Program-made: the position numbers and the translations under genes
In this document: positions 1 to 64,000 of the stretch, one piece after another
Position numbering within the stretch: the stretch's first letter is position 1
Layout: the number at the start of each line of letters is the position of its first letter
NCBI RefSeq assembly: GCF_000429325.1
Contig: NZ_AUBQ01000013.1
Coordinates: forward strand, 124,001-188,000
Origin: Fundidesulfovibrio putealis DSM 16056
Lineage (GTDB): Bacteria > Desulfobacterota > Desulfovibrionia > Desulfovibrionales > Desulfovibrionaceae
Reading direction: 5' to 3'
DNA length: 64,000 nucleotides
The notes under the pieces: model-generated
The model's input: the letters and a program-made list of their open reading frames with translations, nothing else
What the model was told of the DNA's origin: nothing
The model's database searches: none

Positions 1-242
1 GAGCTTCTATCTTCCTTGGCGCGCCCCGTCGACTGCTTCCTGACCGCCTTGGCCAGCTTCCGTCCCGCACATCGGCATGCAAATCCCCCCTATTGCCTTA
101 TATGCAGAGGCAAAGACCATCGACATTATCTATTGTACACATCGACTAGCCCAATATAGCCTCCCGCCGACCTCGCAGGCCCGGCGGTCGTCCCGCCGCC
201 ATCCTGCCGACATTCCTTTCGATTCATCACCAGGAGCGGGCA
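1..242. other. Left-edge non-coding region
   Basis: No convincing gene or structured RNA is visible. It is presumably the upstream region of the solute-binding protein gene, whose ribosome site (AGGAG) lies just before position 243. No promoter could be assigned with confidence. Confidence 0.4.
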
Positions 243-1109
243 ATGAACAACGCGGACGGCACGAACTGCCGCAGAAACTTCCTGAAGACCATGGCCGGAT
301 CAGCGGTGGCCCTGGCCGGGCTCGGCGCGCCGCTGCCCCAGGCCCGCGCGGCCGCATACTCCCAGAATCTCTTGCAGGTATGGTCCTGCGGCGGGCTGGC
401 CGAGGCCATGAACCCGGCAAACGAGCTCTTCGAGAGCCGCACCGGCGTGCGCGTGAGCTACACCGGGGCCTTCGCGGCGGCGCTGGGCAAGTCGCTCCTG
501 GGCAGCTCCACCACCGAGGTCTTCGCGGGCCGCGTGCTGGACCTGGCCAAGAAGCTGCGCCAGTCCGGCAAGATGACCTCCTTCAAGCCCCTGTGCTTCA
601 CCAGCTATGTCATGGTCACCCCCAAGGGCAACCCGGCCCGCATCGAGAAGATCGAGGACATGGCCCGCCCCGGCGTCAAGGTGGTGCTCGCGCCCGAAGC
701 CTCGCCCCCCGGCGGCGCGGCGGCCATCAATGTGCTCAAGAAGGCCGGCATCCACGACGCGGTGATGAAGAACTGCGTGACGCTCGGCTCCTGCGTGCAG
801 CGCACCATGGATGACGTGATCTCCGGCAAGGGCGACGTGTCCATCGTGGAGCTGCGCGTCACGCGCATCCCCCAGTTCTCCGGCAGGGTGGACGTGGTGG
901 AGTTCCCCGAGGCCCTGTTTCCGCCGCCGCCCCTGACCTTCACCGTGGGCGTGATGAAGCACGCCAAGGACCCCAAGCTGGCGGGCGACTATGCGGAGTT
1001 CCTGACCTCCCCCGAGGGGCAGGCCTTCTTTGAACGGGCCGGATTCATCCCGGCCATCTCCGACAAGGGCATGGCCCTGGTGGAGAAGCTGGGGGTCAAG
1101 GATGCCTGA
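243..1109 (+). CDS. Tat-exported extracellular solute-binding protein (ModA-like)
   Basis: 288 residues. The N-terminus carries a twin-arginine motif (CRRNFLK, about residues 9-15) followed by a hydrophobic stretch and an Ala-x-Ala cleavage region near residue 36, so it is probably exported folded to the periplasm. The rest resembles molybdate/phosphate-type bacterial solute-binding proteins (SBP_bac_11 class): an early GG-LAEAMNPANELFE segment and a late DYAEFLTSPEGQAFFERAGF segment typical of that fold. An AGGAG site precedes the ATG. Its stop overlaps the start of the next gene, a membrane ferredoxin. No ABC permease or ATPase is nearby, so it may sense or deliver a ligand to the formate dehydrogenase locus rather than take part in classical uptake. 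The ligand (tungstate, molybdate or other) is unknown. Confidence 0.7.
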   Translation: MNNADGTNCRRNFLKTMAGSAVALAGLGAPLPQARAAAYSQNLLQVWSCGGLAEAMNPANELFESRTGVRVSYTGAFAAALGKSLLGSSTTEVFAGRVLDLAKKLRQSGKMTSFKPLCFTSYVMVTPKGNPARIEKIEDMARPGVKVVLAPEASPPGGAAAINVLKKAGIHDAVMKNCVTLGSCVQRTMDDVISGKGDVSIVELRVTRIPQFSGRVDVVEFPEALFPPPPLTFTVGVMKHAKDPKLAGDYAEFLTSPEGQAFFERAGFIPAISDKGMALVEKLGVKDA

Positions 1110-1884
1110 GAACACCCTCGCCGCTGCCGCGCCCTCGTCCGCCCTGGCCAAGATACGCCTCTCGGTCTGGCGCAGGCTCACCCAGTTGGGCATGCTGGCC
1201 GTGCTTGGCCAATGGTCCTTCTACGGCGTCTTCCGCTGCCCGTTCATCGTGCCCTACGTCAGCTGCCAGAACTGCCCGGTGATCACCTGCCACGGCAGGC
1301 TGCTGACCATGTTCTGGGGGTTCTGGCTGCTCTTGCCGCTCTCGGCGCTGCTGGTTGGCCGGGCCTTCTGCGGCTGGGCCTGCCCCGGCGGGCTTGCCAA
1401 CCAGATGCTCGGCAAGCTCGCGCCGTTAAAACTGCGCACGCGCAACCTGTTCACCCGCGTCGCGCCCTGGGGAGCTCTCCTGGCGGCGGCGGGCTGCCTG
1501 TACGTGTGGCTGGCCATGGGGCAGCCGCGCACCAACATCCCCATCCGGGTGGGCGAGTTCTTCGGGGCCGTGCGCCTGACCTTCGAGCACGCCGACCTCT
1601 TCTGGCTGGTGCGCACGTTTACGGTGCTCGGGCTTGTGGCCCTGGGGCTGGTGGTGGCCAACTTCTGGTGCCGCTTCGCCTGCCCCACCGGCGGGGCGCT
1701 GGAGATGCTGAAGCGCTTCTCCCTGTTCGGATTTTTCATGACCAGCGCCTGCAACGGCTGCGACAAGTGCCTGCGCGTGTGCGAGATGGGCACCCGGCCC
1801 GCCGAGAAGAACTGCACCAACTGCGGCGACTGCGCCGGGTCCTGCCCCCAGGACGCCATCCGCTTCGGCAGGAAGCCCTCATGA
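1102..1884 (+). CDS. NapH/NosR-type membrane 4Fe-4S ferredoxin
   Basis: 260 residues with several membrane segments. It contains two C-x3-CP motifs (CGWACPGG near residue 90 and CRFACPTGG near residue 195), the signature of NapH/NosR/CcoG-like membrane redox proteins. Two C-terminal 4Fe-4S sets follow (CNGCDKCLRVC and CTNCGDCAGSCP). The ATG at 1102 is used because it overlaps the upstream stop by 8 bases (translational coupling); an upstream in-frame ATG lies inside the neighbour. It likely moves electrons between the quinone pool or membrane and a periplasmic or cytoplasmic partner. Coupling with a solute-binding protein next to fdhA is unusual. Start choice is fairly firm; physiological partner unknown. 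Confidence 0.75.
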   Translation: MPENTLAAAAPSSALAKIRLSVWRRLTQLGMLAVLGQWSFYGVFRCPFIVPYVSCQNCPVITCHGRLLTMFWGFWLLLPLSALLVGRAFCGWACPGGLANQMLGKLAPLKLRTRNLFTRVAPWGALLAAAGCLYVWLAMGQPRTNIPIRVGEFFGAVRLTFEHADLFWLVRTFTVLGLVALGLVVANFWCRFACPTGGALEMLKRFSLFGFFMTSACNGCDKCLRVCEMGTRPAEKNCTNCGDCAGSCPQDAIRFGRKPS

Positions 1885-2040
1885 TCTGAATCCGGCCCGG
1901 ACTTCACCCGCCCGGGATATGAGCGCGCATAGGCGCGCATTTCCGCAGCCCGCCCTGATTCCCCGTCATCCAGGAGCGGGCTGCGGCATTTTCGCGCCCC
2001 CTTCCCTGCCTGCCTCCCCTGACACACATTTTGTTTAATT

Positions 2041-2057
2041 TTCGTCGATGCGACGAA
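2041..2057. promoter_or_regulatory. Candidate operator, 7-bp perfect dyad
   Basis: TTCGTCG-ATG-CGACGAA, a perfect inverted repeat with a 3-base centre, about 290 bases before fdhA. The binding regulator is not identified; tungstate or molybdate control is possible in this group but not shown by the sequence. Confidence 0.4.
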
Positions 2058-2237
2058 TCGGTGTCAAATCGAACGCAAGCCTCTTTACCCTCAAGACGCC
2101 TCATCGCCGCCAACCGAAGAATCCACGCGCGTATCCGGGCAAAAGCCCGGCGCGGCAATATCGGATATACCAACCCTACCCATCAGAACCATCAATCGTG
2201 CTAAATCAAACACATTAAAATGATTGAATAAAAATTT

Positions 2238-2255
2238 GACACACAGAGTTGTGTC
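2238..2255. promoter_or_regulatory. Candidate operator, GACACA/TGTGTC dyad
   Basis: GACACA-CAGAGT-TGTGTC, perfect 6-base arms with a 6-base centre, lying about 90 bases before the fdhA start in an AT-rich stretch where a promoter would be expected. The geometry suits a dimeric helix-turn-helix regulator; identity unknown. Confidence 0.4.
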
Positions 2256-2343
2256 TGTTTTGACATAATCCAAAGTGGGCGGCAAATCGGGGCCGGACCC
2301 AGGAACTTCATGGGTGGAACTGCTACTCTTCAAGGAGGCGTTC

Positions 2344-5300
2344 ATGAGAGTATCGAGGCGAGGGTTCATCAAATTTGCTGGAGCCGGGGCAGCCTGCCTG
2401 ACCCTGACCCAGCTGGGCATCGATCTGACCCCCGCGCAGGCGTATGCCGCCGGGCTCAAGATCGAGGGCAGCAAGGAAGTCATCTCCATCTGCCCGTTCT
2501 GTTCCTGCGGCTGCAACACGCTGGTCCACGTAAAAGACGGCAAGATCGTCAACATCGAGGGCGACCCGGACTACCCCATCAGCGCGGGCGGCCTGTGCGC
2601 CAAGGGCGCGGCCCTGCGCTCCCTGCACGTGAGCGAGAACAGGCTCACCAAGCCCCTGTACCGCGCCCCCGGCAGCGACAAGTGGGTGGAGAAAGACTGG
2701 AACTGGATGCTCGACCGCATCGCCAAGAAGGTCAAGGAGACCCGCGACAAGGACTTCGTCCTGAAGAACAAGGACGGCCTTGAGGTCAACCGCTGGGAAT
2801 CCGGCTTCTGTCTGGGCTCCTCCCAGATGTCCAACGAAGAGTGCGCCGTCGCTCACCAATCTTTACGCAGCCTGGGTATCGTCCATATGGACCACCAGGC
2901 GCGGGTCTGACACAGCCCCACTGTGCCGGCTCTGGCAGAGTCGGTTGGACGCGGAGCGATGACGAACCACTACACTGACATCGGCAACGCCGATGCGGTG
3001 TTCATTATCGGCAGTAACGCGGCCGAGCACCACCCCATCTCCTTCCGCTGGGTGCTCAAGGCCAAGGAAAAAGGCGCGACGGTCATTCACGTTGACCCCA
3101 AGTTCTCGCGCACTTCAGCCCGCAGCACCTTCCACGTTCCCCTTCGCAGCGGCACGGACATCGCCTTCATGGGCGGCATGTGCAAGTACATCCTGGACAA
3201 CAAGCTGTACTTCAACGACTACGTGATGAACTACACCAACGCCACCTTCCTGGTGGGCGAGAAGTATTCCTTCAATGACGGCCTGTTCTCCGGCTTCGAC
3301 AAGGACAAGAAGAAGTACGACAAGAGCCAGTGGGCCTTCGAGAAGGACGAAAAGGGGGTTGTCAAGCGCGACCCGACACTGGCCCATCCCCGCTGCGTCC
3401 TCAACGTGCTGGCCAAACACTACGAGCGCTACAACCTGGACACCGTGTCCCAGGTAACCGGCGTGTCCAAAGAGAATCTGGTCAAGGTCTACGATGCCTT
3501 CGCCGCCACCGGCAAGCCCGACAAGGCCGGTACCATCCTCTACGCGCTGGGATGGACCCAGCACACCGTGGGCGTGCAGAACATCCGTCTGGCGGGCATC
3601 GTGCAGCTGCTCCTGGGCAACTTCGGCGTGGCGGGCGGCGGCATCAACGCCCTGCGCGGCGAGCCCAACGTGCAGGGCTCCACGGACCACGCCCTGCTCT
3701 ACGGCTACATCCCCGGCTACCACAACGCCCCCATCGCCACCTGGAAGACCCTTGACGAGTACATGTTGGCCAACACCCCGGTTACCGCAGACCCCAAGAG
3801 CGTGAACTGGTGGAGCAACCGGCCCAAATACGTGACCAGCCTGCTCAAGGGCTGGTTCGGCGACAATGCCACCAAGGAAAACGACTTCTGCTACTCGCTG
3901 TTGCCGAAGCTCGATCCCGGCATGGACTGCTCGCACCTGTTCCTGTTCGACCGCATGTACCAGGGCAAGATAAAGGGCGGCTTCATCTTCGGGCACAACC
4001 CCTGCCAGAGCTTCCCCAACTCCAACAAGGTCCGCAAGGCCGTTGACAATCTGGACTGGCTGGTGGTTGGCGAGGTGTTCCACAACGAGACCACCGACAA
4101 CTGGCGCAGGCCTGGGGCCGATCCCAAGAAGTGCAAGACTGAAATCTTCCTGCTCCCCTCGGCCTACCGGGCGGAAAAGGAAGGCACCATCTCCAACTCC
4201 GGCCGCTGGCACATGTGGCACTACAAGGCCATCGAGCCCCTGGGCCAGAGCCGCAGCATGGGCGACATGTTCGTGCAGATCATGGGGCGCGTGCGCAAGC
4301 TCTATGCCCAGGACAAGACCAAGAAGGGCCCGCTGTCCGACCAGATCCTCAAGCACGAGCTGCCCGAGAAGTTCGTTGCCGAAGAAATAACCAAGAAGAT
4401 CAACGGCTACTTCACCAAAGACACCAAGATCGGCGACAAGGAATACAAGAAGGGCCAGCTGGTTCCCGGCTTCGCCAACCTTCAGGTTGACGGTTCCACC
4501 TCAAGCCTGAACTGGCTGTACTGCGGCGGCTACACCGAGGCCGAGGGCAACTTGGCCAAGCGCCGCGACCTGACCCAGACCCCAATGCAGGCCAAGATAC
4601 ACCTGTATCCCAAGTTCGCCTGGGCCTGGCCCATGAACCGCCGGGTGCTCTACAACCGCGCCTCGGTCGATATGAACGGCGTCCCCTACAACCCAGAGAA
4701 GGCGGTCATCGCCTGGCAGGACGGCAAGTGGGTGGGCGACGTGCCCGACGGCCCCGCCGCGCCCATGGCCATGGAAGGCGGCAAGTACCCCTTCATCATG
4801 TGCACGGACGGCCACGGACAGCTCTACGGCCCCGGCCGTGAGGACGGGCCCCTGCCCGAGCACTACGAACCGGCGGAGACCCCGCTCACCAAGAACCCGT
4901 TCTCGGGCCAGATGAACAACCCCTGCATGAAGACCGTCAGCGGCAGCGAGTTCGACAAGCTCTGCGCCAACGGCGACCCCCGCTTCCCCATCGTGCTGAC
5001 CACCTACTGCATGACCGAGCACTGGTGTTCCGGCTCCGAGACCCGCAACGGCCCGGCCCTGCTGGAAGCCGAACCGCAGCAGTACGTGGAGATGAGCCCG
5101 CAGCTGGCCCAGGAAAAGGGCGTCAAGAACGGCGACGTGGTCATCGTGGAGAGCCTGCGCGGCAGGGTGGAGGCCGTGGCCATGGTCACGGTGCGTATCC
5201 GCCCCTTCACCGTCATGGGCAAGACCGTGCATCTGGTGGGCATGCCCTTCGCCTTCGGCTGGACCAAGCCCAAATGCGGCGACGCAGTGAACAGGCTGAC

Positions 5301-5391
5301 CACCTCGGTTGGTGATCCCAACACCACCATTCCGGAGTACAAGGCCTGCCTCGTGAACCTGCGCAAGGCCGACAAGGTGACAGAACTGTAG
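2344..5391 (+). CDS. fdhA: Periplasmic formate dehydrogenase alpha subunit, selenoprotein
   Basis: Read through an in-frame UGA (2908-2910) this is 1015 residues, the normal size for the catalytic Mo/W-bis-PGD subunit that oxidises formate to CO2. A Tat signal (SRRGFIKF, residues 4-11) marks periplasmic export. A 4Fe-4S motif CPFCSCGC follows near residue 50. The UGA codes residue 189 in the context HQARV-Sec-HSPTV, exactly where formate dehydrogenases place selenocysteine (or cysteine), and the frame continues with strong homology (ESVGRGAMTNHYTD). The C-terminus has the molybdopterin-dinucleotide-binding fold. It forms a complex with FdhB downstream; electrons probably pass to periplasmic cytochrome c. 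The ATG at 2344 has an AAGGAGG site. Automated callers will split this gene in two. Confidence 0.96.
2908..2940 (+). promoter_or_regulatory. Selenocysteine UGA plus SECIS-like hairpin
   Basis: The UGA at 2908-2910 is followed 10 bases later by a hairpin (2921-2940): CUGUGCC pairs with GGCAGAG with a single mismatch, closing a GGCUCU loop. Position just after the UGA and a short G/U-containing apical loop fit bacterial SECIS elements that recruit SelB. The stem is also coding sequence. Secondary structure was judged by eye. Confidence 0.8.
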
Positions 5392-5409
5392 CCGGGCAAC
5401 GACAGGCCA

Positions 5410-5449
5410 ACGGGCGGGCGCGCCCATGCTGACCAGCGCGCCCGCCCGT
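5410..5449 (+). other. 14-bp perfect hairpin between fdhA and fdhB
   Basis: Arms ACGGGCGGGCGCGC (5410-5423) and its exact complement (5436-5449) enclose a 12-base loop. There is no U-run, so it is more likely an mRNA processing or stability element, or a partial terminator that sets the fdhA:fdhB ratio, than a full terminator. Confidence 0.6.
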
Positions 5450-5508
5450 CAAACAACGAGGCCGGTCACAGACCGAAGGCTATCCCGAAGATGACAAGGA
5501 GCGAGACC

Positions 5509-6234
5509 ATGCCCAAGGCAATACTCATAGACACCACGCGCTGCACCGCCTGCCGGGGCTGCCAGGTGGGCTGCAAGGAGTGGAAGAACTTCCCGGCCAT
5601 TCCCACCAAACAGCTCGGAACACACCAGAACCCGCCCGACCTGACGCACTACAACTTCAAGCTGGTGCGCTTCAGCGAGCATCTGGATGGCGACACCGTC
5701 CAGTGGTACTTCTTCCCGGACGCCTGCCGCCATTGCGTGGACGCGCCGTGCAAGAACGTCTCCACGGTGGAAGGGGCCATCATCCAGGACAAGGCCACCG
5801 GAGCGATCCTCTACACGGACAAGACCGCCAAGGAAGACTTCAAGACCATCAAGGATTCCTGCCCCTACGACATCCCCAGGCAGGACCCCAAGACCAAGCA
5901 GATCGTCAAATGCGACATGTGCATCGACCGCGTGCAGGCCAACCTGCTGCCCATGTGCGTGAAAAGCTGCGCCATGGGGGCCATGAGCTTCGGCGAACGC
6001 GCCGACATCCTCAAGCAGGCCGGTGAGCGTCTGGAAGCCGTGAAGAAGGACTTCCCCAAGGCGTCGCTCCTGAACAAGGACGACGTTTCGGTGATCTATC
6101 TGGTGGCCGACACGCCCGCCAAGTACCACAAGTTCGCCGTGGCCGACGCTTCTGATACCCTGATGACCCGCAAGAGCCTGCTGGCCGAGGCTATCGCCCC
6201 GCTGCGCAAGATCGTGCAGAGCATGCAGGGCTAG
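5509..6234 (+). CDS. fdhB: Formate dehydrogenase iron-sulfur (beta) subunit
   Basis: 241 residues with the four-cluster ferredoxin architecture of FdhB/HybA-type electron-transfer subunits: CTACRGCQVGC near residue 12, CRHCVDAPC near residue 75, a further DIP-spaced set, and CDMCIDR...CVKSC near residues 135-155. The start is placed at 5509 because the upstream in-frame ATG (5491) lies before the AAGGAG site (5496-5501), which is correctly spaced for 5509. No signal peptide, so it is presumably carried across the membrane with the Tat-bearing FdhA. Same strand and order as fdhA, separated by a strong hairpin. Confidence 0.92.
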   Translation: MPKAILIDTTRCTACRGCQVGCKEWKNFPAIPTKQLGTHQNPPDLTHYNFKLVRFSEHLDGDTVQWYFFPDACRHCVDAPCKNVSTVEGAIIQDKATGAILYTDKTAKEDFKTIKDSCPYDIPRQDPKTKQIVKCDMCIDRVQANLLPMCVKSCAMGAMSFGERADILKQAGERLEAVKKDFPKASLLNKDDVSVIYLVADTPAKYHKFAVADASDTLMTRKSLLAEAIAPLRKIVQSMQG

Positions 6235-6266
6235 TGCGCGACGCGAGCTGAAAACACGAACCAAGG

Positions 6267-6297
6267 GGCCGCCCGGCGTCCCGGACGCCTGGCGGCC
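6267..6297 (+). other. Hairpin between fdhB and fdhE
   Basis: GGCCGCC-C-GGCGTC pairs with GACGCC-T-GGCGGCC around a CCG loop (one internal mismatch). No following T-run, so a weak terminator or a message-processing site. Confidence 0.5.
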
Positions 6298-6351
6298 TTG
6301 TAAAAGCCTCATTCGTTTCTGTATTTCCAGACTTCAAGGAGTGAATCGCAC

Positions 6352-7275
6352 ATGCAGACCAGGTCACAAGCGGTATTTGCGGCCCCGCAGGGAATTGAAG
6401 CCGCCCTGGCCAGCGCCGAAGCGGCAATCCCGGCCCTTGTCGGACTGTTGGGAGCTTTTGGCCCGTTGCTGGTGGAGCGCGCCCGCCTGCGTGAGTCCGC
6501 TCCCGGCTGGGTCGGCTACCCGCCCGCCATCGATCCCGACCGCTTCAGCCAGGGCGCGTTCGTGCTGGCCGACAGCGGCTTCCAGGACATGAGCGAACAT
6601 CTGCCCCAGGCCGCCGCAGCGCTGCTGCCGGTCATGGCCCGCTGCTTCCCGGCCCTGGCGCCCGAACTTACCGCCCTTGGCGCGGCCCTTAAGAGCGGGG
6701 CCATCACCCTGCAGCAGCTGGCCCTGGCCGGATTCGGCGAGTTCGGCGAGATTGACGAGCTGCCCGGCGTCAGCCCCCAGGCCCTTCATTTCGCCGCCGC
6801 CGAGATGGTGCGCCCCTTCGTGGAGCGCCAGGCCGTGGATCTGCTGGCCCTGGTGGCCGAGCTGCCCTGGCAGCACTCTGCCTGCCCGGTGTGCGGCGGG
6901 CCTCCCAACATGAGCGTGATGCGCCGGACCTGGGACCCCTCGGAGTTCATCCAGGCCCACGGCGGCCGCCGCTACCTGCGCTGCTCCTGCTGCTCCTCCG
7001 AGTGGACGCACAAGCGCGTCTCCTGCCCCGGCTGCGGGTGCGAAGAGCCCGACGAGCTGGCCGTGCTGCGGGACCCCGCCCGGCCCTTCGAGCGCGTGGA
7101 CGCCTGCCGCCGCTGCAAGAGCTTCCTGCTCTGCCTGGACGCCGGGGAACTGGCCGAGACGCCCGACCCCGACGTGACCGCCCTGGCCATGAGCGCCCTG
7201 GAGGAGGCGGCCCGCAAGGAAGGCTTCTCCCCCCTGGCCGGGCATCCCTGGAGCGGGCTGCTGGCAGGAAAATGA
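6352..7275 (+). CDS. fdhE: Formate dehydrogenase accessory protein FdhE
   Basis: 307 residues. The C-terminal half carries the cysteine pairs that define FdhE: CPVCGGPP, CSCCSSEW, CPGCGCEE and CRRCKSF, a rubredoxin-like metal-binding region, preceded by a helical N-terminal domain. FdhE is a cytoplasmic factor needed for maturation of respiratory formate dehydrogenases (it binds the catalytic subunit before export). It sits directly downstream of fdhAB on the same strand, as expected for the target complex. The start has only a modest site (AAGGAG at about 6336, slightly far from the ATG); alternative starts nearby would not change the domains. Confidence 0.9.
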   Translation: MQTRSQAVFAAPQGIEAALASAEAAIPALVGLLGAFGPLLVERARLRESAPGWVGYPPAIDPDRFSQGAFVLADSGFQDMSEHLPQAAAALLPVMARCFPALAPELTALGAALKSGAITLQQLALAGFGEFGEIDELPGVSPQALHFAAAEMVRPFVERQAVDLLALVAELPWQHSACPVCGGPPNMSVMRRTWDPSEFIQAHGGRRYLRCSCCSSEWTHKRVSCPGCGCEEPDELAVLRDPARPFERVDACRRCKSFLLCLDAGELAETPDPDVTALAMSALEEAARKEGFSPLAGHPWSGLLAGK

Positions 7276-7292
7276 TTCTCCGGCCTTGATAA

Positions 7293-7328
7293 CGGACGGC
7301 GGATTGCCCCGCAGCAATCCGCCGTCCG
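7293..7328 (+). terminator. 15-bp perfect inverted repeat after fdhE
   Basis: CGGACGGCGGATTGC (7293-7307) and its exact complement (7314-7328) around a 6-base loop, 18 bases after the fdhE stop. It lacks a U-tract, so it may act by pausing or as a 3' stabiliser, but its position marks the end of the fdh unit. Confidence 0.6.
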
Positions 7329-7743
7329 GGACCGACGCGGTCATCCGGTCTGCCGTCAGACGTTGGCGACCGGATTCTATCAATGTGTCCGGCGTCCCCG
7401 GGGCTTCCACTCATATTTGTTGCGCATAGGGACGGACCTCCCAAGCCGTCGCCGGGGCCGCCTTCCCCCACGGGCGGTCCCGGCAATCTCTTTTGCGGCA
7501 GACGCAGCTTGCAGAAGCCGGAAAGTCACAACTCTCGCCTTGAGCATTCCCCTCGTTCATCTATTTGGTCACAAAGCGTTGCACATGCTTGCAGGATTGA
7601 TGTACTCATTTTTAAATTTCGACGGAGACGGCTGCAGCGGATTGTGACGAGTTGCACGCACCCTGCTTCAAGCAGGCGGACAACCCGGACCCGGCCAATT
7701 GCACTCGACCCCGGCCATGCGCAACCCGCACAGGATAGGATTC
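7329..7743. other. Intergenic region before the hybrid kinase
   Basis: About 415 bases in which no gene is supported. It presumably holds the promoter of the kinase gene; no clear promoter boxes were recognised. Confidence 0.4.
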
Positions 7744-10602
7744 ATGAATAAATTTAACCTTTCTAAGATCATGCGACTTGAAACGCTTGGCCTGTTGCCC
7801 ATCGCAGTGATTGTCTTTGCGCTGCCGCAGCTCGTCATTTCCAATCCGCAAGATCTTTACATATATCCAAAGCTCTCGTCGTTTCTCACGTTCATATTCC
7901 AGGCCGCCATCCCACTGAGCATCTCGTTCATATCCGCCCGGGCCTACATCAACACCGGCCTGTCCAGCATAATGCTCCTCGGCAGCGGCTTGGCGTGCTA
8001 CGGAACCGGCTCCATAATCACCAGCTACTGGATCAACGTCGACCCGATACGCAACGTCAACTTCACTGTCGCAGTACACAACTCCACAATATTTGCGGCT
8101 TCAGTTCTTTTGCTGGCCAGCAGCTTCTTCGTGACGAGCATGCGCCATTCCCCCAGCGCGCAGCGACATAGAACCTTCACGATCATCATGGCTTACTGCT
8201 GCGTTGCCGGGCTTGCCGCCCTGATCGCCGCAGCCGCGTACCATGGCCATTACCCCGTCTTTTTCGTCCAAGGCGCGGGGCCGACCCCGATTCGCGCCGT
8301 TGTCCTGCTGTGCTCCATGATTTTCATGTCCATCTCGGCATCCATCCTGATGCTGACGCACCTGAGCCTGAAGATTCCCTTTCTGTACTGGTATTCCCTG
8401 TCGCTGGCTCTTTTCGCACTTGGCATAGCGGGCATCTTCTTCCAGACGTCGTATGGCAGCCTGCTCAACTGGCTCGCCAGGTCCTCGCAATATCTGGGGG
8501 CGTTCTACCTCCTCGTCGCGGTGCTCGTCGCCAGGCAGGAGGCCCAGCGGGAAGGCGTGTCCATGTTCGATGTGTTCACCGCCCTGTTTGCGGCGGAGAG
8601 CGAACGCAATCGCCTCAACGAGGAGTTGCGCGTTAACGAGGAACGCCTCCATTTGTTCGTGCGGCACGCCCCGGCGGCGATCGCCATGTTCAACACCAAC
8701 ATGGAATACCTTGCGGCAAGCAATCGCTGGCTGACGGACTACCACCTCGACTCGGCCGACATCCTGGGGCGCAGCCACTACGAGGTGTTCCCCGAACTCC
8801 CGGAACGGTGGAGGGAGATTCATCGCAGATGTTTGGCCGGGGCGGTGGAACAGGCCGAAGCCGAGCGCTTCGAACGGCCCAACGGAACTGAACTCTGGAT
8901 ACGTTGGGAAATCCACCCCTGGAACACGGCCACGGGGGAGTCGGGCGGCATCATCATCTTCAGCGAGGACATCACCGAGCGCAAACGCCTGGAGGACTCA
9001 CTGCTCCAGTCCCGGGAGGAGGCTCAGCAGCGCGCGGAGGAAATCCACCAGCGCGAGCAGGAGTTCCGCGCCCTGGCCGAAAACGCCCCGGACATCATCG
9101 CAAGATACGACAGGGAGCGCCGGTACATCTACGCCAACCCGGCCATCGCCGGGCTCAAGGGAGCCTCGCCCTCCCAGCTCATGGGCAAGCAAATCGGCTC
9201 CATGATGCCCCTGGAACTGCGCGAACGCCTTGAACTGGCCGTCGACGAGGTGTTTTCCACCCACGCGGACTACATGCTGGAGTGGGAATACGACACGATG
9301 GATGGCCGGAGGTATTTCCACACCCGCTTCACCCCCGAGTTCTCCAGGGGCGGGCAGGTTCATTCCGTCATGGAGATCGCCCGGGACATCACGGAACTCA
9401 AGCATCTGGAGATGGACCTGCGCCAGGCCAAGGAGGAGGCGGAAAAGGCCAACCGGGCCAAGAGCGACTTCCTGGCCAACATGAGCCACGAGATCAGGAC
9501 CCCCATGAACGGCATCCTGGGCATGACGCAGCTGGCCCTGAAGCGGGACCTGCCGGAAGACGTCGCGGAGTTCCTGCGACTGGCCATGCAATCGGGGTTG
9601 TCACTCCTGGAAATAATCAACGACATCCTGGACATTTCCAAGATTGAGGCAGGCAAGGTGACCCTGGCGGAGGAGCCTTTCGACCTGGGCACGGTGATCG
9701 AATCCACACTGACGCCCATGAAGATCCTCGCACAGGACAAGGGGGTTTCCATCACCGTACGCACCGGGCCCGAAGTGCCTGACTGGGTCGTGGGGGATGC
9801 CGGACGGCTCCGCCAGATACTCACCAACGTGGTCGGCAACGCCGTGAAATTTACCCCCAAGGGCCACGTGACCATGACCGTCACCCGGACCGGACCGGAG
9901 GATGCGGAAAACACCAGGCTGCTGTTCGTCATCGAGGACGAGGGCATAGGCATCCCCCCCGACAAGCTTCCTTCCATTTTCAACAACTTCGAACAGATCA
10001 CGTCATCCGCGCACATCAAATACGGCGGCACCGGCCTGGGCCTGGCCATATCCAAAGCGCTGGTGGGCATGATGGGCGGCTCCATCTGGGCTGAGAGCGA
10101 ACCCGGCAAGGGCAGCGTCTTCTCCTTCGAGGCCGAGTTCGGGCGGGTCGAACCGGTCCCCAGGGACGAAACACCCGCGCCCCAGGACCAGGATTCCACC
10201 CCTGCGCTCAACATCCTCCTCGCGGAAGACAATCAGGTGAACAGTCTGTTCGCCACCTGCGTCCTGGAGAGCTGGGGGCATCAGGTCACTGCGGTGGAGG
10301 ATGGCCGACAGGCCATCGAGAAGCTGAAGGACGGAGGGTTCGACTTGGTGCTCATGGACGTCCTCATGCCGGAGATGGGCGGCGAAGAGGCCACGGCGCT
10401 GATACGCTCGGGGCAGACATGCGACCCGCACGTGCCCATCGTGGCCCTGACCGCCTACGCCCTCCGGGGCGACCGGGAGCGCCTGCTGGCCGCCGGAATG
10501 GACGACTACATCTCAAAGCCCATCGACGCAGAGGAGTTCCGGCAGGTGGTGATGCGAATCGCCAAGAGGAAAACCGCCCCGGCACAGACCTGCGAACGAT
10601 GA
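7744..10602 (+). CDS. Membrane hybrid sensor histidine kinase (multi-TM, PAS-PAS, HisKA, HATPase, REC)
   Basis: 952 residues from the ATG at 7744, which follows a GGATAGGA site; two earlier in-frame ATGs (7699, 7717) are possible. The N-terminal 260 residues form about seven membrane helices, resembling MASE-type sensor modules. Two PAS domains follow (about 300-420 and 440-560), then HisKA with the phospho-acceptor His near residue 582 (ANMSHEIRTPMNG), HATPase with G-box GGTGLGLAISK, and a C-terminal receiver with Asp near residue 872 (LMDVLMPEMGG). It should autophosphorylate and pass phosphate internally; no separate output gene is adjacent, so partner and signal are unknown. It ends just before a strong terminator. 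Confidence 0.9.
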   Translation: MNKFNLSKIMRLETLGLLPIAVIVFALPQLVISNPQDLYIYPKLSSFLTFIFQAAIPLSISFISARAYINTGLSSIMLLGSGLACYGTGSIITSYWINVDPIRNVNFTVAVHNSTIFAASVLLLASSFFVTSMRHSPSAQRHRTFTIIMAYCCVAGLAALIAAAAYHGHYPVFFVQGAGPTPIRAVVLLCSMIFMSISASILMLTHLSLKIPFLYWYSLSLALFALGIAGIFFQTSYGSLLNWLARSSQYLGAFYLLVAVLVARQEAQREGVSMFDVFTALFAAESERNRLNEELRVNEERLHLFVRHAPAAIAMFNTNMEYLAASNRWLTDYHLDSADILGRSHYEVFPELPERWREIHRRCLAGAVEQAEAERFERPNGTELWIRWEIHPWNTATGESGGIIIFSEDITERKRLEDSLLQSREEAQQRAEEIHQREQEFRALAENAPDIIARYDRERRYIYANPAIAGLKGASPSQLMGKQIGSMMPLELRERLELAVDEVFSTHADYMLEWEYDTMDGRRYFHTRFTPEFSRGGQVHSVMEIARDITELKHLEMDLRQAKEEAEKANRAKSDFLANMSHEIRTPMNGILGMTQLALKRDLPEDVAEFLRLAMQSGLSLLEIINDILDISKIEAGKVTLAEEPFDLGTVIESTLTPMKILAQDKGVSITVRTGPEVPDWVVGDAGRLRQILTNVVGNAVKFTPKGHVTMTVTRTGPEDAENTRLLFVIEDEGIGIPPDKLPSIFNNFEQITSSAHIKYGGTGLGLAISKALVGMMGGSIWAESEPGKGSVFSFEAEFGRVEPVPRDETPAPQDQDSTPALNILLAEDNQVNSLFATCVLESWGHQVTAVEDGRQAIEKLKDGGFDLVLMDVLMPEMGGEEATALIRSGQTCDPHVPIVALTAYALRGDRERLLAAGMDDYISKPIDAEEFRQVVMRIAKRKTAPAQTCER

Positions 10603-10620
10603 ACTGCCAGGACGGCCCGG

Positions 10621-10662
10621 CAAGAAAAAGCCCCGGACGTGAACGTCCGGGGCTTTTTCTTG
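10621..10662. terminator. Strong bidirectional Rho-independent terminator
   Basis: A 19-base arm (10621-10639, beginning CAAGAAAAAGCCCC) is perfectly complementary to 10644-10662 around a TGAA loop, giving A-rich and T-rich flanks on both strands. It separates the kinase gene from the oppositely oriented tRNA gene. Confidence 0.92.
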
Positions 10663-10669
10663 CAAAATA

Positions 10670-10763
10670 TGGCGGAGAGGGCGGGATTCGAACCCGCGAT
10701 ACCGGTTTTGCCAGTATACTCCCTTAGCAGGGGAGCGCCTTCGGCCAGCTCGGCCACCTCTCC
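10670..10763 (-). tRNA. tRNA-Ser (anticodon GCU)
   Basis: On the minus strand the sequence folds as a 94-nt class II tRNA including the encoded 3' CCA. The acceptor stem is GGAGAGG/CCTCTCC, the anticodon arm is CTCCC-CTGCTAA-GGGAG (anticodon GCT), the long variable arm is typical of serine tRNAs, and the T arm is GCGGG-TTCGAAT-CCCGC. Discriminator base G fits tRNA-Ser. Confidence 0.96.
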
Positions 10764-11041
10764 GCGAACCATTGCTCATAACTGCAACACACGCCATGGT
10801 CAAGGATCAAAATACCCCCTTCCACACGGACGGAAGGACTGGCTGACGCGACCAGGTCCTCCGCCTGCATCGTTCCGCTAACCGGACCATCCTGAGCCTT
10901 TTCCGCAGCCACCCCAGACCCCACCGGAACCATCGTTATCCATTGCGCCATCTTGATATCCAACCCATCTGCCCCTTTGACACCAAGGCCCGGCCTCGTT
11001 ACATTTCCCGAATTCACCTACCATATAAGGAGCTGTTCGCG

Positions 11042-12220
11042 ATGCACAAGTTCGCGCGCATGGAGCGCCTGCCCCCTTACGTCTTTGCCGTCGTCACCGA
11101 ACTCAAGATGCAGATGCGCCGCCAGGGCGTGGACATCGTGGACCTGGGAATGGGTAACCCGGACATCCCCACCCCCAAGCACATCGTGGACAAGCTCATC
11201 GAGGCATCGCAGAAAGGCGTCAACCACCGCTATTCCGCATCCAAGGGCATCCCCGGCCTTCGCCTGGCCATGGCCAACTGGTACCTGCGCAACTACGGCG
11301 TGGAGCTGGACGCCGACCGCGAAGTGGTGGTCACCATGGGCGCGAAAGAGGGTCTGGCCCACCTGGCGCTGGTGATGCTCCAGCCCGGCGACGTGGTCTT
11401 CGCCACGGACCCGGCTTATCCGATCCATCCCTACGCCTCGGTGATCTCCGGCGCGGACGTGCGCCGCATCCCCCTGGGCAAAGGCCGCGACTTCTTCGAG
11501 GACCTGCTGAACGCCACCAAGCAGACCTGGCCCCAGCCCAAGCTCCTCATCATAAGCTATCCCCAGAACCCCACCGCCGAAATCGTGGACATCGCCTTCT
11601 TCGAGCGCATCGTCGAGTTCTGCAAAGAGCACGACATGCTGGTCATCCACGACTTCGCCTACGCGGACCTGTGCTTCGACGGCTACAAGGCGCCCAGTTT
11701 CCTGCAGGCCAAGGGCGCGAAAGACGTTGGCGTGGAGTTCTACTCGCTCTCCAAGAGCTACTCCATGGCGGGCTGGCGCGTGGGCTTCTGCTGCGGCAAC
11801 CCGGACATGGTCTACGCCCTGACGCGCATCAAGAGCTACCTGGACTACGGCATCTTCCAGCCCATCCAGATCGCCGCAGCCGTGGCCCTGAACGGCCCCC
11901 AGGAGTGCGTGAAGGAAATCTGCGACATCTACCAGGACCGCCGTGACGCCCTGATCGAGGGGTTGCACCGCGCGGGCTGGGACGTTCCGCCGCCCAAGGC
12001 CACCATGTTCGTGTGGGCGCAGATACCCGAGGAGTTCCGCAAGATGGGCTCCGTGGAGTTCGCCAAGCTGCTGCTGAAGGAAGGCCATGTGGCCGTGTCG
12101 CCGGGCCTGGGCTTCGGCCACTTCGGCGACGACCACGTGCGCTTCGCCCTTGTGGAGAACCGCCACCGCATCAACCAGGCAGTGCGCGGCATCAAGAAAG
12201 CCCTGTCGGGGGGCGCGTGA
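11042..12220 (+). CDS. PLP-dependent aminotransferase (alanine/aspartate type, class I)
   Basis: 392 residues. Fold type I aminotransferase with the motif [16 protein letters not shown]; the lysine near residue 238 binds [12 protein letters not shown] and [12 protein letters not shown] are further class I signatures. It resembles the AlaC/YfdZ group (glutamate-pyruvate or related transamination). AAGGAG (11027-11032) precedes the ATG. The gene overlaps the homoserine dehydrogenase start by 4 bases, so the two are translationally coupled, suggesting a role in aspartate/threonine/methionine-family amino acid metabolism in this organism. Exact substrate cannot be read from sequence. Confidence 0.92.
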
Positions 12221-13530
12221 GCGCCGCCCTTGCCGCACAGCCCGTCCGCCTGGGTCTGGCCGGATTCGGCACGGTAGGACAGGGCCTCGCCTCCATCCTG
12301 GCCGACAGCGCCGAGTGGATCGAGCGCCGCCTGGGCCGCCCCGTGGCGGTGACGGCCATGGCCGTGCGCGACCCGTCCAAGGTGCGCCCCACCCCCCTGC
12401 CCGCCGGGGCGCGCTTCGTGGCCGACCCGCTGGAACTGGCCGCCGCCGAGGACGTGGACATCGTGGTGGAGCTCATGGGCGGCCTGACCACCGCCTACGA
12501 CCTGATCCGCCTGGCCCTGGCCTCGGGCAAGCACGTGGTCACGGCCAACAAGCACCTGCTGGCGGAAAAGGGCGAGGAGCTCTTCGCCCTGGCCGCGCAG
12601 AAGGGCGTTGGCCTGTACTACGAGGCCAGCGTGTGCGGGGGCATCCCCGTGGTGCAGACCCTCAAGGAGTCCCTGGCGGGCAACAGGATCATGGCCGTCA
12701 CCGGCATCCTGAACGGCACGTCCAACTTCATCCTCTCGCGCATGACCTGCAAGGGCCTCTCCTACGGGGACGCCCTCAAGAAGGCCCAGAAGAAAGGCTT
12801 CGCCGAGGCCGACCCCACCCTGGACGTGGAAGGCTTCGACGCGGCCCACAAGCTCGTCGTGCTTATCCGCCTGGCCTACGGACAGGATTACCCGCTCAGC
12901 GCCCTGCCGGTGACCGGCATCACCCACGTCACGCCGCTGGACATCGCCTTCGCGCATGAGTTCGGCTGCGAGGTGAAGCTGATCGGCCAGGCCAAGGACA
13001 TCGACGGCAAGATCATGGCCGGGGTGCACCCCATGCTCCTGTCCAAGAGCTACCTGCTGGCCCAGGTGCACGGGGCGTTCAACGCCGTGCGCATCGTGGG
13101 CGACGCCGTGGGCGCGGTGATGCTCTACGGACAGGGAGCGGGCGGACGCCCCACGGGCAGCGCGGTGCTGGCCGACATCATGGCCCTGGCGCGCGACGGC
13201 GCGGCCCCCAACAACACGGGCTTCCCCGAGAAGGTGCTGCCGCCCGCGCAGACCCTCCCCCCCGAGGAAGAGACCAGCCGCCGCTACTTCCGGTTCACCG
13301 TGGAGGACAAGCCCGGCGTGCTGGCCGCGCTGGCCAAGGCCCTGGGGGATGTGGGCATCTCCATCTACCAGGCCGTGCAGAAGGTTGCCCCGGACACGCA
13401 AGACGAGTCCGTGGTGCCCATCGTGTTCATGACCCACCACGCCAGACAGCGCGACGTGGACGCCGCTCTCGAGAAAATCAAGGCCTTTCCCTTCGTGAAG
13501 GCAGAGCCCGTGCATCTGCGGGTGCTTTAG
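12217..13530 (+). CDS. hom: Homoserine dehydrogenase
   Basis: 437 residues from a GTG that overlaps the upstream TGA (GTGA). The N-terminal Rossmann motif [11 protein letters not shown] (about residues 13-23) binds NAD(P). The catalytic domain includes [30 protein letters not shown] and [12 protein letters not shown]-terminal ACT domain (about 360-437) suggests feedback inhibition by threonine, as in other full-length enzymes. It reduces aspartate semialdehyde to homoserine, the branch point to threonine and methionine. A strong terminator lies about 120 bases downstream. Confidence 0.95.
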
Positions 13531-13651
13531 GAATCGAGGAGCGCCCTCATTATGGACTCAGACGAGTCATGGTGCTAACATAAGAGAACCATTGTTTATA
13601 TTTTAAAAAAACATATTCATGTTTTTCAAAAAGCCCTCTCTCCGACAACAA

Positions 13652-13679
13652 AAGGGCCGACGCATCAGCGTCGGCCCTT
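13652..13679. terminator. Rho-independent terminator (hom / fur convergent)
   Basis: AAGGGCCGACGC-ATCA-GCGTCGGCCCTT, a 12-base perfect stem followed by TATATTTTC. It serves hom and possibly, from the other strand, the convergent fur gene. Confidence 0.88.
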
Positions 13680-13713
13680 ATATTTTCTCTCGCTCTCTAC
13701 GCGAAGCGGTACA

Positions 13714-13752
13714 GGATTCCAAAGGAACGAAGTTCCTTTGGCCGCCGGAGGC
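13714..13752 (+). repeat. Dispersed hairpin repeat, GGCCGCCGGAGGC family, copy 1
   Basis: GGATT, then CCAAAGGAAC-GAA-GTTCCTTTGG hairpin (13719-13741), then CCGCCGGAGGC. The same layout recurs four more times in the window with compensating changes in the stem, so the structure, not the stem sequence, is conserved. Confidence 0.85.
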
Positions 13753-13765
13753 ATATTCTCTTTTC

Positions 13766-14197
13766 TTACCCCTTCCCGCACTCCGGACAGATTCCGTACA
13801 GGTACATCTTGTGCCGGGTGAGCTTGTAGCCGTGGCGGGCGGCCACCTCGGCCTGGAGCTTTTCGATGGTCTCGTCCAGCACTTCCACGTTCTTGCCGCA
13901 GTTCTCGCAGATCAGATGGTCGTGGTGGTCGTCGCCGTGCTGGCGCTCGTAGCGGGTGACGCCGTCGCCGAAGTCCACTTCCTTGGCGATGCCGGAGCCG
14001 GAGAGCAGCTTCAGGGTGCGGTACACTGTGGCCTGCCCGATGGACTTGTAGGAGGCCTTGACCCGCTCGTAGAGTTCCTCGGAGGTCATGTGGCCCTGCT
14101 GCTCCAGGAAGACGTCCAGGATGTGGCGCCGCTGAGGAGTCATCTTCAGCCGCGACTTGGCGGCGTACTCTTCAAAAAGGACATGGGGGTCTTGCAT
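13766..14197 (-). CDS. fur: Fur-family ferric uptake regulator
   Basis: 143 residues from the ATG at 14197; a longer reading frame exists but the shorter form matches family length. Winged-helix domain with QATVYRTLKLL, then the metal region HGDDHHDHLICENCGK and a C-terminal CPECGKG, i.e. both CxxC pairs of a structural zinc site plus the His-rich iron site typical of Fur. It would repress iron-responsive genes when Fe(II) is bound. Relevant here because two Fur-box candidates appear at 53.6 and 54.75 kb. PerR or Zur cannot be fully excluded. Confidence 0.88.
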   Translation of the reverse strand: MQDPHVLFEEYAAKSRLKMTPQRRHILDVFLEQQGHMTSEELYERVKASYKSIGQATVYRTLKLLSGSGIAKEVDFGDGVTRYERQHGDDHHDHLICENCGKNVEVLDETIEKLQAEVAARHGYKLTRHKMYLYGICPECGKG

Positions 14198-14358
14198 CAA
14201 GGGCTCCCGCGCAATTTTGGAGGACGTAGCCGGGATAAAGCTCCGTGTCAAACCTCGTGCATTGGCCCTTCCCGGCCCTCAATGGACGCCTTGCGCCGAC
14301 AGGCCCAGACAGCGGGAAAACGGGACGCCGCACAAGACGCGCGGCAATCCGCGCCTGA

Positions 14359-14886
14359 TCAAAACAGGGTGAGACCGAAGTCCTGCCCCATGGCGACGAA
14401 CTCCTCGGGGTGGCGGGCCAGGAAGCGTTCCTCCCAGGCCAGCACGTGCTCTGCCAGGGACTGGAGCATGGCCGGTTCCACCTGCGGGAAGCGCTGCACG
14501 GTCTTCAGGAACTTCTCGCGGGTAAGCGTCATGGCCGTGGTCTCCTCCACGGCGCGCACGGTGAACAGGCTCCTGCCGCCCAGCACAAGGGCCAGCCCGC
14601 CCAGAGTGTCACCCTGCCCCAGGGTCTTTATGACCACGTCCCTGCCGTTGTCCTGCCTGCTGACTTCCACGCGCCCGCAGGTCAGGTAATGGAAGGCCTC
14701 GGCATGCTCGCCCTGGCGCAACAGGCAATCACCGGGAGCAAACGTCTCTGAGGTGCAGAGGTAGGCCAGCACCTTGCTCACGTCCAGGGGCACCCTGGAG
14801 TAGATGGGCAGGCCCCTGATGATGTCCAGGAAGCTGTCGTATCCGCAGGCGTTAGGCGTTTGATTTTGTTCCGTGGACGAGCTCAT
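14359..14886 (-). CDS. Cyclic nucleotide-binding domain protein
   Basis: 175 residues consisting of one cNMP-binding (Crp/Fnr sensor) domain: PGDCLLRQGEHAEAFHYLTCGRVEV near residues 52-76 and the LGQGDTLGGLALVLGG turn. There is no DNA-binding winged helix, so it is not a transcription factor. Its start overlaps the end of the ABC exporter gene by 35 bases, so the two are co-translated and the protein probably regulates or partners that transporter. The phosphate-binding cassette lacks an obvious RxA motif, so it may bind another ligand. Confidence 0.82.
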   Translation of the reverse strand: MSSSTEQNQTPNACGYDSFLDIIRGLPIYSRVPLDVSKVLAYLCTSETFAPGDCLLRQGEHAEAFHYLTCGRVEVSRQDNGRDVVIKTLGQGDTLGGLALVLGGRSLFTVRAVEETTAMTLTREKFLKTVQRFPQVEPAMLQSLAEHVLAWEERFLARHPEEFVAMGQDFGLTLF

Positions 14887-17398
14887 AGAGCATCCCCTTC
14901 CTGTCGATGAGTTCCTGATAGGAACCGGTTTCCACGATCTGTCCGGCCTTCATGACCGCGATCTTGTCGTAGCCCTTGATTGTGTCCAGCCTGTGCACCA
15001 CGGCGATCACCGTGGAACGGCCCTTCCACTTGGAGTCCAGCAGGTTCTGGATTCGGGTCTGGGAGGCGTTGTCCAGGGCGGCGGTGGCCTCGTCCAGCAG
15101 CAGCAGCGGAGGTTCCTTCAGGAAGGCCCTGGCCAGGGCCACTTTCTGGCGCTGCCCGCCGGAGAGGCGGTCGCCGTGGGTGCCCACCTGGAACTCCAGC
15201 CCCAACTCCACGATGCGCTCCAGCATGTCCTGTTGGATGAGCAGGCGGATGATGGACTTGTTCACCCGGTCCAGCACCTTGGTGCTCTCGGTCTTCAGCT
15301 TGCCGAAGAGGATGTTGTCCAGAATGGTCTGGGCGTGGATGTAGTTGTCGCGCCGATAGAACGTGACCTTCTCCGGGGCGTGCTCGGCGATGCGCGCCAT
15401 GAATCCGGCCCGGCCCTCCAGCAGCGCGCGCTCCGTGGTCGCAGGAAGGGCGGCGATGGTGTGGCGTCCCGGCGTGAAACGCAGCGCCAGATTGAGGAGC
15501 ATGGCCCGCTCCTCGCCGCCCAGACCGTCGAATCCGGCCCCGGCCCGCTCCAGGCGCTCCGCCAGCTGGGAGTAGGCCTCGAACTCCTCCTGGAGCACGG
15601 GGGTCTGCTCGAAGAAGGAGGCGTCCGCGCCGGGCACGTTCTTCAAAATGTCCACGGTGCGAAGCGTCAGCTCGCGCCCAAGGCCCAGCAGGATGGGCTC
15701 GAGCCCGGCCTGCACCAGGAACTCCTTGAAGTCCGCGTTGTCGGTCAGGCGTTCAGGCAGATAGGATTCGTCGTTGGGGTTGCCGAAGATCAGATTGGCC
15801 GCCACCGAGGAATAGAGCAGGTAGCGCCCCTCGTCGAAGAACTCGGCCAGGCTTTTCAGGTCCTCGCCCTGGTCCTCGTAGTAGGCCTCGCGGATGGCGA
15901 TGATCTTCTGGACCAGATGTTCTTTTTTGCCCTTGCGGAACACCGTGTTCAGTCCGAAGCGCAACACGTCCAGGAACAGGCCCACCTGCTGGGTGACCTC
16001 GATCAGCTCGTCCAGGCTCGGCTCGTTGGCGGCCGGATCCTCGCCGCGCGACACCTGGCGCGCGTTCAGCGAATAGAGCAGGTTCTCCTTGATGGAGCCC
16101 TCGAAGATGAAGGGGTGCTGCGGCACGAAGCCCATGTTCTCGGCCAGGTCCGACTTGGCCATCTGGGCGATCTCGTGCCCGGCCAACAGGCATTGCCCGC
16201 TGGAATACTTGTAGATCTGGGCGATGCACAGCGCCAGGGTGGACTTGCCCGACCCCGAGAAGCCGACCAGCGCCAGATGCTGCCCAGGCTCCAGCGACAC
16301 GGACACGCCCTTCAGGAGCTTGATGCCGCCCGGCGCCTCCATCACCAAATCCTTCACGTCGATCTTGCCCGGCAGGGTCAGGGGCGCGCGCTCCTCGGCG
16401 GGCACCAGCGCGAACTCGCAGTCTTCGGCGAAGTACTCCATCACCCGGTTGTAGCTCACCTTGGCGTCCTGCCAGGACTGGTAGAAGTCCATGAGCTCCT
16501 TCCAGGGGTCGTAGAGCTTCTCGTTGGCCGAGAGAAACGCCACCAGCGCGCCCAGGTCGAAGCGACCGTGGATGGCCAGCCAGCCGCCCACCAAAAACAG
16601 CACGAACGGCCCCAGGGACTGGAAGAAGTTGTTGGAGTTCTTGATGGCGAACTTCCACAGGGTCCAGCGCAGGCGCACCTTGTACTGCTTGTCGGTGATG
16701 TCGGCGAAGCGGGCGTTCTCGTGCTTGAAGGACGCGTTGCCGTGGATCTCGTGGATGCCGGACACCGCCTCGCCGATCATGGTGGACATCTTGCGGCCTG
16801 TGTCCACGCGCTCGCGGTTGGCGTCGTTGGAGCGCTTCTGCATCATGGGCACGAAGATGAGCGCCAGCGGATAGAGCACCATGGACAGGCCCGCCAGCAG
16901 CGGGTTCAGGTAGAACAGGTAGCCCGCGAAGGCCAGGAGCGTCAGGATGTTGGTGACGGGCACGGCGATGGCCTGCCCGATGAAGTCGCCCGCGTTGGCC
17001 ACTTCGGTCACCAGGGAGGACACGATCATGCCGGGGCTGGCCTTGCGAAAAAAGCCGATGGGCAGGGTGAGGATGTGCGCGTAGAGCTTTTTGCGCATCT
17101 CGGCCAGGGCTTCCTGGCCGATCTTCGCCTGGAGGGCGTTGATGGCGAACTTGAGGGCAGAGGAGCTGACCACGGCGGCCAGGTAATAGGAGCAGTACAT
17201 GAACAGAAGCTGCACTTTCTGCTCGCCGATGGCCTCGTTGATGATCTTCTTCTGCATCTCCAGGGGCAGCACCCGGATGGCCACCGTGACCACGATGATG
17301 GCCAGCAGGATGCCCTGGAGCTTCAGGTTGCTGGTGAGCACCCAGGAAAAAAGCGAGCGCTGGTAGAGCTTGTCGGGCAGCTTGGGACTCCAGGGCAT
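14852..17398 (-). CDS. ABC exporter (membrane + ATPase) with an expanded nucleotide-binding domain
   Basis: 848 residues. Residues about 20-320 form a six-helix exporter membrane domain. The ATPase has Walker A GFSGSGKST (about 377-386), Q-loop VPQHPFIFEGSIKENL, signature LSGGQRQ (about 744), Walker B PPLLLLDEAT and an H-loop VVHRL. Walker A to signature is about 360 residues instead of about 100: an insertion of roughly 250 residues. Within it the post-Q-loop segment seems repeated in diverged form (SIKENLLYSL, SVAANLIFGN, TILDNILFGK). The ATG at 17398 follows AAAGGACG. It is followed by an overlapping cNMP-binding protein. Substrate unknown. Confidence 0.88.
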   Translation of the reverse strand: MPWSPKLPDKLYQRSLFSWVLTSNLKLQGILLAIIVVTVAIRVLPLEMQKKIINEAIGEQKVQLLFMYCSYYLAAVVSSSALKFAINALQAKIGQEALAEMRKKLYAHILTLPIGFFRKASPGMIVSSLVTEVANAGDFIGQAIAVPVTNILTLLAFAGYLFYLNPLLAGLSMVLYPLALIFVPMMQKRSNDANRERVDTGRKMSTMIGEAVSGIHEIHGNASFKHENARFADITDKQYKVRLRWTLWKFAIKNSNNFFQSLGPFVLFLVGGWLAIHGRFDLGALVAFLSANEKLYDPWKELMDFYQSWQDAKVSYNRVMEYFAEDCEFALVPAEERAPLTLPGKIDVKDLVMEAPGGIKLLKGVSVSLEPGQHLALVGFSGSGKSTLALCIAQIYKYSSGQCLLAGHEIAQMAKSDLAENMGFVPQHPFIFEGSIKENLLYSLNARQVSRGEDPAANEPSLDELIEVTQQVGLFLDVLRFGLNTVFRKGKKEHLVQKIIAIREAYYEDQGEDLKSLAEFFDEGRYLLYSSVAANLIFGNPNDESYLPERLTDNADFKEFLVQAGLEPILLGLGRELTLRTVDILKNVPGADASFFEQTPVLQEEFEAYSQLAERLERAGAGFDGLGGEERAMLLNLALRFTPGRHTIAALPATTERALLEGRAGFMARIAEHAPEKVTFYRRDNYIHAQTILDNILFGKLKTESTKVLDRVNKSIIRLLIQQDMLERIVELGLEFQVGTHGDRLSGGQRQKVALARAFLKEPPLLLLDEATAALDNASQTRIQNLLDSKWKGRSTVIAVVHRLDTIKGYDKIAVMKAGQIVETGSYQELIDRKGMLYELVHGTKSNA

Positions 17399-17629
17399 GT
17401 CGCGTCCTTTTCTCCGTGTTTGCTGTTTGATGCCCCGAAAACAGCCGCTTTGCAACCAAGTGCTGAAAAATCATCTGGATTTCAGAGCGCGGACGCGCTT
17501 ATCCTGACGCGAAACGGGGGAACCCATGACCGGGGAATCGAGCCATCTGACATCCATCGTGACGGATCCTGGGAAGGGTCCGCTTTTCCCGAGGCATCCC
17601 GGAGCGGTCCCAGGAAGGGAGAACAGGCC

Positions 17630-18457
17630 ATGAAAGCACCCCGCCTCCAATCCTGGTGGTCCGACCGGATCATCGCCATGCGGCGCGACCGGCGCGCAAC
17701 CACGCTCCAGGGCGTGGCCTACCTGCTGGCCATCTCCTGGCTGGACTACGCCACCGGGTACGAGATCAACCTGAGCGTGGTGTACCTGACCCCGCTCATC
17801 ATGCTCACGGTGGCCGGGGGCTGGCGGCTGGGGCTCATCACGGTGTTCGCCTGCGCCACGTCCATTGAGTTGACCGACTGGCTGGCGGGCAGACGCTTCG
17901 ACCACTTTTCCTACCACTTCTACAGCTTCCTCTCGCACAGCCTGTCGTATCTGTCTTTTCTGCTGCTGATCACGCAGCTCCTGAAACTCTGGGAACAGGA
18001 GCGCCTGATTGCCGGGCAGGACCCGCTGACGGGGCTGTGCAACCGCTACGGCTTCCTGACCCAGGCCGAGGAGGCCCTGCGCGACTGCGCCAGGGGAAGG
18101 CAGACGGCGCGGCTCTCCATCTGGAACGTGGCGCGGCTTCGGCAGGTGAACGCCAGCCACGGGCACGACAAGGCCGACGCCCTGCTCTTAAGCGTTGCCG
18201 ACGGACTGCGCGAGGCGCTGCCAACTGCACTTCTGGGCAGGTTCGGGGCGGACAAGTTCGTGGTGCTGGAAGATCGCTGCACAGGCCAGGACGCGCCTGT
18301 CGACCAGATGAAGATCCGGGGAGTGCTGGACAGCGCCGCCGCAGAGGTCGGCGTGCCCATCGACCCGCGCCGGGCCGCACGGGAGCTTGCGCCGCTGCAC
18401 CGCACGCCGGAGGAACTGGCCGGGCTTCTGGACGCGCTGCTGGACGAGGTGCGGTAG
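17630..18457 (+). CDS. Membrane protein with degenerate GGDEF domain
   Basis: 275 residues. Several N-terminal membrane helices (about 25-125) precede a GGDEF-type domain starting at DPLTGLCNRYGF. The catalytic loop reads RFGADKF instead of RxGGDEF: the second Gly and the catalytic Glu are changed, so cyclase activity is doubtful and a sensor or GTP-binding role is more likely. AAGGGAG precedes the ATG. It is divergent from the ABC exporter gene, with a 230-base gap. Confidence 0.75.
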   Translation: MKAPRLQSWWSDRIIAMRRDRRATTLQGVAYLLAISWLDYATGYEINLSVVYLTPLIMLTVAGGWRLGLITVFACATSIELTDWLAGRRFDHFSYHFYSFLSHSLSYLSFLLLITQLLKLWEQERLIAGQDPLTGLCNRYGFLTQAEEALRDCARGRQTARLSIWNVARLRQVNASHGHDKADALLLSVADGLREALPTALLGRFGADKFVVLEDRCTGQDAPVDQMKIRGVLDSAAAEVGVPIDPRRAARELAPLHRTPEELAGLLDALLDEVR

Positions 18458-18517
18458 GGGGGCGTGGCGTTAAGTGATGGGCGTCACTGTCCAGCCAGAC
18501 AATCCAACCATGCACAC

Positions 18518-18546
18518 TTGACACGACAACAGCACAGGCGATATCG
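18518..18546 (+). promoter_or_regulatory. Candidate sigma-70 promoter of peptide operon, module copy 1
   Basis: TTGACA (18518-18523) and, 17 bases later, ATATCG/TATCGA. It lies about 38-60 bases before the first small peptide gene at 18584. The -10 is imperfect. Confidence 0.5.
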
Positions 18547-18583
18547 AATCTGTGCTGTTTACTTGCGATCAGCAGGATTACCC

Positions 18584-18775
18584 ATGACAACAACTCCACC
18601 AGACGAAGCCCTCAAGCCTTCCCACGCGCCTAATGCACGTAGTTGGCGGCAGTTTCTTGCCAAGCTAACCATCTCCACACTATTTCTCTCTGTGCTTTAT
18701 CCAGCGCTGCACTATGCGCACACGAGACGAAACTTTTACGTCGACCTGTATAATTGCATCTACAAGAATTTTTAA
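18584..18775 (+). CDS. Small membrane peptide (63 aa), module copy 1
   Basis: 63 residues: a hydrophilic N-terminus (MTTTPPDEALKP), then one hydrophobic segment (about residues 28-45, LTISTLFLSVLYPAL) and a basic/aromatic tail. AGCAGGA precedes the ATG. GC content is well below that of neighbours. It is the first of three tandem peptide genes (18584, 18802, 18938) that run convergent to two larger module genes. No family recognised; a toxin, holin-like or regulatory membrane peptide are all possible. Confidence 0.5.
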   Translation: MTTTPPDEALKPSHAPNARSWRQFLAKLTISTLFLSVLYPALHYAHTRRNFYVDLYNCIYKNF

Positions 18776-18801
18776 CCAACATATACTTGAGCCTTAACTT
18801 C

Positions 18802-18927
18802 ATGACAGACAAAACTGATCAATTTATTTTAGAGACGATGCGGCTTGCCGTCTACGAATTCGTAATAATCAACATCGCGCTCAACATGTTTTTCGGATTT
18901 AAGTGTTCTTGGCTTATGGCAGGATGA
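18802..18927 (+). CDS. Small membrane peptide (41 aa), module copy 1
   Basis: 41 residues beginning MTDKTDQFILETMRL, with a hydrophobic core (VIINIALNMFFGF). No good ribosome site is seen, so expression may depend on coupling to the upstream peptide gene 26 bases away. Its length equals that of the 41-residue peptide at 40378-40503 in module copy 2, and both contain VYE before the hydrophobic stretch. Function unknown. Confidence 0.45.
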   Translation: MTDKTDQFILETMRLAVYEFVIINIALNMFFGFKCSWLMAG

Positions 18928-18937
18928 ATTCACCACC

Positions 18938-19030
18938 ATGAGACTCTTCGCACGGATTCTTTCATTCATTGTCGCAATGTCTATCGCATATTACTTTACA
19001 TTTTTAGGAATGTACTTGTTCTGCGAATAG
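18938..19030 (+). CDS. Small membrane peptide (30 aa), module copy 1
   Basis: 30 residues beginning MRLFARILSFIVAMSIAYYF, almost entirely one membrane helix. It starts 10 bases after the previous stop with GGATGA upstream. It resembles the 29-residue peptide in module copy 2 (40078-40167): MR(L/V), I/V-L, A-x3-AYY and a C-terminal LF at matching positions. Recurrence as the last gene of the peptide run in both loci is the main support that it is real. Confidence 0.5.
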   Translation: MRLFARILSFIVAMSIAYYFTFLGMYLFCE

Positions 19031-19077
19031 GAAAGCCCCACCCGCAGAACAATACTCTCGTCACGTCATCCACTCAA

Positions 19078-19779
19078 CTACCGTTTCAGCACCCCCTTGA
19101 CGATCTTTCCTCCCAAGTAATACGCGGCAACACGCCCCCCGTTGTAGGCGAGTTGCCACTTTTCAGCGTCTGATAGCTCTTTGCCTTCTAGCGCATTCTT
19201 CCCAGCTCCATAGGCATCTCTCAATCCTTCCAGGTCAGGAAAACCAGCTGCTCCCCCAATAATCCTTCCTCCTTGCCGCGAACGAGAGGAATTCCACATC
19301 TGCTCATCACTTGGCTTGCCTTCATTCACAAGACCTTCCATGAACTCCTTTCTATCGATCGGCCCCTCAAACTGCTTTACGCGAGGCCCGTCCGGGTCAG
19401 GTGAATACCCCTGGTCCGTCCATTGGGCATTCTTGCGCTCCTCCTGAAGTGCAGCATCCGCTTTGCGTTTTTCTTCCCTCTCTGCCTGGAGCTTACCAGC
19501 CTGCCCTTCATCCAGTTCCACGTCGCCCATGCCGTCGCCTGTCACGAGAAAAGTCTTCCCGTCGCGCTGGTTAAAGATCTTATTGTCATGCTCGAAGTAG
19601 TCTCCATTCTTCATGGCGGACTTCTTGGCCCAGTCGGTCCAGCCGAACGGCTTCTGCTCCGGCATTGCCTGCTGGTTTTGCTGCGCCTGGACGTCCGGTG
19701 CCTGTTGCGCCGGTTCGCTTGGGGTGTTGGGACTGGCCGCAAGGTTGAAGGGGTTTGACGGTTCAAATTCAAAAGCCAT
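19078..19779 (-). CDS. Uncharacterised protein, module gene B (copy 1)
   Basis: 233 residues from the ATG at 19779, which has a well-placed AAGGAG. The N-terminus (MAFEFEPSNPFNLAASP) is followed by a Gln/Pro-rich stretch and a charged, probably helical middle. The C-terminus is Gly-rich and ends basic (GGKIVKGVLKR). The segment GKELSDAEKWQLAYNGGRV matches KKELSEAERLMLAGTYGVM in the 76-residue gene of module copy 2, so they appear related. No signal peptide and no known family recognised. It lies 120 bases after gene A on the same strand. Confidence 0.65.
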   Translation of the reverse strand: MAFEFEPSNPFNLAASPNTPSEPAQQAPDVQAQQNQQAMPEQKPFGWTDWAKKSAMKNGDYFEHDNKIFNQRDGKTFLVTGDGMGDVELDEGQAGKLQAEREEKRKADAALQEERKNAQWTDQGYSPDPDGPRVKQFEGPIDRKEFMEGLVNEGKPSDEQMWNSSRSRQGGRIIGGAAGFPDLEGLRDAYGAGKNALEGKELSDAEKWQLAYNGGRVAAYYLGGKIVKGVLKR

Positions 19780-19899
19780 TGCGTTCTCCTTGTTTTGTGT
19801 CGGGTATGATTGCGGCGGCAGATGCAGTGAACTGCCGCATGCCATGGAAAGTTCGTCCGACGGGCCGGGCAGCGCGCCCGGCCCGTCTTTGCAGCTTCC

Positions 19900-20550
19900 C
19901 TACAGCCCGGACAGTTCCAGGTACTTGAGCAGATCGCCTTCCCTGGCTCCGCCCGCCTTGACGCGCTTGATCAGGGCGGCGCGTTCGGCAGCGCGGGCTA
20001 CGCCGGGCGTGCGCTCGTCGATCATTCCGGCGCTTTCGAGCTGGGGCGGGCTCATGCGGCCTGCCATGGCCTGCCGGACCGCCTGCCGAGGATCTCTGGC
20101 AGCCGGAGCGAAGGCCGGATTGCCCTGCACGGAATATCCGCCTGAAGTCCCTCTCTTTGCCATTCCGGTCATCCCGAACTCTTCCATGAGGTGCTGGCGC
20201 AGCTCGGAGTACATCTCCAGGAACGCACCGGGGGTGCGCTCCACCTGTTCCAGCACGGCGCGCTGGATCTTCCCCGGCAGCGACTCCACGAAGGCCTCGA
20301 TCCAACGCTTCACGTGCTCAAACAGCTGGTCATTGGCCCGCAGGTGGGCCAGAAGGGCCTCGTTGTTGACGGCCTTGCGTTGAGCACGACGCATCTGTCT
20401 GGCCTGGCTGGCCTGCTGGCGGTTCTGCATCATGGCCTGCCACTGCATGCGGGCCATGGGGTCGGCCATCATCTGGGGCGGCGGAGAGCCGAAGGGGATG
20501 TCCGGGATGCCGTCGCCGTCCAGGTCGATGCCTTCCAGGTGCTCGATCAT
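19900..20550 (-). pseudogene. Module gene A, copy 1 (N-terminally truncated)
   Basis: 216 codons from the first ATG. It aligns from its start to residue 97 onward of the 281-residue paralogue at 38637-39482: shared HLEGIDLDGDGIPDIP (an EF-hand/dockerin-like D-x-D-G-D-G loop), MQWQAM, RAQRKAVNNE and an almost identical last 46 residues ending GAREGDLLKYLELSGL. In copy 1 the roughly 95 N-terminal codons of the paralogue are missing: a stop (TGA) lies in frame 11 codons upstream and no ribosome site precedes the ATG. It is therefore probably a deletion product, although an N-terminally short functional form cannot be excluded. Confidence 0.65.
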
Positions 20551-20606
20551 GCCGGGGCGGGCCGCCCCTGGTCGGATCCTTCACTTTGCAATCAGACAGG
20601 CGGTAC

Positions 20607-20637
20607 ATTTCACCCCACATAGCGCTATGTGGGAAAA
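20607..20637 (-). repeat. 31-bp conserved palindromic element, module copy 1
   Basis: Contains the perfect 20-base palindrome CCCACATAGCGCTATGTGGG (20614-20633) with flanks TTTT and TGAAAT that are identical to those at 38530-38560 in the same orientation relative to gene A. It lies about 60 bases before truncated gene A. Confidence 0.85.
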
Positions 20638-20669
20638 CACCCGAATAAACTGCCCCAAAACGCAAATAA

Positions 20670-20695
20670 GCCGGGAAGAGTGTCCTCTTCCCGGC
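20670..20695 (-). terminator. Terminator after the split Rad50/Mre11 operon
   Basis: GCCGGGAAGAG and its exact complement around a 4-base loop; on the minus strand it is followed by TTATTTGCGTTTT. It lies about 140 bases beyond the end of the ATPase C-half gene. Confidence 0.7.
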
Positions 20696-20759
20696 CCGAG
20701 CCTTATACTAACTGCGTCCCCAGCTCACAGTATCCACCGCAAACCGCAGACCTATGTGG

Positions 20760-20795
20760 GAGTCCAGAGGGCGAAGCCCTTTGGCCGCCGGAGGC
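20760..20795 (+). repeat. Dispersed hairpin repeat, GGCCGCCGGAGGC family, copy 2
   Basis: GAGT, hairpin CCAGAGGGC-GAA-GCCCTTTGG (one G-T pair), then CCGCCGGAGGC. It lies 40 bases after the 3' end of the minus-strand gene at 20837. Confidence 0.8.
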
Positions 20796-20836
20796 TTCTC
20801 CCCCGACGCCTCTCCCTACACTCACATATCCCCGTT

Positions 20837-21595
20837 CTACTCGTCCGACTCCGCCTCTTCACCGTCGTCAGCCAGCGCCCCGGCCTTCCTCAAGCCCTCG
20901 ATCACCGATACGGTCACGCCCGCCTCACGGCTGGGCGCCAGCTGGAACACCCGCCCCGCCGACCCGCTGAAGGAGTCCACCGAGTGGTGGCTGATGGTCA
21001 GCACCTGCAACCCCAGCTTCTCGCCGATGGCCGCAATGAGCGCGTTGAAGCGCGGGACCAGCTCGGGCCTAAGCCAGCAGTCCTGCTCGTCCAGCACCAG
21101 AAAAGGGCGGTGCAGCGCGGGGTCCAGCTGGGCAAGCCCGATGAGCCTGAGCCCCACGGACAAGATGTTGCACACCGACCCGCCCTGCCCCTGGAGGATG
21201 TCCTCCACCTGCCCCTGGTTCTCAATCTCCAGGGTGATGAAGAACTTGCCGCTCTTGACCTCCCGGCGGCTGACCACGGTGCGGTCCTGCCCCAGGATCT
21301 CGCGCACGGCGTGGGTCAGGTTCGATTCGACCTCCTCCATGAGCTCGCCGAACAGGTCGCGAGAGAGGTCCTCCAGGCGCGCCTGGGCCTTGGGGGCCAG
21401 GGCCAGGAACTGCTCAACGGCCAGGAGTTCCCGCCGCGCCGCCTGATGGTCGCGCACCAGGGACTCGGCCAGCCCTTCCAGGCGTCCGGCCTGATGGCGC
21501 AGGTCGTCCAGTTCGCGCAGCAGCGCGGGCAGGGACGCAGACGCAGAAAGGGAGGCGGGGGAGGTGTCCGGCGTGTGCGCAGAGGCGGTCGTCAT
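20837..21595 (-). CDS. Rad50/SMC-like ATPase, C-terminal half (signature and Walker B)
   Basis: 252 residues. A short coiled coil (about 25-115) leads into an ABC-type head C-lobe: signature region GQGGSVCNILSVGLRLIGLA (about 134-150), Walker B PFLVLDEQD (about 164-172) and an H-loop ISHHS (about 199). There is no Walker A. The missing Walker A lobe is encoded by the first gene of this operon (22962-24311). Together they would rebuild one Rad50/SbcC-like head. A repeat element interrupts the operon just before this gene. DNA-end processing or defence is inferred from the Mre11-like partner. Confidence 0.8.
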   Translation of the reverse strand: MTTASAHTPDTSPASLSASASLPALLRELDDLRHQAGRLEGLAESLVRDHQAARRELLAVEQFLALAPKAQARLEDLSRDLFGELMEEVESNLTHAVREILGQDRTVVSRREVKSGKFFITLEIENQGQVEDILQGQGGSVCNILSVGLRLIGLAQLDPALHRPFLVLDEQDCWLRPELVPRFNALIAAIGEKLGLQVLTISHHSVDSFSGSAGRVFQLAPSREAGVTVSVIEGLRKAGALADDGEEAESDE

Positions 21596-21639
21596 GGTGG
21601 TTCTCTTGGGGAGCGCCGGGAGGGTGATGCGGGGAGGAG

Positions 21640-21677
21640 GCCTCCGGCGGCCTAAGGGACAAGTCCCTTTGGAATCC
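21640..21677 (-). repeat. Dispersed hairpin repeat, GGCCGCCGGAGGC family, copy 3
   Basis: On the minus strand: GGATT, CCAAAGGGAC-TT-GTCCCTTAGG, CCGCCGGAGGC. It lies inside the four-gene operon, between the coiled-coil gene and the ATPase C-half gene. Confidence 0.85.
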
Positions 21678-21720
21678 CCTATGGTTATTGCGTATTCTTG
21701 GTGATCCTGGACCGAAACGA

Positions 21721-22050
21721 TTATTCCGGGACGCCGGAGGCAGCGCCGTCTTCCAGCGCCGCCAGCCCGGCCCGCACCTGGGCCACATGCTCGCGGTATC
21801 CGGCCACCAGCCGCTCGTTCTCGGCCCGCATGGCCTCCAGCTTGGCGCGCAGCTCGCCGGGGTCTGCCGTGCCGTAGTCGGAGCGGGCCTTTTCCTCCAG
21901 CGAGGACAACTCGGCCTCCAGGTGGGCCAGCGTCTGCTCGGCGCGCACCTTCTCGTCGCGCAGGCTCTCGTACTCGGCCTTCAACCGGCCAAGTTCGCGC
22001 TCCAGGGCGGCGTCAGGGCCGCCGAGCACATCATTTGTCGCCACCGGCAA
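21721..22050 (-). CDS. Small coiled-coil protein of split Rad50 operon
   Basis: 109 residues, almost wholly heptad-like (ALERELGRLKAEYESLRDE, LEAELSSLEEKA, LRAKLEAMRAENERL). Its start overlaps the end of the Mre11-like gene by 20 bases. It has no ATPase motif. The likely role is to bridge or extend the coiled coils of the two ATPase halves. Not assigned to a named family. Confidence 0.75.
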   Translation of the reverse strand: MPVATNDVLGGPDAALERELGRLKAEYESLRDEKVRAEQTLAHLEAELSSLEEKARSDYGTADPGELRAKLEAMRAENERLVAGYREHVAQVRAGLAALEDGAASGVPE

Positions 22051-22975
22051 CCTCCTCGTAAAGCTCCCAGACCAGCCCCGTCTCGGGGTTCTCCGGGTTC
22101 AGGTTCGCATGCAGGAAATCCTTGAGTCCCAGGCCCTCCTGGGTGCGCCTCCAGGCCAGCCGCTCCAGCCCCTTGAGAAACAGCGAGTTGCGCTCCTCGG
22201 CGCTGCGCTCCGGCGGGAACTCCTGGTCCGGGAAGACCTGCTCGAAGGGCAGCACCGGCACGGCCCAGGATTCCAGCTCCGTAGCGCCGGGACGCCAGAT
22301 GGAGGCCACGGGGACGCGCGTCTTGGTGCGGCGCGAGAAGGTCAGCCGGGTGATGTTGCCCGGATTGCACCAGCGCGTTGCGCCCATGGTGACCATGGGC
22401 TGGGGACGGTGGATGTGGCCGTTTATGAGCCAATCCAGTCCGGGAATCTCGCGCGGGGCCAGCAGGCGCTCCTCGAAATCGGGAAAGTTGATGGAGTGAT
22501 GGCTGAACCAGACCGTTGCCACGGCCCCGTCGCGCTCCACGTGCCGGGGCAGCGGCGTGCCGTCAGGAGAGCCGCCCACCAGCACAGGGCCGCCCTGCGT
22601 ATCCAGCCAGAAGGCCGGGCCGGGTTTGTCCATCAGGCGGACCACGCCCGCCGCGTCCAGCACGGCCAGGGACACGTCGCGCGTGAAGCGGGCCAGGTAC
22701 TTGTCGTGGTTGCCCACCAGCACCGAGGGCCGGTGCGGCCTGAACAGCTCGATGAGCTCCACAGCCAGTCCGTTGGGGTTCTCGCGCGGCCAGTGGAACA
22801 GGTCGCCGGGAATCACCGGGTGAAGCTCGAGCTCGCGGGCGTGCTCCAGGCAGGCCGACACCTTGGCCAGCACCTGCTCGCGGTAGCCCTCCATCCGGTG
22901 ACCCGGCGGCGTGGCCGCCACGTGCGGATCACAGATGACGAACAGGCCCTTGCCCGCGACTCTAGGAAGTTCCAT
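22031..22975 (-). CDS. Mre11/SbcD-like metallophosphoesterase
   Basis: 314 residues from the ATG at 22975. All five calcineurin-type metal motifs are present: ICDPHVA (D16, H18), PGDLFHW, VGNHDKY, FSHHSINF and NGHIHRP. This is the Mre11/SbcD nuclease arrangement, though the protein is short and lacks an obvious capping domain. The start overlaps the Walker A half-gene by 14 bases and the end overlaps the coiled-coil gene, so the complex is translationally coupled. Probable DNA nuclease acting with the split Rad50-like ATPase. Confidence 0.85.
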   Translation of the reverse strand: MELPRVAGKGLFVICDPHVAATPPGHRMEGYREQVLAKVSACLEHARELELHPVIPGDLFHWPRENPNGLAVELIELFRPHRPSVLVGNHDKYLARFTRDVSLAVLDAAGVVRLMDKPGPAFWLDTQGGPVLVGGSPDGTPLPRHVERDGAVATVWFSHHSINFPDFEERLLAPREIPGLDWLINGHIHRPQPMVTMGATRWCNPGNITRLTFSRRTKTRVPVASIWRPGATELESWAVPVLPFEQVFPDQEFPPERSAEERNSLFLKGLERLAWRRTQEGLGLKDFLHANLNPENPETGLVWELYEEVAGGDK

Positions 22976-24311
22976 GGCCCCCGGCCTTCTTGAGGAATTT
23001 CTCCGGGTCCAGGCCGGAGCCGCACAGCGGACACTCGCCAAGCTCGGCCAGACGCGCGGCGATGGCGGCGGACTTGTCCGCAAGCACGCGCTCGCGCTCG
23101 GCCAGCCAGACCCGCCCCTTGGCTATGCGCGCGGACACTGCCTGCATGGACTCCAGCAGCCCGGCCAGGGGCGCAGGTTCGCCGAGTTCCGGCGGCGCTG
23201 CCAGGGACGAGAGCGCTCCGTGGCGGGATACGGCCCGGCTCTTGAGCGCACGCAGACGCCCGAGCTGCTCCGAGTCCCTGGCCAGTTCCGCCACCGTCGA
23301 CAGCGCCGGAGGATCGGCCAGCGCGCGCAGCTGATCGAGAGAAGCCCGCACTGAGCGCATGCGTCCGTTCAAGCTTTCCAGATGGGCCAGCTCTCCGGCC
23401 AGCTGCCCGGAGAGCGACAGCGCAGGTGGCGCGCAAAGCTCCGAGAGGCGCGCAAGCGACGCCTTCACCCGCGTTATGCGCTGGCCCGCGCCCTGCACTG
23501 CCGCAAGCGCAGTGCACAGCGTGGCCGACGGGGCCAGAGGCGGCGGCGCGCAGAGCCCGGACAGCCCGGCCACCCGGCGGGTGAGCCCCGCCGCCTGGGC
23601 CGTGGCGCGCTCCAGGGCGGACAGCCGCGCTTCGAGCCTCGGCACGGCGGCGCTGCGCGCTTCCAGGTCGCTGCCCGTCTCGCGCAGAAGCTCCAGCGCA
23701 TGGGACAGCTCCGGCAGCGGGGCCAGCCGGTCCAGCCCGTCGCGGAGGCGGGCCGTGGCCTTTTCCAGGTTTCCCTGGGAGATCTTGGCCCGCCGCGTCT
23801 TCTCGCGCAGAAGGTCCTGCATGGCCATGAGGTGGGCGCTCTCGGTGGAAGAGGCCAGAAAATCCGCCAGCAGCGAGCCGGGCTGGTCCAAAAGGAAGAT
23901 AGGATGGCGCTGGTCGCCCAGGTGGACGTCCACGGATTCGCCCTTCTCGAAGCTCACCGGGGCCATCTTCAGGAGCTCGGCCACCTCTTCGGGGACCTTG
24001 CCGCGCCCCATCTTGGCGAACACCTGGGGCTCGTCGGCCCCCGGCGCGAGTATCTCGTAGAGGGCGTAGGCCTTGCGGCGTATCCAGGCCACGCGCCAGC
24101 CGCCGTCCAGCAGCACCTCCACGCGGGCCTCTTTGGCCCCATGGCGGATGACGTGGCGCGGGGCCGGATTCTGGGACAGGCAGCGCAGCGCCTCCACCAC
24201 GGCGGATTTGCCGGTGTTGTTGGGGCCGCAGAGCACGTTCAGGCCGGGGGCCAGCTCCATGGTGGTGCTGGCGTGGGCCATGAAGTTGGTGAGGGTCAGG
24301 GAGCGGATCAC
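22962..24311 (-). CDS. Rad50/SbcC-like ATPase, N-terminal half (Walker A and zinc hook)
   Basis: 449 residues. The N-terminal lobe has LTLTNFMAHAST and Walker A GPNNTGKSA (K35). A Q-loop region VSFEKGESVDVHLGDQ and FLLDQPGSLLADFL follow, then about 270 residues of Leu/Ala/Arg-rich coiled coil. It ends at CPLCGSGL (C427, C430), the zinc-hook motif normally found in the middle of Rad50. There the gene stops: the descending coil and C-lobe are on separate genes. First gene of the operon, 34 bases downstream of a histidine kinase gene on the same strand. Confidence 0.85.
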   Translation of the reverse strand: MIRSLTLTNFMAHASTTMELAPGLNVLCGPNNTGKSAVVEALRCLSQNPAPRHVIRHGAKEARVEVLLDGGWRVAWIRRKAYALYEILAPGADEPQVFAKMGRGKVPEEVAELLKMAPVSFEKGESVDVHLGDQRHPIFLLDQPGSLLADFLASSTESAHLMAMQDLLREKTRRAKISQGNLEKATARLRDGLDRLAPLPELSHALELLRETGSDLEARSAAVPRLEARLSALERATAQAAGLTRRVAGLSGLCAPPPLAPSATLCTALAAVQGAGQRITRVKASLARLSELCAPPALSLSGQLAGELAHLESLNGRMRSVRASLDQLRALADPPALSTVAELARDSEQLGRLRALKSRAVSRHGALSSLAAPPELGEPAPLAGLLESMQAVSARIAKGRVWLAERERVLADKSAAIAARLAELGECPLCGSGLDPEKFLKKAGGHGTS

Positions 24312-24345
24312 GGGATCAGGAGCCCCGGCGCGCGCAGGTTCGGCA

Positions 24346-25539
24346 TCAGTCCTGCCCGGAGCCTGCGTCGGCGCTCCCGGCGTCTCCGGCGTTCCCCGTA
24401 TCGCGGGCGTCGCGCGGCAGGGACAGGGTGAACGTCGTCCCCTCGCCCTCGCGGGTGGTGAAATGAACGTCGCCCCCCAGGTAGCGCTCGGTCAGGAGCT
24501 TCATGCCGTAGGTTCCCAGGCCCCGGCCCAGGCCCTTGGTGGAAAAGTTGCGCTTGAACACGCGCAGCCGCACGTCGTCGGGCATCACCATGGGGTTGTG
24601 CACCCGAAAGAGGACCCGCCCCTGCTTCTCATGGCAGGACAGGGTGATGCTTTCCCCGGCAATGGAGGCTTCCAGCGCGTTCTTGACCATGTTGCCCAGC
24701 ACCCGGCGCACCAGGGTGTGGTCGCTCACGAACTCCGCGCAGGCGCTCGAGGGAAGCACGTGGATGGCCTTGCCCCTGGCCTGGGACAGGCTCGCGCCCA
24801 TCTTGGCCGCGCCGTCCACCAGCTCCCTGCTCTGCAAGGCGGAGAACACGGGGGTGAGCTCGTTGTTCTCTGCGGCCATGAGGTCTTTTTGCGACAGAAG
24901 CTCCTCCACCTGACGGGTCAGGGTGGCATGGATGAACTCGGCGTCCTCTCGCAGCTCCTCGGGGACCTCCTGGCGCAGCATGTCCATCAGGCCGCGCAGG
25001 CCGCCGGTGGTGTTCAGCATGTCGTGGAAGAAGAGCCGCTCCAGGGTGCGCCGCCGTTTCAGGTCGGAGAGGTCCTGGACGCAGAAAAGCAGGAAGCTCT
25101 CGCCGTTTATCATCACCGGGGAGGAGCTGACCTCCAGGTCCAGGGCCTCCACGCCCATGTCGCCCCGGCGCAGCATGCTGCACTCCTGGACGGATTTGCG
25201 GCCCTCGAGCCCCATGAGCACGGCACGCACCGCGCCGCACTTGGCGCAGAACTCCGTGGTGCCGCAACCGCCCGGCTCGGAGTGCGCGTGGATGCAGCCG
25301 AAGGCCTCTCCCGGACGCTTCCCCAGAACCCAGTCCAGGCCCATGCGGGTGGCCTGAAGGGTCTGGTGGTTGGCAAGCACCACCTGCCTGTTGCTGTTCA
25401 GAAGCAGCACGATGACCGGGATGGCGTCCAGGGTCTGCGCGATGAAGTGGCCGCAAAGGTCCCGGTATTGCGCCAGAATCCGCTCGGGAGAATCCCGCTC
25501 GGCCGGGGCGAATTTGGTCGGCTCGGCTTGAGAGTCCAT
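24346..25539 (-). CDS. PAS sensor histidine kinase with Cys/His cluster
   Basis: 397 residues, soluble. An N-terminal PAS-like domain (about 25-160) holds four cysteines and histidines in the pattern [18 protein letters not shown], which could bind a metal or sense redox state. The dimerisation helix carries [11 protein letters not shown] (phospho-acceptor His near residue 185). The HATPase domain has NALEA and a G-box [12 protein letters not shown]. No receiver is attached; the adjacent chemosensory operon is divergent and includes a receiver-phosphatase. Signal and partner are unknown. Confidence 0.82.
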
Positions 25540-25624
25540 AAGCTGTGATTTCTACCCCTTTTCCAGGGCATCATCAACCTCTGCCTTGTTGCGAATACCC
25601 TGGATGGGGAGTATCGGTAGACGC

Positions 25625-26728
25625 ATGTTTCGTTCTCCCAACCGCACGGTTGCCTTCCTGTGCGCCTGCTCGGCGCTTATGGCCTGCGCATGGCGCGAGG
25701 CGTTCGACCTGCTGGCCGGGGAGCCCTTTCCCGTGGCCGCAGCCGTGACGGCCGCGCTGGCCGCAGCCTTCCTGGGCGCCCTGGCCGCCAAGGCGCTCAT
25801 CCCGCGCGCCGATATCTCGCAGGACCCGGACCAGGACGCCCCGCGCTTGATCGCCGCGCCGGAGCGTTCCGCCACATGGATCGGCCCTGGCCCCGCCAGC
25901 CCGCCTGACTCCGCCGCTTTCAACGCATCGGGGCAGGACGCTCCGCTTCGGCGCAAAGCCGAAGTCATGGCCTCGGAAGCCTCCCGCGCCCTGAAAACCG
26001 CGCAGGAGCTCTCCTTCTCCCTGCACGCCTCGGCCTCGCGCGCGGACGACTGCGCCCGCATGGCCACAGAGGCCTCCCTGCCCCTGGAGAGCGCCAGGGA
26101 GATCTACGAGAGCTGCGCCGCGTCGCTCTCCTCGCTGGCCGCCGCCATGGAGCGCATCCTCTCCGGCGCGGCAGGCGCGTCCTCCAAGCTCACCGTCATC
26201 TCCTCCACCGCCGAACAGGCCCAGGCCCTGGTGGGCAACATGGCCGCCATCGCCGAGCAGACCAACCTGCTGTCGCTTAACGCCTCCATCGAAGCAGAAA
26301 AGGCCGGAGAGCACGGCAGGGGATTTGCGGTGGTGGCCCGCGAAATACGGAGGCTGGCCGACACCGCCGCCCTGGGCGCGCAGGACATCGAGCGTCTGGT
26401 GCAGCGCATGCGCCACGCCGTGGCCGCCGAGGTCATGGAGATGGACGCCTTCGCCAGGGAAACCGGGCGCGGCGAGGACAAGCTCCAGGAGACCAAGGAC
26501 GCCCTCGAGGATGCTGGCCGCTCGCTCTCCACCCTGTCCGCCCGGCTGGACGCGCTGGCCGCACGCGCCAAAACCGCCCCCGCCGAACTGCGCCAGGCCC
26601 TGGACGCGGCCAGGGACACCGCAGCCGCCCTGGACGGCACGGCCGCCCTGGCCGGGGAACTGGCGCGAGCCCTGGAAGGCGTCCCCGCAACATCCGGCCA
26701 CAATCCAAACAAGGACGGCAGCCCATGA
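25625..26728 (+). CDS. Short methyl-accepting chemotaxis-type protein, membrane-anchored
   Basis: 367 residues from the ATG at 25625. Two hydrophobic segments lie near the N-terminus (about 8-22 and 37-55), with almost no periplasmic domain, and there is no HAMP. The signalling hairpin tip reads [29 protein letters not shown] with [10 protein letters not shown], nearly identical to that of the next receptor, but the helical bundle is short. It overlaps the next receptor gene (ATGA), so the two probably form mixed arrays. Start is somewhat uncertain (alternative in-frame ATGs at 25586 and 25604). Confidence 0.78.
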
Positions 26729-28818
26729 TCGCCTGGTGGCGCGACCTGAAACTGAGCTCCAAGCTCGGCCTGTGCGGCCTGAGCTTTCTCGTTCCCATTG
26801 CCCTGCTGCTGTTTCAGCTGATGGGCAAGATGGCCGAGGACATCCGCATGACCAGGGTGGAAGTGGCGGGCGTGACCGCCATGGACCCCCTGGAGGACAT
26901 CACCGAGGCCATGCCCGAACGTCTGCGCCTGAGCCTGGCCCGCCTGTCCGGCGAGAACGTCGACGCCCCCCTGGCCCAGCAGGACTCCATCCTGCGCGAC
27001 CGCTTCGCCGAACTGGACCGCAAGCTCACCGCCGACGCCGTCCCCCTCGGCCTGACCCGCGAACGCCTGGCCCTGGCTGGCCTGCCCCAGCTGGAACCGG
27101 CAACCTTCATGAAGACAGTCCAGGAGATGGCCGTGCGCAATCCGGCCACTCCCGAGGAGCTGTTGGCACAGCACGCGAAGTTCCACGGCCTGCTCACCGA
27201 CATGCGCGACTATCTGGCCGACTCCGCCCAGCTGGTGCTGGACCCGCAGCTGGCCACTTACTACCTGCTGTACCTGCTGGTGTTCGACATCCCCCGCGCC
27301 CAGGAGCGCCTGGGCATGCTCTCCACCTCCGGATACATTGTGCTCTCCGGCATGCCCGGAGCCGACGCGGAGCGTGTGCGCCTGCAGCAGCTGGGCGCCG
27401 CCTGGGAGCAATCCGCCGTGGAGCGCATCCTGGACAAGCTGGGCAAGGCCCAGCGCGCCCTGGGAGGCGACCGCCTGAACGCCCTGCCCAGGGCCGTACA
27501 GGCCTACGCCGAGGCCGCCCGCAACTTCCTGCGCTTGGCCAAGGCCGTGGGCGAGAAAGACCCCTCCGTCAGCAGGCAGAGCTTCCTTCAGGCCTGGCAG
27601 AACGCCAGCGGGGCCGGTTCCTCCCTGTGGGACCAGTGCTATCCCCTGCTGAAAAACCTGTTGCAGGAGCGCACCCGGGACCTGAAGATCCGCATGGGCC
27701 TGACCCTGGGCGTGAGCCTTGCGTCCGTGGCGGGCGCGGCGCTTCTGGCCTGGACCATCGTCACCTCCATCACCGCTCCCCTGGCGCGCGTGGCGCGCAT
27801 CGCCACCACCATCGCCGAAGGCAAGGTGGGGCAGGCCTCGCGCATGCTGGAGCAGTCCTGCCCGTCGGGCAGCTGCACGCGCGAGCGCCTTCTGGCCGGG
27901 AGCCGGTCGCGCTCCGAGACCAGCCAGCTCTACTCCGCCGTGGCCGTGATGATCCACGGCCTGGAGGAGCTCCTGGGCGCGGTGAACTCCACGGGCGGGC
28001 AGTTGCAGTCCTCCGCCGGGCGCATCGCGGCCACGGCCCGCCAGCTGGAGGCCTCCGCCACCCAGCAGGCCGCCTCCACCGTGGAGGTCGGGGCCACCAG
28101 CAAGGAAATATCCGCCACGGCCTCTGGCCTTGCCGACACCATGGACCAGGTGCTGGGCGTGGCCAGCCGGTCCTCGGCCCTGGCCGTGGCCGGGCGCGAG
28201 AGCCTGGCCCGCATGGGGCAGGCCATGGACGACCTCTCCGCCTCTGGCCGCGAGATGACCTCCAAGCTGGGCGTCATCCGCGAGAAGGCCTCGGGCATCG
28301 GCCAGATGCTCTCCACCATCTCCAAGGTGGCGGCCCAGACCAACCTCTTGTCGCTCAACGCCGCCATCGAGGCCGAAAAGGCCGGGGAGTTCGGACCCGG
28401 ATTCGCCGTTGTGGCCCGCGAGATACGCCGCCTTGCCGACCAGACCGCCGCCGCCACCCTGGACATCGAGCGCACCATCCGCGACATGCAGGCCTCGGTG
28501 CAGGCCGGAAGCGCGGCCATGGACGGGTTCAAGTCCCTGGCGGACCAGACCGCCGACACCTCGCGCGGGGTCAACGCCAAGCTTGGCCGCATCATCGAGG
28601 CGGGCGAGGAGCTGACGCCGCGCTTCTCCACCGTGTCCGACGGCATGCGCCTCCAGGCCGAAGGCGCGGACCAGATCAGCGTGGTCATCTCCCAGCTGGC
28701 CGACAGCGCCGAACAGACCCGCGACGCCCTGGCCGAGTTCCGTCAGGCCGCCGAGGAGCTGACCACCACCGCCGCCGGGCTCAAGGAAATCCTCACCCGG
28801 TTCGACCTGGACGCATAA
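26725..28818 (+). CDS. Methyl-accepting chemotaxis protein of Wsp-like system
   Basis: 697 residues. TM1 near residues 13-33, a large sensory region (about 40-320), TM2 near 325-345, HAMP, then the signalling domain with [37 protein letters not shown]. After HAMP there is an unusual SCPSGSC pair of cysteines. It is the WspA-equivalent receptor of the operon. The gene overlaps its upstream neighbour by ATGA and is followed after 13 bases by cheW. Confidence 0.9.
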
Positions 28819-28831
28819 GGGCTGCGCTCCC

Positions 28832-29287
28832 ATGCTCTTCGTCACCTTCAAGGCCGCCGGAGCCCGCTACGTCGTCCCGGCGCGCGAGGTGGAGGAGGTC
28901 GCGCCCCTGGTCCAGCTGAGCCCGCTGGCCGGAGCGCCGCCCACCGTGGCCGGGCTCATGAACTACCGGGGCCGCAGCCTGCCCGTGGCGGACGCCTCGC
29001 TGCTGCTGTCCGGCAAGGCCTCGCGCCACTGGGCCTCCACGCGCATCCTGGTGGCCCGCGTCCCGGACGGCAGGGAGGGATCACTCTTGATCGGACTTCT
29101 GGCCGAGCGCCTGCTGAAAACCCTGGACATCCCGGCGCAGGACGTGGCCGACCCGGCAGCACCTGCCGCTCCCTTCGTCACGGGTGTGGCCGCAGTGGGC
29201 GACGAACTGGTCCAGGTGCTGGATCTCGCGCGCATGCTCCCGCCCGAACTGCTGGAGCGGCTGCGCGCCGCGCGGGAGGCCGCATGA
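28832..29287 (+). CDS. cheW: CheW-like coupling protein 1
   Basis: 151 residues forming a single CheW/SH3-like domain: the opening LFVTFKAAGARYVVPAREVEEV, the MNYRGRSLPVADASLLL turn and a closing DELVQVLDLARML. It links receptor to CheA. It overlaps the CheR gene by 4 bases. It corresponds to WspB in order. Confidence 0.88.
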   Translation: MLFVTFKAAGARYVVPAREVEEVAPLVQLSPLAGAPPTVAGLMNYRGRSLPVADASLLLSGKASRHWASTRILVARVPDGREGSLLIGLLAERLLKTLDIPAQDVADPAAPAAPFVTGVAAVGDELVQVLDLARMLPPELLERLRAAREAA

Positions 29288-30567
29288 ACGCGCTCTACGC
29301 CGCTGGCGGCTCTGCGCCTTCCGACCCAGGCGGGCTGGGCGCAAACCCGTCCGGCGCGCCCGAGCCCGACTCCGAAACCGTGGCCCGCGCCGCCGCCCTG
29401 GCGGGGCTTGACCTCAAGGCCGTGGGCGCGCCCAGCCTGCGCCGCGCCGTCAGGAGCGCCCTGTCCCGGCTGGACGCAAGCGCCGCCGCCTATCTGGAGC
29501 TGCTGGCCCGTGACCCCTCGGAGCGCCGTCTGCTGGCTGGGGAATCCGTCGTGCAGGAGAGCTGGCTGTTCCGCGACCCGGACGCCTACGACGCGCTGGC
29601 CCGCATGCTGCGCGGGCTCCCCGGCTGTGCCCGCCCGGCGCGCATCCTGTCCGTGCCCTGCGCGGGCGGTGAGGAGCCTGCCTCCATCGCAGTGAGCCTG
29701 TTGCAGGCCGGATTTGCGCACGAAGACTTCCTGGTGGACGCCGTGGACGCCAACCCCCAGGCCCTGGACCGGGGCCGCGCGGGCAGCTTCCCGCCAGCCA
29801 GCGTGCGCGGCGGCGTCCCGCCCTTTCCCTATTTCAGGCCCGGCGAACCGGACGGCTTCGCGCTGGACGCGCTTACCCTGTCGCGCATCCGCTTTTACGA
29901 GGCGGACGTGCTGGATGAATCGTTCTTCCTGGGCCATGCGCCCTATCAGGCCATCTTCTGCCGCCACCTGCTCATCTATCTGGCCCCCGAGGCCAGACAG
30001 CGACTGGCGTCCACCCTCTCGCGCCTGCTGGCTCCGGAGGGGGTCCTGTTCACCACCCCGGCCGAGGCCGCCGCATTCCATGAACTGGGGCTGCCCACCG
30101 CGCAGCGCCGCAGCGCGAACCAGACCGCCATCCCATGCGCCGCTCCAACTCCTGCGCCGCAACCCCGCACACCGGAGCACGCGCAGGACCGCCTGCCGGA
30201 ACCGAGACAGGAGCCCGCTCCGCTCCGCGCAGGGCAGGCCTATGGGAAGGCCCGCCCCCTGGCAGACGCCGGACGCCTGGACGAGGCCCTGGAGGTGATC
30301 GAGCAGGGCTTGACCGCCGAAACCCCGTCCGCCACGCTGTACCACCTCAAGGGAGCCGTGCTCCTGGCCCTTGGTCGCGAGCCGGAGGCCGAAGCGGCCC
30401 TGCGCCGGGCGGTCTACCTGGACCCCGGACACCTGGAGGCCCTGACCCACCTGGAGCACCTGAGCCGGGCCAGGGGGCTATCCGACGAGGCCGAGCGACT
30501 TTCAATCAGGGCCATGAGGGCCGGGCGTGCGGCCGAAAACGGCCAGCCCGGCACGGAGCGCGCGTGA
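29284..30567 (+). CDS. cheR: CheR methyltransferase with C-terminal TPR repeats
   Basis: 427 residues. The methyltransferase part (about 25-280) contains the N-terminal helical domain, a SAM motif ILSVPCAGGEEPASIAVSLLQ, VDANPQALDRGR and YQAIFCRHLLIYL. A low-complexity linker follows, then TPR-type repeats (about 320-415, AGRLDEALEVIEQGL, ALGREPEAEAALRRAV). A CheR-TPR fusion is the WspC arrangement. It methylates receptor glutamates. Coupled to both neighbours by overlapping start/stop codons. Confidence 0.9.
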   Translation: MNALYAAGGSAPSDPGGLGANPSGAPEPDSETVARAAALAGLDLKAVGAPSLRRAVRSALSRLDASAAAYLELLARDPSERRLLAGESVVQESWLFRDPDAYDALARMLRGLPGCARPARILSVPCAGGEEPASIAVSLLQAGFAHEDFLVDAVDANPQALDRGRAGSFPPASVRGGVPPFPYFRPGEPDGFALDALTLSRIRFYEADVLDESFFLGHAPYQAIFCRHLLIYLAPEARQRLASTLSRLLAPEGVLFTTPAEAAAFHELGLPTAQRRSANQTAIPCAAPTPAPQPRTPEHAQDRLPEPRQEPAPLRAGQAYGKARPLADAGRLDEALEVIEQGLTAETPSATLYHLKGAVLLALGREPEAEAALRRAVYLDPGHLEALTHLEHLSRARGLSDEAERLSIRAMRAGRAAENGQPGTERA

Positions 30568-31121
30568 TGGAACTGGACTCCCAGGGCGCTCGCCAGCTCT
30601 TCGACCGCGAGGTCGCGCCGGACACCCTCTCGGAGTGGACCGCACAGGCCGCCGCGCCCAAGCCCGTCAGGCAGGGCTCGCGCCAGGGCGTTCTGCTGGT
30701 GCGCGCTGGCGAGGAGTGGCTCGGCCTGCCCACCGCCATCGTGGACGCGGCCCTGCCCATGAGCCCGGTGCACAGCGTCCCCTACCTCTCCTCCCCGGTC
30801 TTCGCGGGACTGTGCAACGTGGACGGCGAGCTCCTGCCCTGCATCCGGCTGGCCGCCCTGCTGGGAGCCCAGCCCACGCCGGGACCGGACCATCCCAGGC
30901 TCATTGCGCTCACCCTGCCCGAGGGGCGCTTCGCCCTGGAAGTGGACGAGGCCGCCGGGACCGGCGGCTACGACCCGGAGGCCGTAAGCTCCGCGCCGGA
31001 CACCGTAAGCCACGGCCCAAGCCCCCTGGTGCTGCGCATGGCCCTGGTGGAGGGCCGCCTCGCAGGCATCGCCGACGCCGCATCCCTGGGGCGCGCCCTG
31101 CTTCGGAGCCTTCGCCCATGA
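30567..31121 (+). CDS. cheW: CheW-like coupling protein 2
   Basis: 184 residues: a short N-terminal extension and a CheW domain starting near residue 38 (GVLLVRAGEEWLGLPTAIVDAALP) with GLCNVDGELLPCIRLAALLG. It corresponds to WspD. The ATG shares its A with the upstream TGA stop. The next gene, cheA, overlaps by ATGA. Confidence 0.85.
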   Translation: MELDSQGARQLFDREVAPDTLSEWTAQAAAPKPVRQGSRQGVLLVRAGEEWLGLPTAIVDAALPMSPVHSVPYLSSPVFAGLCNVDGELLPCIRLAALLGAQPTPGPDHPRLIALTLPEGRFALEVDEAAGTGGYDPEAVSSAPDTVSHGPSPLVLRMALVEGRLAGIADAASLGRALLRSLRP

Positions 31122-33382
31122 GCCCCGATCTGGCCGACCTCTCCCTGCTGGAGCTCTTCGCCATGGAGCTCCAGACCCACCACCAGGCCATCGAAGAAGG
31201 CCTGATGGGGATTGAGGGCCTGGAATCCGGAGCGGACGCCCATCGCCTGGAGTCGCTCATGCGGGCAGCCCACTCCATCAAGGGCGCGGCGCGCATCGTG
31301 AACCTCACCCAGGCCGTGGGGCTTGCCCACGCCATGGAGGACATGTTCCAGGCCGCACAGAAGGGCCAGCTGACCCTGACCCCTGCGCGCGTGGACGCCC
31401 TGCTCGCGGCCAACGACTTTTTCGGGCGCGTGGCCGCCTCTTCCCCGTCCAGCCTTCCAGCCGTGCTGGAAGAGGCGGCTGGAGAGGCGGCCCGGCTGGA
31501 ACAGGCCGTACGGGACGCCCAGGCGGATGAGGGCGGCGCTTCGCTTCAGCCGGGCGATCCTCCCGCGCCTGCCTCTCCCGAACCTGCCGCGCCGCGGTCG
31601 CAGTCACAGGCCCAGGCTGCGCCCAGACCGGACGCCGCCGTGCGCCTCTCGGCGGACCTGCTGGACCGGCTCATGGGGCTGGCCGGTCAGTGCGCCGTGG
31701 AGGCCGGGACCATGGGCCGCATCTTCTCCCAGGCGCGCGCAGGCGGCCGCGACTTCATGGACCTTGTCGACCTGATGGCCGAGCTGCGGGCCGGGCTTGA
31801 CGACCCCGAGTCCGACCCTCGCGCCAAGATCGAGTCGGCCATGGGCCTCATCGCGGACATGACCGAGACCTTCGACCACGTCATCACGAGCATGGACGGG
31901 CTGGCCCGTCGGCTGGAAATACTCTCGGACAAGCTCTCCGCCCAGGTGCTGGGCAGCCGCATGCGCCACTTCGGCGAGGGGGCCAGACCCTTGCCCCGCC
32001 TGACCCGCGATCTGGCCGGTGAACTGGGCAAGAAGGCCCTGTTCAGCCTCGAAGGCTCGCGCACCCTGGTGGACCGCGACATCCTGGAGAGGCTGGAAGC
32101 CCCGCTCATGCATCTGGTGCGAAACGCCCTGGACCACGGCCTGGAGCCGTCCGAGGTCCGCCTGGGCCTGGGCAAGCCCGAGCAGGGGCGCATAACCCTG
32201 GCCGCCCGGCACGTGTCGGGCCACCTGGAGGTCCGCCTGTCCGACGACGGCCAGGGCATCGACCTGGACGCGTTGCGCGCCAGCGTTGTCCGCAAGGGCC
32301 TTGCCGGGGCGGACATGGCCGCGCGCCTGTGCCGGGCCGAGCTGCTGGAATTTCTCTTCCTGCCGGGTTTCACCACCGCCGCGTCCCTGACCCAGGTGTC
32401 TGGCCGGGGAGTGGGCCTGGACGTGGTGAAAACCATGGTCCAGGAGGTCGGCGGCAGCGTCCGGGTGGAGACCGAGCCCGGCGCAGGCACGACCTTCGTG
32501 CTGCGCCTGCCGGTGAGCCGCTCGGTCATCCGCGCCCTGGTGATGCAGGCGGCGGGCGAAGCCTACGCCCTGCCGCTGTCGCGCATCGGACGCGTGGTGC
32601 TGGCCGAGCCCCAGGACATCGCCTCCATCGAGGGACGCCAGTTCCTGGCCCTGGACGGGGAGAACATCGGGCTGGCGCCAGCCTCGCAGATACTTGGCCG
32701 GCCCGCCTCCCCCACGTCCGCGCCGGAGCTGCCCGTGGTCATCCTGGAGAGCGACGGCGCGCGCTTCGGCCTGGCCGTGGACGCCTTCCTGGGCGAGCGC
32801 GACCTGGTGGTCCTGCCCCTGGACCCGCGCCTTGGGAAGGTTCCCAACGTGGCCTCAGCCTCCATTCTGGACGACGGCTCCCCGGTGCTCATCCTGGACG
32901 ACGCCGATCTGGCGCGCTCGCTGGAAGCCCTGCTGGCCGAGGGGCGTCTGGCCAGGGTGGGGACAAAGGCCCAGGACGGGGAAGCGGACAGGGACGCGCA
33001 GGCGCGCGGGCCGAAATCCGTGCTGGTGGTGGACGATTCGCTCACCGTGCGCGAGGTGGAGCGCCAGCTGCTGGCCGGACGCGGCTACCGGGCCGTGACC
33101 GCCGTGGACGGCATGGAAGGGCTGGCCCTGGCCCGATCCGGCGAGTTCGACCTCATCCTGACCGACGTGGACATGCCGCGCATGACCGGAATCGAGCTGA
33201 CCCGCGCCGTAAAGGCCGACCCGGCCCTTGCCCGCACTCCGGTGCTGATCGTCTCCTACAAGGACCGCCAGGAGGACCGCATGGCCGGGCTCGACGCCGG
33301 GGCCGACTACTACCTGCCCAAGGCGGGCTTTCGCGACGAAGCCCTGCTGGACGCGGTGCGCGACCTCATCGGTGAGCCCTGA
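31118..33382 (+). CDS. cheA: CheA hybrid histidine kinase with C-terminal receiver
   Basis: 754 residues. Hpt domain with MRAAHSIKGAARI (H52), a variable linker, a dimerisation helix, HATPase (LVRNALDHGLE, DDGQGIDL, GRGVGLDVVKTMV), a CheW-like regulatory domain (about 470-600) and a receiver domain (about 630-750) with phospho-acceptor in ILTDVDMPRMTG. This is the WspE type. It should phosphorylate its own receiver and the downstream receiver-PP2C protein. No separate CheY is present in the operon. Confidence 0.93.
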   Translation: MSPDLADLSLLELFAMELQTHHQAIEEGLMGIEGLESGADAHRLESLMRAAHSIKGAARIVNLTQAVGLAHAMEDMFQAAQKGQLTLTPARVDALLAANDFFGRVAASSPSSLPAVLEEAAGEAARLEQAVRDAQADEGGASLQPGDPPAPASPEPAAPRSQSQAQAAPRPDAAVRLSADLLDRLMGLAGQCAVEAGTMGRIFSQARAGGRDFMDLVDLMAELRAGLDDPESDPRAKIESAMGLIADMTETFDHVITSMDGLARRLEILSDKLSAQVLGSRMRHFGEGARPLPRLTRDLAGELGKKALFSLEGSRTLVDRDILERLEAPLMHLVRNALDHGLEPSEVRLGLGKPEQGRITLAARHVSGHLEVRLSDDGQGIDLDALRASVVRKGLAGADMAARLCRAELLEFLFLPGFTTAASLTQVSGRGVGLDVVKTMVQEVGGSVRVETEPGAGTTFVLRLPVSRSVIRALVMQAAGEAYALPLSRIGRVVLAEPQDIASIEGRQFLALDGENIGLAPASQILGRPASPTSAPELPVVILESDGARFGLAVDAFLGERDLVVLPLDPRLGKVPNVASASILDDGSPVLILDDADLARSLEALLAEGRLARVGTKAQDGEADRDAQARGPKSVLVVDDSLTVREVERQLLAGRGYRAVTAVDGMEGLALARSGEFDLILTDVDMPRMTGIELTRAVKADPALARTPVLIVSYKDRQEDRMAGLDAGADYYLPKAGFRDEALLDAVRDLIGEP

Positions 33383-33972
33383 TGTCCCCTTCCTTCAACA
33401 GTCTTCCGCCGGTGCTGGCCATCGGCGCCTCCACGGGCGGTCCCACGGCCGTGGCCCGGGTGCTCTCCGACCTGCCCGATGACTTCCCCGGGGCCGTGCT
33501 GGTGGCCCAGCACCTGGGCGACTCCTTCAGCGCCAATCTGGCCGTGTGGCTGGCCACCCAGACCCGCCTGCCCGTGACCCTGGCCCAGGAAGGCGACCGC
33601 CTGGAACCGGGCACGGTCTACGTGTCCAGGGCGGACGCCCATCTGGTGGTCTCGCCTGTGAACACGCTCGTCTATGACCGAAGCCCCGTGAAGACCGCCT
33701 ACCGGCCCTCCATCGACGTGCTGTTCGAGAGCCTGGCGCGCTCGCGCATCAGGCCCGGCGTGGCCGTGCTCCTGACCGGCATGGGAAGCGACGGGGCCAG
33801 GGGACTCCTGGAGCTGCGCCGCGCCGGGTGGTTCACAATCGCCCAGGATCAGGAGACCAGCGTGATCTACGGCATGCCCAAGGCCGCGCGCGACCTGGAC
33901 GCGGCGGACCTCATCCTCCCCCTGCAAACCATCGCGGCCCTTGCCGCCAGACACCTCCCCCACTATGACTGA
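33382..33972 (+). CDS. cheB: CheB methylesterase, catalytic domain only
   Basis: 196 residues comprising only the esterase domain: catalytic Ser in GASTGGP (S17), His in AQHLG and Asp in TGMGSDGARG. The usual N-terminal receiver domain is absent, so activity cannot be controlled by phosphorylation in cis, unlike WspF. It demethylates receptors for adaptation. Overlapping starts and stops couple it to cheA and to the phosphatase gene. Confidence 0.9.
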   Translation: MSPSFNSLPPVLAIGASTGGPTAVARVLSDLPDDFPGAVLVAQHLGDSFSANLAVWLATQTRLPVTLAQEGDRLEPGTVYVSRADAHLVVSPVNTLVYDRSPVKTAYRPSIDVLFESLARSRIRPGVAVLLTGMGSDGARGLLELRRAGWFTIAQDQETSVIYGMPKAARDLDAADLILPLQTIAALAARHLPHYD

Positions 33973-35161
33973 GCAGAACAGAACCGATTCCGAGGCCGTG
34001 TCCGTGCTCCTGGTGGACGATCAGGCCATGGTGGCCGAGGCGGTGCGCCGCATGCTGGCCCCTGAAGCCGACATCACCTTCCAGAGCGTCCAGGACCCGG
34101 CCCAGGCCCTGCGCCTGGCCCTGGAATCGAAGCCCACGGTGGTCCTCCTGGACCTGGTGATGCCAGACATCGACGGCCTGACCCTGGTGAAATACTTCCG
34201 GGCGCACCCGAAGCTTAAGGACCTGCCCCTCATCGTGCTCTCCACCAAGGAGGAGCCCGAGACCAAGGCCCAGGCCTTCGCCCTGGGAGCCCACGACTAT
34301 CTGGTGAAGCTTCCGGACCGGGTGGAGCTTGTGGCGCGCCTGCGACACCACTCCACCGGCTACACGCGCCTTCTGGAGCGCAACCGCGCCTATAGGGAAC
34401 TGGCCCGGCAGCTGGATCAGGCCGCCCAGTACGTGCGCAACCTCCTGCCTCCCCCGGTATCCGAGGGGCGCATACGCACCGAGTGGGTCTTCACCCCCTC
34501 CGCGCAGCTTGGCGGAGACGCCCTCGGGTATCATTGGATCGATAAGGACCGCTTCGCCCTCTATCTGCTGGACGTGTGCGACCATGGCGTGGGTCCGGCC
34601 CTGCTTTCGGTGTCCGCGCTGAACGTGCTGCGCTCGCAGACCCTGCCCGGCGTGGACTTCGGCTCGCCCGCGCAGGTGATGGAGGGACTGAACGCCGTGT
34701 TCCAGATGTCCGGGCAGAACGACCTCTACTTCACCATATTCTACGGCGTGTACGACACGCGCACTTCGGAGCTGCGTTTCGCCTCTGCCGGACATCCGCC
34801 GCCGCTCCTGTTCCAGGCCTCGGGAGAGGTGGAAGAGCTGCGCTGCCAGAGCGTGTTCATCGGGGCCATGCCCGGCGTCACCTACAAGGAGGACGTGGTC
34901 ACGGTCCGGACACCGGCCCGGCTGCTGGTGGTGTCGGACGGCGCGTATGAAATCCGGCTGGCCGACGGGCGCATGTGGAGCTACGAGGAATTCAAGGATT
35001 ATGCAGCCGCCCAGTGCGCGCCGGGAGGGCCCTGCTGCGCGCAAGGCCCAGCCCTGGAGGCCATCCTGGACAACGCCAGGGCGCTCCTTGGGCGCGCAGG
35101 ATTCGACGACGACCTGACGATGTTGAAGGTGACGTTCCTGGAAGCGCCGCAAGCCGGATAA
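33965..35161 (+). CDS. Response regulator with PP2C-type (SpoIIE/RsbU) phosphatase output
   Basis: 398 residues. Receiver domain (about 12-130) with LLVDDQ and phospho-acceptor in VVLLDLVMPDIDG, a short coiled linker, then a PP2C/SpoIIE phosphatase domain (about 175-390) with GGDALGYHW, DVCDHGVGPALLS and FASAGHPPPLL. A metal-binding Asp appears again near the end (GFDDDLTMLKV). Such phosphatases act on anti-sigma-factor antagonists. It replaces WspR as the output of the system. No anti-sigma or STAS gene lies in the window, so its target is elsewhere. Confidence 0.92.
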   Translation: MTEQNRTDSEAVSVLLVDDQAMVAEAVRRMLAPEADITFQSVQDPAQALRLALESKPTVVLLDLVMPDIDGLTLVKYFRAHPKLKDLPLIVLSTKEEPETKAQAFALGAHDYLVKLPDRVELVARLRHHSTGYTRLLERNRAYRELARQLDQAAQYVRNLLPPPVSEGRIRTEWVFTPSAQLGGDALGYHWIDKDRFALYLLDVCDHGVGPALLSVSALNVLRSQTLPGVDFGSPAQVMEGLNAVFQMSGQNDLYFTIFYGVYDTRTSELRFASAGHPPPLLFQASGEVEELRCQSVFIGAMPGVTYKEDVVTVRTPARLLVVSDGAYEIRLADGRMWSYEEFKDYAAAQCAPGGPCCAQGPALEAILDNARALLGRAGFDDDLTMLKVTFLEAPQAG

Positions 35162-35771
35162 CTGTGCGGCTGGAGCTCTGAAGGCCTCACCGGCGCGTGT
35201 CTTGCGGCGCACAAGCCCGCGTTGCGCTCCTGGGCTGGTTTTCTCCGGAAATGCGCGCAACGACTGGGTTCCCGGAGTTTTCGACGCATGCGCCCGCCCG
35301 ACGCGCTTCAGGCAGGCGCGTTCCTGGTGCGCGAAGCCCTCGTGCGCAGGCCGCCGGATTCACGGCATTTCTTTCCTGCCCAGCTTGTTCTTTTTTTCCC
35401 ATAGAAAGTAACACTCGCAACAAATATGTGTTACCATCGCGCCAGGGTGACACTAAATCATCAGTAATAACACTTTTCTTCGCAACAGGGCTTTTTCCAG
35501 TCCAGTGAGGCCCAATCACACCCCGCAAGTCCGTTTCCAGGGCCTGCGTCACGTCCGCGAAGCGTTAATTCAGGCTCCTTGTTCTCCAAGTCACAATTTC
35601 CACTGGAAAAGATTCTCCCGTTTTGCTATGGGAGCGAACAGCCTGACGCGTTCAGGCCCATTGCCTTTGGATCTACACCGCAACGGCATCTGTGGGGGAA
35701 GCCGGTGCGGGTTCGCAGTGAGGCATCACACCGACCAAACAGCCAACCTGTAACGATTTTGGGAGGTCCGT
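35162..35771. other. Regulatory region upstream of hynBA
   Basis: About 610 bases without a supported gene. It is locally AT-rich around 35390-35480, with repeated GTNACAC heptamers (listed separately). The 5' leader of hynB may be long. GGGAGG (35761-35766) is the hynB ribosome site. Confidence 0.5.
35408..35473. promoter_or_regulatory. Cluster of GTNACAC heptamers before the hydrogenase operon
   Basis: GTAACAC (35408-35414), its complement GTGTTAC (35428-35434), GTGACAC (35447-35453) and a partial TAACAC (35468-35473), at roughly 20-base steps. Helically phased half-sites suggest cooperative binding of an unknown regulator about 300 bases before hynB. Confidence 0.4.
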
Positions 35772-36719
35772 ATGCGCGTATCCATTGGTCTTGCCAAGGA
35801 CGACGCCGAAAAACGTCTCGAACAGAAAGGCGTCTCCCGCCGCGACTTCATGAAGTTCTGCGCGGCAGTGGCAACCACGCTCGGCATGGGTCCCGGCGCA
35901 GCCGCCGAAGTTGCGGCGGCCCTTACCGCCAAGAAACGCCCCAGCGTCGTCTATCTGCACGGCGCGGAATGCACCGGCTGCTCCGAAGCCGTGCTGCGCA
36001 CCTATGAACCGTACCTGGATGCCCTGATCCTGGACACCATCAGCCTCGACTACCATGAGACCATCATGGCCGCCGCCGGCGAAGCCGCTGAAGACGCCCT
36101 GCACAAGGCCGTCAACTCGCCCGACGGATTCGTCCTGGTGTGCGAGGGTGGCATCCCCATGAAGGACAACGGCATCTACGGCATGGTCGGCGGACACACC
36201 ATGCTTCAGATCGTGAAGGATTGCGCCCCCAAGGCCAAGGCCATCATCGCCATGGGCACCTGCGCCACCTTCGGCGGCGTCCAGGCCGCCAAGCCCAACC
36301 CCACGGGCGCCGTCTCCGTCGCCAAGGCCCTTGACCGCAAGGACATCATCAACATCGCCGGCTGCCCGCCCAACCCCATCAACTTCGTGGGTGCGGTGGT
36401 GCTGTTCCTGAAGGGCGAGAAGATCGAGCTGGATTCGCTGAACCGCCCCAAGGCGTTCTTCGGCAAGTCCGTCCACGACCAGTGCGAGCGCGTGAAGTTC
36501 TTCGACGAAGGAAAGTTCGCCAAGAGCTTCGACTCCGAAGAGGCCAAGAAAGGCTACTGCCTCTACGAGCTGGGCTGCCGTGGTCCCGAGACCTTCAACA
36601 ACTGCCCCAAGGTGCTGTTCAACTCGACTAACTGGCCCGTGAAGGCCGGTCACCCCTGCATCGGCTGCTCCGAGCCCGATTTCTGGGACACCATGACCCC
36701 CTTCTACGCGCCCCGTTAG
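35772..36719 (+). CDS. hynB: Periplasmic [NiFe] hydrogenase small subunit
   Basis: 315 residues. Tat signal [10 protein letters not shown] (about residues 21-30) exports the dimer. Mature part begins with the proximal 4Fe-4S ligands ECTGCSE, later CATFGG and AGCPPNP, and the distal/medial ligands in the C-terminal segment ([30 protein letters not shown]). These iron-sulfur clusters carry electrons from the active site to periplasmic cytochrome c3. A GGGAGG site precedes the ATG. It is followed 48 bases later by hynA. Confidence 0.96.
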
Positions 36720-36767
36720 TCTGAATTGCATTACGCTTGAACCGCAGCACACCTCACGGAGGAAGAC

Positions 36768-38459
36768 ATGGCTGACAGCAAGCCTCAGGTTATGAAAACG
36801 CCCCAGAGCACCTTCACCGGCCCGGTAGTGGTCGACCCCGTTACCCGTATCGAGGGTCACCTGCGCATGGTCGTTGAAGTTGAAGCCGGTAAAATCAAGA
36901 ACGCGTGGAGCTCCTCGCAGCTCTTCCGTGGCCTTGAAATCATCCTCAAGGGCCGCGACCCCCGCGACGCCCAGCACTTCACCCAGCGCTCCTGCGGCGT
37001 CTGCACCTACGTGCACGCCCTGGCCTCCACCCGCGCGGTCGACAACGCCGTGGGCGTGAAGGTTCCCGAGAACGCCACCATCATGCGCAACCTGGTCATG
37101 GCCTCGCAGTACCTGCATGACCACATCGTCCACTTCTATCACCTGCACGCCCTGGACTGGGTGGACGTCACCAGCGCCCTGAAGGCCGACCCCGTCAAGG
37201 CCGCTCAGATCGCCAACTCCATCTCGCCCCGCAAGACCGAAGCCTCCGCCCTCAAGGCCGTTCAGGACAAGGTCAAGGCCCTGGTCGACTCCGGCCAGCT
37301 GGGCATCTTCACCAACGCGTACTTCCTGGGCGGACACCAGTCCTACTATCTGCCCCCCGAAGTGAACCTGATCGCCACCGCCCACTACCTCGAGGCTCTG
37401 CACCTCCAGGTGAAGGCCGCGCGCGCCATGGCCATCTTCGGCGCCAAGAACCCCCACACCCAGTTCACCGTGGTGGGCGGCTGCACCAACTACGACGCCC
37501 TGCGCCCCGAGCGCATCGCCGAGTTCGTCACCCTGTTCAAGGAAGTCAAAAAGTTCGTGGATGAAGTCTACATCCCCGACCTCTTGACCGTCGCCTCCTA
37601 CTACAAGGACTGGGCCGCCATCGGCGGAACCTCCAACTTCCTGTGCTTCGGCGAGTTCCCCCAGAAGAGCGAGTTCGGCTTCGACGACCGCTTCCTGCCC
37701 GCCGGCTACATCATGAAGCGCGACCTGAAGGGCGTGAAGCCCGTCGATCCCAAGCAGATCATGGAGCACGTGGCCCACTCCTGGTACAAGGGCAACGAAG
37801 CCAAGCATCCCTACGAGGGCGTCACCGATCCCCAGTACACCAACCTGGATGACAAGGACCGCTACTCCTGGATGAAGGCCCCCCGTTACATGAACGAGCC
37901 CATGGAGACCGGCCCGCTGGCCAAGGTCCTGGTGGCCTACTCCAAGGGCCACAAGGCCACCGTCAAGACCGTGGACATGGTCTGCAAGAAGCTGGGCGTC
38001 ACCACCGCCGCCCTGTTCTCCACCCTGGGCCGCACCGCTGCACGCGGCATCGAAACCGCCGTCATCGCGGGCGAGATGGAAGCCTGGGTGAAGAAGCTGG
38101 CCGACAACGTGAAGAAGGGCAACACCAAGCTCTATCAGGACTGGAAGATGCCCGACAGCGCCCAGGGCGTCGGCTTCGTGGACGCCCCCCGTGGCGCCCT
38201 GTCCCACTGGATCGACATCAAGGGCGGCAAGATCAACAACTTCCAGCTGGTCGTGCCCTCCACCTGGAGCCTCGGACCCCGCTGCGCCGCTGGCAAGCTG
38301 TCCCCGGTCGAAGAGGCCCTGATCGGCACCCCGATCGCCGATCCCAAGCGCCCGGTCGAAATCCTGCGCACCATCCACTCCTTCGACCCCTGCATCGCCT
38401 GCGGCGTGCACGTGATCGAGCCGGAGTCCAACGAAGTGCTGAGCTTCAAGGTGCTGTAA
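36768..38459 (+). CDS. hynA: Periplasmic [NiFe] hydrogenase large subunit
   Basis: 563 residues. Nickel ligands are present at both ends: RSCGVCTYVHALAS near residue 75 and DPCIACGVHV near the C-terminus. The second motif has Cys, not selenocysteine, so this is the NiFe, not NiFeSe, type. The 15 residues after the final His (VIEPESNEVLSFKVL) are the expected maturation peptide removed by the HynD-type protease at 43944. It oxidises H2 in the periplasm. GGAGGAAG precedes the ATG and a strong terminator follows. Confidence 0.97.
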   Translation: MADSKPQVMKTPQSTFTGPVVVDPVTRIEGHLRMVVEVEAGKIKNAWSSSQLFRGLEIILKGRDPRDAQHFTQRSCGVCTYVHALASTRAVDNAVGVKVPENATIMRNLVMASQYLHDHIVHFYHLHALDWVDVTSALKADPVKAAQIANSISPRKTEASALKAVQDKVKALVDSGQLGIFTNAYFLGGHQSYYLPPEVNLIATAHYLEALHLQVKAARAMAIFGAKNPHTQFTVVGGCTNYDALRPERIAEFVTLFKEVKKFVDEVYIPDLLTVASYYKDWAAIGGTSNFLCFGEFPQKSEFGFDDRFLPAGYIMKRDLKGVKPVDPKQIMEHVAHSWYKGNEAKHPYEGVTDPQYTNLDDKDRYSWMKAPRYMNEPMETGPLAKVLVAYSKGHKATVKTVDMVCKKLGVTTAALFSTLGRTAARGIETAVIAGEMEAWVKKLADNVKKGNTKLYQDWKMPDSAQGVGFVDAPRGALSHWIDIKGGKINNFQLVVPSTWSLGPRCAAGKLSPVEEALIGTPIADPKRPVEILRTIHSFDPCIACGVHVIEPESNEVLSFKVL

Positions 38460-38494
38460 GAAGCTACCGAGTTGCTTGATTGATTCGAAATGAG

Positions 38495-38524
38495 AGGGGG
38501 TCGCGAAAGCGGCCCCCTTTTTTT
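38495..38524 (+). terminator. Rho-independent terminator of hynBA
   Basis: AGGGGGTCGC-GAAA-GCGGCCCCCT followed by seven Ts, with one T-G pair in the stem and a stable GAAA tetraloop. Confidence 0.93.
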
Positions 38525-38529
38525 ATCTC

Positions 38530-38560
38530 TTTTCCCACATAGCGCTATGTGGGGTGAAAT
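38530..38560 (+). repeat. 31-bp conserved palindromic element, module copy 2
   Basis: CCCACATAGCGCTATGTGGG (38534-38553) with TTTT before and GTGAAAT after, identical over 31 bases to 20607-20637 (opposite strand). It starts only 6 bases after the hynBA terminator and lies 77 bases before gene A. It could be a regulator site, a recombination scar or an RNA hairpin. Confidence 0.88.
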
Positions 38561-38636
38561 ATTTTCGGATCTGACTAGTCATACGGAGGCCTCGGCGCGG
38601 GAAGCCGGGGTAAATACCCTTACGGAGGTTCCCCGT

Positions 38637-39482
38637 ATGCCTTATCCCGTAAACATTGGTTCCGATCTGGCTGATGAACAGGCCCGCAAGCGCAAACTGT
38701 ACGAAGACGCCCTGGACCGCTTCGCCGGATTCGAACCCGGCGAGTCCCAGCTCAGCGACGAACAGATCATGGCCCGCCGCGCCGCGCGGCAGCAATCCGG
38801 CGTGCCAGCCGGACTCTCCCGGCACCAGCCGTTCGCGCAGTTCGCCCAACGAGGCGTCAACCACATCCCCTTCGAAACACTCCTGGCCCACCTGAAGGCC
38901 CAACCCGGTATGGTCGAACACCTGGAAGGCATCGACCTGGACGGGGACGGCATCCCGGACATCCCCCCGCAGCCGTCGCCCCAGATGATGGCCCCCCCCA
39001 TGGGGCGCATGCAGTGGCAGGCCATGCTGCAAAACCATCAGCAGGCACGACATGCGCGCCGCGCCCAGCGCAAGGCCGTCAACAACGAGATGCTGCTGGC
39101 GTACCTGCGGACGCATGATCCGCTGTTCGGGCTCGTTCATGCAAAAGTCGAGGCTTACGTGAAGGCCCTTCCCCTCAAGTTGCAACGCCCTGTCCTGCGC
39201 GCCGTGGAGGAGACTCCGGGAGCCTACATCGCCCTCTACAAGGAGATGCGCGATATGGTGACGGCTACCATGCGCATCGGCGGCAGGATGGCCGGGAGGC
39301 ATGGTCAAAGGCGTTCGGTCCGCCGTCAGGGCGCTCCCCAACTGGAGAGCGCGGGCATGATCGACGAGCGTTCGCCCGGCGCGACCCGCGCAGCCGAGCG
39401 CGCCGCCCTGGTCAAGCGCGTGAAGGCAGGAGGAGCCAGGGAGGGCGACCTGCTCAAGTACCTGGAACTGTCCGGCCTGTAG
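38637..39482 (+). CDS. Uncharacterised protein, module gene A (copy 2, full length)
   Basis: 281 residues from an ATG preceded by ACGGAGG. Charged N-terminal part (about 1-95: ARKRKLYEDALDRFAGFEP, LSDEQIMARRAARQQSG), then HLEGIDLDGDGIPDIP (about 98-113), a calcium-loop-like D-x-D-G-D-G motif, a Met/Gln/Arg-rich stretch (MGRMQWQAMLQNHQQARHAR), a helical region and a C-terminal 46 residues nearly identical to copy 1 (ends GAREGDLLKYLELSGL). No signal peptide or membrane segment. Strong C-terminal conservation against a drifted middle suggests the tail is a targeting or interaction domain. Family not recognised; a virion-like or scaffold role is speculative. Confidence 0.75.
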   Translation: MPYPVNIGSDLADEQARKRKLYEDALDRFAGFEPGESQLSDEQIMARRAARQQSGVPAGLSRHQPFAQFAQRGVNHIPFETLLAHLKAQPGMVEHLEGIDLDGDGIPDIPPQPSPQMMAPPMGRMQWQAMLQNHQQARHARRAQRKAVNNEMLLAYLRTHDPLFGLVHAKVEAYVKALPLKLQRPVLRAVEETPGAYIALYKEMRDMVTATMRIGGRMAGRHGQRRSVRRQGAPQLESAGMIDERSPGATRAAERAALVKRVKAGGAREGDLLKYLELSGL

Positions 39483-39604
39483 CCGGTGCGGACGTTGGGC
39501 CGGGCATGTGGCCCGGCCCTTGACGCACAGATCGCCCGGCATGCCCATGAAGCAGGCACTGGGAGAATCGCTCAACGTAAAATCGACAATTCACGAGGAA
39601 ACAC

Positions 39605-39670
39605 ATGAGTACCGAAGTAAATCATGACAACGGCGACACCGGGGATACCGGCGAGCACGGCGGAGCATGA
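39605..39670 (+). CDS. Very small acidic/glycine-rich peptide (21 aa)
   Basis: 21 codons: MSTEVNHDNGDTGDTGEHGGA. GAGGAAAC lies before the ATG, and its stop overlaps the next ATG (ATGA), so it may serve as a leader that couples translation. Very short, hence only modest support. Confidence 0.4.
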   Translation: MSTEVNHDNGDTGDTGEHGGA

Positions 39671-39897
39671 CCTTCGGAACGAGCTTTGATCCGAACAACG
39701 ACCTGCGCAAGAATGCGTTTGGCGTGCCGGAGTACAGAGGGTTCAGGATGCTCGGTGGGGAAATGTATTCGCCAAATGAAATTTCTCAACCCCATCAGCC
39801 GGACAATGCTTCAAGTCCACAGAAAAAGGAACTCAGTGAAGCAGAGAGACTCATGCTGGCAGGGACCTACGGAGTCATGACTAAAGAATTGACTTAG
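39667..39897 (+). CDS. Uncharacterised 76-aa protein, module gene B-like (copy 2)
   Basis: 76 residues (MTFGTSFDPNNDLRKNAFG...). The segment KKELSEAERLMLAGTYGVM matches the C-terminal part of module gene B in copy 1 (GKELSDAEKWQLAYNGGRV). The stop TAG is followed at once by an in-frame TGA, after which the frame stays open for 40 more codons to 40023 with protein-like content (LFNRALSRIAAVGATVNSG). It may therefore be the shortened remnant of a longer gene. Coupled to the 21-codon gene upstream by ATGA. Confidence 0.5.
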   Translation: MTFGTSFDPNNDLRKNAFGVPEYRGFRMLGGEMYSPNEISQPHQPDNASSPQKKELSEAERLMLAGTYGVMTKELT

Positions 39898-40050
39898 TGA
39901 TTTCTCGACAAAGCAATCCCTCTAAACACCCTGTTCAACAGAGCTCTATCAAGGATTGCTGCTGTAGGAGCTACCGTTAATTCCGGCTCCCAACTCAAGA
40001 ATGGAAACGGAAAAGAAGGATAACAGAGTAAAGGAGAGTAAGTACCTTGC

Positions 40051-40083
40051 CGTTAGAGACAAGGTCATGCCTTGTCTCTAACG
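40051..40083. terminator. Hairpin at convergence point of module copy 2
   Basis: CGTTAGAGACAAGG and its exact complement around a 5-base loop. The stop codon of the minus-strand 29-residue peptide gene lies in one arm. It probably terminates transcription from both directions. Confidence 0.75.
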
Positions 40084-40167
40084 AAACAAAACAATGAACT
40101 GTACAGTATAATATGCAAGCCCAGCACCGAAAGCCATTGCCAATACCTTGCAAATCAGTACCCTCAT
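40078..40167 (-). CDS. Small membrane peptide (29 aa), module copy 2
   Basis: 29 residues beginning MRVLICKVLAMAFGAGLAYY, a single hydrophobic helix with a C-terminal LFR. It starts 4 bases after the stop of the 32-residue peptide gene, with AGGGTGA as ribosome site. It matches the last peptide of module copy 1 (18938-19030) in length, MR start and AYY position. Its stop lies inside a hairpin. Function unknown. Confidence 0.5.
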   Translation of the reverse strand: MRVLICKVLAMAFGAGLAYYTVQFIVLFR

Positions 40168-40171
40168 ATGG

Positions 40172-40270
40172 TCACCCTGAGTATAATAATAAAGCCGTAA
40201 AAATAAGCCAGTACCAAAAGATATCCGACAAGAAGTCGCTACGAGTATAATATTTCCCGAAAATTTCCAT
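40172..40270 (-). CDS. Small membrane peptide (32 aa), module copy 2
   Basis: 32 residues beginning MEIFGKYYTRSDFLSDIF, followed by a hydrophobic WYWLIFTALLLY segment. A strong GGAGG site sits 7 bases before the ATG, supporting it as a real gene. Second of three tandem minus-strand peptide genes. No relative recognised outside this window. Confidence 0.5.
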   Translation of the reverse strand: MEIFGKYYTRSDFLSDIFWYWLIFTALLLYSG

Positions 40271-40342
40271 CCCTAAGCCTCCCCGCATTTCTCTAGCACA
40301 CGCCGTTAGGCCGAACATCGAGCGGAAGATACGACTAATACG

Positions 40343-40381
40343 ATAGGGTCATTGCAGCCTTTAAGGCTGCAATGACCCTAT
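40343..40381. terminator. 18-bp perfect hairpin between peptide genes
   Basis: ATAGGGTCATTGCAGCCT and its exact complement around TTA. It begins at the stop codon of the 41-residue peptide gene (minus strand). There is no long T-run, so it may be a partial terminator or an RNA-processing site. Confidence 0.7.
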
Positions 40382-40503
40382 TGGCAAATCGCCATAAAAT
40401 GGTCGAGATTGAGAAGGAATATAATCAGATGAAAAACTATGCACGACCCTGCACACTCATATACTTTGCTTTTGAGTCGATCCCGTGCGTCTCTCTGGTT
40501 CAT
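40378..40503 (-). CDS. Small membrane peptide (41 aa), module copy 2
   Basis: 41 residues: a charged N-terminus (MNQRDARDRLKSKVYEC), then a hydrophobic stretch (CIVFHLIIFLLNL). AGGAG lies 7 bases before the ATG. Same length as the 18802-18927 peptide of copy 1, with VYE just before the hydrophobic part in both. First of the three tandem minus-strand peptide genes. Function unknown. Confidence 0.5.
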   Translation of the reverse strand: MNQRDARDRLKSKVYECAGSCIVFHLIIFLLNLDHFMAICQ

Positions 40504-40688
40504 GGTGAAACTCCTAATTTGAGCAGAGAATGAATTTCCCTGAATAATAGAGCAATATACCCGTAGTCAGGGCACATCGAGTAAAAATATCGCACAGGAG
40601 TGTCAATCTCCATGTCTCCTTTGTGGGTCTGTAAAACATACTAAATTGCCCTCACGCGTGATGTATGGTTGTTTCCTAATGTGATATT

Positions 40689-41015
40689 CTAACGGAAAAT
40701 GAAAAGGCTCAACCTTAAAAGGAGGAGAAGAATCAAAGACACAAGGGCTGCCCCCGCCAAGACGGCAATCTCGTACGCTATCCTTTGCGGCCACGACAAC
40801 GGCCCGTCCCCTGGAATGCTTATTTCGGGAAGAGGCGGAGCCGGGTGCTTCTCTTCGTCGTACAGTGCCTCTTGGTAGGCGTCGGACGGTTCCCCGACAT
40901 TCGGTTTGAAGGGTTTGGAGCGCACGAACATGAACCCCAGGACCAACGCCAGCGGCACTATGCCGACAAGCGCCAGTTTCAGAATTGTCCAGACGTCGCT
41001 TTGTACGCTGCTCAC
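40689..41015 (-). CDS. Small two-TM membrane protein
   Basis: 108 residues from a GTG start with AAGGA six bases upstream. One hydrophobic segment near residues 12-30 (LALVGIVPLALVLGFMFV), a Pro/Glu-rich middle, and a second near 84-104 ending in basic residues. No family recognised. Same strand as the three peptide genes downstream of it, about 185 bases away, so it may be part of the same accessory segment. GC content is lower than in the core genes. Confidence 0.55.
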   Translation of the reverse strand: MSSVQSDVWTILKLALVGIVPLALVLGFMFVRSKPFKPNVGEPSDAYQEALYDEEKHPAPPLPEISIPGDGPLSWPQRIAYEIAVLAGAALVSLILLLLLRLSLFIFR

Positions 41016-41126
41016 ATAAATTCCTTGCCAGTCATACGTGATGCCACATACAATATGTGCGAACGTCAGTCAATATTGTGTGTCAGTCGCACCAGAAGAT
41101 GGACACCTTCTAACTGAAAAGGTGCA

Positions 41127-41594
41127 GTGGAATTTCCATCACCACTGAACACATCGACCTTGGACACAATGAAAACACCTTTCAAAATAGCATTTCCAAT
41201 GCGCAGCTTAATACTTTCAGCCCTCAAACTGACAGCCCCCATCGCCTTTCTGCTCTTTGGCGCCATCGTACTCCTTGGAATATACGATTGCCACCCAACA
41301 GCCGAAGATGTTTCCAGGCTGCAAACACTTTCCGACCGTTACCCTCGCTACAAATTGAGTTTCGATTGCGATCTTTATCTGAAAGTAATGGCACTTGACC
41401 CTCTCTCCCCACATTCCGACCAAACAGTCATCGACATCTACAACATATTCTTTGCAAAAGATGACGGCAAACTCAAACGAGACACTCCGTTCGTATATGT
41501 CAATTTTTATAACAACAAAGGTGACTTTCAATACCAGCTCATTCACGACTGGCAAATAAACGACTACGTAATGGGAAACAGGGAATTCTATTAG
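41127..41594 (+). CDS. Membrane-anchored hypothetical protein
   Basis: Up to 155 residues; starts at a GTG preceded by AAAAGG, with an alternative ATG at 41169. One N-terminal hydrophobic segment (LTAPIAFLLFGAIVLLGIY) is followed by a soluble domain with several Tyr/Asp-rich stretches (YVNFYNNKGDFQYQLIHDW), likely outside the cytoplasm. AT-rich compared with flanking genes, suggesting recent acquisition. No family recognised. Confidence 0.5.
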   Translation: MEFPSPLNTSTLDTMKTPFKIAFPMRSLILSALKLTAPIAFLLFGAIVLLGIYDCHPTAEDVSRLQTLSDRYPRYKLSFDCDLYLKVMALDPLSPHSDQTVIDIYNIFFAKDDGKLKRDTPFVYVNFYNNKGDFQYQLIHDWQINDYVMGNREFY

Positions 41595-41763
41595 CCTCGC
41601 ATCAAGTTCGACACCCGGAAGCCAAGACACTCACTGCGCATGAAGAAATTTGGCGGGGATGCACTCCTGGCAATCCAGCGCTACATCAACGACTATCACC
41701 TTCCATACGTACCTTCTCGCCAGAGGCATTGTCAGGGCAAGCGGTCGATTGATACAAAACGAA

Positions 41764-41786
41764 AAGGGGCCGCAAAAGCGCCCCCT
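41764..41786 (-). terminator. Rho-independent terminator of the beta-helix gene
   Basis: On the minus strand GGGGGCGC-TTTT-GCGGCCCC followed by TTTTC, 28 bases beyond the stop of the gene at 41815. One G-G opposition interrupts an otherwise good stem. Confidence 0.8.
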
Positions 41787-41814
41787 GTATTCGTCATGAA
41801 ATCGCCGAAAGAAG

Positions 41815-43764
41815 CTAATCCTCCTCCCCGCAGTTGCAGAAACAGGTCGGCTCGTACGGCCTCGGGGCTGGCTTGCGGCCCGCCGCGTAGAACCCGAACC
41901 TCTTGAACACGCTGGACCACAGGGTCACGTACTGGCCGTTGGCCCCCTTGAGCGTGTCCGGCACCCGCACCCGCGTCACCCGCCAATTGCCATATTGCGC
42001 GGGGATCACCGTCTTCATGGACCGCCCGCACACCTTGGCGTCCAGCCACAGCTTCCTGGTCACGCCGTCGCGCCGCACCGTCACCCGCAGGGCCACTGGT
42101 CCCGGCCCCACCAGGGGGGTCGAAAAAACGAGCTCCAGGTCCACGCCGGAATGCGCCAACCGCACCAGCCTGGGCATCTCCACGTAGTCCTCCTGGCCCT
42201 CCGGGGCCAGGAAGGCGAACGGAGGACCATCCACCAGGTCTCCGCTCCCCTGGTAGGCTCCGATGAGCGTGCCCGGCCCCGAACTCCAGCGCGAGTCTCC
42301 CGGCCAGTCCGTTCCCGGTTCGAGCGTGATCTCGCATCCCTGCCAGCCCTGTTTCAGGCGCAGGTCGCCCTTGTCGGGGTCAACGAAAGCTGCGCCGGGG
42401 TCCACCACGCCGTGCTGCTCCTGCTCGTATCTGGTGATCTGCTTCGGCCAGTCCAGGTTGCACAGGTCCCAGTCGAAGCTGACGCCGGTCTTCCATGCTT
42501 TTTTCAGGAAGTCGTCCCCCACGAACCGGTCCGCCCCGGTGCAACCGTCCGGGAAGGGATGGCGCACGGCCTCGGGCAGCGGGCACCCTGAGGCGTCGTC
42601 CTGCGGCACCGGGTCGTCCAGGAGGGTACGGAAGAGCACCGCGTTGTTGCGATGGGTGAGATGCGTGGTGGCTCCGCCCTTGATGAGCGAGTTGCACAGC
42701 CGGAAGCTGTTGTTGAAGGCGAACACCGGCTTGTCGGGCATGTCTCCGCCGGTGTCGTACTTGTAGACCTTGCCTCCCCGGCTTGGGTCCAGCGGGTTGC
42801 CCAGCTTGTCGGTTATCCAGCCGGTGTTCGCGAAGAAGTACCAGAAGCCGCCTACCACCTCATCCAGTGAGAACCAGGCGTGGGCGTTGTGGATGCGGTT
42901 GTGGTGTATCCACCAGTTGGTGGCGGCGCGCTCAGGCTCCACGGGATTGTCGCGGATGCGCAGCATGTGGTTGTCGTAGATTTCCACGTTGTGGTTCTGG
43001 GCGTATTTGGGTTTCTTGTCCGCCTTCATGCGCAGGCCGTTGAAGGCGTCGCAGATGGAGTTGCGACGCACCACCACGCTGCCGGGGATGCCCAGGCTGC
43101 CGAACAGGCCGCCGTTGTAGTAGAAGTACCGTTTGCGCTTGGAATCAAGCCACAGGATGTCGCGCCACATGGACCCTGTCGTGTCCTGGCGCCATTTGTT
43201 GTCCTCAAGCAGGATGTGGTGGCAGCCCTGCCCGCGCGCGTACACCAGATAGCGGCTGTCCTTGGCCGTCATGCCCCGCACCGTTATGTAGGAGGAGTCC
43301 TCCAGATAGATGAACGACGGCCAGCAGCTCTCCACCTCGAAGTTCTCGAATTCGATCCAGGCGCAGTCCTTGAGCTTGAAAAAAGCGAAGTGCTTCATCT
43401 CCGGGAGCATGGAGTCGTGGGGAACGCCGCCCAGGCCGCCGTCGAGTTGGGTGGCCTCGCCCAGGCCCCGGATGGTGATGGGCACGTCCGGTTTGCCGCT
43501 CAGCTCGTAGAGCTTCACCGGGCGGCAGACCGGCGGGTTGCCGGAATCCTCGTCGTAGAGCACGGGCGGCCAGTATTTGCCAGGAAGAAACTGGAGGATG
43601 TCCCCCGGACGAACGCAGGGCAGCACGTCGTTTATGGTGCGGGTCGTGAACAGCACGTCCTTGCCGCCCACCGCGACGAATCTGCAGTCTGCCTTATAGG
43701 TGATGTACAGGACGCGCCGACCGTTTTCCTCCCCGTATGCACGAGGCTCGCTTTTATCCGACAT
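41815..43764 (-). CDS. Right-handed beta-helix (pectate-lyase-like) protein
   Basis: 649 residues from the ATG at 43764 (GAGGAG five bases upstream). The middle (about 90-400) shows repeating short strand patterns of parallel beta-helix proteins (PITIRGLGEATQLDGG, FENFEVESCW, ITVRGMTAKDS, HNVEIYDNHML, WWIHHNRIHNAH, FAFNNSFRLC). The C-terminal 150 residues look like a separate beta domain and end FCNCGEED with two close cysteines. There is no clear signal peptide. It may degrade or bind polysaccharide, or be a tail-spike-like protein. It stands alone between the accessory module and the hydrogenase protease gene. Confidence 0.75.
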   Translation of the reverse strand: MSDKSEPRAYGEENGRRVLYITYKADCRFVAVGGKDVLFTTRTINDVLPCVRPGDILQFLPGKYWPPVLYDEDSGNPPVCRPVKLYELSGKPDVPITIRGLGEATQLDGGLGGVPHDSMLPEMKHFAFFKLKDCAWIEFENFEVESCWPSFIYLEDSSYITVRGMTAKDSRYLVYARGQGCHHILLEDNKWRQDTTGSMWRDILWLDSKRKRYFYYNGGLFGSLGIPGSVVVRRNSICDAFNGLRMKADKKPKYAQNHNVEIYDNHMLRIRDNPVEPERAATNWWIHHNRIHNAHAWFSLDEVVGGFWYFFANTGWITDKLGNPLDPSRGGKVYKYDTGGDMPDKPVFAFNNSFRLCNSLIKGGATTHLTHRNNAVLFRTLLDDPVPQDDASGCPLPEAVRHPFPDGCTGADRFVGDDFLKKAWKTGVSFDWDLCNLDWPKQITRYEQEQHGVVDPGAAFVDPDKGDLRLKQGWQGCEITLEPGTDWPGDSRWSSGPGTLIGAYQGSGDLVDGPPFAFLAPEGQEDYVEMPRLVRLAHSGVDLELVFSTPLVGPGPVALRVTVRRDGVTRKLWLDAKVCGRSMKTVIPAQYGNWRVTRVRVPDTLKGANGQYVTLWSSVFKRFGFYAAGRKPAPRPYEPTCFCNCGEED

Positions 43765-43943
43765 GGACACTCCTCGCTGGCTTGGTTGAACCTATACAAA
43801 TAAATACAAGAAGCGTGATCATGTGAGGCTTTGCGATAAAGTCACGATTCATATCCCAAGTCAACAGCCGTTTTGCGGGCGTCCGGGCTTGCCCCCCGAG
43901 CCGTTGCCGGGCATTATGCGCCATTCAAATCGACGGAGTGCAC

Positions 43944-44432
43944 ATGGACGAGAAACGCAGGATTCTGGTGCTTGGCGTGGGCAACATTCTCTACACCGAC
44001 GAGGGCGTGGGCGTGCGCTGCGTGGAGAAGCTGGAGAAGGAATACGAGTTCTCCGACAACGTGACCCTGGTGGACGGCGGGACGCTGGGCATGCGGCTTA
44101 TGGACTATCTGCTCCACTGCGACACGGCCATCATCCTGGACGCGGTGCTGGGCGGGCAGGAGCCTGGGACCATCTACCGCTGCACAGGCGACGACCTGCG
44201 CAAGTCCATCGCCTTCAAGGACTCCATGCACCAGTCCGACCTGGTGGATTCGCTGGTCTACTGCGACCTGATGGGCAACCGCCCGGACGCGGTGGTCATC
44301 GGCATCCAGCCGCACGACTACCAGACCATGGCCCTGGAAGTGTCCGAGGTGCTGGCCTCGCGCCTGGACGACATGGCCGGGTTCGCCCTGAAGGAAGTCG
44401 AGGCCGCGGGCGGGACGTTCACCAAAAGATAG
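43944..44432 (+). CDS. hynD: Hydrogenase maturation endopeptidase (HyaD/HybD family)
   Basis: 162 residues from the ATG at 43944 (ACGGAG upstream; a GTG two codons earlier is possible). Family motifs: LGVGNILYTDEGVGVR with the nickel-binding Glu, VDGGTLG, the DAVLGG Asp and the SMHQSDL His. It cleaves the C-terminal peptide of the [NiFe] large subunit after nickel insertion; the target is HynA, 5.5 kb upstream on the same strand. In related genomes the protease usually follows the structural genes closely, so the gap looks like an insertion. Confidence 0.93.
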   Translation: MDEKRRILVLGVGNILYTDEGVGVRCVEKLEKEYEFSDNVTLVDGGTLGMRLMDYLLHCDTAIILDAVLGGQEPGTIYRCTGDDLRKSIAFKDSMHQSDLVDSLVYCDLMGNRPDAVVIGIQPHDYQTMALEVSEVLASRLDDMAGFALKEVEAAGGTFTKR

Positions 44433-44556
44433 GCCGCCCCCTGCAACGACGCGCCTGGGCCGCTTCCCGCGAGCCGAGACGCCAACTTCACAGAGTCGCA
44501 TCCTGACGTTCGCGCACGCCGCGTAATTTTTTCGCATTTCGAACCGGGAGCCGACC

Positions 44557-46188
44557 ATGCCCCTCGTCCGTATTCTCGCGGTCCTCGCCGCGTCCCTGCT
44601 GCTGGCCGGGCAACTCCTCGCGGCCGAGGCCAGGCCTTACCGCCTGACCATCCTGCACACCAACGACATCCACGCCCGCATGGCCGAGTTCAACGCCTAC
44701 GGCCAGACCTGCACCCCCGAAGAATCCGCCAAGGGCGAATGCTTCGGCGGCTATCCGCGCATCGCTGCCGCCGTGGAGGCCACCCGCAAAAAGGGCGGCC
44801 ACACGCTGCTGCTCGACGCCGGGGATCAGTTCCAGGGCACGCTCTTCTACACCGCGCTCAAAGGCCGCCCCAGCCGCGAGGCCATGAACCTCCTGCGCTA
44901 CAACGCCATGACGCTGGGCAACCACGAGTTCGACGACGGTCCTGCCGTGTTGCAGGAGACCTTCCTGAGCGGCCTCAACGTGCCGGTGCTGGCCGCAAAC
45001 CTGGATGCATCACGCGACCCGGCCCTCAAGGCCAAAATCAAACCCTGGATGATCGTCAGCGTGGGCGGGCGCAAGATCGGCGTGGCGGGCATCGCCAACG
45101 AGGACACCGCGCACCTGGCCAACCCCGGACCTGACCTCGTGTTCTCCGACGCGGCGGAGCCCCTGCGCCAGGCCGTGCGCGACCTGAATGCCCAAGGCGC
45201 GGACATCATCATCGCCCTGACCCACGTGGGCCTGGAGCGCGACAAGGAGCTGGCCGCCGCAGTGGACGGCATCGACGTGATCGTGGGCGGGCACAGCCAC
45301 AGCCTGCTCTCCGGCACCGACCCCAAGGCGGCAGGGCCGTACCCCGTGGTGGAGAAATCCCCCTCGGGCAAGCCCGTGCTCATCGTTCAGGCCGAGGCCT
45401 GGGGCAAATACCTGGGAGAGCTCTCCGTGGACTTCGACGCCAAGGGCGTCCCCCTGGCCTGGAGCGGCGCGCCGCTGCTGCTGGACGCCTCCCGGCCCCA
45501 GGACCCGGCCATGCTGGCCAAGGTCAAAGGCTGGCAGGAGGAGCTGAAGCCCTACCTGGGGCAGATCGTGGGCAAGACCGCCGAGGCCCTCACCGCCGAG
45601 TGCCGCTTCGGCGAGTGCGCCCTGGGCAACGCCCTGGCCGAGGCCGTGCGCCTGTCGGCCAAGGCCCAGGGGGCGCGCGCCGCGTTCATCAACAGCGGCG
45701 CGCTGCGGGCCGGGCTCAAGGCAGGCGACGTGACCCAGGGGGACCTGCTCACGGCCTATCCCTTCACGGACAACGTGGCCACCTTCGAGCTGTCCGGCAA
45801 GGACCTGCTGGCCGTGCTGGAACACGGCGTGAGCCTCGCGGACCAGCCCGGCGCGTCCGGAACCGGCAGGTTCCTGCAGGTGTCCGGCCTGCGCTACTCC
45901 TTCGATCCGCGCCGCCCGGCGGGCCAACGCATCGTCACGGCGGACATCCTTGGCCCCGACGGCGGGTACGCGCCCATCGTCCGGGATAAAAGCTACTCCC
46001 TGGCCTCCTGCGGCTACCTGCTCAAGGGCGGCGACGGCTTCGCCATGCTGAAGGACCACGCCAAGCGCGTCTACGCCTTCGGCATGCCCATCGCCGACGC
46101 CTTCGCGGACTACGTGGCCACCCACTCCCCCCTGAGCCCGCGCCTGGAGGGCCGCATCGTGCGCCTGGGCGACGCCCTGCCCAAGTGA
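44557..46188 (+). CDS. Periplasmic 5'-nucleotidase / 2',3'-cyclic phosphodiesterase (UshA-like)
   Basis: 543 residues. Sec signal peptide (about 1-22: LAVLAASLLLAGQLLAAEA). The metallophosphatase domain has LTILHTNDIHAR, DAGDQFQGT, LGNHEFDDG and GGHSHSLL; the C-terminal nucleotidase domain shows FINSGALRAGLKAGDVTQGDL and the aromatic nucleotide-binding region (SGLRYSFDPRRPAG). It hydrolyses nucleotides in the periplasm for phosphate or nucleoside salvage. GGGAG precedes the ATG. Monocistronic, followed by a lipoprotein gene. Confidence 0.92.
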   Translation: MPLVRILAVLAASLLLAGQLLAAEARPYRLTILHTNDIHARMAEFNAYGQTCTPEESAKGECFGGYPRIAAAVEATRKKGGHTLLLDAGDQFQGTLFYTALKGRPSREAMNLLRYNAMTLGNHEFDDGPAVLQETFLSGLNVPVLAANLDASRDPALKAKIKPWMIVSVGGRKIGVAGIANEDTAHLANPGPDLVFSDAAEPLRQAVRDLNAQGADIIIALTHVGLERDKELAAAVDGIDVIVGGHSHSLLSGTDPKAAGPYPVVEKSPSGKPVLIVQAEAWGKYLGELSVDFDAKGVPLAWSGAPLLLDASRPQDPAMLAKVKGWQEELKPYLGQIVGKTAEALTAECRFGECALGNALAEAVRLSAKAQGARAAFINSGALRAGLKAGDVTQGDLLTAYPFTDNVATFELSGKDLLAVLEHGVSLADQPGASGTGRFLQVSGLRYSFDPRRPAGQRIVTADILGPDGGYAPIVRDKSYSLASCGYLLKGGDGFAMLKDHAKRVYAFGMPIADAFADYVATHSPLSPRLEGRIVRLGDALPK

Positions 46189-46281
46189 GCTTGACCCGGA
46201 CTCCCGATTGAACCATTAAGATGCGACACGGTACGAGTCGTCATCATGAACGCCAAGGCACCAAAACCCAAGGAAGCCGCC

Positions 46282-46854
46282 ATGAGAAAGAGCCTGTATG
46301 TCCTCGCGCTGGTCGTCGCGGCGTTCATCGCCGTCGGCTGCGCCAAGACCGGGAACAAGCCCGGAGACAAGCCCGGCAAGTGGAACATCGAGTCCAGCAG
46401 CTGGAGCGCCACAGTGGAATCCCTTGACCTTTCCACGCGCATGGCCACCCTCAAGGACCAGGACGGCAAGCTGCACACCTTCAAGGTGCGAGACGAGGTC
46501 CAGAACCTGGACAAGGTGCGCGTAGGCGACATCGTGGACGCGGAAGTGGTGGAGGCCTACGCCATCTACGTGCGCAAATCCTCCGAGGCCCCCTACGCGG
46601 CGGAGACCGTCGACACCGAGTACGGCCTGGAATCCGGCCTGCCCACCAAGACCACCGTGGCAAGCATCGAGGTCACTGCGCTCGTGAAGGCCGTGGATTA
46701 CGACAAGCGCACCATGAGCCTGAAAAACGCCAACGGCGAAATCGTGAGCGTCAAGGTCCCGGACGCCGTGAAGAAGCTCAGCAACATCAAGGTGGGGGAC
46801 GAGGTGGTCACCCGCTACACCCAGAACACCATCTATTCGGTGCGCAAGCCCTGA
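46282..46854 (+). CDS. Lipoprotein with duplicated beta domain
   Basis: 190 residues from the ATG at 46282 (AAGGAAG upstream). Lipobox AVGC near residue 19. The mature part contains two related beta-rich repeats: SATVESLDLSTRMATLKDQDGKLHTFKVRDEV and ALVKAVDYDKRTMSLKNANGEIVSVKVPDAV, each ending with (V)GD..DA/VVTRY. They resemble the DUF1344/copper-binding-like KVxxVD...TLKxxDGK pattern. Likely anchored in the outer membrane facing the periplasm; function unknown. Confidence 0.75.
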   Translation: MRKSLYVLALVVAAFIAVGCAKTGNKPGDKPGKWNIESSSWSATVESLDLSTRMATLKDQDGKLHTFKVRDEVQNLDKVRVGDIVDAEVVEAYAIYVRKSSEAPYAAETVDTEYGLESGLPTKTTVASIEVTALVKAVDYDKRTMSLKNANGEIVSVKVPDAVKKLSNIKVGDEVVTRYTQNTIYSVRKP

Positions 46855-46884
46855 CCGGGCCAGCGTTCACCCAGCAATCGACCA

Positions 46885-46917
46885 GGGAGGGCGGGCGCGC
46901 ACTGCGCCCGCCCTCCC
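46885..46917 (+). terminator. GC-rich terminator after the lipoprotein gene
   Basis: GGGAGGGCGGGCGC and its exact complement around a 5-base loop, 30 bases after the stop. Followed by CCATTCATTCTC rather than a pure T-run. Confidence 0.75.
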
Positions 46918-46984
46918 CATTCATTCTCAAGGCGCATTGCCCCGCCCTTGACGCCGCGCCGCCCCGGCCCTAGCATCCGCCGCC

Positions 46985-48190
46985 GTGTCAACATCATCCC
47001 TCTTGCGGTCGTTTCGCCACCGGAACTACCGTCTGTACTTCTTCGGGCAGGTCGTGTCCCTCACCGGAACTTGGATGCAGTCCACTGCCCAGGGCTGGCT
47101 GGTCTACAGGCTCACCGGGTCGGCCTTTGCGCTGGGCCTGGTGGGTTTCGCCACGCTTTTGCCGGTGCTTATCCTCGGACTGTTCGGCGGCGTGCTGGCC
47201 GACCGCCTGCCCAAGCGCAAGCTCCTGGTAGCGGCTCAGAGCGTAGCCATGCTCCAGGCCGTGGGTCTGGCCTGGCTGACCTTCTCCGGCAGTGTGGAGG
47301 TCTGGCAGGTGATCGCTTTCGCGGCCTGCCTGGGCGTGGTGAACGCGGTGGAGCTGCCCACGCGCCACTCCTTCGTGGTGGAGATGGTGGGCAAGGAGGA
47401 CCTGCACAACGCCATCGGGCTCAACTCTTCAATCTTCCACATGGCGCGCGTCATGGGGCCGCTGCTGGCTGGCGTGCTGGTGGCGGCGTTCGGCGAGGCC
47501 TGGTGCTTCGCCATAAACGCCGCCAGCTTCACCGCCGTGATCGCGGGGCTCCTGGCCATGCGCCTGCAGAGCGCGCCGCCCAAGCCGTCCACCGCCAGCA
47601 TCCGTGAGCACATGTCCCAGGGCGTACGCTACGCCTGGAACACGCCGCTGGTGCGGGCCATCCTGGCGCTCATCACCATCGCCAGCGTGATGGGCTCTTC
47701 CAGCGTGGTGCTGCTGCCGGTGTTCGCGGGGGACATCTTCGGGCGCGGCCCCGAAGGGCTGGGCACGCTCACGGCGGCCCTGGGACTGGGAAGCCTTTTT
47801 GGCTCGCTGGTGATGGCCGGACGGAGCAAAGCCACGGGGCTCAACCGCATCGCTGTGTGGGGCTGCGCGGGGCTTGGCGCCGGGCTTACGCTGTTTGCCC
47901 AGACGCCTTTCTTCTGGGGCGCGGGGGCGTTCCTGATACCCACGGGGTTCGCGCTCATGGCGCTCATGGCCAGCTGCAACACCATGCTCCAGCTGGCCGC
48001 GCCCGACGAGATGCGCGGGCGGGTGATGTCGCTCTACACCATGCTGTACATGGGCATGGCCCCCTTCGGGTCGCTGATCGCGGGACTTCTGGCCCAGTGG
48101 TTGGGCGCGCCCCTGGCCGTGACCATCCTTGGGCTGTGCTGCCTGGCCGGGGCCGTGTGGGCCGGGCGGGCGCTCTGGCGCGAGTGCTGA
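46985..48190 (+). CDS. Major facilitator superfamily transporter (EntS-like)
   Basis: 401 residues from a GTG start. Twelve membrane segments are likely. Motifs: an opening SFRHRNYRLYFFGQVVSLTGTWMQ, loop 2-3 motif GGVLADRLPKRKLL, and DEMRGRVMSLYTMLYMG, all typical of the EntS/MFS_3 exporter group that expels enterobactin or drugs. Substrate cannot be assigned. No ribosome site is obvious before the GTG. Transcribed toward the nif genes, which are on the opposite strand. Confidence 0.85.
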   Translation: MSTSSLLRSFRHRNYRLYFFGQVVSLTGTWMQSTAQGWLVYRLTGSAFALGLVGFATLLPVLILGLFGGVLADRLPKRKLLVAAQSVAMLQAVGLAWLTFSGSVEVWQVIAFAACLGVVNAVELPTRHSFVVEMVGKEDLHNAIGLNSSIFHMARVMGPLLAGVLVAAFGEAWCFAINAASFTAVIAGLLAMRLQSAPPKPSTASIREHMSQGVRYAWNTPLVRAILALITIASVMGSSSVVLLPVFAGDIFGRGPEGLGTLTAALGLGSLFGSLVMAGRSKATGLNRIAVWGCAGLGAGLTLFAQTPFFWGAGAFLIPTGFALMALMASCNTMLQLAAPDEMRGRVMSLYTMLYMGMAPFGSLIAGLLAQWLGAPLAVTILGLCCLAGAVWAGRALWREC

Positions 48191-48533
48191 GCGTTACGCA
48201 TGCCTACAAAAACGGAGGGCGGCTCCCGGCAACCGGAAACCGCCCGTTGAAATCAATCAGTTTCTCTTCTTGCAGCAGGCCGACATGATCTTCCGGCCTC
48301 TCCTCCTGATCAGCATCACCGCCATTCTAAGAGAACCAACTCTTTTCCGGGCTAAAAAACATGAGGCTCTTGCAAAACTCATCGCCAGCCGCCACCCGAA
48401 GAAATGGACGAGTCGGTAACAAGTCGGGATAACTGCGGATTCCAAAGGGCGCAGCCCTTTGGCCGCCGGAGGCGTTCCCCAACTGCAAATTTTGCATGTT
48501 CCTCACATGTTCATGTTTTTCAGCACGGCGACA
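48191..48533. other. Convergent intergenic region between MFS gene and nifB
   Basis: About 340 bases. It contains one dispersed hairpin repeat (48437-48473) and otherwise nothing recognised. Confidence 0.5.
48437..48473 (+). repeat. Dispersed hairpin repeat, GGCCGCCGGAGGC family, copy 4
   Basis: GGATT, CCAAAGGGC-GCA-GCCCTTTGG, CCGCCGGAGGC, about 60 bases beyond the nifB 3' end. The stem could act as a terminator for the minus-strand nifENB transcript. Confidence 0.85.
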
Positions 48534-49805
48534 CTAGCACCCCTCGCCGCTGCCGCCTGAGCAGCCCCCGGCCTTGCACCCTCCGCCGCCTTTGGCGCGC
48601 AGGTGGTCGAACTTCTTGGTCTTGAACACGGCGTCCAGCCCCTGGGCGATGAACCCGGACATGGCCACCACCTTCACGCCTTCTTCCTCCAGGATGGCCT
48701 GGGGCGTGTCGCCTACCCCCGACACCAGCACGGCGCGGCAGTCCGACAGGGACTTGGCCAGGGTGTACCAGCGCTTGGGACCGCCGCCGGTGGGCGGCGC
48801 GGGGCGGTCTTCGACCATCTTGTAGCCGCCGCAGCCGTCCTCACCCCAGATCTGAAAGCTCCCGGCCTCGCCCAGGTGCATGTTCACCAGCATGCCCTCC
48901 ATGGTGGCCACGGCCACATACGCGCGGGACTCGTCCACCTCGGGCACGATGGTGGAGCAGGCCTGCATGAGCCCCGAGAAGTCGCGCGAGCAGTCCTTCT
49001 CCAGAAGGCCCACGGCGTCGGCGCGGCAGCGCTGGCAGTGGCGCATCTGGGGAAGATAGGTCTCGGCCATGGCCCGGATGGCTTCCACATCGGCCTTGCT
49101 GGGCTCGGGAACCAGCTCGAACTTGGTTTCCTTGTTGGGGATGAGCGCCATGCAGTTGAGCAGATTCACGCCCATGGACTTCATCTTCTTGGCGATATCC
49201 TCGATGTGGTGGTCGTTGATGCCGGGCATGATGATGGTGTTCACCTTGACGATGATGTCCTTCTCCTTCAAGCGGCGGATGGACTCCTCCTGCTTTTCCA
49301 GCAGGATGCGCGCCGCGTCCGCGCCCCGGTACAGCACCTTGCCCACCCGCGCCCAGGAGTACACCTTGGCCGCGATCTCGGGATCGACCGCGTTCACGGT
49401 CACGGTGACGTGGGACACGCCGATCTCGGCCAGCTCGTCCACGTGCTCGGGCAGCTCCAGCCCGTTGGAGGACAGGCACAGGATCATGTCCGGCCACTTA
49501 TTCTTGATGCGGCGCATGGTCTCGAGCGTTTCCTTGGCGTTGGCCATGGGGTCGCCGGGGCCTGCGATGCCCACCACGGTCAGGCGCGTCTCCACCTTCA
49601 TGACCTCTTCCATGTACTTGATGGCCTGGGCAGGCGAGAGCACGGAGGAGGTGACGCCAGGGCGCGACTCGTTCACGCAGTCGTACTTCCGGTTGCAGTA
49701 GTTGCACTGGATGTTGCACTTGGGCGCGACCGGCAGGTGGATGCGGGCGCAGGAGCCCTTGGCGTCCTTATTGAAACAGGGGTGCTTGGAGAGGTCCATG
49801 GCCAT
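48534..49805 (-). CDS. nifB: Nitrogenase cofactor biosynthesis radical SAM protein NifB
   Basis: 423 residues. Radical SAM motif CNIQCNYC near residue 30, with ESRPGVTS and VGIAGPGDPMAN typical of NifB; it makes NifB-co (8Fe-9S-C), the iron-molybdenum cofactor precursor. A C-terminal NifX/NafY-type domain (about 290-400: YVAVATMEGMLVNMHLGEAG) is fused, as in many NifB proteins. The tail is Gly/Cys-rich (GGGGCKAGGCSGGSGEGC). TAAGGAG precedes two possible ATGs two codons apart. It is the last gene of the nifENB unit. Confidence 0.97.
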   Translation of the reverse strand: MAMDLSKHPCFNKDAKGSCARIHLPVAPKCNIQCNYCNRKYDCVNESRPGVTSSVLSPAQAIKYMEEVMKVETRLTVVGIAGPGDPMANAKETLETMRRIKNKWPDMILCLSSNGLELPEHVDELAEIGVSHVTVTVNAVDPEIAAKVYSWARVGKVLYRGADAARILLEKQEESIRRLKEKDIIVKVNTIIMPGINDHHIEDIAKKMKSMGVNLLNCMALIPNKETKFELVPEPSKADVEAIRAMAETYLPQMRHCQRCRADAVGLLEKDCSRDFSGLMQACSTIVPEVDESRAYVAVATMEGMLVNMHLGEAGSFQIWGEDGCGGYKMVEDRPAPPTGGGPKRWYTLAKSLSDCRAVLVSGVGDTPQAILEEEGVKVVAMSGFIAQGLDAVFKTKKFDHLRAKGGGGCKAGGCSGGSGEGC

Positions 49806-49815
49806 GGGAAACTCC

Positions 49816-51300
49816 TTAAATGTATCCGTACCCGATGTCGGAATCTGACTGTTTCTTTTCGATCATGGCGTTCACCACGCGGTCCAGAAGCTCGTGGGAG
49901 CCCAGATAGCAGAGGTGGCGCAGCCGGTGGCCGCCGAAGCGGTCGTGTATGGGAAAGCCCACCCGGATGAGGGGGACGTTCATCTCGCGGGCCGTGCGGT
50001 AGCCCTTGGAGTGGCCCAGAAAGAAGTCCGGGGCCAGTTCCTTGGCGCGGTCGGCTATGTCGTAGAAGTCCACGCCCTCGGCCACTTCGGGCATCTCGGG
50101 CATCAGCCCCTCGCAGGCTGCCTCGATGGCGGCCTTCAGGCGGCCGGACTTGCCGCCGCCGGCTACCAGCACGGGAATCACGCCGATCTCGGCCATGAAG
50201 GATGTCAGACCAACGATCAGGTCCTCCTCGCCGTAGATCACGCAGCGCTTCTGGGAGACGTACTTGTGGCCGTCCACCAGGGCGTCCACCAGGCGGCCGC
50301 GCTCCAGGGCATGGCGGCGGGGCGTGGGCTTGCAGGACACGGACTCCAGGGCCTGGAAGAAGGCGTCGGATTCGCGAATGCCTATGGGCATTCCCAGGCG
50401 GTGAAGCGCCACGCCGAAGCGCGAGGCCAGAAGCCCGCCAGCGGTGGCCGCCTCGGCGGGCGGCGACAGGGTGGCTCCGAACTCGAACGACGCCGGAGCT
50501 CCGCCCATGGCCTTGATGTCCGCGACGGGGGTGCCGCCGGAGGGCAGCTTTTCGTAATCTTCCAGGGCAGGGCCGTCCAAAGTCTCGGAGTAGTCCGGCA
50601 GGATGGCGGCCTTCAGGCCGAAGCTCGCGAACACGTCTTTCAGGTGCCGGATGTCCTCGCAGGAGACGAAGCCGGGGAAGCAGTTCACCATGTCCGTCTT
50701 CACGTCCGCCGTAGCCAGCTGGTCCGCCACGGCGCGCACGGCGGCGGTGAAGCCCTCCATGTGCGTGCCGGAGTAGCTGGGCGTGGAGACCTGCACCACC
50801 GGAGCCACGTTCAGGTCGCCGAACTCTTTCCTGAATTCCAGCAGGATGCCGGGGACGTCGTCGCCGATGGTCTCGGTGAGGCAGGTGGTGGCCACGCCGA
50901 TCATGCCCGCTCCGTACTTGTCCATCACGGTCAGCAGGCCCTTCTTCAGGTTGGCCGCGCCGCCGTAGATGGCCTGCTTCTCGCCGAGCGAGCTGGAGGC
51001 GATGTCCATGGGTTCGCGAAAATGGCTGATGATGTAGCGGCGCATGTAGGTGGCGCAGCCCTGGGAGCCGTGCAGGAAGGGCACGCCGCCCTCGATGCCC
51101 TTGAACACCAGGGTCGCGCCCAGGGGCTTGCACAGCTTGCAGGCGTTGGTGGTGGACACGAACGGCTCCACCTTGGGCTTTATGGGCTTGGCGTTGGCGG
51201 TCACGGGAGAAGCCTCGGCGACCGCTCCGGCGGCGATATCGCCCGTGAACGCGCACACGGCCTTGTCGCCGGTGTCGGCAAAGTTTGTCGGGCAGCTCAT
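49816..51300 (-). CDS. nifN: Nitrogenase cofactor scaffold subunit NifN
   Basis: 494 residues from an ATG overlapping the nifE stop (ATGA). Homologous to NifK: ACKLCKPLGATLVFKGIEG, HGSQGCATYMRRYIISHFREP and GVATTCLTETIGDD. The first 40 residues are a non-conserved Ala-rich extension. It forms the NifEN complex that matures NifB-co into FeMo-co. nifB follows after 10 bases. Confidence 0.96.
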   Translation of the reverse strand: MSCPTNFADTGDKAVCAFTGDIAAGAVAEASPVTANAKPIKPKVEPFVSTTNACKLCKPLGATLVFKGIEGGVPFLHGSQGCATYMRRYIISHFREPMDIASSSLGEKQAIYGGAANLKKGLLTVMDKYGAGMIGVATTCLTETIGDDVPGILLEFRKEFGDLNVAPVVQVSTPSYSGTHMEGFTAAVRAVADQLATADVKTDMVNCFPGFVSCEDIRHLKDVFASFGLKAAILPDYSETLDGPALEDYEKLPSGGTPVADIKAMGGAPASFEFGATLSPPAEAATAGGLLASRFGVALHRLGMPIGIRESDAFFQALESVSCKPTPRRHALERGRLVDALVDGHKYVSQKRCVIYGEEDLIVGLTSFMAEIGVIPVLVAGGGKSGRLKAAIEAACEGLMPEMPEVAEGVDFYDIADRAKELAPDFFLGHSKGYRTAREMNVPLIRVGFPIHDRFGGHRLRHLCYLGSHELLDRVVNAMIEKKQSDSDIGYGYI

Positions 51301-52694
51301 AACACGCACTCCTTGGGCAGGTCGTCCCGGTTCGCCGCCAGCACCGGGCCAGTGCGCCGGGGCACGAAGCGCCACACCGGGCTCATCACCGTGCGGTGCA
51401 CTTCCAGGGCGAAGTTGTACATGCCCACGAACCCTTCCAGGGCTTCCTTGCGCTCGTGGTTGTGGTCGCAGAATCCCACGCCCAGCTTGTAGGCGATGGG
51501 GCGCTCCTTCACGCCGCCCACGAAGATGTCCACGTCCTTCTCCTTGAGGAAGGCCGACAGCTCCAGGGGGTTGGCGTCGTCCACGATGATGGTGCCGGGG
51601 TCGCAGATGGAGGCAAGTTCCTCGTAATCCTCCGGGGTGCCGGTCTGGGAACCGGCGATCACCACGGACATGCCCAGATGGCGGAAGGCCTTGATCAGCG
51701 AGAAGGCCTTGAACGCGCCGCCCACGTAGATGGCGGCCTTCTTGCCTTCCAGGTCCTTCCGGAAGCCCGCCAGCTTGGGATACAGCACGGCCAGCTCTTC
51801 CTTCACCAGGGCCTGGGTGCGGGCCAGCATGTCCGGGTCCTTGTCCTTGAAGAAGCGGGCCACGGAGTACAGGGCCTCGGCCATGTCCTCGATGCCGAAA
51901 TAGGAGACCTTGACGAAGGGCGTGCCGTATGTGTCCTTCATCATCTTGGCCATATCCATGGTGGAGCCGGAGCACTGCACCACGTTCAGCGCCGCGCCGT
52001 GGGCCTTGGCGATGTCGCCCACGCGGCCATCGCCGGTGATGTTGGCCACGCACTGGATGCCCATGCGCTCGAAGTATTCGCGGATGATCCAGATCTCGCC
52101 CGCCAGGTTGAAGTCGCCCAGGATGTTCAGCGACAAGGGTGAGACGTCCGACGTGTCGCCCGTGCCCACCAGGGTGAACATGGCCTTGCACGCGGCCAGG
52201 TAGCCCTCGCGCTTGTTGCCCTTGAAGCCTTCGGACTGCACCGGGATCACCGGGATGCCCTTCTCGGCGGACACCTTCTTGCAGACGGCCTGGAGGTCGT
52301 CGCCGATGATGCCCACGATGCAGGTGGAGTACACGAAGGCGGCCTTGGGCTGGTGGCGGTCGATCAGTTCGATGAGGGCGGCGTACAGCTTCTTCTCGCC
52401 GCCGAAGATGACGTCGGTCTCCTGGAGATCGGTGGAGAAGGACAGGCGGTGCAGCTCAGGCCCGGAGGACAGCGCGCCCCGGATGTCCCAGGTGTAGGCC
52501 GCGCAGCCGATGGGGCCGTGCACCAGGTGCAGGGCGTCTGCGATGGGATAGAGCACCACCCGCGAGCCGCAGAACACGCAGGCCCTCTGGCTGACCGCGC
52601 CGGCCAGGGAGTCGCGGTTGCAGGCCAGCTTGAAGGGTCCGTCGCCCTTGACGTGGATCTGGTCCCTGCGTTCTTCGAAAATATTGTCAGACAC
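51297..52694 (-). CDS. nifE: Nitrogenase cofactor scaffold subunit NifE
   Basis: 465 residues. NifD-like fold with RACVFCGSRVVLYPIADALHLVHGPIGCAAYTWDIRG (P-cluster-like Cys ligands), YSTCIVGIIGDD, and SYFGIEDMAEAL. Works with NifN as FeMo-co assembly scaffold. The upstream 36-residue peptide gene stops 26 bases before it, so they are co-transcribed. Confidence 0.97.
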   Translation of the reverse strand: MSDNIFEERRDQIHVKGDGPFKLACNRDSLAGAVSQRACVFCGSRVVLYPIADALHLVHGPIGCAAYTWDIRGALSSGPELHRLSFSTDLQETDVIFGGEKKLYAALIELIDRHQPKAAFVYSTCIVGIIGDDLQAVCKKVSAEKGIPVIPVQSEGFKGNKREGYLAACKAMFTLVGTGDTSDVSPLSLNILGDFNLAGEIWIIREYFERMGIQCVANITGDGRVGDIAKAHGAALNVVQCSGSTMDMAKMMKDTYGTPFVKVSYFGIEDMAEALYSVARFFKDKDPDMLARTQALVKEELAVLYPKLAGFRKDLEGKKAAIYVGGAFKAFSLIKAFRHLGMSVVIAGSQTGTPEDYEELASICDPGTIIVDDANPLELSAFLKEKDVDIFVGGVKERPIAYKLGVGFCDHNHERKEALEGFVGMYNFALEVHRTVMSPVWRFVPRRTGPVLAANRDDLPKECVL

Positions 52695-52720
52695 GGTGCG
52701 CCTCTTTTGAAATCAGCGTG

Positions 52721-52831
52721 TTACAGGGCCAGGCTCTTCAGGCAGCAGAAGTAATATCCCGCCTGGATGGCGAGGCTGACGACCAGGGTGGTGAACATTG
52801 CCCGGGCGATGCTGGCGTTGGTAATGTCCAT
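52721..52831 (-). CDS. Nif-associated membrane microprotein (36 aa)
   Basis: 36 residues (starts MDITNASIARAMFTTLVVSL) with an excellent ribosome site AGGAGG five bases before the ATG. One membrane helix (about 12-30) with a C-terminal part YYFCCLKSLAL containing two adjacent cysteines. It is the first gene of the nifENB unit. It resembles the 31-residue peptide at 53415-53510: LF(T/M)-SL-IQ-(A/G), then an aromatic/Cys segment and L-(K/E)-(S/T)-LA. A conserved partner or regulator of the nif apparatus is inferred from position only. Confidence 0.75.
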   Translation of the reverse strand: MDITNASIARAMFTTLVVSLAIQAGYYFCCLKSLAL

Positions 52832-52916
52832 GTCGGCCTCCTGTTATGTCCGGTCCGGGCTGGCTCGTGATTCGCGCGCCCGGCCCTGGGTGAACTGCAC
52901 GTGGTCACAAGCCTAC

Positions 52917-52933
52917 ATCCAATTCCCGTGCCA
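52917..52933 (-). promoter_or_regulatory. Candidate sigma-54 promoter of nif microprotein-nifENB
   Basis: Minus strand TGGCACGGGAATTGGAT: GG and GG doublets spaced by 10 bases, matching the -24/-12 layout (consensus TGGCAC-N5-TTGCA) except that the -12 GC is GG. It lies about 86-102 bases before the 36-residue peptide gene. A weaker Fur-like box (12 of 19) sits just upstream at 52942-52960. Confidence 0.5.
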
Positions 52934-53342
52934 TGCCATAATATAATGATTTTATTGACTTATTATTGAGAAGCGGCGCAATTGCCGCGCGAAAGCATAC
53001 AAAAACGCAAGGACATCTACACAATTGTAGACTCTGCACAGTTCCGTTCGGGATTTGCGGCATCGACACGCGCGAGAGGGCTCCAACAGCGATCATCTGC
53101 CCTGTTCCGGGATGCCCCGAGTCTGGCTGCCGAGGGACTTCACGTGCGCAAGGATGTTCAAGAAGGGTGGAGGGTGTACGTCCATCAACGGGCGCGCCCG
53201 ACTTGTCGAGCGTCGAGCGCAGGCCGGGGTGTGAACCTGAGAGCCACACTGTAAGCAGGGTGGTCCGCAGATGCCCGGAGGTCAAAACCAGTATGCGCCT
53301 CGCGTTCGGGACGCAGAAACAGAGCGTCCCCTGAAAACAGCG

Positions 53343-53375
53343 AGGCCCGGAACCGTTTGGTGCGGTTCCGGGCCT
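53343..53375. terminator. Terminator after the 31-aa microprotein gene
   Basis: AGGCCCGGAACCG-TTTGGTG-CGGTTCCGGGCCT, 13-base perfect stem, 40 bases after the stop of the minus-strand peptide gene. It separates that gene from the nifENB promoter region, making it monocistronic. Confidence 0.8.
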
Positions 53376-53414
53376 GCTGTGGAGGGAAGGGGCGTTAGGG
53401 AATTGCCTGAAAGG

Positions 53415-53510
53415 CTATCTGGCGAGGGTTTCGAGACAGTACAGGTACAGTACGCCCTGGATGCTGAGGCTCATGAACAGGGCCACGGACATTTCCTTGA
53501 ACAGACGCAT
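53415..53510 (-). CDS. Fur-box-linked membrane microprotein (31 aa)
   Basis: 31 residues (MRLFKEMSVALFMSLSIQGV, then LYLYCLETLAR). GGAGG lies 8 bases before the ATG. One membrane helix flanked by charged ends. It has its own promoter overlapped by a Fur-box candidate (53585-53603) and its own terminator, a clear single-gene unit. Paralogue-like similarity to the 36-residue peptide heading nifENB. A role in iron supply or membrane attachment of a nif or fez component is possible but not shown. Confidence 0.75.
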   Translation of the reverse strand: MRLFKEMSVALFMSLSIQGVLYLYCLETLAR

Positions 53511-53576
53511 TGAATAAACCTCCGTAATCTCAAAACCTCCCCGGACGATCCAGGACTTCCCCGGTGGGGTAGGCTT

Positions 53577-53605
53577 CTTTTAGTGAAAATGAGAATCACA
53601 TTCAA
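53577..53605 (-). promoter_or_regulatory. Promoter with overlapping Fur box for the 31-aa gene
   Basis: Minus strand: -35 TTGAAT, 17-base spacer, -10 TAAAAG. The spacer is covered by GAAAATGAGAATCACATTC (53585-53603), 14 of 19 matches to the consensus GATAATGATAATCATTATC. Binding of Fur there would block RNA polymerase. Confidence 0.7.
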
Positions 53606-53860
53606 CAACTATTTTGCGACGACGCACATGATGAACAGACGCCCGCGAACTGCTCCGGGTTGCAGCGCCGACCCCGGCGATATTCACGGCTGAACGATCG
53701 GCCCGACCACGGGGGAAGACCTATCGGCCCCGTGTGACGGATGCGGGACCGTCCCGCGACAGATCAAGGATGACTGAGGGATTGGAAAGAAACGCCCGCG
53801 TAACCGGCGCGAGGGGGAAAAAGGAGGGAAACGGGCTCGGGCGGGAAGAGGCTCCAGCCG

Positions 53861-54592
53861 CTATTCAGGAGAGAAATACACCGCAGTGTTGCGGCCCTGG
53901 GTCTTGGCGTCGCCAAGGGCGGCCTGGGCCAGGCGCACCAGAACCATGGGCGCGTCCCCGCGCGTGGGCGTCACGGTGGAGTACCCGATGCTCACGGTGA
54001 CCACCCCGCCGTGAGGGGATTCCAGGTGCGAGATCGCAAGCCCCGCGACCTCCTCCAGCATGCGCCCGGCCACCACAGCGGCCCCCTGGGCGTCCGCGCC
54101 GGGCAGGAGCGCCGCGAAGGTGTCGCCCTCCATGCGCCCCATGGCGTCCACCTCGCGGTACAGACTGCGCATGACCGCCTGGGCCACGGATTTCAGGCAG
54201 TCGTCTGCGGTCAGGGAGCCGTAGACGTCATTGTAGGCCCGGAAGTTGTCCACGTTGACCACCAGCAGCGACACGGGCGTTCCTTCCCGCTGGGCCTGAG
54301 CCCAGTCGCGAGAGAGGAGCTTCTCGAAGGCGCGGCGGTTCAGGGTCCCGGTCAGGCCGTCCACCTGGGAGAGCTGCGCCACCTGCGACATGGCCGCCTC
54401 CAGGTCCATCTGCACCTGGTTGGCCAGATCCGCCACGCGCCCGGCGCGCCCCAGAAGCAGCTCGTACTCGGCCAGAAGCTCCTGAAAAGACGCCGCCGGG
54501 ACTGCGTCCCCAGGCTCAGGCGCGCCAAGCGCCTGCCTGGCCTTCTCGACGACCTGGCGTTCCTTTTCAAACAGAGGGGCTATCTGGTCCAT
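53861..54592 (-). CDS. Soluble degenerate GGDEF protein
   Basis: 243 residues from the ATG at 54592. A coiled-coil N-terminus (about 1-85) and a GGDEF domain starting VDGLTGTLNRRAFEKLL. The active-site loop reads RMEGDTF instead of RGGDEF: both a glycine and the catalytic Glu are lost, so cyclase activity is unlikely. It could bind c-di-GMP or GTP as an effector, but no RxxD inhibitory site was recognised. Oriented with the nif microprotein genes but separated from them by about 350 bases. Confidence 0.82.
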   Translation of the reverse strand: MDQIAPLFEKERQVVEKARQALGAPEPGDAVPAASFQELLAEYELLLGRAGRVADLANQVQMDLEAAMSQVAQLSQVDGLTGTLNRRAFEKLLSRDWAQAQREGTPVSLLVVNVDNFRAYNDVYGSLTADDCLKSVAQAVMRSLYREVDAMGRMEGDTFAALLPGADAQGAAVVAGRMLEEVAGLAISHLESPHGGVVTVSIGYSTVTPTRGDAPMVLVRLAQAALGDAKTQGRNTAVYFSPE

Positions 54593-54747
54593 GGATGGGC
54601 TTCTCCCGGCATCACGTGATGACGGCAGGATAAACGCGCGACGCCTGGGCGTCCAGCCTTGATACGCCCGGTAAGGACATAACCCGGCGCCTGATCTCAT
54701 CGAGTGCCACAAGCCCAGATACCCACTTTACGACACGTGCTGACACT

Positions 54748-54766
54748 GATAACGAGAATCAAAATC
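54748..54766 (+). promoter_or_regulatory. Fur-box candidate before the HTH/fez region
   Basis: GATAACGAGAATCAAAATC matches 15 of 19 positions of GATAATGATAATCATTATC. It overlaps a plausible -10 (TAACGA) 17 bases from TTTACG and lies 15 bases before the HTH gene start. Confidence 0.75.
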
Positions 54767-54781
54767 GCGAAGGTTCTGTGC

Positions 54782-55435
54782 ATGACCACCAATCCGTACC
54801 CGAAATTTCCTCGCCCCGTTGCCCGCAAGAATCCGTACGCCGCCCACGCCAAGATCGACCAGGCGATGCTTCTTGAGATGGCCAGCGCCTTCGTCAGGGG
54901 CGAGACCGCAAGCCAGGCCGCCAAGGCGCTCGGCGTCAACCGCAACACGGCCAACCGCTACTACCAGATCTTCCGGGACACCCTGGCCCGCCAGAAAGAC
55001 CCGGCCCGGTGCGATGCGCCCAAGGACCCGCCGATCATCGGCCTGTTCCTGACCGCCTCCTCGGTCCAGGCCCGCCTAGTGCCTGAAAAGCACAGGGAGC
55101 AGGCCCTGTGCGCCCTGCGCGACAGGAGCGGCGGCCAGAAAGCCATGGCCGTGGCCTCCGGGCCGGACTGGCCGGGCTACGACGCCCTGGGCGATCCGGG
55201 AGACGGGCGCTTCCTCCTGATGCCCGGCTGCCTGGTGGGCGCCGCCGGGCAGGAGCGCCTCACGCGGCACTGGCAGGGGCTGCGCGAACGCTTGTGCCGT
55301 TGCCGGGGCATCCCCCGCTCCAACTATCCCCACCACCTGATGGCCTGCGACATGGCCCAAAGCCTGGGACCGGATCAGATGCTCGCCAAACTGCTCGCGG
55401 CCCTTAAGGATCCGCCTGGAATCTCATCAGAATGA
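54782..55435 (+). CDS. Helix-turn-helix protein (transposase-N-terminus-like), probable regulator of fez genes
   Basis: 217 residues. The N-terminal part (about 20-60) has a helix-turn-helix AFVRGETASQAAKALGVNRNTANRYYQIF like those at the start of IS1595-type transposases, but the catalytic DDE domain is not recognisable. The C-terminal 130 residues are unfamiliar (FLTASSVQARLVPEKHRE, FLLMPGCLVGAAG). It is preceded by a strong Fur-box candidate and followed, 76 bases later, by fezABC on the same strand. A domesticated DNA-binding protein controlling this locus is a reasonable inference; direct evidence is lacking. No inverted repeats of an insertion sequence were seen. Confidence 0.65.
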   Translation: MTTNPYPKFPRPVARKNPYAAHAKIDQAMLLEMASAFVRGETASQAAKALGVNRNTANRYYQIFRDTLARQKDPARCDAPKDPPIIGLFLTASSVQARLVPEKHREQALCALRDRSGGQKAMAVASGPDWPGYDALGDPGDGRFLLMPGCLVGAAGQERLTRHWQGLRERLCRCRGIPRSNYPHHLMACDMAQSLGPDQMLAKLLAALKDPPGISSE

Positions 55436-55453
55436 CTTTTTCGTTTCATTTCG

Positions 55454-55485
55454 TTGACAATTCGGCTTCAAGCAAGCACATGCTT
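55454..55485 (+). promoter_or_regulatory. Candidate promoter/operator of fezABC
   Basis: TTGACA (55454-55459) and, 14 bases later, the dyad AAGCA-CA-TGCTT (55474-55485) in the expected -10 zone. AGGAGG (55501-55506) follows as the fezA ribosome site. The dyad could be bound by the upstream HTH protein. Confidence 0.45.
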
Positions 55486-55511
55486 AAAGTCAATCATCTC
55501 AGGAGGACATC

Positions 55512-55784
55512 ATGAACACCAATTCCAAAGGTGCTCTGCTTTTCGTTGGCGGCGCCGCCCTTGGCGCTCTGGCCGTTTACGCGCTGACCCGCGGCAACTC
55601 CAACCTGAAGCCCCTGCTGGCCGATGTGATGGCTGGCGGACTCAACCTGAAGGACAAGCTCATGGGAGTGGTCGATCAGGCCAAGGAGAACATGGAAGAC
55701 CTGATGGCCGAGGCCGAGCACGCCCGCAAGGGACGTGACGCCGCAGCGACCGCAGCCCCTGCCGAGGAGAGCAAGCAGTCGTGA
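55512..55784 (+). CDS. fezA: FezA-like small membrane protein (YtxH-like)
   Basis: 90 residues. N-terminal Gly-rich membrane helix (ALLFVGGAALGALAVYAL, about 8-25) and an amphipathic helical tail (GVVDQAKENMEDLMAEAEH). Resembles YtxH-like proteins and the small membrane protein that precedes the ATPase in ferrosome (fez) clusters. AGGAGG lies just before the ATG. Its stop overlaps the GTG start of the ATPase (GTGA). Assignment to fezA depends on the neighbouring genes. Confidence 0.7.
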   Translation: MNTNSKGALLFVGGAALGALAVYALTRGNSNLKPLLADVMAGGLNLKDKLMGVVDQAKENMEDLMAEAEHARKGRDAAATAAPAEESKQS

Positions 55785-58018
55785 CCCCACGCGTCGTACA
55801 CGATATGCCCGGCAGGCTGAGGCTGCGCTATGCGCCTCCCGCCCTCGCCGGGCAATTGGCTTCACGCCTGGAAAAGGCGCACGCCCTTAAGGGCGTGGAC
55901 TCGGTCTCCGTGAACCCGCGCAGCGGCTCGGTGCTGGTCCATTATGCCCCCCAGGCGCACCTGCGCGAGGCCATCCTGGGCATCTTCTCCGAGAGCCTCC
56001 CCGCAGGCGCGGCCGCTCCTTCCGGGCTTCTGAAAGAAGGGGTCCGGAAGCGGCGCGGGCGCGCAGCCTCCAAAGAGCCGCAGGCGCAAGGCCCCGTCAC
56101 GGGCGAACTCCTGCCCCCGGCCCACGCCGACCCCGCCCTCCATCACCGGGGCGGCCCCTGCACAGCCCCAGTCAGCGAGGATGAACACAAAAGCCCGAGC
56201 CTGCTGGGCATCCTGGCCCCGGTCATCATGCGCCCTATCCTGCCTCCCGTGTTCCAGCTGGCCCTGGCCTTCAGGAGCTCCCTGCCCCGCCTGTGGCGCG
56301 GGCTGGTGTCGCTCACCTCGGGCAAGCTCTCGGTGGACGTGCTGGATGCAACGGCCCTGGCCATCTGCTTCATACGCCGCGACTTCAGGTCGCTTGGCAC
56401 CATCACCCTGCTTCTTTCGGCCGGCGAGTTCCTGGAGCACTGGACCCGCAAGCGCTCCGAGGAGAGCCTGGCCGCCACCCTGGCTTCCCAGACCGTGTGG
56501 GCCTGGGTGAAGAGGGGGTCCGAGGAAGAACAGGTGGACGCGAACACCGTGAAGCCCGGCGAGCTGGTGGTCATCCGCCAGGGCGCGGTGGCTCCCGTGG
56601 ACGGCGTCGTGGAGGAGGGCGAAGCCCTGGTGAACCAGAGCGCCATGACCGGCGAGGTCAGCGGCGTGCCCAAGCGCCCCGGCTCCGCCGTGTTCGCGGG
56701 CACCGTGGTGGAGGAAGGCGAGGTGGTGGTCAAGGCCACCGGCTCCGCAGACGCCACCCGCTGGCGGCGCATGCTGTCCCTGGTGGAGCAGGCCGAGAAG
56801 AGCAAGGCCGGGGTGCAGAGCCAGGCCGAGAAGCTGGCCGGGAACCTGGTCCCCTTCTCGCTGGGTCTCTCCGGCGCGGTCTACGCGGCAACGCGCGACC
56901 CCAGGCGGGCCGCCTCCGTGCTGCTGGTGGACTACTCCTGCGCCATCAAGCTGGCCACGCCCCTGGCCGTGCTGGCTGCCATGCGCCAGATGGCCTCCGA
57001 AGGGGTGGTGGTCAAGGGCGGGCAGCCGCTGGAGAACCTGGCCAAGGCCGACGTGTTCGTGTTCGACAAAACCGGCACCCTGACCATGGCCGAACCCACC
57101 GTGCGCGACGTCATCCCCTTCTCAGGCTTTTCCCGCGAGGAAGTGCTGCGCGTGGCCGCCTGCCTGGAGGAACACTTCCCACACCCCGTGGCCCGCGCGG
57201 TGGTGCAACAGGCCAAGATCGAGGACATCATCCACCAGGAGGAGCACGCCCGCGTGGAATACGTGGCCGCCCACGGCGTGGCCAGCTGGCTCAAGGGCAA
57301 GCGCGTCATGCTCGGCAGCCGCCACTTCATCCACGAGGACGAGAAAGTTCCCCTGGGCGACGCCGCCGGGATCGCCTCGGCCCTGGCCGAGGAAGGGCAC
57401 TCGCTCCTGTATCTGGCCATCGGCGACGAACTGGCCGGAATCATCACCCTGGACGACCCGCTGCGCCCCGAAGCCGCCCTGGCCATCCGCCAGCTGCGCG
57501 ATTCGGGCATCAAGCGCATCATCATGCTCACCGGCGACCTGGACGGCATGGCCGCGCGCATCGCCAAGCAGATCGGCATCACCGAGTGGATCGCCCAGGT
57601 TCTGCCCGACGAGAAGCACCGGGTCATCGAGAAGCTCCTGGCCGAGGGCCACACCGTGGCCATGGTGGGCGACGGCATGAACGACGCCCCGGCCCTGGCC
57701 CGCGCCTCGGTGGGCATCTCCATGCACCAGGGAGCGGACGTGACCCGAGAGGTGGCCGACGTGGTGCTCACCACCGGCGACCTGACCGCCCTGGCCCGCA
57801 GCCGCGCCCTGGCGCAGGCGGCTCTCAAGCGCATCAAGTACAACTACCTGCTCATCGTGAGCGTGAACACGGTCCTTCTGGCCGGGGGCCTCATCGGCCG
57901 GCTCACGCCGCAGCTGTCGGCCCTGATGCACAACGGCGCGACAATCGCCGCCGCAGTCAACGCGCTTCGCCCGCTTTCCGCGCGGCGAGCCCTGCCGCGA
58001 GGCGGCAACAAGGAGTAG
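55781..58018 (+). CDS. fezB: P1B-6-type ATPase FezB (ferrosome metal pump)
   Basis: 745 residues from a GTG overlapping fezA. N-terminus carries the R-x-R-x-R motif in MPGRLRLRY (about residues 9-17) reported for ferrosome ATPases, then an HMA-like fold. P-type motifs: actuator SAMTGEV, phosphorylation site DKTGTLT (D429), and VGDGMNDAPALA. In the membrane metal site the usual CPC is replaced by SCA (S386-C387-A388), the P1B-6 signature. By analogy with Desulfovibrio magneticus and other bacteria it should load iron into ferrosome vesicles (iron-phosphate storage). Overlaps and tight spacing with fezA and fezC support one operon. Confidence 0.85.
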   Translation: MTPRVVHDMPGRLRLRYAPPALAGQLASRLEKAHALKGVDSVSVNPRSGSVLVHYAPQAHLREAILGIFSESLPAGAAAPSGLLKEGVRKRRGRAASKEPQAQGPVTGELLPPAHADPALHHRGGPCTAPVSEDEHKSPSLLGILAPVIMRPILPPVFQLALAFRSSLPRLWRGLVSLTSGKLSVDVLDATALAICFIRRDFRSLGTITLLLSAGEFLEHWTRKRSEESLAATLASQTVWAWVKRGSEEEQVDANTVKPGELVVIRQGAVAPVDGVVEEGEALVNQSAMTGEVSGVPKRPGSAVFAGTVVEEGEVVVKATGSADATRWRRMLSLVEQAEKSKAGVQSQAEKLAGNLVPFSLGLSGAVYAATRDPRRAASVLLVDYSCAIKLATPLAVLAAMRQMASEGVVVKGGQPLENLAKADVFVFDKTGTLTMAEPTVRDVIPFSGFSREEVLRVAACLEEHFPHPVARAVVQQAKIEDIIHQEEHARVEYVAAHGVASWLKGKRVMLGSRHFIHEDEKVPLGDAAGIASALAEEGHSLLYLAIGDELAGIITLDDPLRPEAALAIRQLRDSGIKRIIMLTGDLDGMAARIAKQIGITEWIAQVLPDEKHRVIEKLLAEGHTVAMVGDGMNDAPALARASVGISMHQGADVTREVADVVLTTGDLTALARSRALAQAALKRIKYNYLLIVSVNTVLLAGGLIGRLTPQLSALMHNGATIAAAVNALRPLSARRALPRGGNKE

Positions 58019-58022
58019 CGAC

Positions 58023-58481
58023 ATGCTTGAAAGCGTTCTTCCCGGACGTATCCGCGCACGGCTGCCCCAGGGCCTCCCCGCCGAGACACAGGCCGCCATC
58101 CGGGCGGCCCTGGACAAGGCTGCGGCTGGCTCCTGCATGGAGTACAACCCGCGCAGCGGCAGCCTGCTGGTGAGCTGGCAGCCCGGCCCCAAACGCGACG
58201 TGGCCGTGCTCAAGGTGGTGGAGGCGAACATGTCGCCCGAGGCGGCAAAACCCGCCGGTTCCATCTGTTCGGGAATGGCGCGCATGTCGGAGCTGGCCAA
58301 TGGCGTGAACATCCCCTGGCCCGCCATGAAGACCGTGAAAAAGGGCATGCTCCTGAGCCTGGGCGCGGCACTGACTGCCCTGGTCTTCAAGAGCGAGCGA
58401 ACGCACTACTTGGCCGGGGGAGTTTTCGTGGCGCTTCTGTTGCGGCACACTCACGTGTACCGCAAGCGCATGTTCAAGTAA
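58023..58481 (+). CDS. fezC: FezC-like R-x-R-x-R domain membrane protein
   Basis: 152 residues. N-terminal domain opens with VLPGRIRARLP, the same R-x-R-x-R motif as FezB, followed by a sequence resembling the ATPase N-terminal fold (MEYNPRSGSLLVSW matches VNPRSGSVLVHY). C-terminal membrane hairpin (about 104-145: MLLSLGAALTALVF, AGGVFVALLL). It probably associates with FezB in the ferrosome membrane. AAGGAG is well placed; the ATG is 4 bases after the fezB stop. Terminator follows at once. Confidence 0.78.
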   Translation: MLESVLPGRIRARLPQGLPAETQAAIRAALDKAAAGSCMEYNPRSGSLLVSWQPGPKRDVAVLKVVEANMSPEAAKPAGSICSGMARMSELANGVNIPWPAMKTVKKGMLLSLGAALTALVFKSERTHYLAGGVFVALLLRHTHVYRKRMFK

Positions 58482-58485
58482 TCGG

Positions 58486-58518
58486 AAGGCCGCCCGAATG
58501 GTGAATCCGGGCGGCCTT
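58486..58518. terminator. Terminator of fezABC; left copy of a 33-bp inverted repeat
   Basis: AAGGCCGCCCG, 11-base loop, CGGGCGGCCTT, 4 bases after fezC. Its complement is identical to 60603-60635 except for one base. Confidence 0.85.
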
Positions 58519-58776
58519 ATCCGCCTCCGCCTCGCCGCAGCCACCCAGGCAATTGCCGGGCGTGTTTGCTTTTCATTCTTTCTCGCCAACAAGTACCCGT
58601 CATTTCGACGCCCTTTCTGAAACGCATCCTTCTTTTTCGCTTCTTGTGTTGTCAGGAACACACCGCCCTGCTATCGGTTACCTTCACTCTCTATCGCGCA
58701 AGCACGAATCCCCATGGCCTCACCAGGGGATTCCCATCATGGACACACCCCGGAGGACCGGGCGCGGAGGTTTCGT

Positions 58777-60594
58777 ATGTTGTCAGTCAGGAACAAGCTG
58801 ATCGCTGGTTTTTCGACCCTTATCCTCATCATTGTCGCGAGCAACCTGCTGAGCGGCATCTATTCCGGTCGCCAGGCAGACGCAATGGAGGAACTCATGA
58901 CCGAGGACCTCCCGGTCCTGAACACCACCCAGGACATCGTGATGCTCGGGCAGAGCTTCAGGCGTTCAGAAAAAGACATCCTGCTCAACATCGGCAACCC
59001 CGGCAAGCAGCAGACCTACCTGAACCAGCTGCGCGCCGACTCGGACAAGCTGACGAAGGCGGCAACCGAGCTGGCGGCCCACGTGGCCGCCGACAGGGAA
59101 CTGAGCGAATCAGACAGGAACACCGCGCGGGCCATGCTGGACAACTTCAGGACGTATGACGCGTTCGTCACGAAGTATCTCGAGGAACTCATCTCCGGCA
59201 AGAAAGGCCAGATTACGGCTGAGCAGGCCAACGAAGCCATCGCGACCCGAAAGGACTCCTTCCACACCTACGAGAAATCCCTCGCGGCCATTCAGGAGGC
59301 CGGGCGCAGGATGGTGGCGGAAAAAGGCGTCACCATGGCCGCAGTCTCATCCTCCATGCGCACCATGCAGGTCGTGTCCCTGTTCGGCGGGTTGGTCATC
59401 GGCATCCTGAGCGGCGTTCTCTGCATCCTGTCCATATCCAGGCCCATGAAGAGGATCATCGGATTTTCCAATGCGGTAAGCTCCGGCGACCTCGACGCCC
59501 GCCTGGACCGCCAGGGCGACGACGAGTTCTCGGTGCTTGGCGGCAACATCGAAACCATGGTCGCCACGCTGAAATCAAAAATCGCCGAGGCCGACCGCAA
59601 GACCACCGAGGCCGCCGACGAGGCCCGCCGCGCCAAGGAAGCCACCGAGCAGGCAGAGGCCGCAACCCTGATGGCCGAGAACGCCAGGTCCGAAGGCATG
59701 GCCGAAGCAGCCGGAAACATCGAGAAGGTGGTCTCTGTTGTAGCCGCCACCACCGACACCCTGCTCTCCCTGGTGGAGCAGGCCCGCAACGGCAGCCAGA
59801 TGCAGTCCGCACGCGTGCGCGACACGGTGTCCGCCATGGATCACGTGAACGCCACAGTGGGGGCCGTGGCCGCCAACGCCGCCGAAGCGGCCGACTCCAC
59901 CGACAAGGCCAGGACCCAGGCAGGCGCTGGCGCGGATCTTGTCACCAGAGCCTCGGACAGCATCGCCAAGGTGCGTGAACAGGCCTTGTCCCTCAAGGGT
60001 GACATGGGCGAGCTGGGCAAGCAGGCCGAAGGCATCGGGCGCATCATGAACGTGATCTCCGACATCGCCGACCAGACCAACCTTCTGGCGCTGAACGCCG
60101 CCATCGAGGCCGCACGCGCGGGCGACGCCGGGCGTGGCTTCGCGGTGGTCGCCGACGAGGTGCGCAAGCTTGCCGAAAAGACCATGCACGCCACCCGCGA
60201 AGTGGGCTCAGCCATCCAGGACATCCAGCAGGGCACCAGCAAGAGCATCGCCAGCGTGGACGCCGCCGCGCAGACCATCGACACGGCCAACGAACTGGCC
60301 GGGGAGTCGGGACGGGCGCTGGCGGGGATACTCGAACAGGTCCGGCTGGTGGAGACGCAGGTGCGGGCCATCGCCAGGGCCTCGGAGGAGCAATCCTCGG
60401 CCAGCCGCGAGATAAACCGCAGCATCGACGACATCGCCCAGATCACCTCGGAGACCGAGGACAACATGCGACGCTCCGCCGAAGCCGTGGAGGACATGTC
60501 CGAACAGGCCCGGGTGCTCAGCGACCTGGTGGTGGCCATGAACTCGCACGGCGGCGCGCAGGCGGCGCTGCCCCCCGGCAGACGGGGGCGCTAA
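58777..60594 (+). CDS. Methyl-accepting chemotaxis protein
   Basis: 605 residues from the ATG at 58777 (GCGGAGG six bases upstream). TM1 about 10-30, a 4-helix-bundle sensor (about 35-190, [21 protein letters not shown] typical of 4HB_MCP), TM2 about 195-215, HAMP, then the signalling domain with [38 protein letters not shown]. No C-terminal CheR-docking pentapeptide. Not linked to the Wsp-like operon. It is bracketed by two almost identical inverted repeats that also act as terminators. Confidence 0.92.
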
Positions 60595-60602
60595 TTAAGT
60601 AG

Positions 60603-60637
60603 AAGGCCGCCCGGATTCACCATCCGGGCGGCCTTTT
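60603..60637 (+). terminator. Terminator of the MCP gene; right copy of a 33-bp inverted repeat
   Basis: AAGGCCGCCCGGAT-TCACC-ATCCGGGCGGCCTTTTT, 9 bases after the stop, with a T-run. Complementary to 58486-58518 with one mismatch. Confidence 0.93.
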
Positions 60638-60676
60638 TGTATAAGACGCAGCGGCCCGTGCCTCGCGGTCCCCGTG

Positions 60677-60919
60677 CTACGCTTTTTCCTCGTCCGAGGC
60701 GTCCGCATCGGGGTCTGACGGGACGTATTCCAGGATGTCCCCTGGCTGGCAGTCCAGAAAACGGCATATGGCCTCCAGGGTGGAGAACCGGATGGCCTTG
60801 GCCTTGCCCGTCTTCAAGATGGACAGGTTCTGGGCGGTGATGCCCACCGCCTCTGCCAGGGCCTTGGAGGAGGTCTTCCTCCTGGCCAGCATGACGTCCA
60901 GATTCACAAGTATGCCCAC
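60677..60919 (-). CDS. XRE/Cro-type small regulator (YozG-like)
   Basis: 80 residues from a GTG. A single helix-turn-helix: KTSSKALAEAVGITAQNLSILKTGKAKAIRFSTLEAICRFLDCQPGDILEY, the pattern of YozG-like XRE regulators. An acidic tail follows. It lies 8 bases downstream of a DUF2975 membrane protein gene, a common pairing in bacteria where the two may form a regulator/membrane-sensor unit. Start codon is inferred from frame and length. Confidence 0.88.
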   Translation of the reverse strand: MGILVNLDVMLARRKTSSKALAEAVGITAQNLSILKTGKAKAIRFSTLEAICRFLDCQPGDILEYVPSDPDADASDEEKA

Positions 60920-60927
60920 GAAACCGC

Positions 60928-61461
60928 CTAGATGGTCAAAGCCCGCTCTTCCTCGATGCCCCGCCCCTCGTCCATCACCCAGGAGATGACCAGGGCGACC
61001 GTCCCCCCGAACAGGGCCGCCAACTCCACGGACCCAAACGCGACCACCACGTGCCGTTGCCCTTCAGGCATCCCGACCGACAGCGCCAGGGACAGCAGGG
61101 GGGTATGCAGGAATATCGCCCCAGCCCAGTACAGGAGCGTGCGTCCCAGGCTGCGATAGCAGGCCACGTTGCGCTGGCTGAAGATTTCCCCGGCGGCGTA
61201 CAGCCCGAACAGTTCGCGCAGGGTCTTGAAGCCGTACATGGCGACCCCCGCCGGAAGCATGGCAGAGAGGAAGCACAGGGCGCGGTTGAACGCTGACAGC
61301 TCCATGCGGCCCGGAACCGGCAGCTGGGTTTTCATGACGTCCGGAAAACTGTTGAAAAGGAACCAGTACGCGGCGCAACAGAGGGGCGTCGCCCAGAGCA
61401 GAAGCGCCGAGGCCTTCGCGAGGATGGCGCTCATCCGTTTGATGCGTGTCAGGTTGTCCAT
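60928..61461 (-). CDS. DUF2975 membrane protein
   Basis: 177 residues with four membrane segments (about 14-34, 60-80, 108-128, 140-162). Contains the DUF2975 core (LRELFGLYAAGEIFSQRNVACYRSLGRTLLYWA). AGAGGTG precedes the ATG. Transcribed with the adjacent XRE regulator; function of the family is unknown. Confidence 0.85.
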   Translation of the reverse strand: MDNLTRIKRMSAILAKASALLLWATPLCCAAYWFLFNSFPDVMKTQLPVPGRMELSAFNRALCFLSAMLPAGVAMYGFKTLRELFGLYAAGEIFSQRNVACYRSLGRTLLYWAGAIFLHTPLLSLALSVGMPEGQRHVVVAFGSVELAALFGGTVALVISWVMDEGRGIEEERALTI

Positions 61462-61482
61462 GGGGTCACCTCTGTTGCCGGG

Positions 61483-62109
61483 TCAGGAGCCGCTGCCGTT
61501 CAGGACAGGAGCGCCGGTGGCCGTGCTGCTGAAAAGAGCGCTGAGATCGGCCCCGAAGTCCTCGCCGAGTTCACGCGCGGTATGCGCGCTGAATGCGCCG
61601 CTCTTCTTATGGCCCCGGTGGGCATCCAGGTATAGCGCGCCGGTCCGGGCGTCAATTACCCGCGCATGGTAGGCGAAGTCCGTGCCTGTAGACCAGTATG
61701 GTGGAAGCAGTGATATGGTCAGCTCGCCGCCGTACCCCAGCACCCGCACCAGCACCACGGTGTCCGCTCCGGCGTCCAGGGCGGCGGCTGCCAGCTCCCC
61801 GTCGCTGGCGGCCATGAGGGAGCGCCCCCCCAACCGCGAGGAAAGCGCGTCCGGCCCGACAAGCTCCACTCCCTGCCTGGCGGCAACCGCCTGCTCCACC
61901 AGGGTGGTGATCCTACCTATCTTCTGGCGCTCATCTTCTGTTTGCGCCGGATAGTCGACCTCGCACACCAGGATGGTTTTGCCCCAGTTGTTACCCTCAG
62001 TTGCCGATCCCCTGGCAACCAGATTCCTGGCCTTGTTGACCGCGCATCCAGACACAAACACTAGTGATACCAGCATGATCGCGGTAAGCGAAAGAGTGAG
62101 CGCTCGCAT
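61483..62109 (-). CDS. Outer-membrane-type lipoprotein
   Basis: 208 residues from the ATG at 62109 (MRALTLSL). Lipobox VSGC near residue 22. The mature part has an alpha/beta pattern (TILVCEVDYPAQTEDERQKIGRITTLVEQAV, ALDAGADTVVLVRVLGYGGELTISLLPPYWS, VIDARTGALYLDAHRG) like envelope lipoproteins of the GNA1162/PenA-leader or TolB-N type that bind or measure something in the periplasm. Family not assigned. It is immediately upstream of the DUF2975-XRE pair (21-base gap), probably one operon. Confidence 0.72.
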   Translation of the reverse strand: MRALTLSLTAIMLVSLVFVSGCAVNKARNLVARGSATEGNNWGKTILVCEVDYPAQTEDERQKIGRITTLVEQAVAARQGVELVGPDALSSRLGGRSLMAASDGELAAAALDAGADTVVLVRVLGYGGELTISLLPPYWSTGTDFAYHARVIDARTGALYLDAHRGHKKSGAFSAHTARELGEDFGADLSALFSSTATGAPVLNGSGS

Positions 62110-62323
62110 GATTCGTCCTCCGATCGTGGTTGCGCCGGGAACCCCGGCGGCCGCCCCCAGCCGAGGCAGGCAACGTCGGACTAAACAATAAAAAATGATT
62201 GTGCAACAATAACTTTTTATTGTTTTGGCTTCCACTTGATTCCAAAACCGGAATGGCCGCCCAGGCGATTAACCCGGACGGCCACCCAAGGCAGACAGAG
62301 GCAGGCAGGAGACAGTTTTCGTC

Positions 62324-62626
62324 TTACAGCAAGAGGTCTTCGGCGGCCTGGCCATTCTCCAGGGCGTCGAGGATCTCGTCGACTTTTTCTTCGCTATCGA
62401 TTTTTCCGTACCACCAGGCTTCGGGATAGACAATCATCACCGGGCCGTCCTCGCACTGTTTCAGGCAGCCCGAACCCGTGATCAGGACGTCCAGCCCGCG
62501 ATCCAGGATTTCGGTCTCCATGTACTGGAGGAGGCTTCCGCCCTGCTTGAAGCAGACGCCCTTTGGTTCGCCCTTGGCGCGGAAGCTGTTGCAGACCAAT
62601 ATGTGATGCTTCGGCTTGTTGACCAT
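62324..62626 (-). CDS. Thioredoxin-fold 2Fe-2S ferredoxin of the nif cluster
   Basis: 100 residues from the ATG at 62626 (GGAG 9 bases upstream). Four cysteines in the order expected for the thioredoxin-like 2Fe-2S family: VCNSF, GVCFKQGG, GSGCLKQCEDGP. YPEAWWYGK is a family feature. Such ferredoxins commonly follow nifK in Desulfovibrio-type nif clusters and may donate electrons or protect nitrogenase. Same strand as nifK, 430 bases downstream across two repeat elements. Confidence 0.9.
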   Translation of the reverse strand: MVNKPKHHILVCNSFRAKGEPKGVCFKQGGSLLQYMETEILDRGLDVLITGSGCLKQCEDGPVMIVYPEAWWYGKIDSEEKVDEILDALENGQAAEDLLL

Positions 62627-62659
62627 TTCGTGAACTCCATTTGGCTTCTTGATGAAGAT

Positions 62660-62697
62660 GGGGCTCCGCCCCATACCCGGCCAGGGCTCTGCCCTGG
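62660..62697. repeat. Double-hairpin repeat element
   Basis: GGGGC-TCC-GCCCC (62660-62672) and CCAGGGC-TCT-GCCCTGG (62681-62697) joined by ATACCCGG, followed by ACCC. Such twin GC hairpins are typical of dispersed intergenic repeats in many bacterial genomes. Only one copy lies in this window. Confidence 0.75.
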
Positions 62698-62975
62698 ACC
62701 CTCAGTTGGCTTCGCGACCGGGTGCTGGGTGCGGCGGCTGGGGGCTGTCCCGTCCGTGCCCTGCGCGGCGGGCTAGAACCGATGCGAAGACGATTCGTCG
62801 CCCGTCGCGCAGGGCACGACCGTGACAACCCCCAACCCCGCCGAAACTCCAGTCAGTCGCGTTCGAACACGAGGCTGATATACTGTCGGTTCACTCCAGC
62901 AGCGCAAGTAACCACTGTTCCAGAACTTCATTCCAACGCGCTCGAATGCGAAGCTACCTAAAAGTTTTTGAAGGA

Positions 62976-63028
62976 GTGTCCAGAGAGGAAACTTTTTTCA
63001 AAAAGTTTCCTCTCTGGCCGCCGGAGGC
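62976..63028 (+). repeat. Dispersed hairpin repeat, GGCCGCCGGAGGC family, copy 5 (long stem)
   Basis: A 17-base perfect stem (62980-62996 with 63001-63017, AAAGTTTCC core) then CCGCCGGAGGC. It lies 28 bases after nifK and could end or process the nif transcript. Confidence 0.85.
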
Positions 63029-63055
63029 ATTCTCCTGCCTCTCCTCGTTGTATCC

Positions 63056-64000
63056 CTAGTACACCAACTCGAAGGAGCTTTCCGGCTCGTCGCGGTCGCG
63101 CCGGGTCAGGAAGAGGTCGAGCATCTTTTCCATCAGTCGCAGGGCTCCCTTGTATCCCACGGTGGGGAAGTAGGTGTGTCCCATGCGGTCCACGATGGGG
63201 AATCCGTGGCGCAGGTGCGGGATGTCCTCGTCACGGGCGATGTACTTGCAGTAGGTGTTGCCGATGATGAGGTCCACGGGCTCCTGCTTGATCCACTGGT
63301 GGAGGATGAACATGTCGCCGGGGCACTTCACCTTGGTGACGCCTTCAGCAGGGGTTCCCTTGATGATTTCGTTGATGGTGCGTTCGAACTTGTTGCCGGG
63401 GGTTCCCGAGACCACGTAGGCCGGGATCATGTCCAGCTCGATGCACAGCTTGGTAAGGCCGATCAGCTGATCGGGGTCTCCGGCCAGGGCCACGCGCTTG
63501 CCGAAGAAGTACTGGTTGTAGTCGCTCATGACGTCCACGACCTGTCCGCGCTCGAAGTCGATGATCTCGGGCACGGCCTTGCCGGACATCTTGTGCAGGG
63601 CCATGATGTAGTCGTCGGTGGCTCCGAGGCTTATGGGCAGGCCCATGATCTGGCAGGGGACCTTGTGCTCGGAGTCCAGCATCTTGGCCGCGTGGGCGGT
63701 GGCCCACTCGCCCAGGCCGATGGTGCCGATGGCATCGCCGGAGGAGACGATGTCCGCGACCTTGGCGCCGCCCTTGGGGTACATCTCGAACTTGCCGGTA
63801 AGCGGCGCGTTCAGCACGCCCGAGGTGTCGGGGAAGACGTTGGCGGCAACGCCCATCTCCAGGGCCAGGCGCTTGATCTCCGCCATGTCGGCGGGCTCGC
63901 AGAAGCCGGGGATGATGTTTAACTTGCCGTTCTTCTCGCCGGTGGACTTGGCCAGGTTCTTGACCATGCCGCCCACCATGTTGGCGTAGCCCGTGACGTG
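63056..64000 (-). CDS. nifK: Nitrogenase MoFe protein beta chain NifK (partial, 5' end outside window)
   Basis: The C-terminal 314 codons are in the window; reading frame is open to the right edge (…VTGYANMVGGMVKNLAK). NifK-specific stretches: KLNIIPGF, FPDTSGVLNAPLTGKFEMYPKGG, GLGEWATAHAAKMLDSEHKVPC, GDPDQLIGL, and the C-terminal HLRHGFPIVDRMGHTYFPTVGYKGALRLMEKMLD. It carries P-cluster ligands in its missing N-terminal part and, with NifD, forms the N2-reducing enzyme. The gene ends 28 bases before a dispersed repeat. Confidence 0.97.
   Translation of the reverse strand, partial: HVTGYANMVGGMVKNLAKSTGEKNGKLNIIPGFCEPADMAEIKRLALEMGVAANVFPDTSGVLNAPLTGKFEMYPKGGAKVADIVSSGDAIGTIGLGEWATAHAAKMLDSEHKVPCQIMGLPISLGATDDYIMALHKMSGKAVPEIIDFERGQVVDVMSDYNQYFFGKRVALAGDPDQLIGLTKLCIELDMIPAYVVSGTPGNKFERTINEIIKGTPAEGVTKVKCPGDMFILHQWIKQEPVDLIIGNTYCKYIARDEDIPHLRHGFPIVDRMGHTYFPTVGYKGALRLMEKMLDLFLTRRDRDEPESSFELVY

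Follow-up and report, generated by a model that had tools for sequence, protein, structure and literature searches.

Why would a predicted ferrosome operon lie in the middle of a nif gene cluster, and does it serve nitrogenase there? The question is raised by a 64,000-nucleotide stretch of DNA from Fundidesulfovibrio putealis DSM 16056 (G000:C6:124001-188000, within a 4.7-Mb genome), which we will call the window. An earlier note on this DNA proposed that three of its genes form a fezABC operon and that their location links iron storage to the iron demand of nitrogenase.

The three genes are intact and contiguous, and they follow each other on the plus strand as tightly as the note had claimed. 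The first, fezA (55512..55784), encodes a 90-residue, DUF6110-like product that is rich in Gly and Ala and has a single N-terminal membrane segment (judged by eye), in line with the small Gly-rich membrane protein of the note. It overlaps by 4 bp with fezB (55781..58018), which encodes a P1B-type ATPase of 745 residues with SCA at residues 386-388 and the N-terminal R-x-R-x-R motif, here RLRLR, at residues 12-16. After a gap of 4 bp comes fezC (58023..58481), and its 152-residue product was rightly described as a second R-x-R-x-R protein with a hairpin: GRIRAR is found at residues 8-13, and an HMA-like domain is followed by a two-helix hairpin, present in the structure model, with His128 and His142. 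This arrangement is conserved. The likeness to the Desulfovibrio magneticus cluster also holds, since gene content and order equal those at locus L172 of genome G287, which we take to be D. magneticus RS-1. That locus encodes an 86-residue small protein, an ATPase and a 146-residue GRIRFR protein, and it shares with the window the domain make-up, the His pair of FezC and a Fur-like box 5' of fezA. It differs from the window in that its fez genes are 1.2 Mb from nifE, are followed by an HD-domain gene and have no HTH gene in front of them that we could see. The comparison supports the view that the three genes are an ordinary fezABC operon, orthologous to that of RS-1, from which ferrosome granules are predicted.

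P1B ATPases in general export metals, and general heavy-metal ATPase models match FezB well (TIGR01525, 494.7 bits). The gene might then encode a plain exporter for the detoxification of iron or another metal, with no organelle involved. Several observations speak against such a role. FezB carries SCA, which we take to be the mark of P1B-6, and not CPC or TPC. Among the FezB-like rows, 60 of 62 have SCA; none of the four other P1B ATPases of the same genome that were compared has it, three showing CPC and one TPC at that site. The N-terminal R-x-R-x-R motif is a hallmark of ferrosome ATPases, and the form R-x-[RH]-x-[RHK] was found in 52 of 59 full-length rows (seven lack it). FezB is the sole match in its own genome at 1e-120, as it is with the family profile at 1e-130. 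When compared with a known FezB, as the note had advised, it is 46% identical to that of RS-1 over 745 alignment positions. In a 64-row tree, the four other P1B ATPases stand apart from a clade of 60 FezB-like rows (support 100/100). The FezB proteins of RS-1 and Clostridioides difficile are in this clade, as is the window protein, and the window's group and the RS-1 group are sisters (95/86). FezB is therefore inside the ferrosome clade. The tree covers 40 of the 80 named loci without the short rows L025 and L052, its outgroup consists of the four rows only, and it carries warnings of long branches and uneven composition, which count against our preferred explanation. The SCA motif, the place in the FezB clade and the fezA and fezC partners in the RS-1 order make a plain exporter very improbable.

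Two loci in the tree deserve mention for themselves. L120 (G033:C41) has three FezB-like ATPases in tandem and L121 (G029:C91) has two, with small membrane proteins alongside; those of these ATPases that the tree includes form the deepest branch among the FezB-like rows.

Window FezA scores 24.7 bits against DUF6110 (E 2.5e-5), below the cut-off of 26, which counts against the assignment; its identity to RS-1 FezA is 39.5% (z 25). In C. difficile, the neighbour of fezB is a DUF6110 protein at 1.5e-23. The fezAB genes of that organism (locus L047, named by homology) resemble those of the window in having a DUF6110 protein followed by an SCA ATPase of the same clade, 37% identical to window FezB over the matched part. 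They differ in lacking fezC, because no same-strand open reading frame of at least 55 codons occurs in the next 1.5 kb. According to a review, both FezA and FezB are required in C. difficile and are repressed by Fur (PMC12574912).

The identity of the third gene was open to doubt. PMC10979944 reports that FezC is a cytochrome of the heme-b kind whose His residues are conserved, and that it is related to DUF4405. For window FezC no Pfam family scores at E 1, and its identity to RS-1 FezC is only 26% (z 11); both facts count against its being FezC. Among 13 homologues, picked because fezC was readable beside fezB, Pfam found HMA_2 in 11 and DUF4405 weakly in five (best E 0.088). Because of the published relation of FezC to DUF4405, we at first suspected that the gene encodes some other protein. 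This was rejected, since RS-1 FezC aligns with it and the His pair is common to both: G8, R9, R11, H128, G132 and H142 are invariant in all 13 homologues, with GRxR kept. The AlphaFold2 model (mean pLDDT 81, pTM 0.49) consists of an HMA-like domain and two helices, with both His on the second helix. Foldseek found nothing for it at E 0.001 or better, and its weak matches include HMA-type copper chaperones. H128 and H142 may be regarded as putative heme ligands.

What of the surroundings? As the note had it, the operon lies within a nif cluster, and it interrupts that cluster. It is flanked by genes for NifB, NifN and NifE to one side and for a ferredoxin-like protein and NifK to the other. The names nifB and nifE rest on scores above curated cut-offs, nifN and nifK on order and similarity. 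The edges of the interruption are nifE (51297..52694, minus strand; TIGR01283, 618 bits) and the 2Fe-2S ferredoxin-like gene fdx (62324..62674, minus strand), whose NCBIfam matches are below cut-off and whose orthologue stands beside nifK in four relatives, with 86-88% identity. The gap between fdx and nifE is 9,629 bp in the window, where it holds fez, a GGDEF gene and a transposase-derived gene, as against 166-1800 bp at 8 of 10 nif loci of other genera, a selection from the loci listed; at the remaining two (RS-1 and G082) the stretch yielded no fdx. This difference indicates an insertion of a block of DNA that took place in an ancestor of the genus.

Genomes G001 and G004 read nifB-nifN-nifE, GGDEF, HTH-fezABC, fdx, nifK. 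In the window this order recurs with four additional genes between fezC and fdx (58714-62235), for an MCP, a Cro-type HTH protein, a DUF2975 protein and a hypothetical protein. All of these but the MCP gene are also found at this junction in G005 (L171). In G002 the left side agrees as far as fezAB, after which the order is broken and fezC was not found. G003 has the HTH and GGDEF genes and, at the expected place, two pieces of fezC in different frames (E 1.3e-5); it has no fezAB at the locus and no FezB elsewhere at 1e-120. This fragment shows that fez was lost in G003. G005 has no fez genes there, a frameshifted HTH gene and no FezB elsewhere at 1e-120, which may be a second loss or the original state. 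A further genome, G006 (66% complete), gave neither NifE nor FezB matches and was left out of the counts. Of the six genus members in which the locus can be read (counting the window), four thus have fez at the nif place, one has a broken fezC fragment and one has none.

Such decay in relatives could mean that the window operon is itself degraded or inactive and simply carried along in the cluster. The intact genes and kept ATPase motifs of the window do not agree with this, nor does the finding that dN is well below dS for fezA and for fezB, in 3/3 pairs each. We regard a dead operon as extremely improbable here.

Could the operon instead be a ferrosome dedicated to nitrogenase, recruited into the nif cluster to buffer iron for its assembly and co-expressed or co-required with it? 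In favour of this, all four fez-bearing genus members have fez here: three have it between nifE and fdx, and G002, with a rearrangement on the other side, has it beside GGDEF and nifE. This position is, however, inherited, so that finding it in four species is no independent sign of function, and two genus members have nif without intact fez. Independent recurrence of the linkage was looked for elsewhere in the family, where FezB-profile matches occur at 1e-130 in 187 of 288 genomes and NifE matches at 1e-170 in 112 of 288. The candidate was rejected, as NifB, N, E, K or fdx was absent near fez at all 80 named loci, with flanks of up to 10 kb per side and often less. In 17 genomes outside the genus the best listed FezB and NifE are on one contig, at distances from 41 kb to more than 1 Mb, and among the matches listed no nif gene is within 40 kb of fez; in the nearest case (41 kb, G257) the FezB and NifE rows each have an internal stop. 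In the remaining genomes with both, the two are on separate contigs or FezB falls outside the best matches listed. FezB-like plasmid records from Azospirillum and Cereibacter (two of 20) have iron-uptake neighbours in both. Literature searches combining ferrosome with nitrogenase, nif or Desulfovibrio nitrogen fixation, a scope outside which the original ferrosome gene-cluster surveys fell, found no report of the linkage.

Regulatory signals bear on the same question. Fez is transcribed in the direction opposite to nif. Between the GGDEF and HTH genes lies a Fur-like box of two overlapping 17-mers (54746..54768, no strand assigned; 14.5 and 10.8 bits), the stronger of which is CTGATAACGAGAATCAA at 54746, as scored with a profile built from 40 Desulfovibrio Fur sites published in PMC545781. 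The box is conserved in 6/6 genomes, weak in the window and strong in the relatives (G004 23.4 bits, G001 22.7, G003 22.7, G005 20.4, G002 17.7), and RS-1 has the Fur-like TTGACAACGAGAATCAA 5' of fezA (15.7 bits). In simulated controls, which concern the window site only, 14.5 bits was reached in 1 of 2000 190-bp stretches and in 15 of 40 64-kb sequences, which counts against that site taken by itself. A scan of four genomes found no comparable site between the HTH gene and fezA, where the best score was 4.8 bits and the spacer is not conserved. High-scoring matches 5' of the C. difficile genes were set aside, the DNA being AT-rich. A search of five genomes for a published Fur-site string gave no match, and the Fur-boxed P-type ATPase that PMC545781 reports for D. 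vulgaris is therefore not tied to fezB. In the GGDEF-HTH spacer of 6/6 genomes we also noticed an element resembling TTCTCATCAAGTG (window 54694-54706), about 30-45 bp from the Fur-like box.

Candidate signals of nitrogen control lie elsewhere in the window. No sigma54-like element was found near the HTH or fez genes in the window or its relatives, nor was a nif-type promoter made of a sigma54 element and a NifA site found for fez. The window has seven TGT-N10-ACA matches, a number at chance, and the two nearest to fez lie 3' of fezC (58645-58662). A sigma54-like element with one mismatch is found at 52920..52934 (minus strand) 5' of mp1-nifE, where it recurs at the same place in 6/6 genomes with 0-1 mismatch; its count in the window, two against 3.3 expected, is not above chance. 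Rfam gave no match in 46000-64000. No sigma70-like promoter was found in 52600-58800, which counts against our explanation. Taken together, these signals point to iron rather than nitrogen as the putative control of fez, by way of a predicted Fur box.

The gene in front of fezA (54782..55435, plus strand, 76 bp away) encodes a helix-turn-helix protein derived from an IS1595-type transposase. Five homologues aligned with two IS1595-type (ISXO2-like) transposases over 190 columns (hhalign 99.4%, E 3.9e-21), and in the joint alignment PF12762 matches three of seven members, presumably including the two transposases. Unlike active IS1595 transposases, the protein does not have the DDE/N catalytic residues: the second Asp and the Glu are replaced in 5/5 homologues and the DESY segment around the first Asp is lost, with Asp at the first position in the window only. 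The second Asp is also missing from one of the two reference transposases. The structure model is poor (pLDDT 61.5). For this gene dN is below dS in 10/10 pairs, with weaker constraint than in fezA and fezB. No plus-strand terminator-like site separates it from fezA, and it is possibly the first gene of the fez operon. A plausible role for its product is to bind DNA as a local regulator. The gene is intact in G003, which lost fezAB, and so has no strict tie to fez. Other transposase-like HTH proteins occur at L160, L167 and L169 in related genomes, seemingly without catalytic residues (by eye).

Divergent from the HTH gene is a GGDEF (diguanylate cyclase) gene (53861..54592, minus strand; PF00990, E 7.9e-37; start set at an internal ATG), syntenic in all six genus members in which the locus can be read, counting the window. 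At fez loci of the RS-1 type an HD-domain gene follows fez, as seen at L172 (11403-12095, by Pfam) and at L174-L178 (by eye); window fez faces the GGDEF gene instead. The predicted Desulfovibrio Fur regulon of PMC545781 includes HD and GGDEF genes.

Upstream of nifE there are also two paralogous microproteins, mp1 (52721..52831, minus strand, 36 residues) and mp2 (53415..53510, minus strand, 31 residues, one membrane segment by eye). The twins have 31-41 residues and the pattern SLxIQxxxYxxCLxxLA. Among the 288 family genomes, six have the mp2 family, all of them in this genus and at this place; mp1 is in 5/6, not found in G004. They are kept where fez is lost or absent. Overlapping Fur-like boxes 5' of mp2 (53583..53605, no strand assigned; 20.0 and 17.3 bits) have the top scores of the window, and sites of 18.9-23.3 bits occur there in 4/6 genus members, with none in G001 and G003. 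Read-through from this box into nifE was considered and rejected because of a 13-pair terminator-like hairpin 3' of mp2.

A Fur-boxed microprotein beside nifE in four of six genomes again favours a ferrosome dedicated to nitrogenase. Given the shared descent, the Fur-like control of fez and the loci elsewhere, we consider that reading unlikely. A more elaborate suggestion can be made as well: fez, the Fur-boxed microprotein, the c-di-GMP enzyme and a tamed transposase regulator might form an iron-response module in the nif operon that couples iron storage to nitrogenase assembly. If true, nitrogen fixation would here be served by an organelle through a genetically hard-wired link; we judge this decidedly unlikely. 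Of the link that the earlier note drew to nitrogenase, the location is real and genus-wide. The functional part amounts to genomic association only, given the Fur-like site, the opposite strand and the two of six members without intact fez. We claim no nitrogenase-specific role.

Very probably, then, the locus is a fezABC operon of the RS-1 type, putatively Fur-controlled and predicted to form ferrosomes, in a block inserted into nif. Following published ferrosome work, Fur would repress the operon when iron is ample; starvation would relieve this, and FezA, FezB and FezC would build membrane vesicles. Ferrosomes of RS-1 form on iron return, according to PMC12748827. At that stage FezB would pump ferrous iron into the vesicles, where FezC, as a heme cytochrome, may adjust its redox state for storage with phosphate. 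As to history, the block of fez, GGDEF and transposase-derived HTH genes entered between fdx and nifE, and fez was later lost in one species, leaving a fragment, and is missing from another.

The operon itself is of a known kind, a standard ferrosome operon, and its inherited position in nif is the unusual part. Ferritin-family matches occur in 6/6 genus members, so that ferrosomes would not be the sole iron store. Few organisms have so far been studied for ferrosomes. A genus with fez inside nif, together with two species that have nif and no intact fez, offers a ready comparison for organelle support of nitrogenase, and makes ferrosome service to nitrogenase a testable idea.
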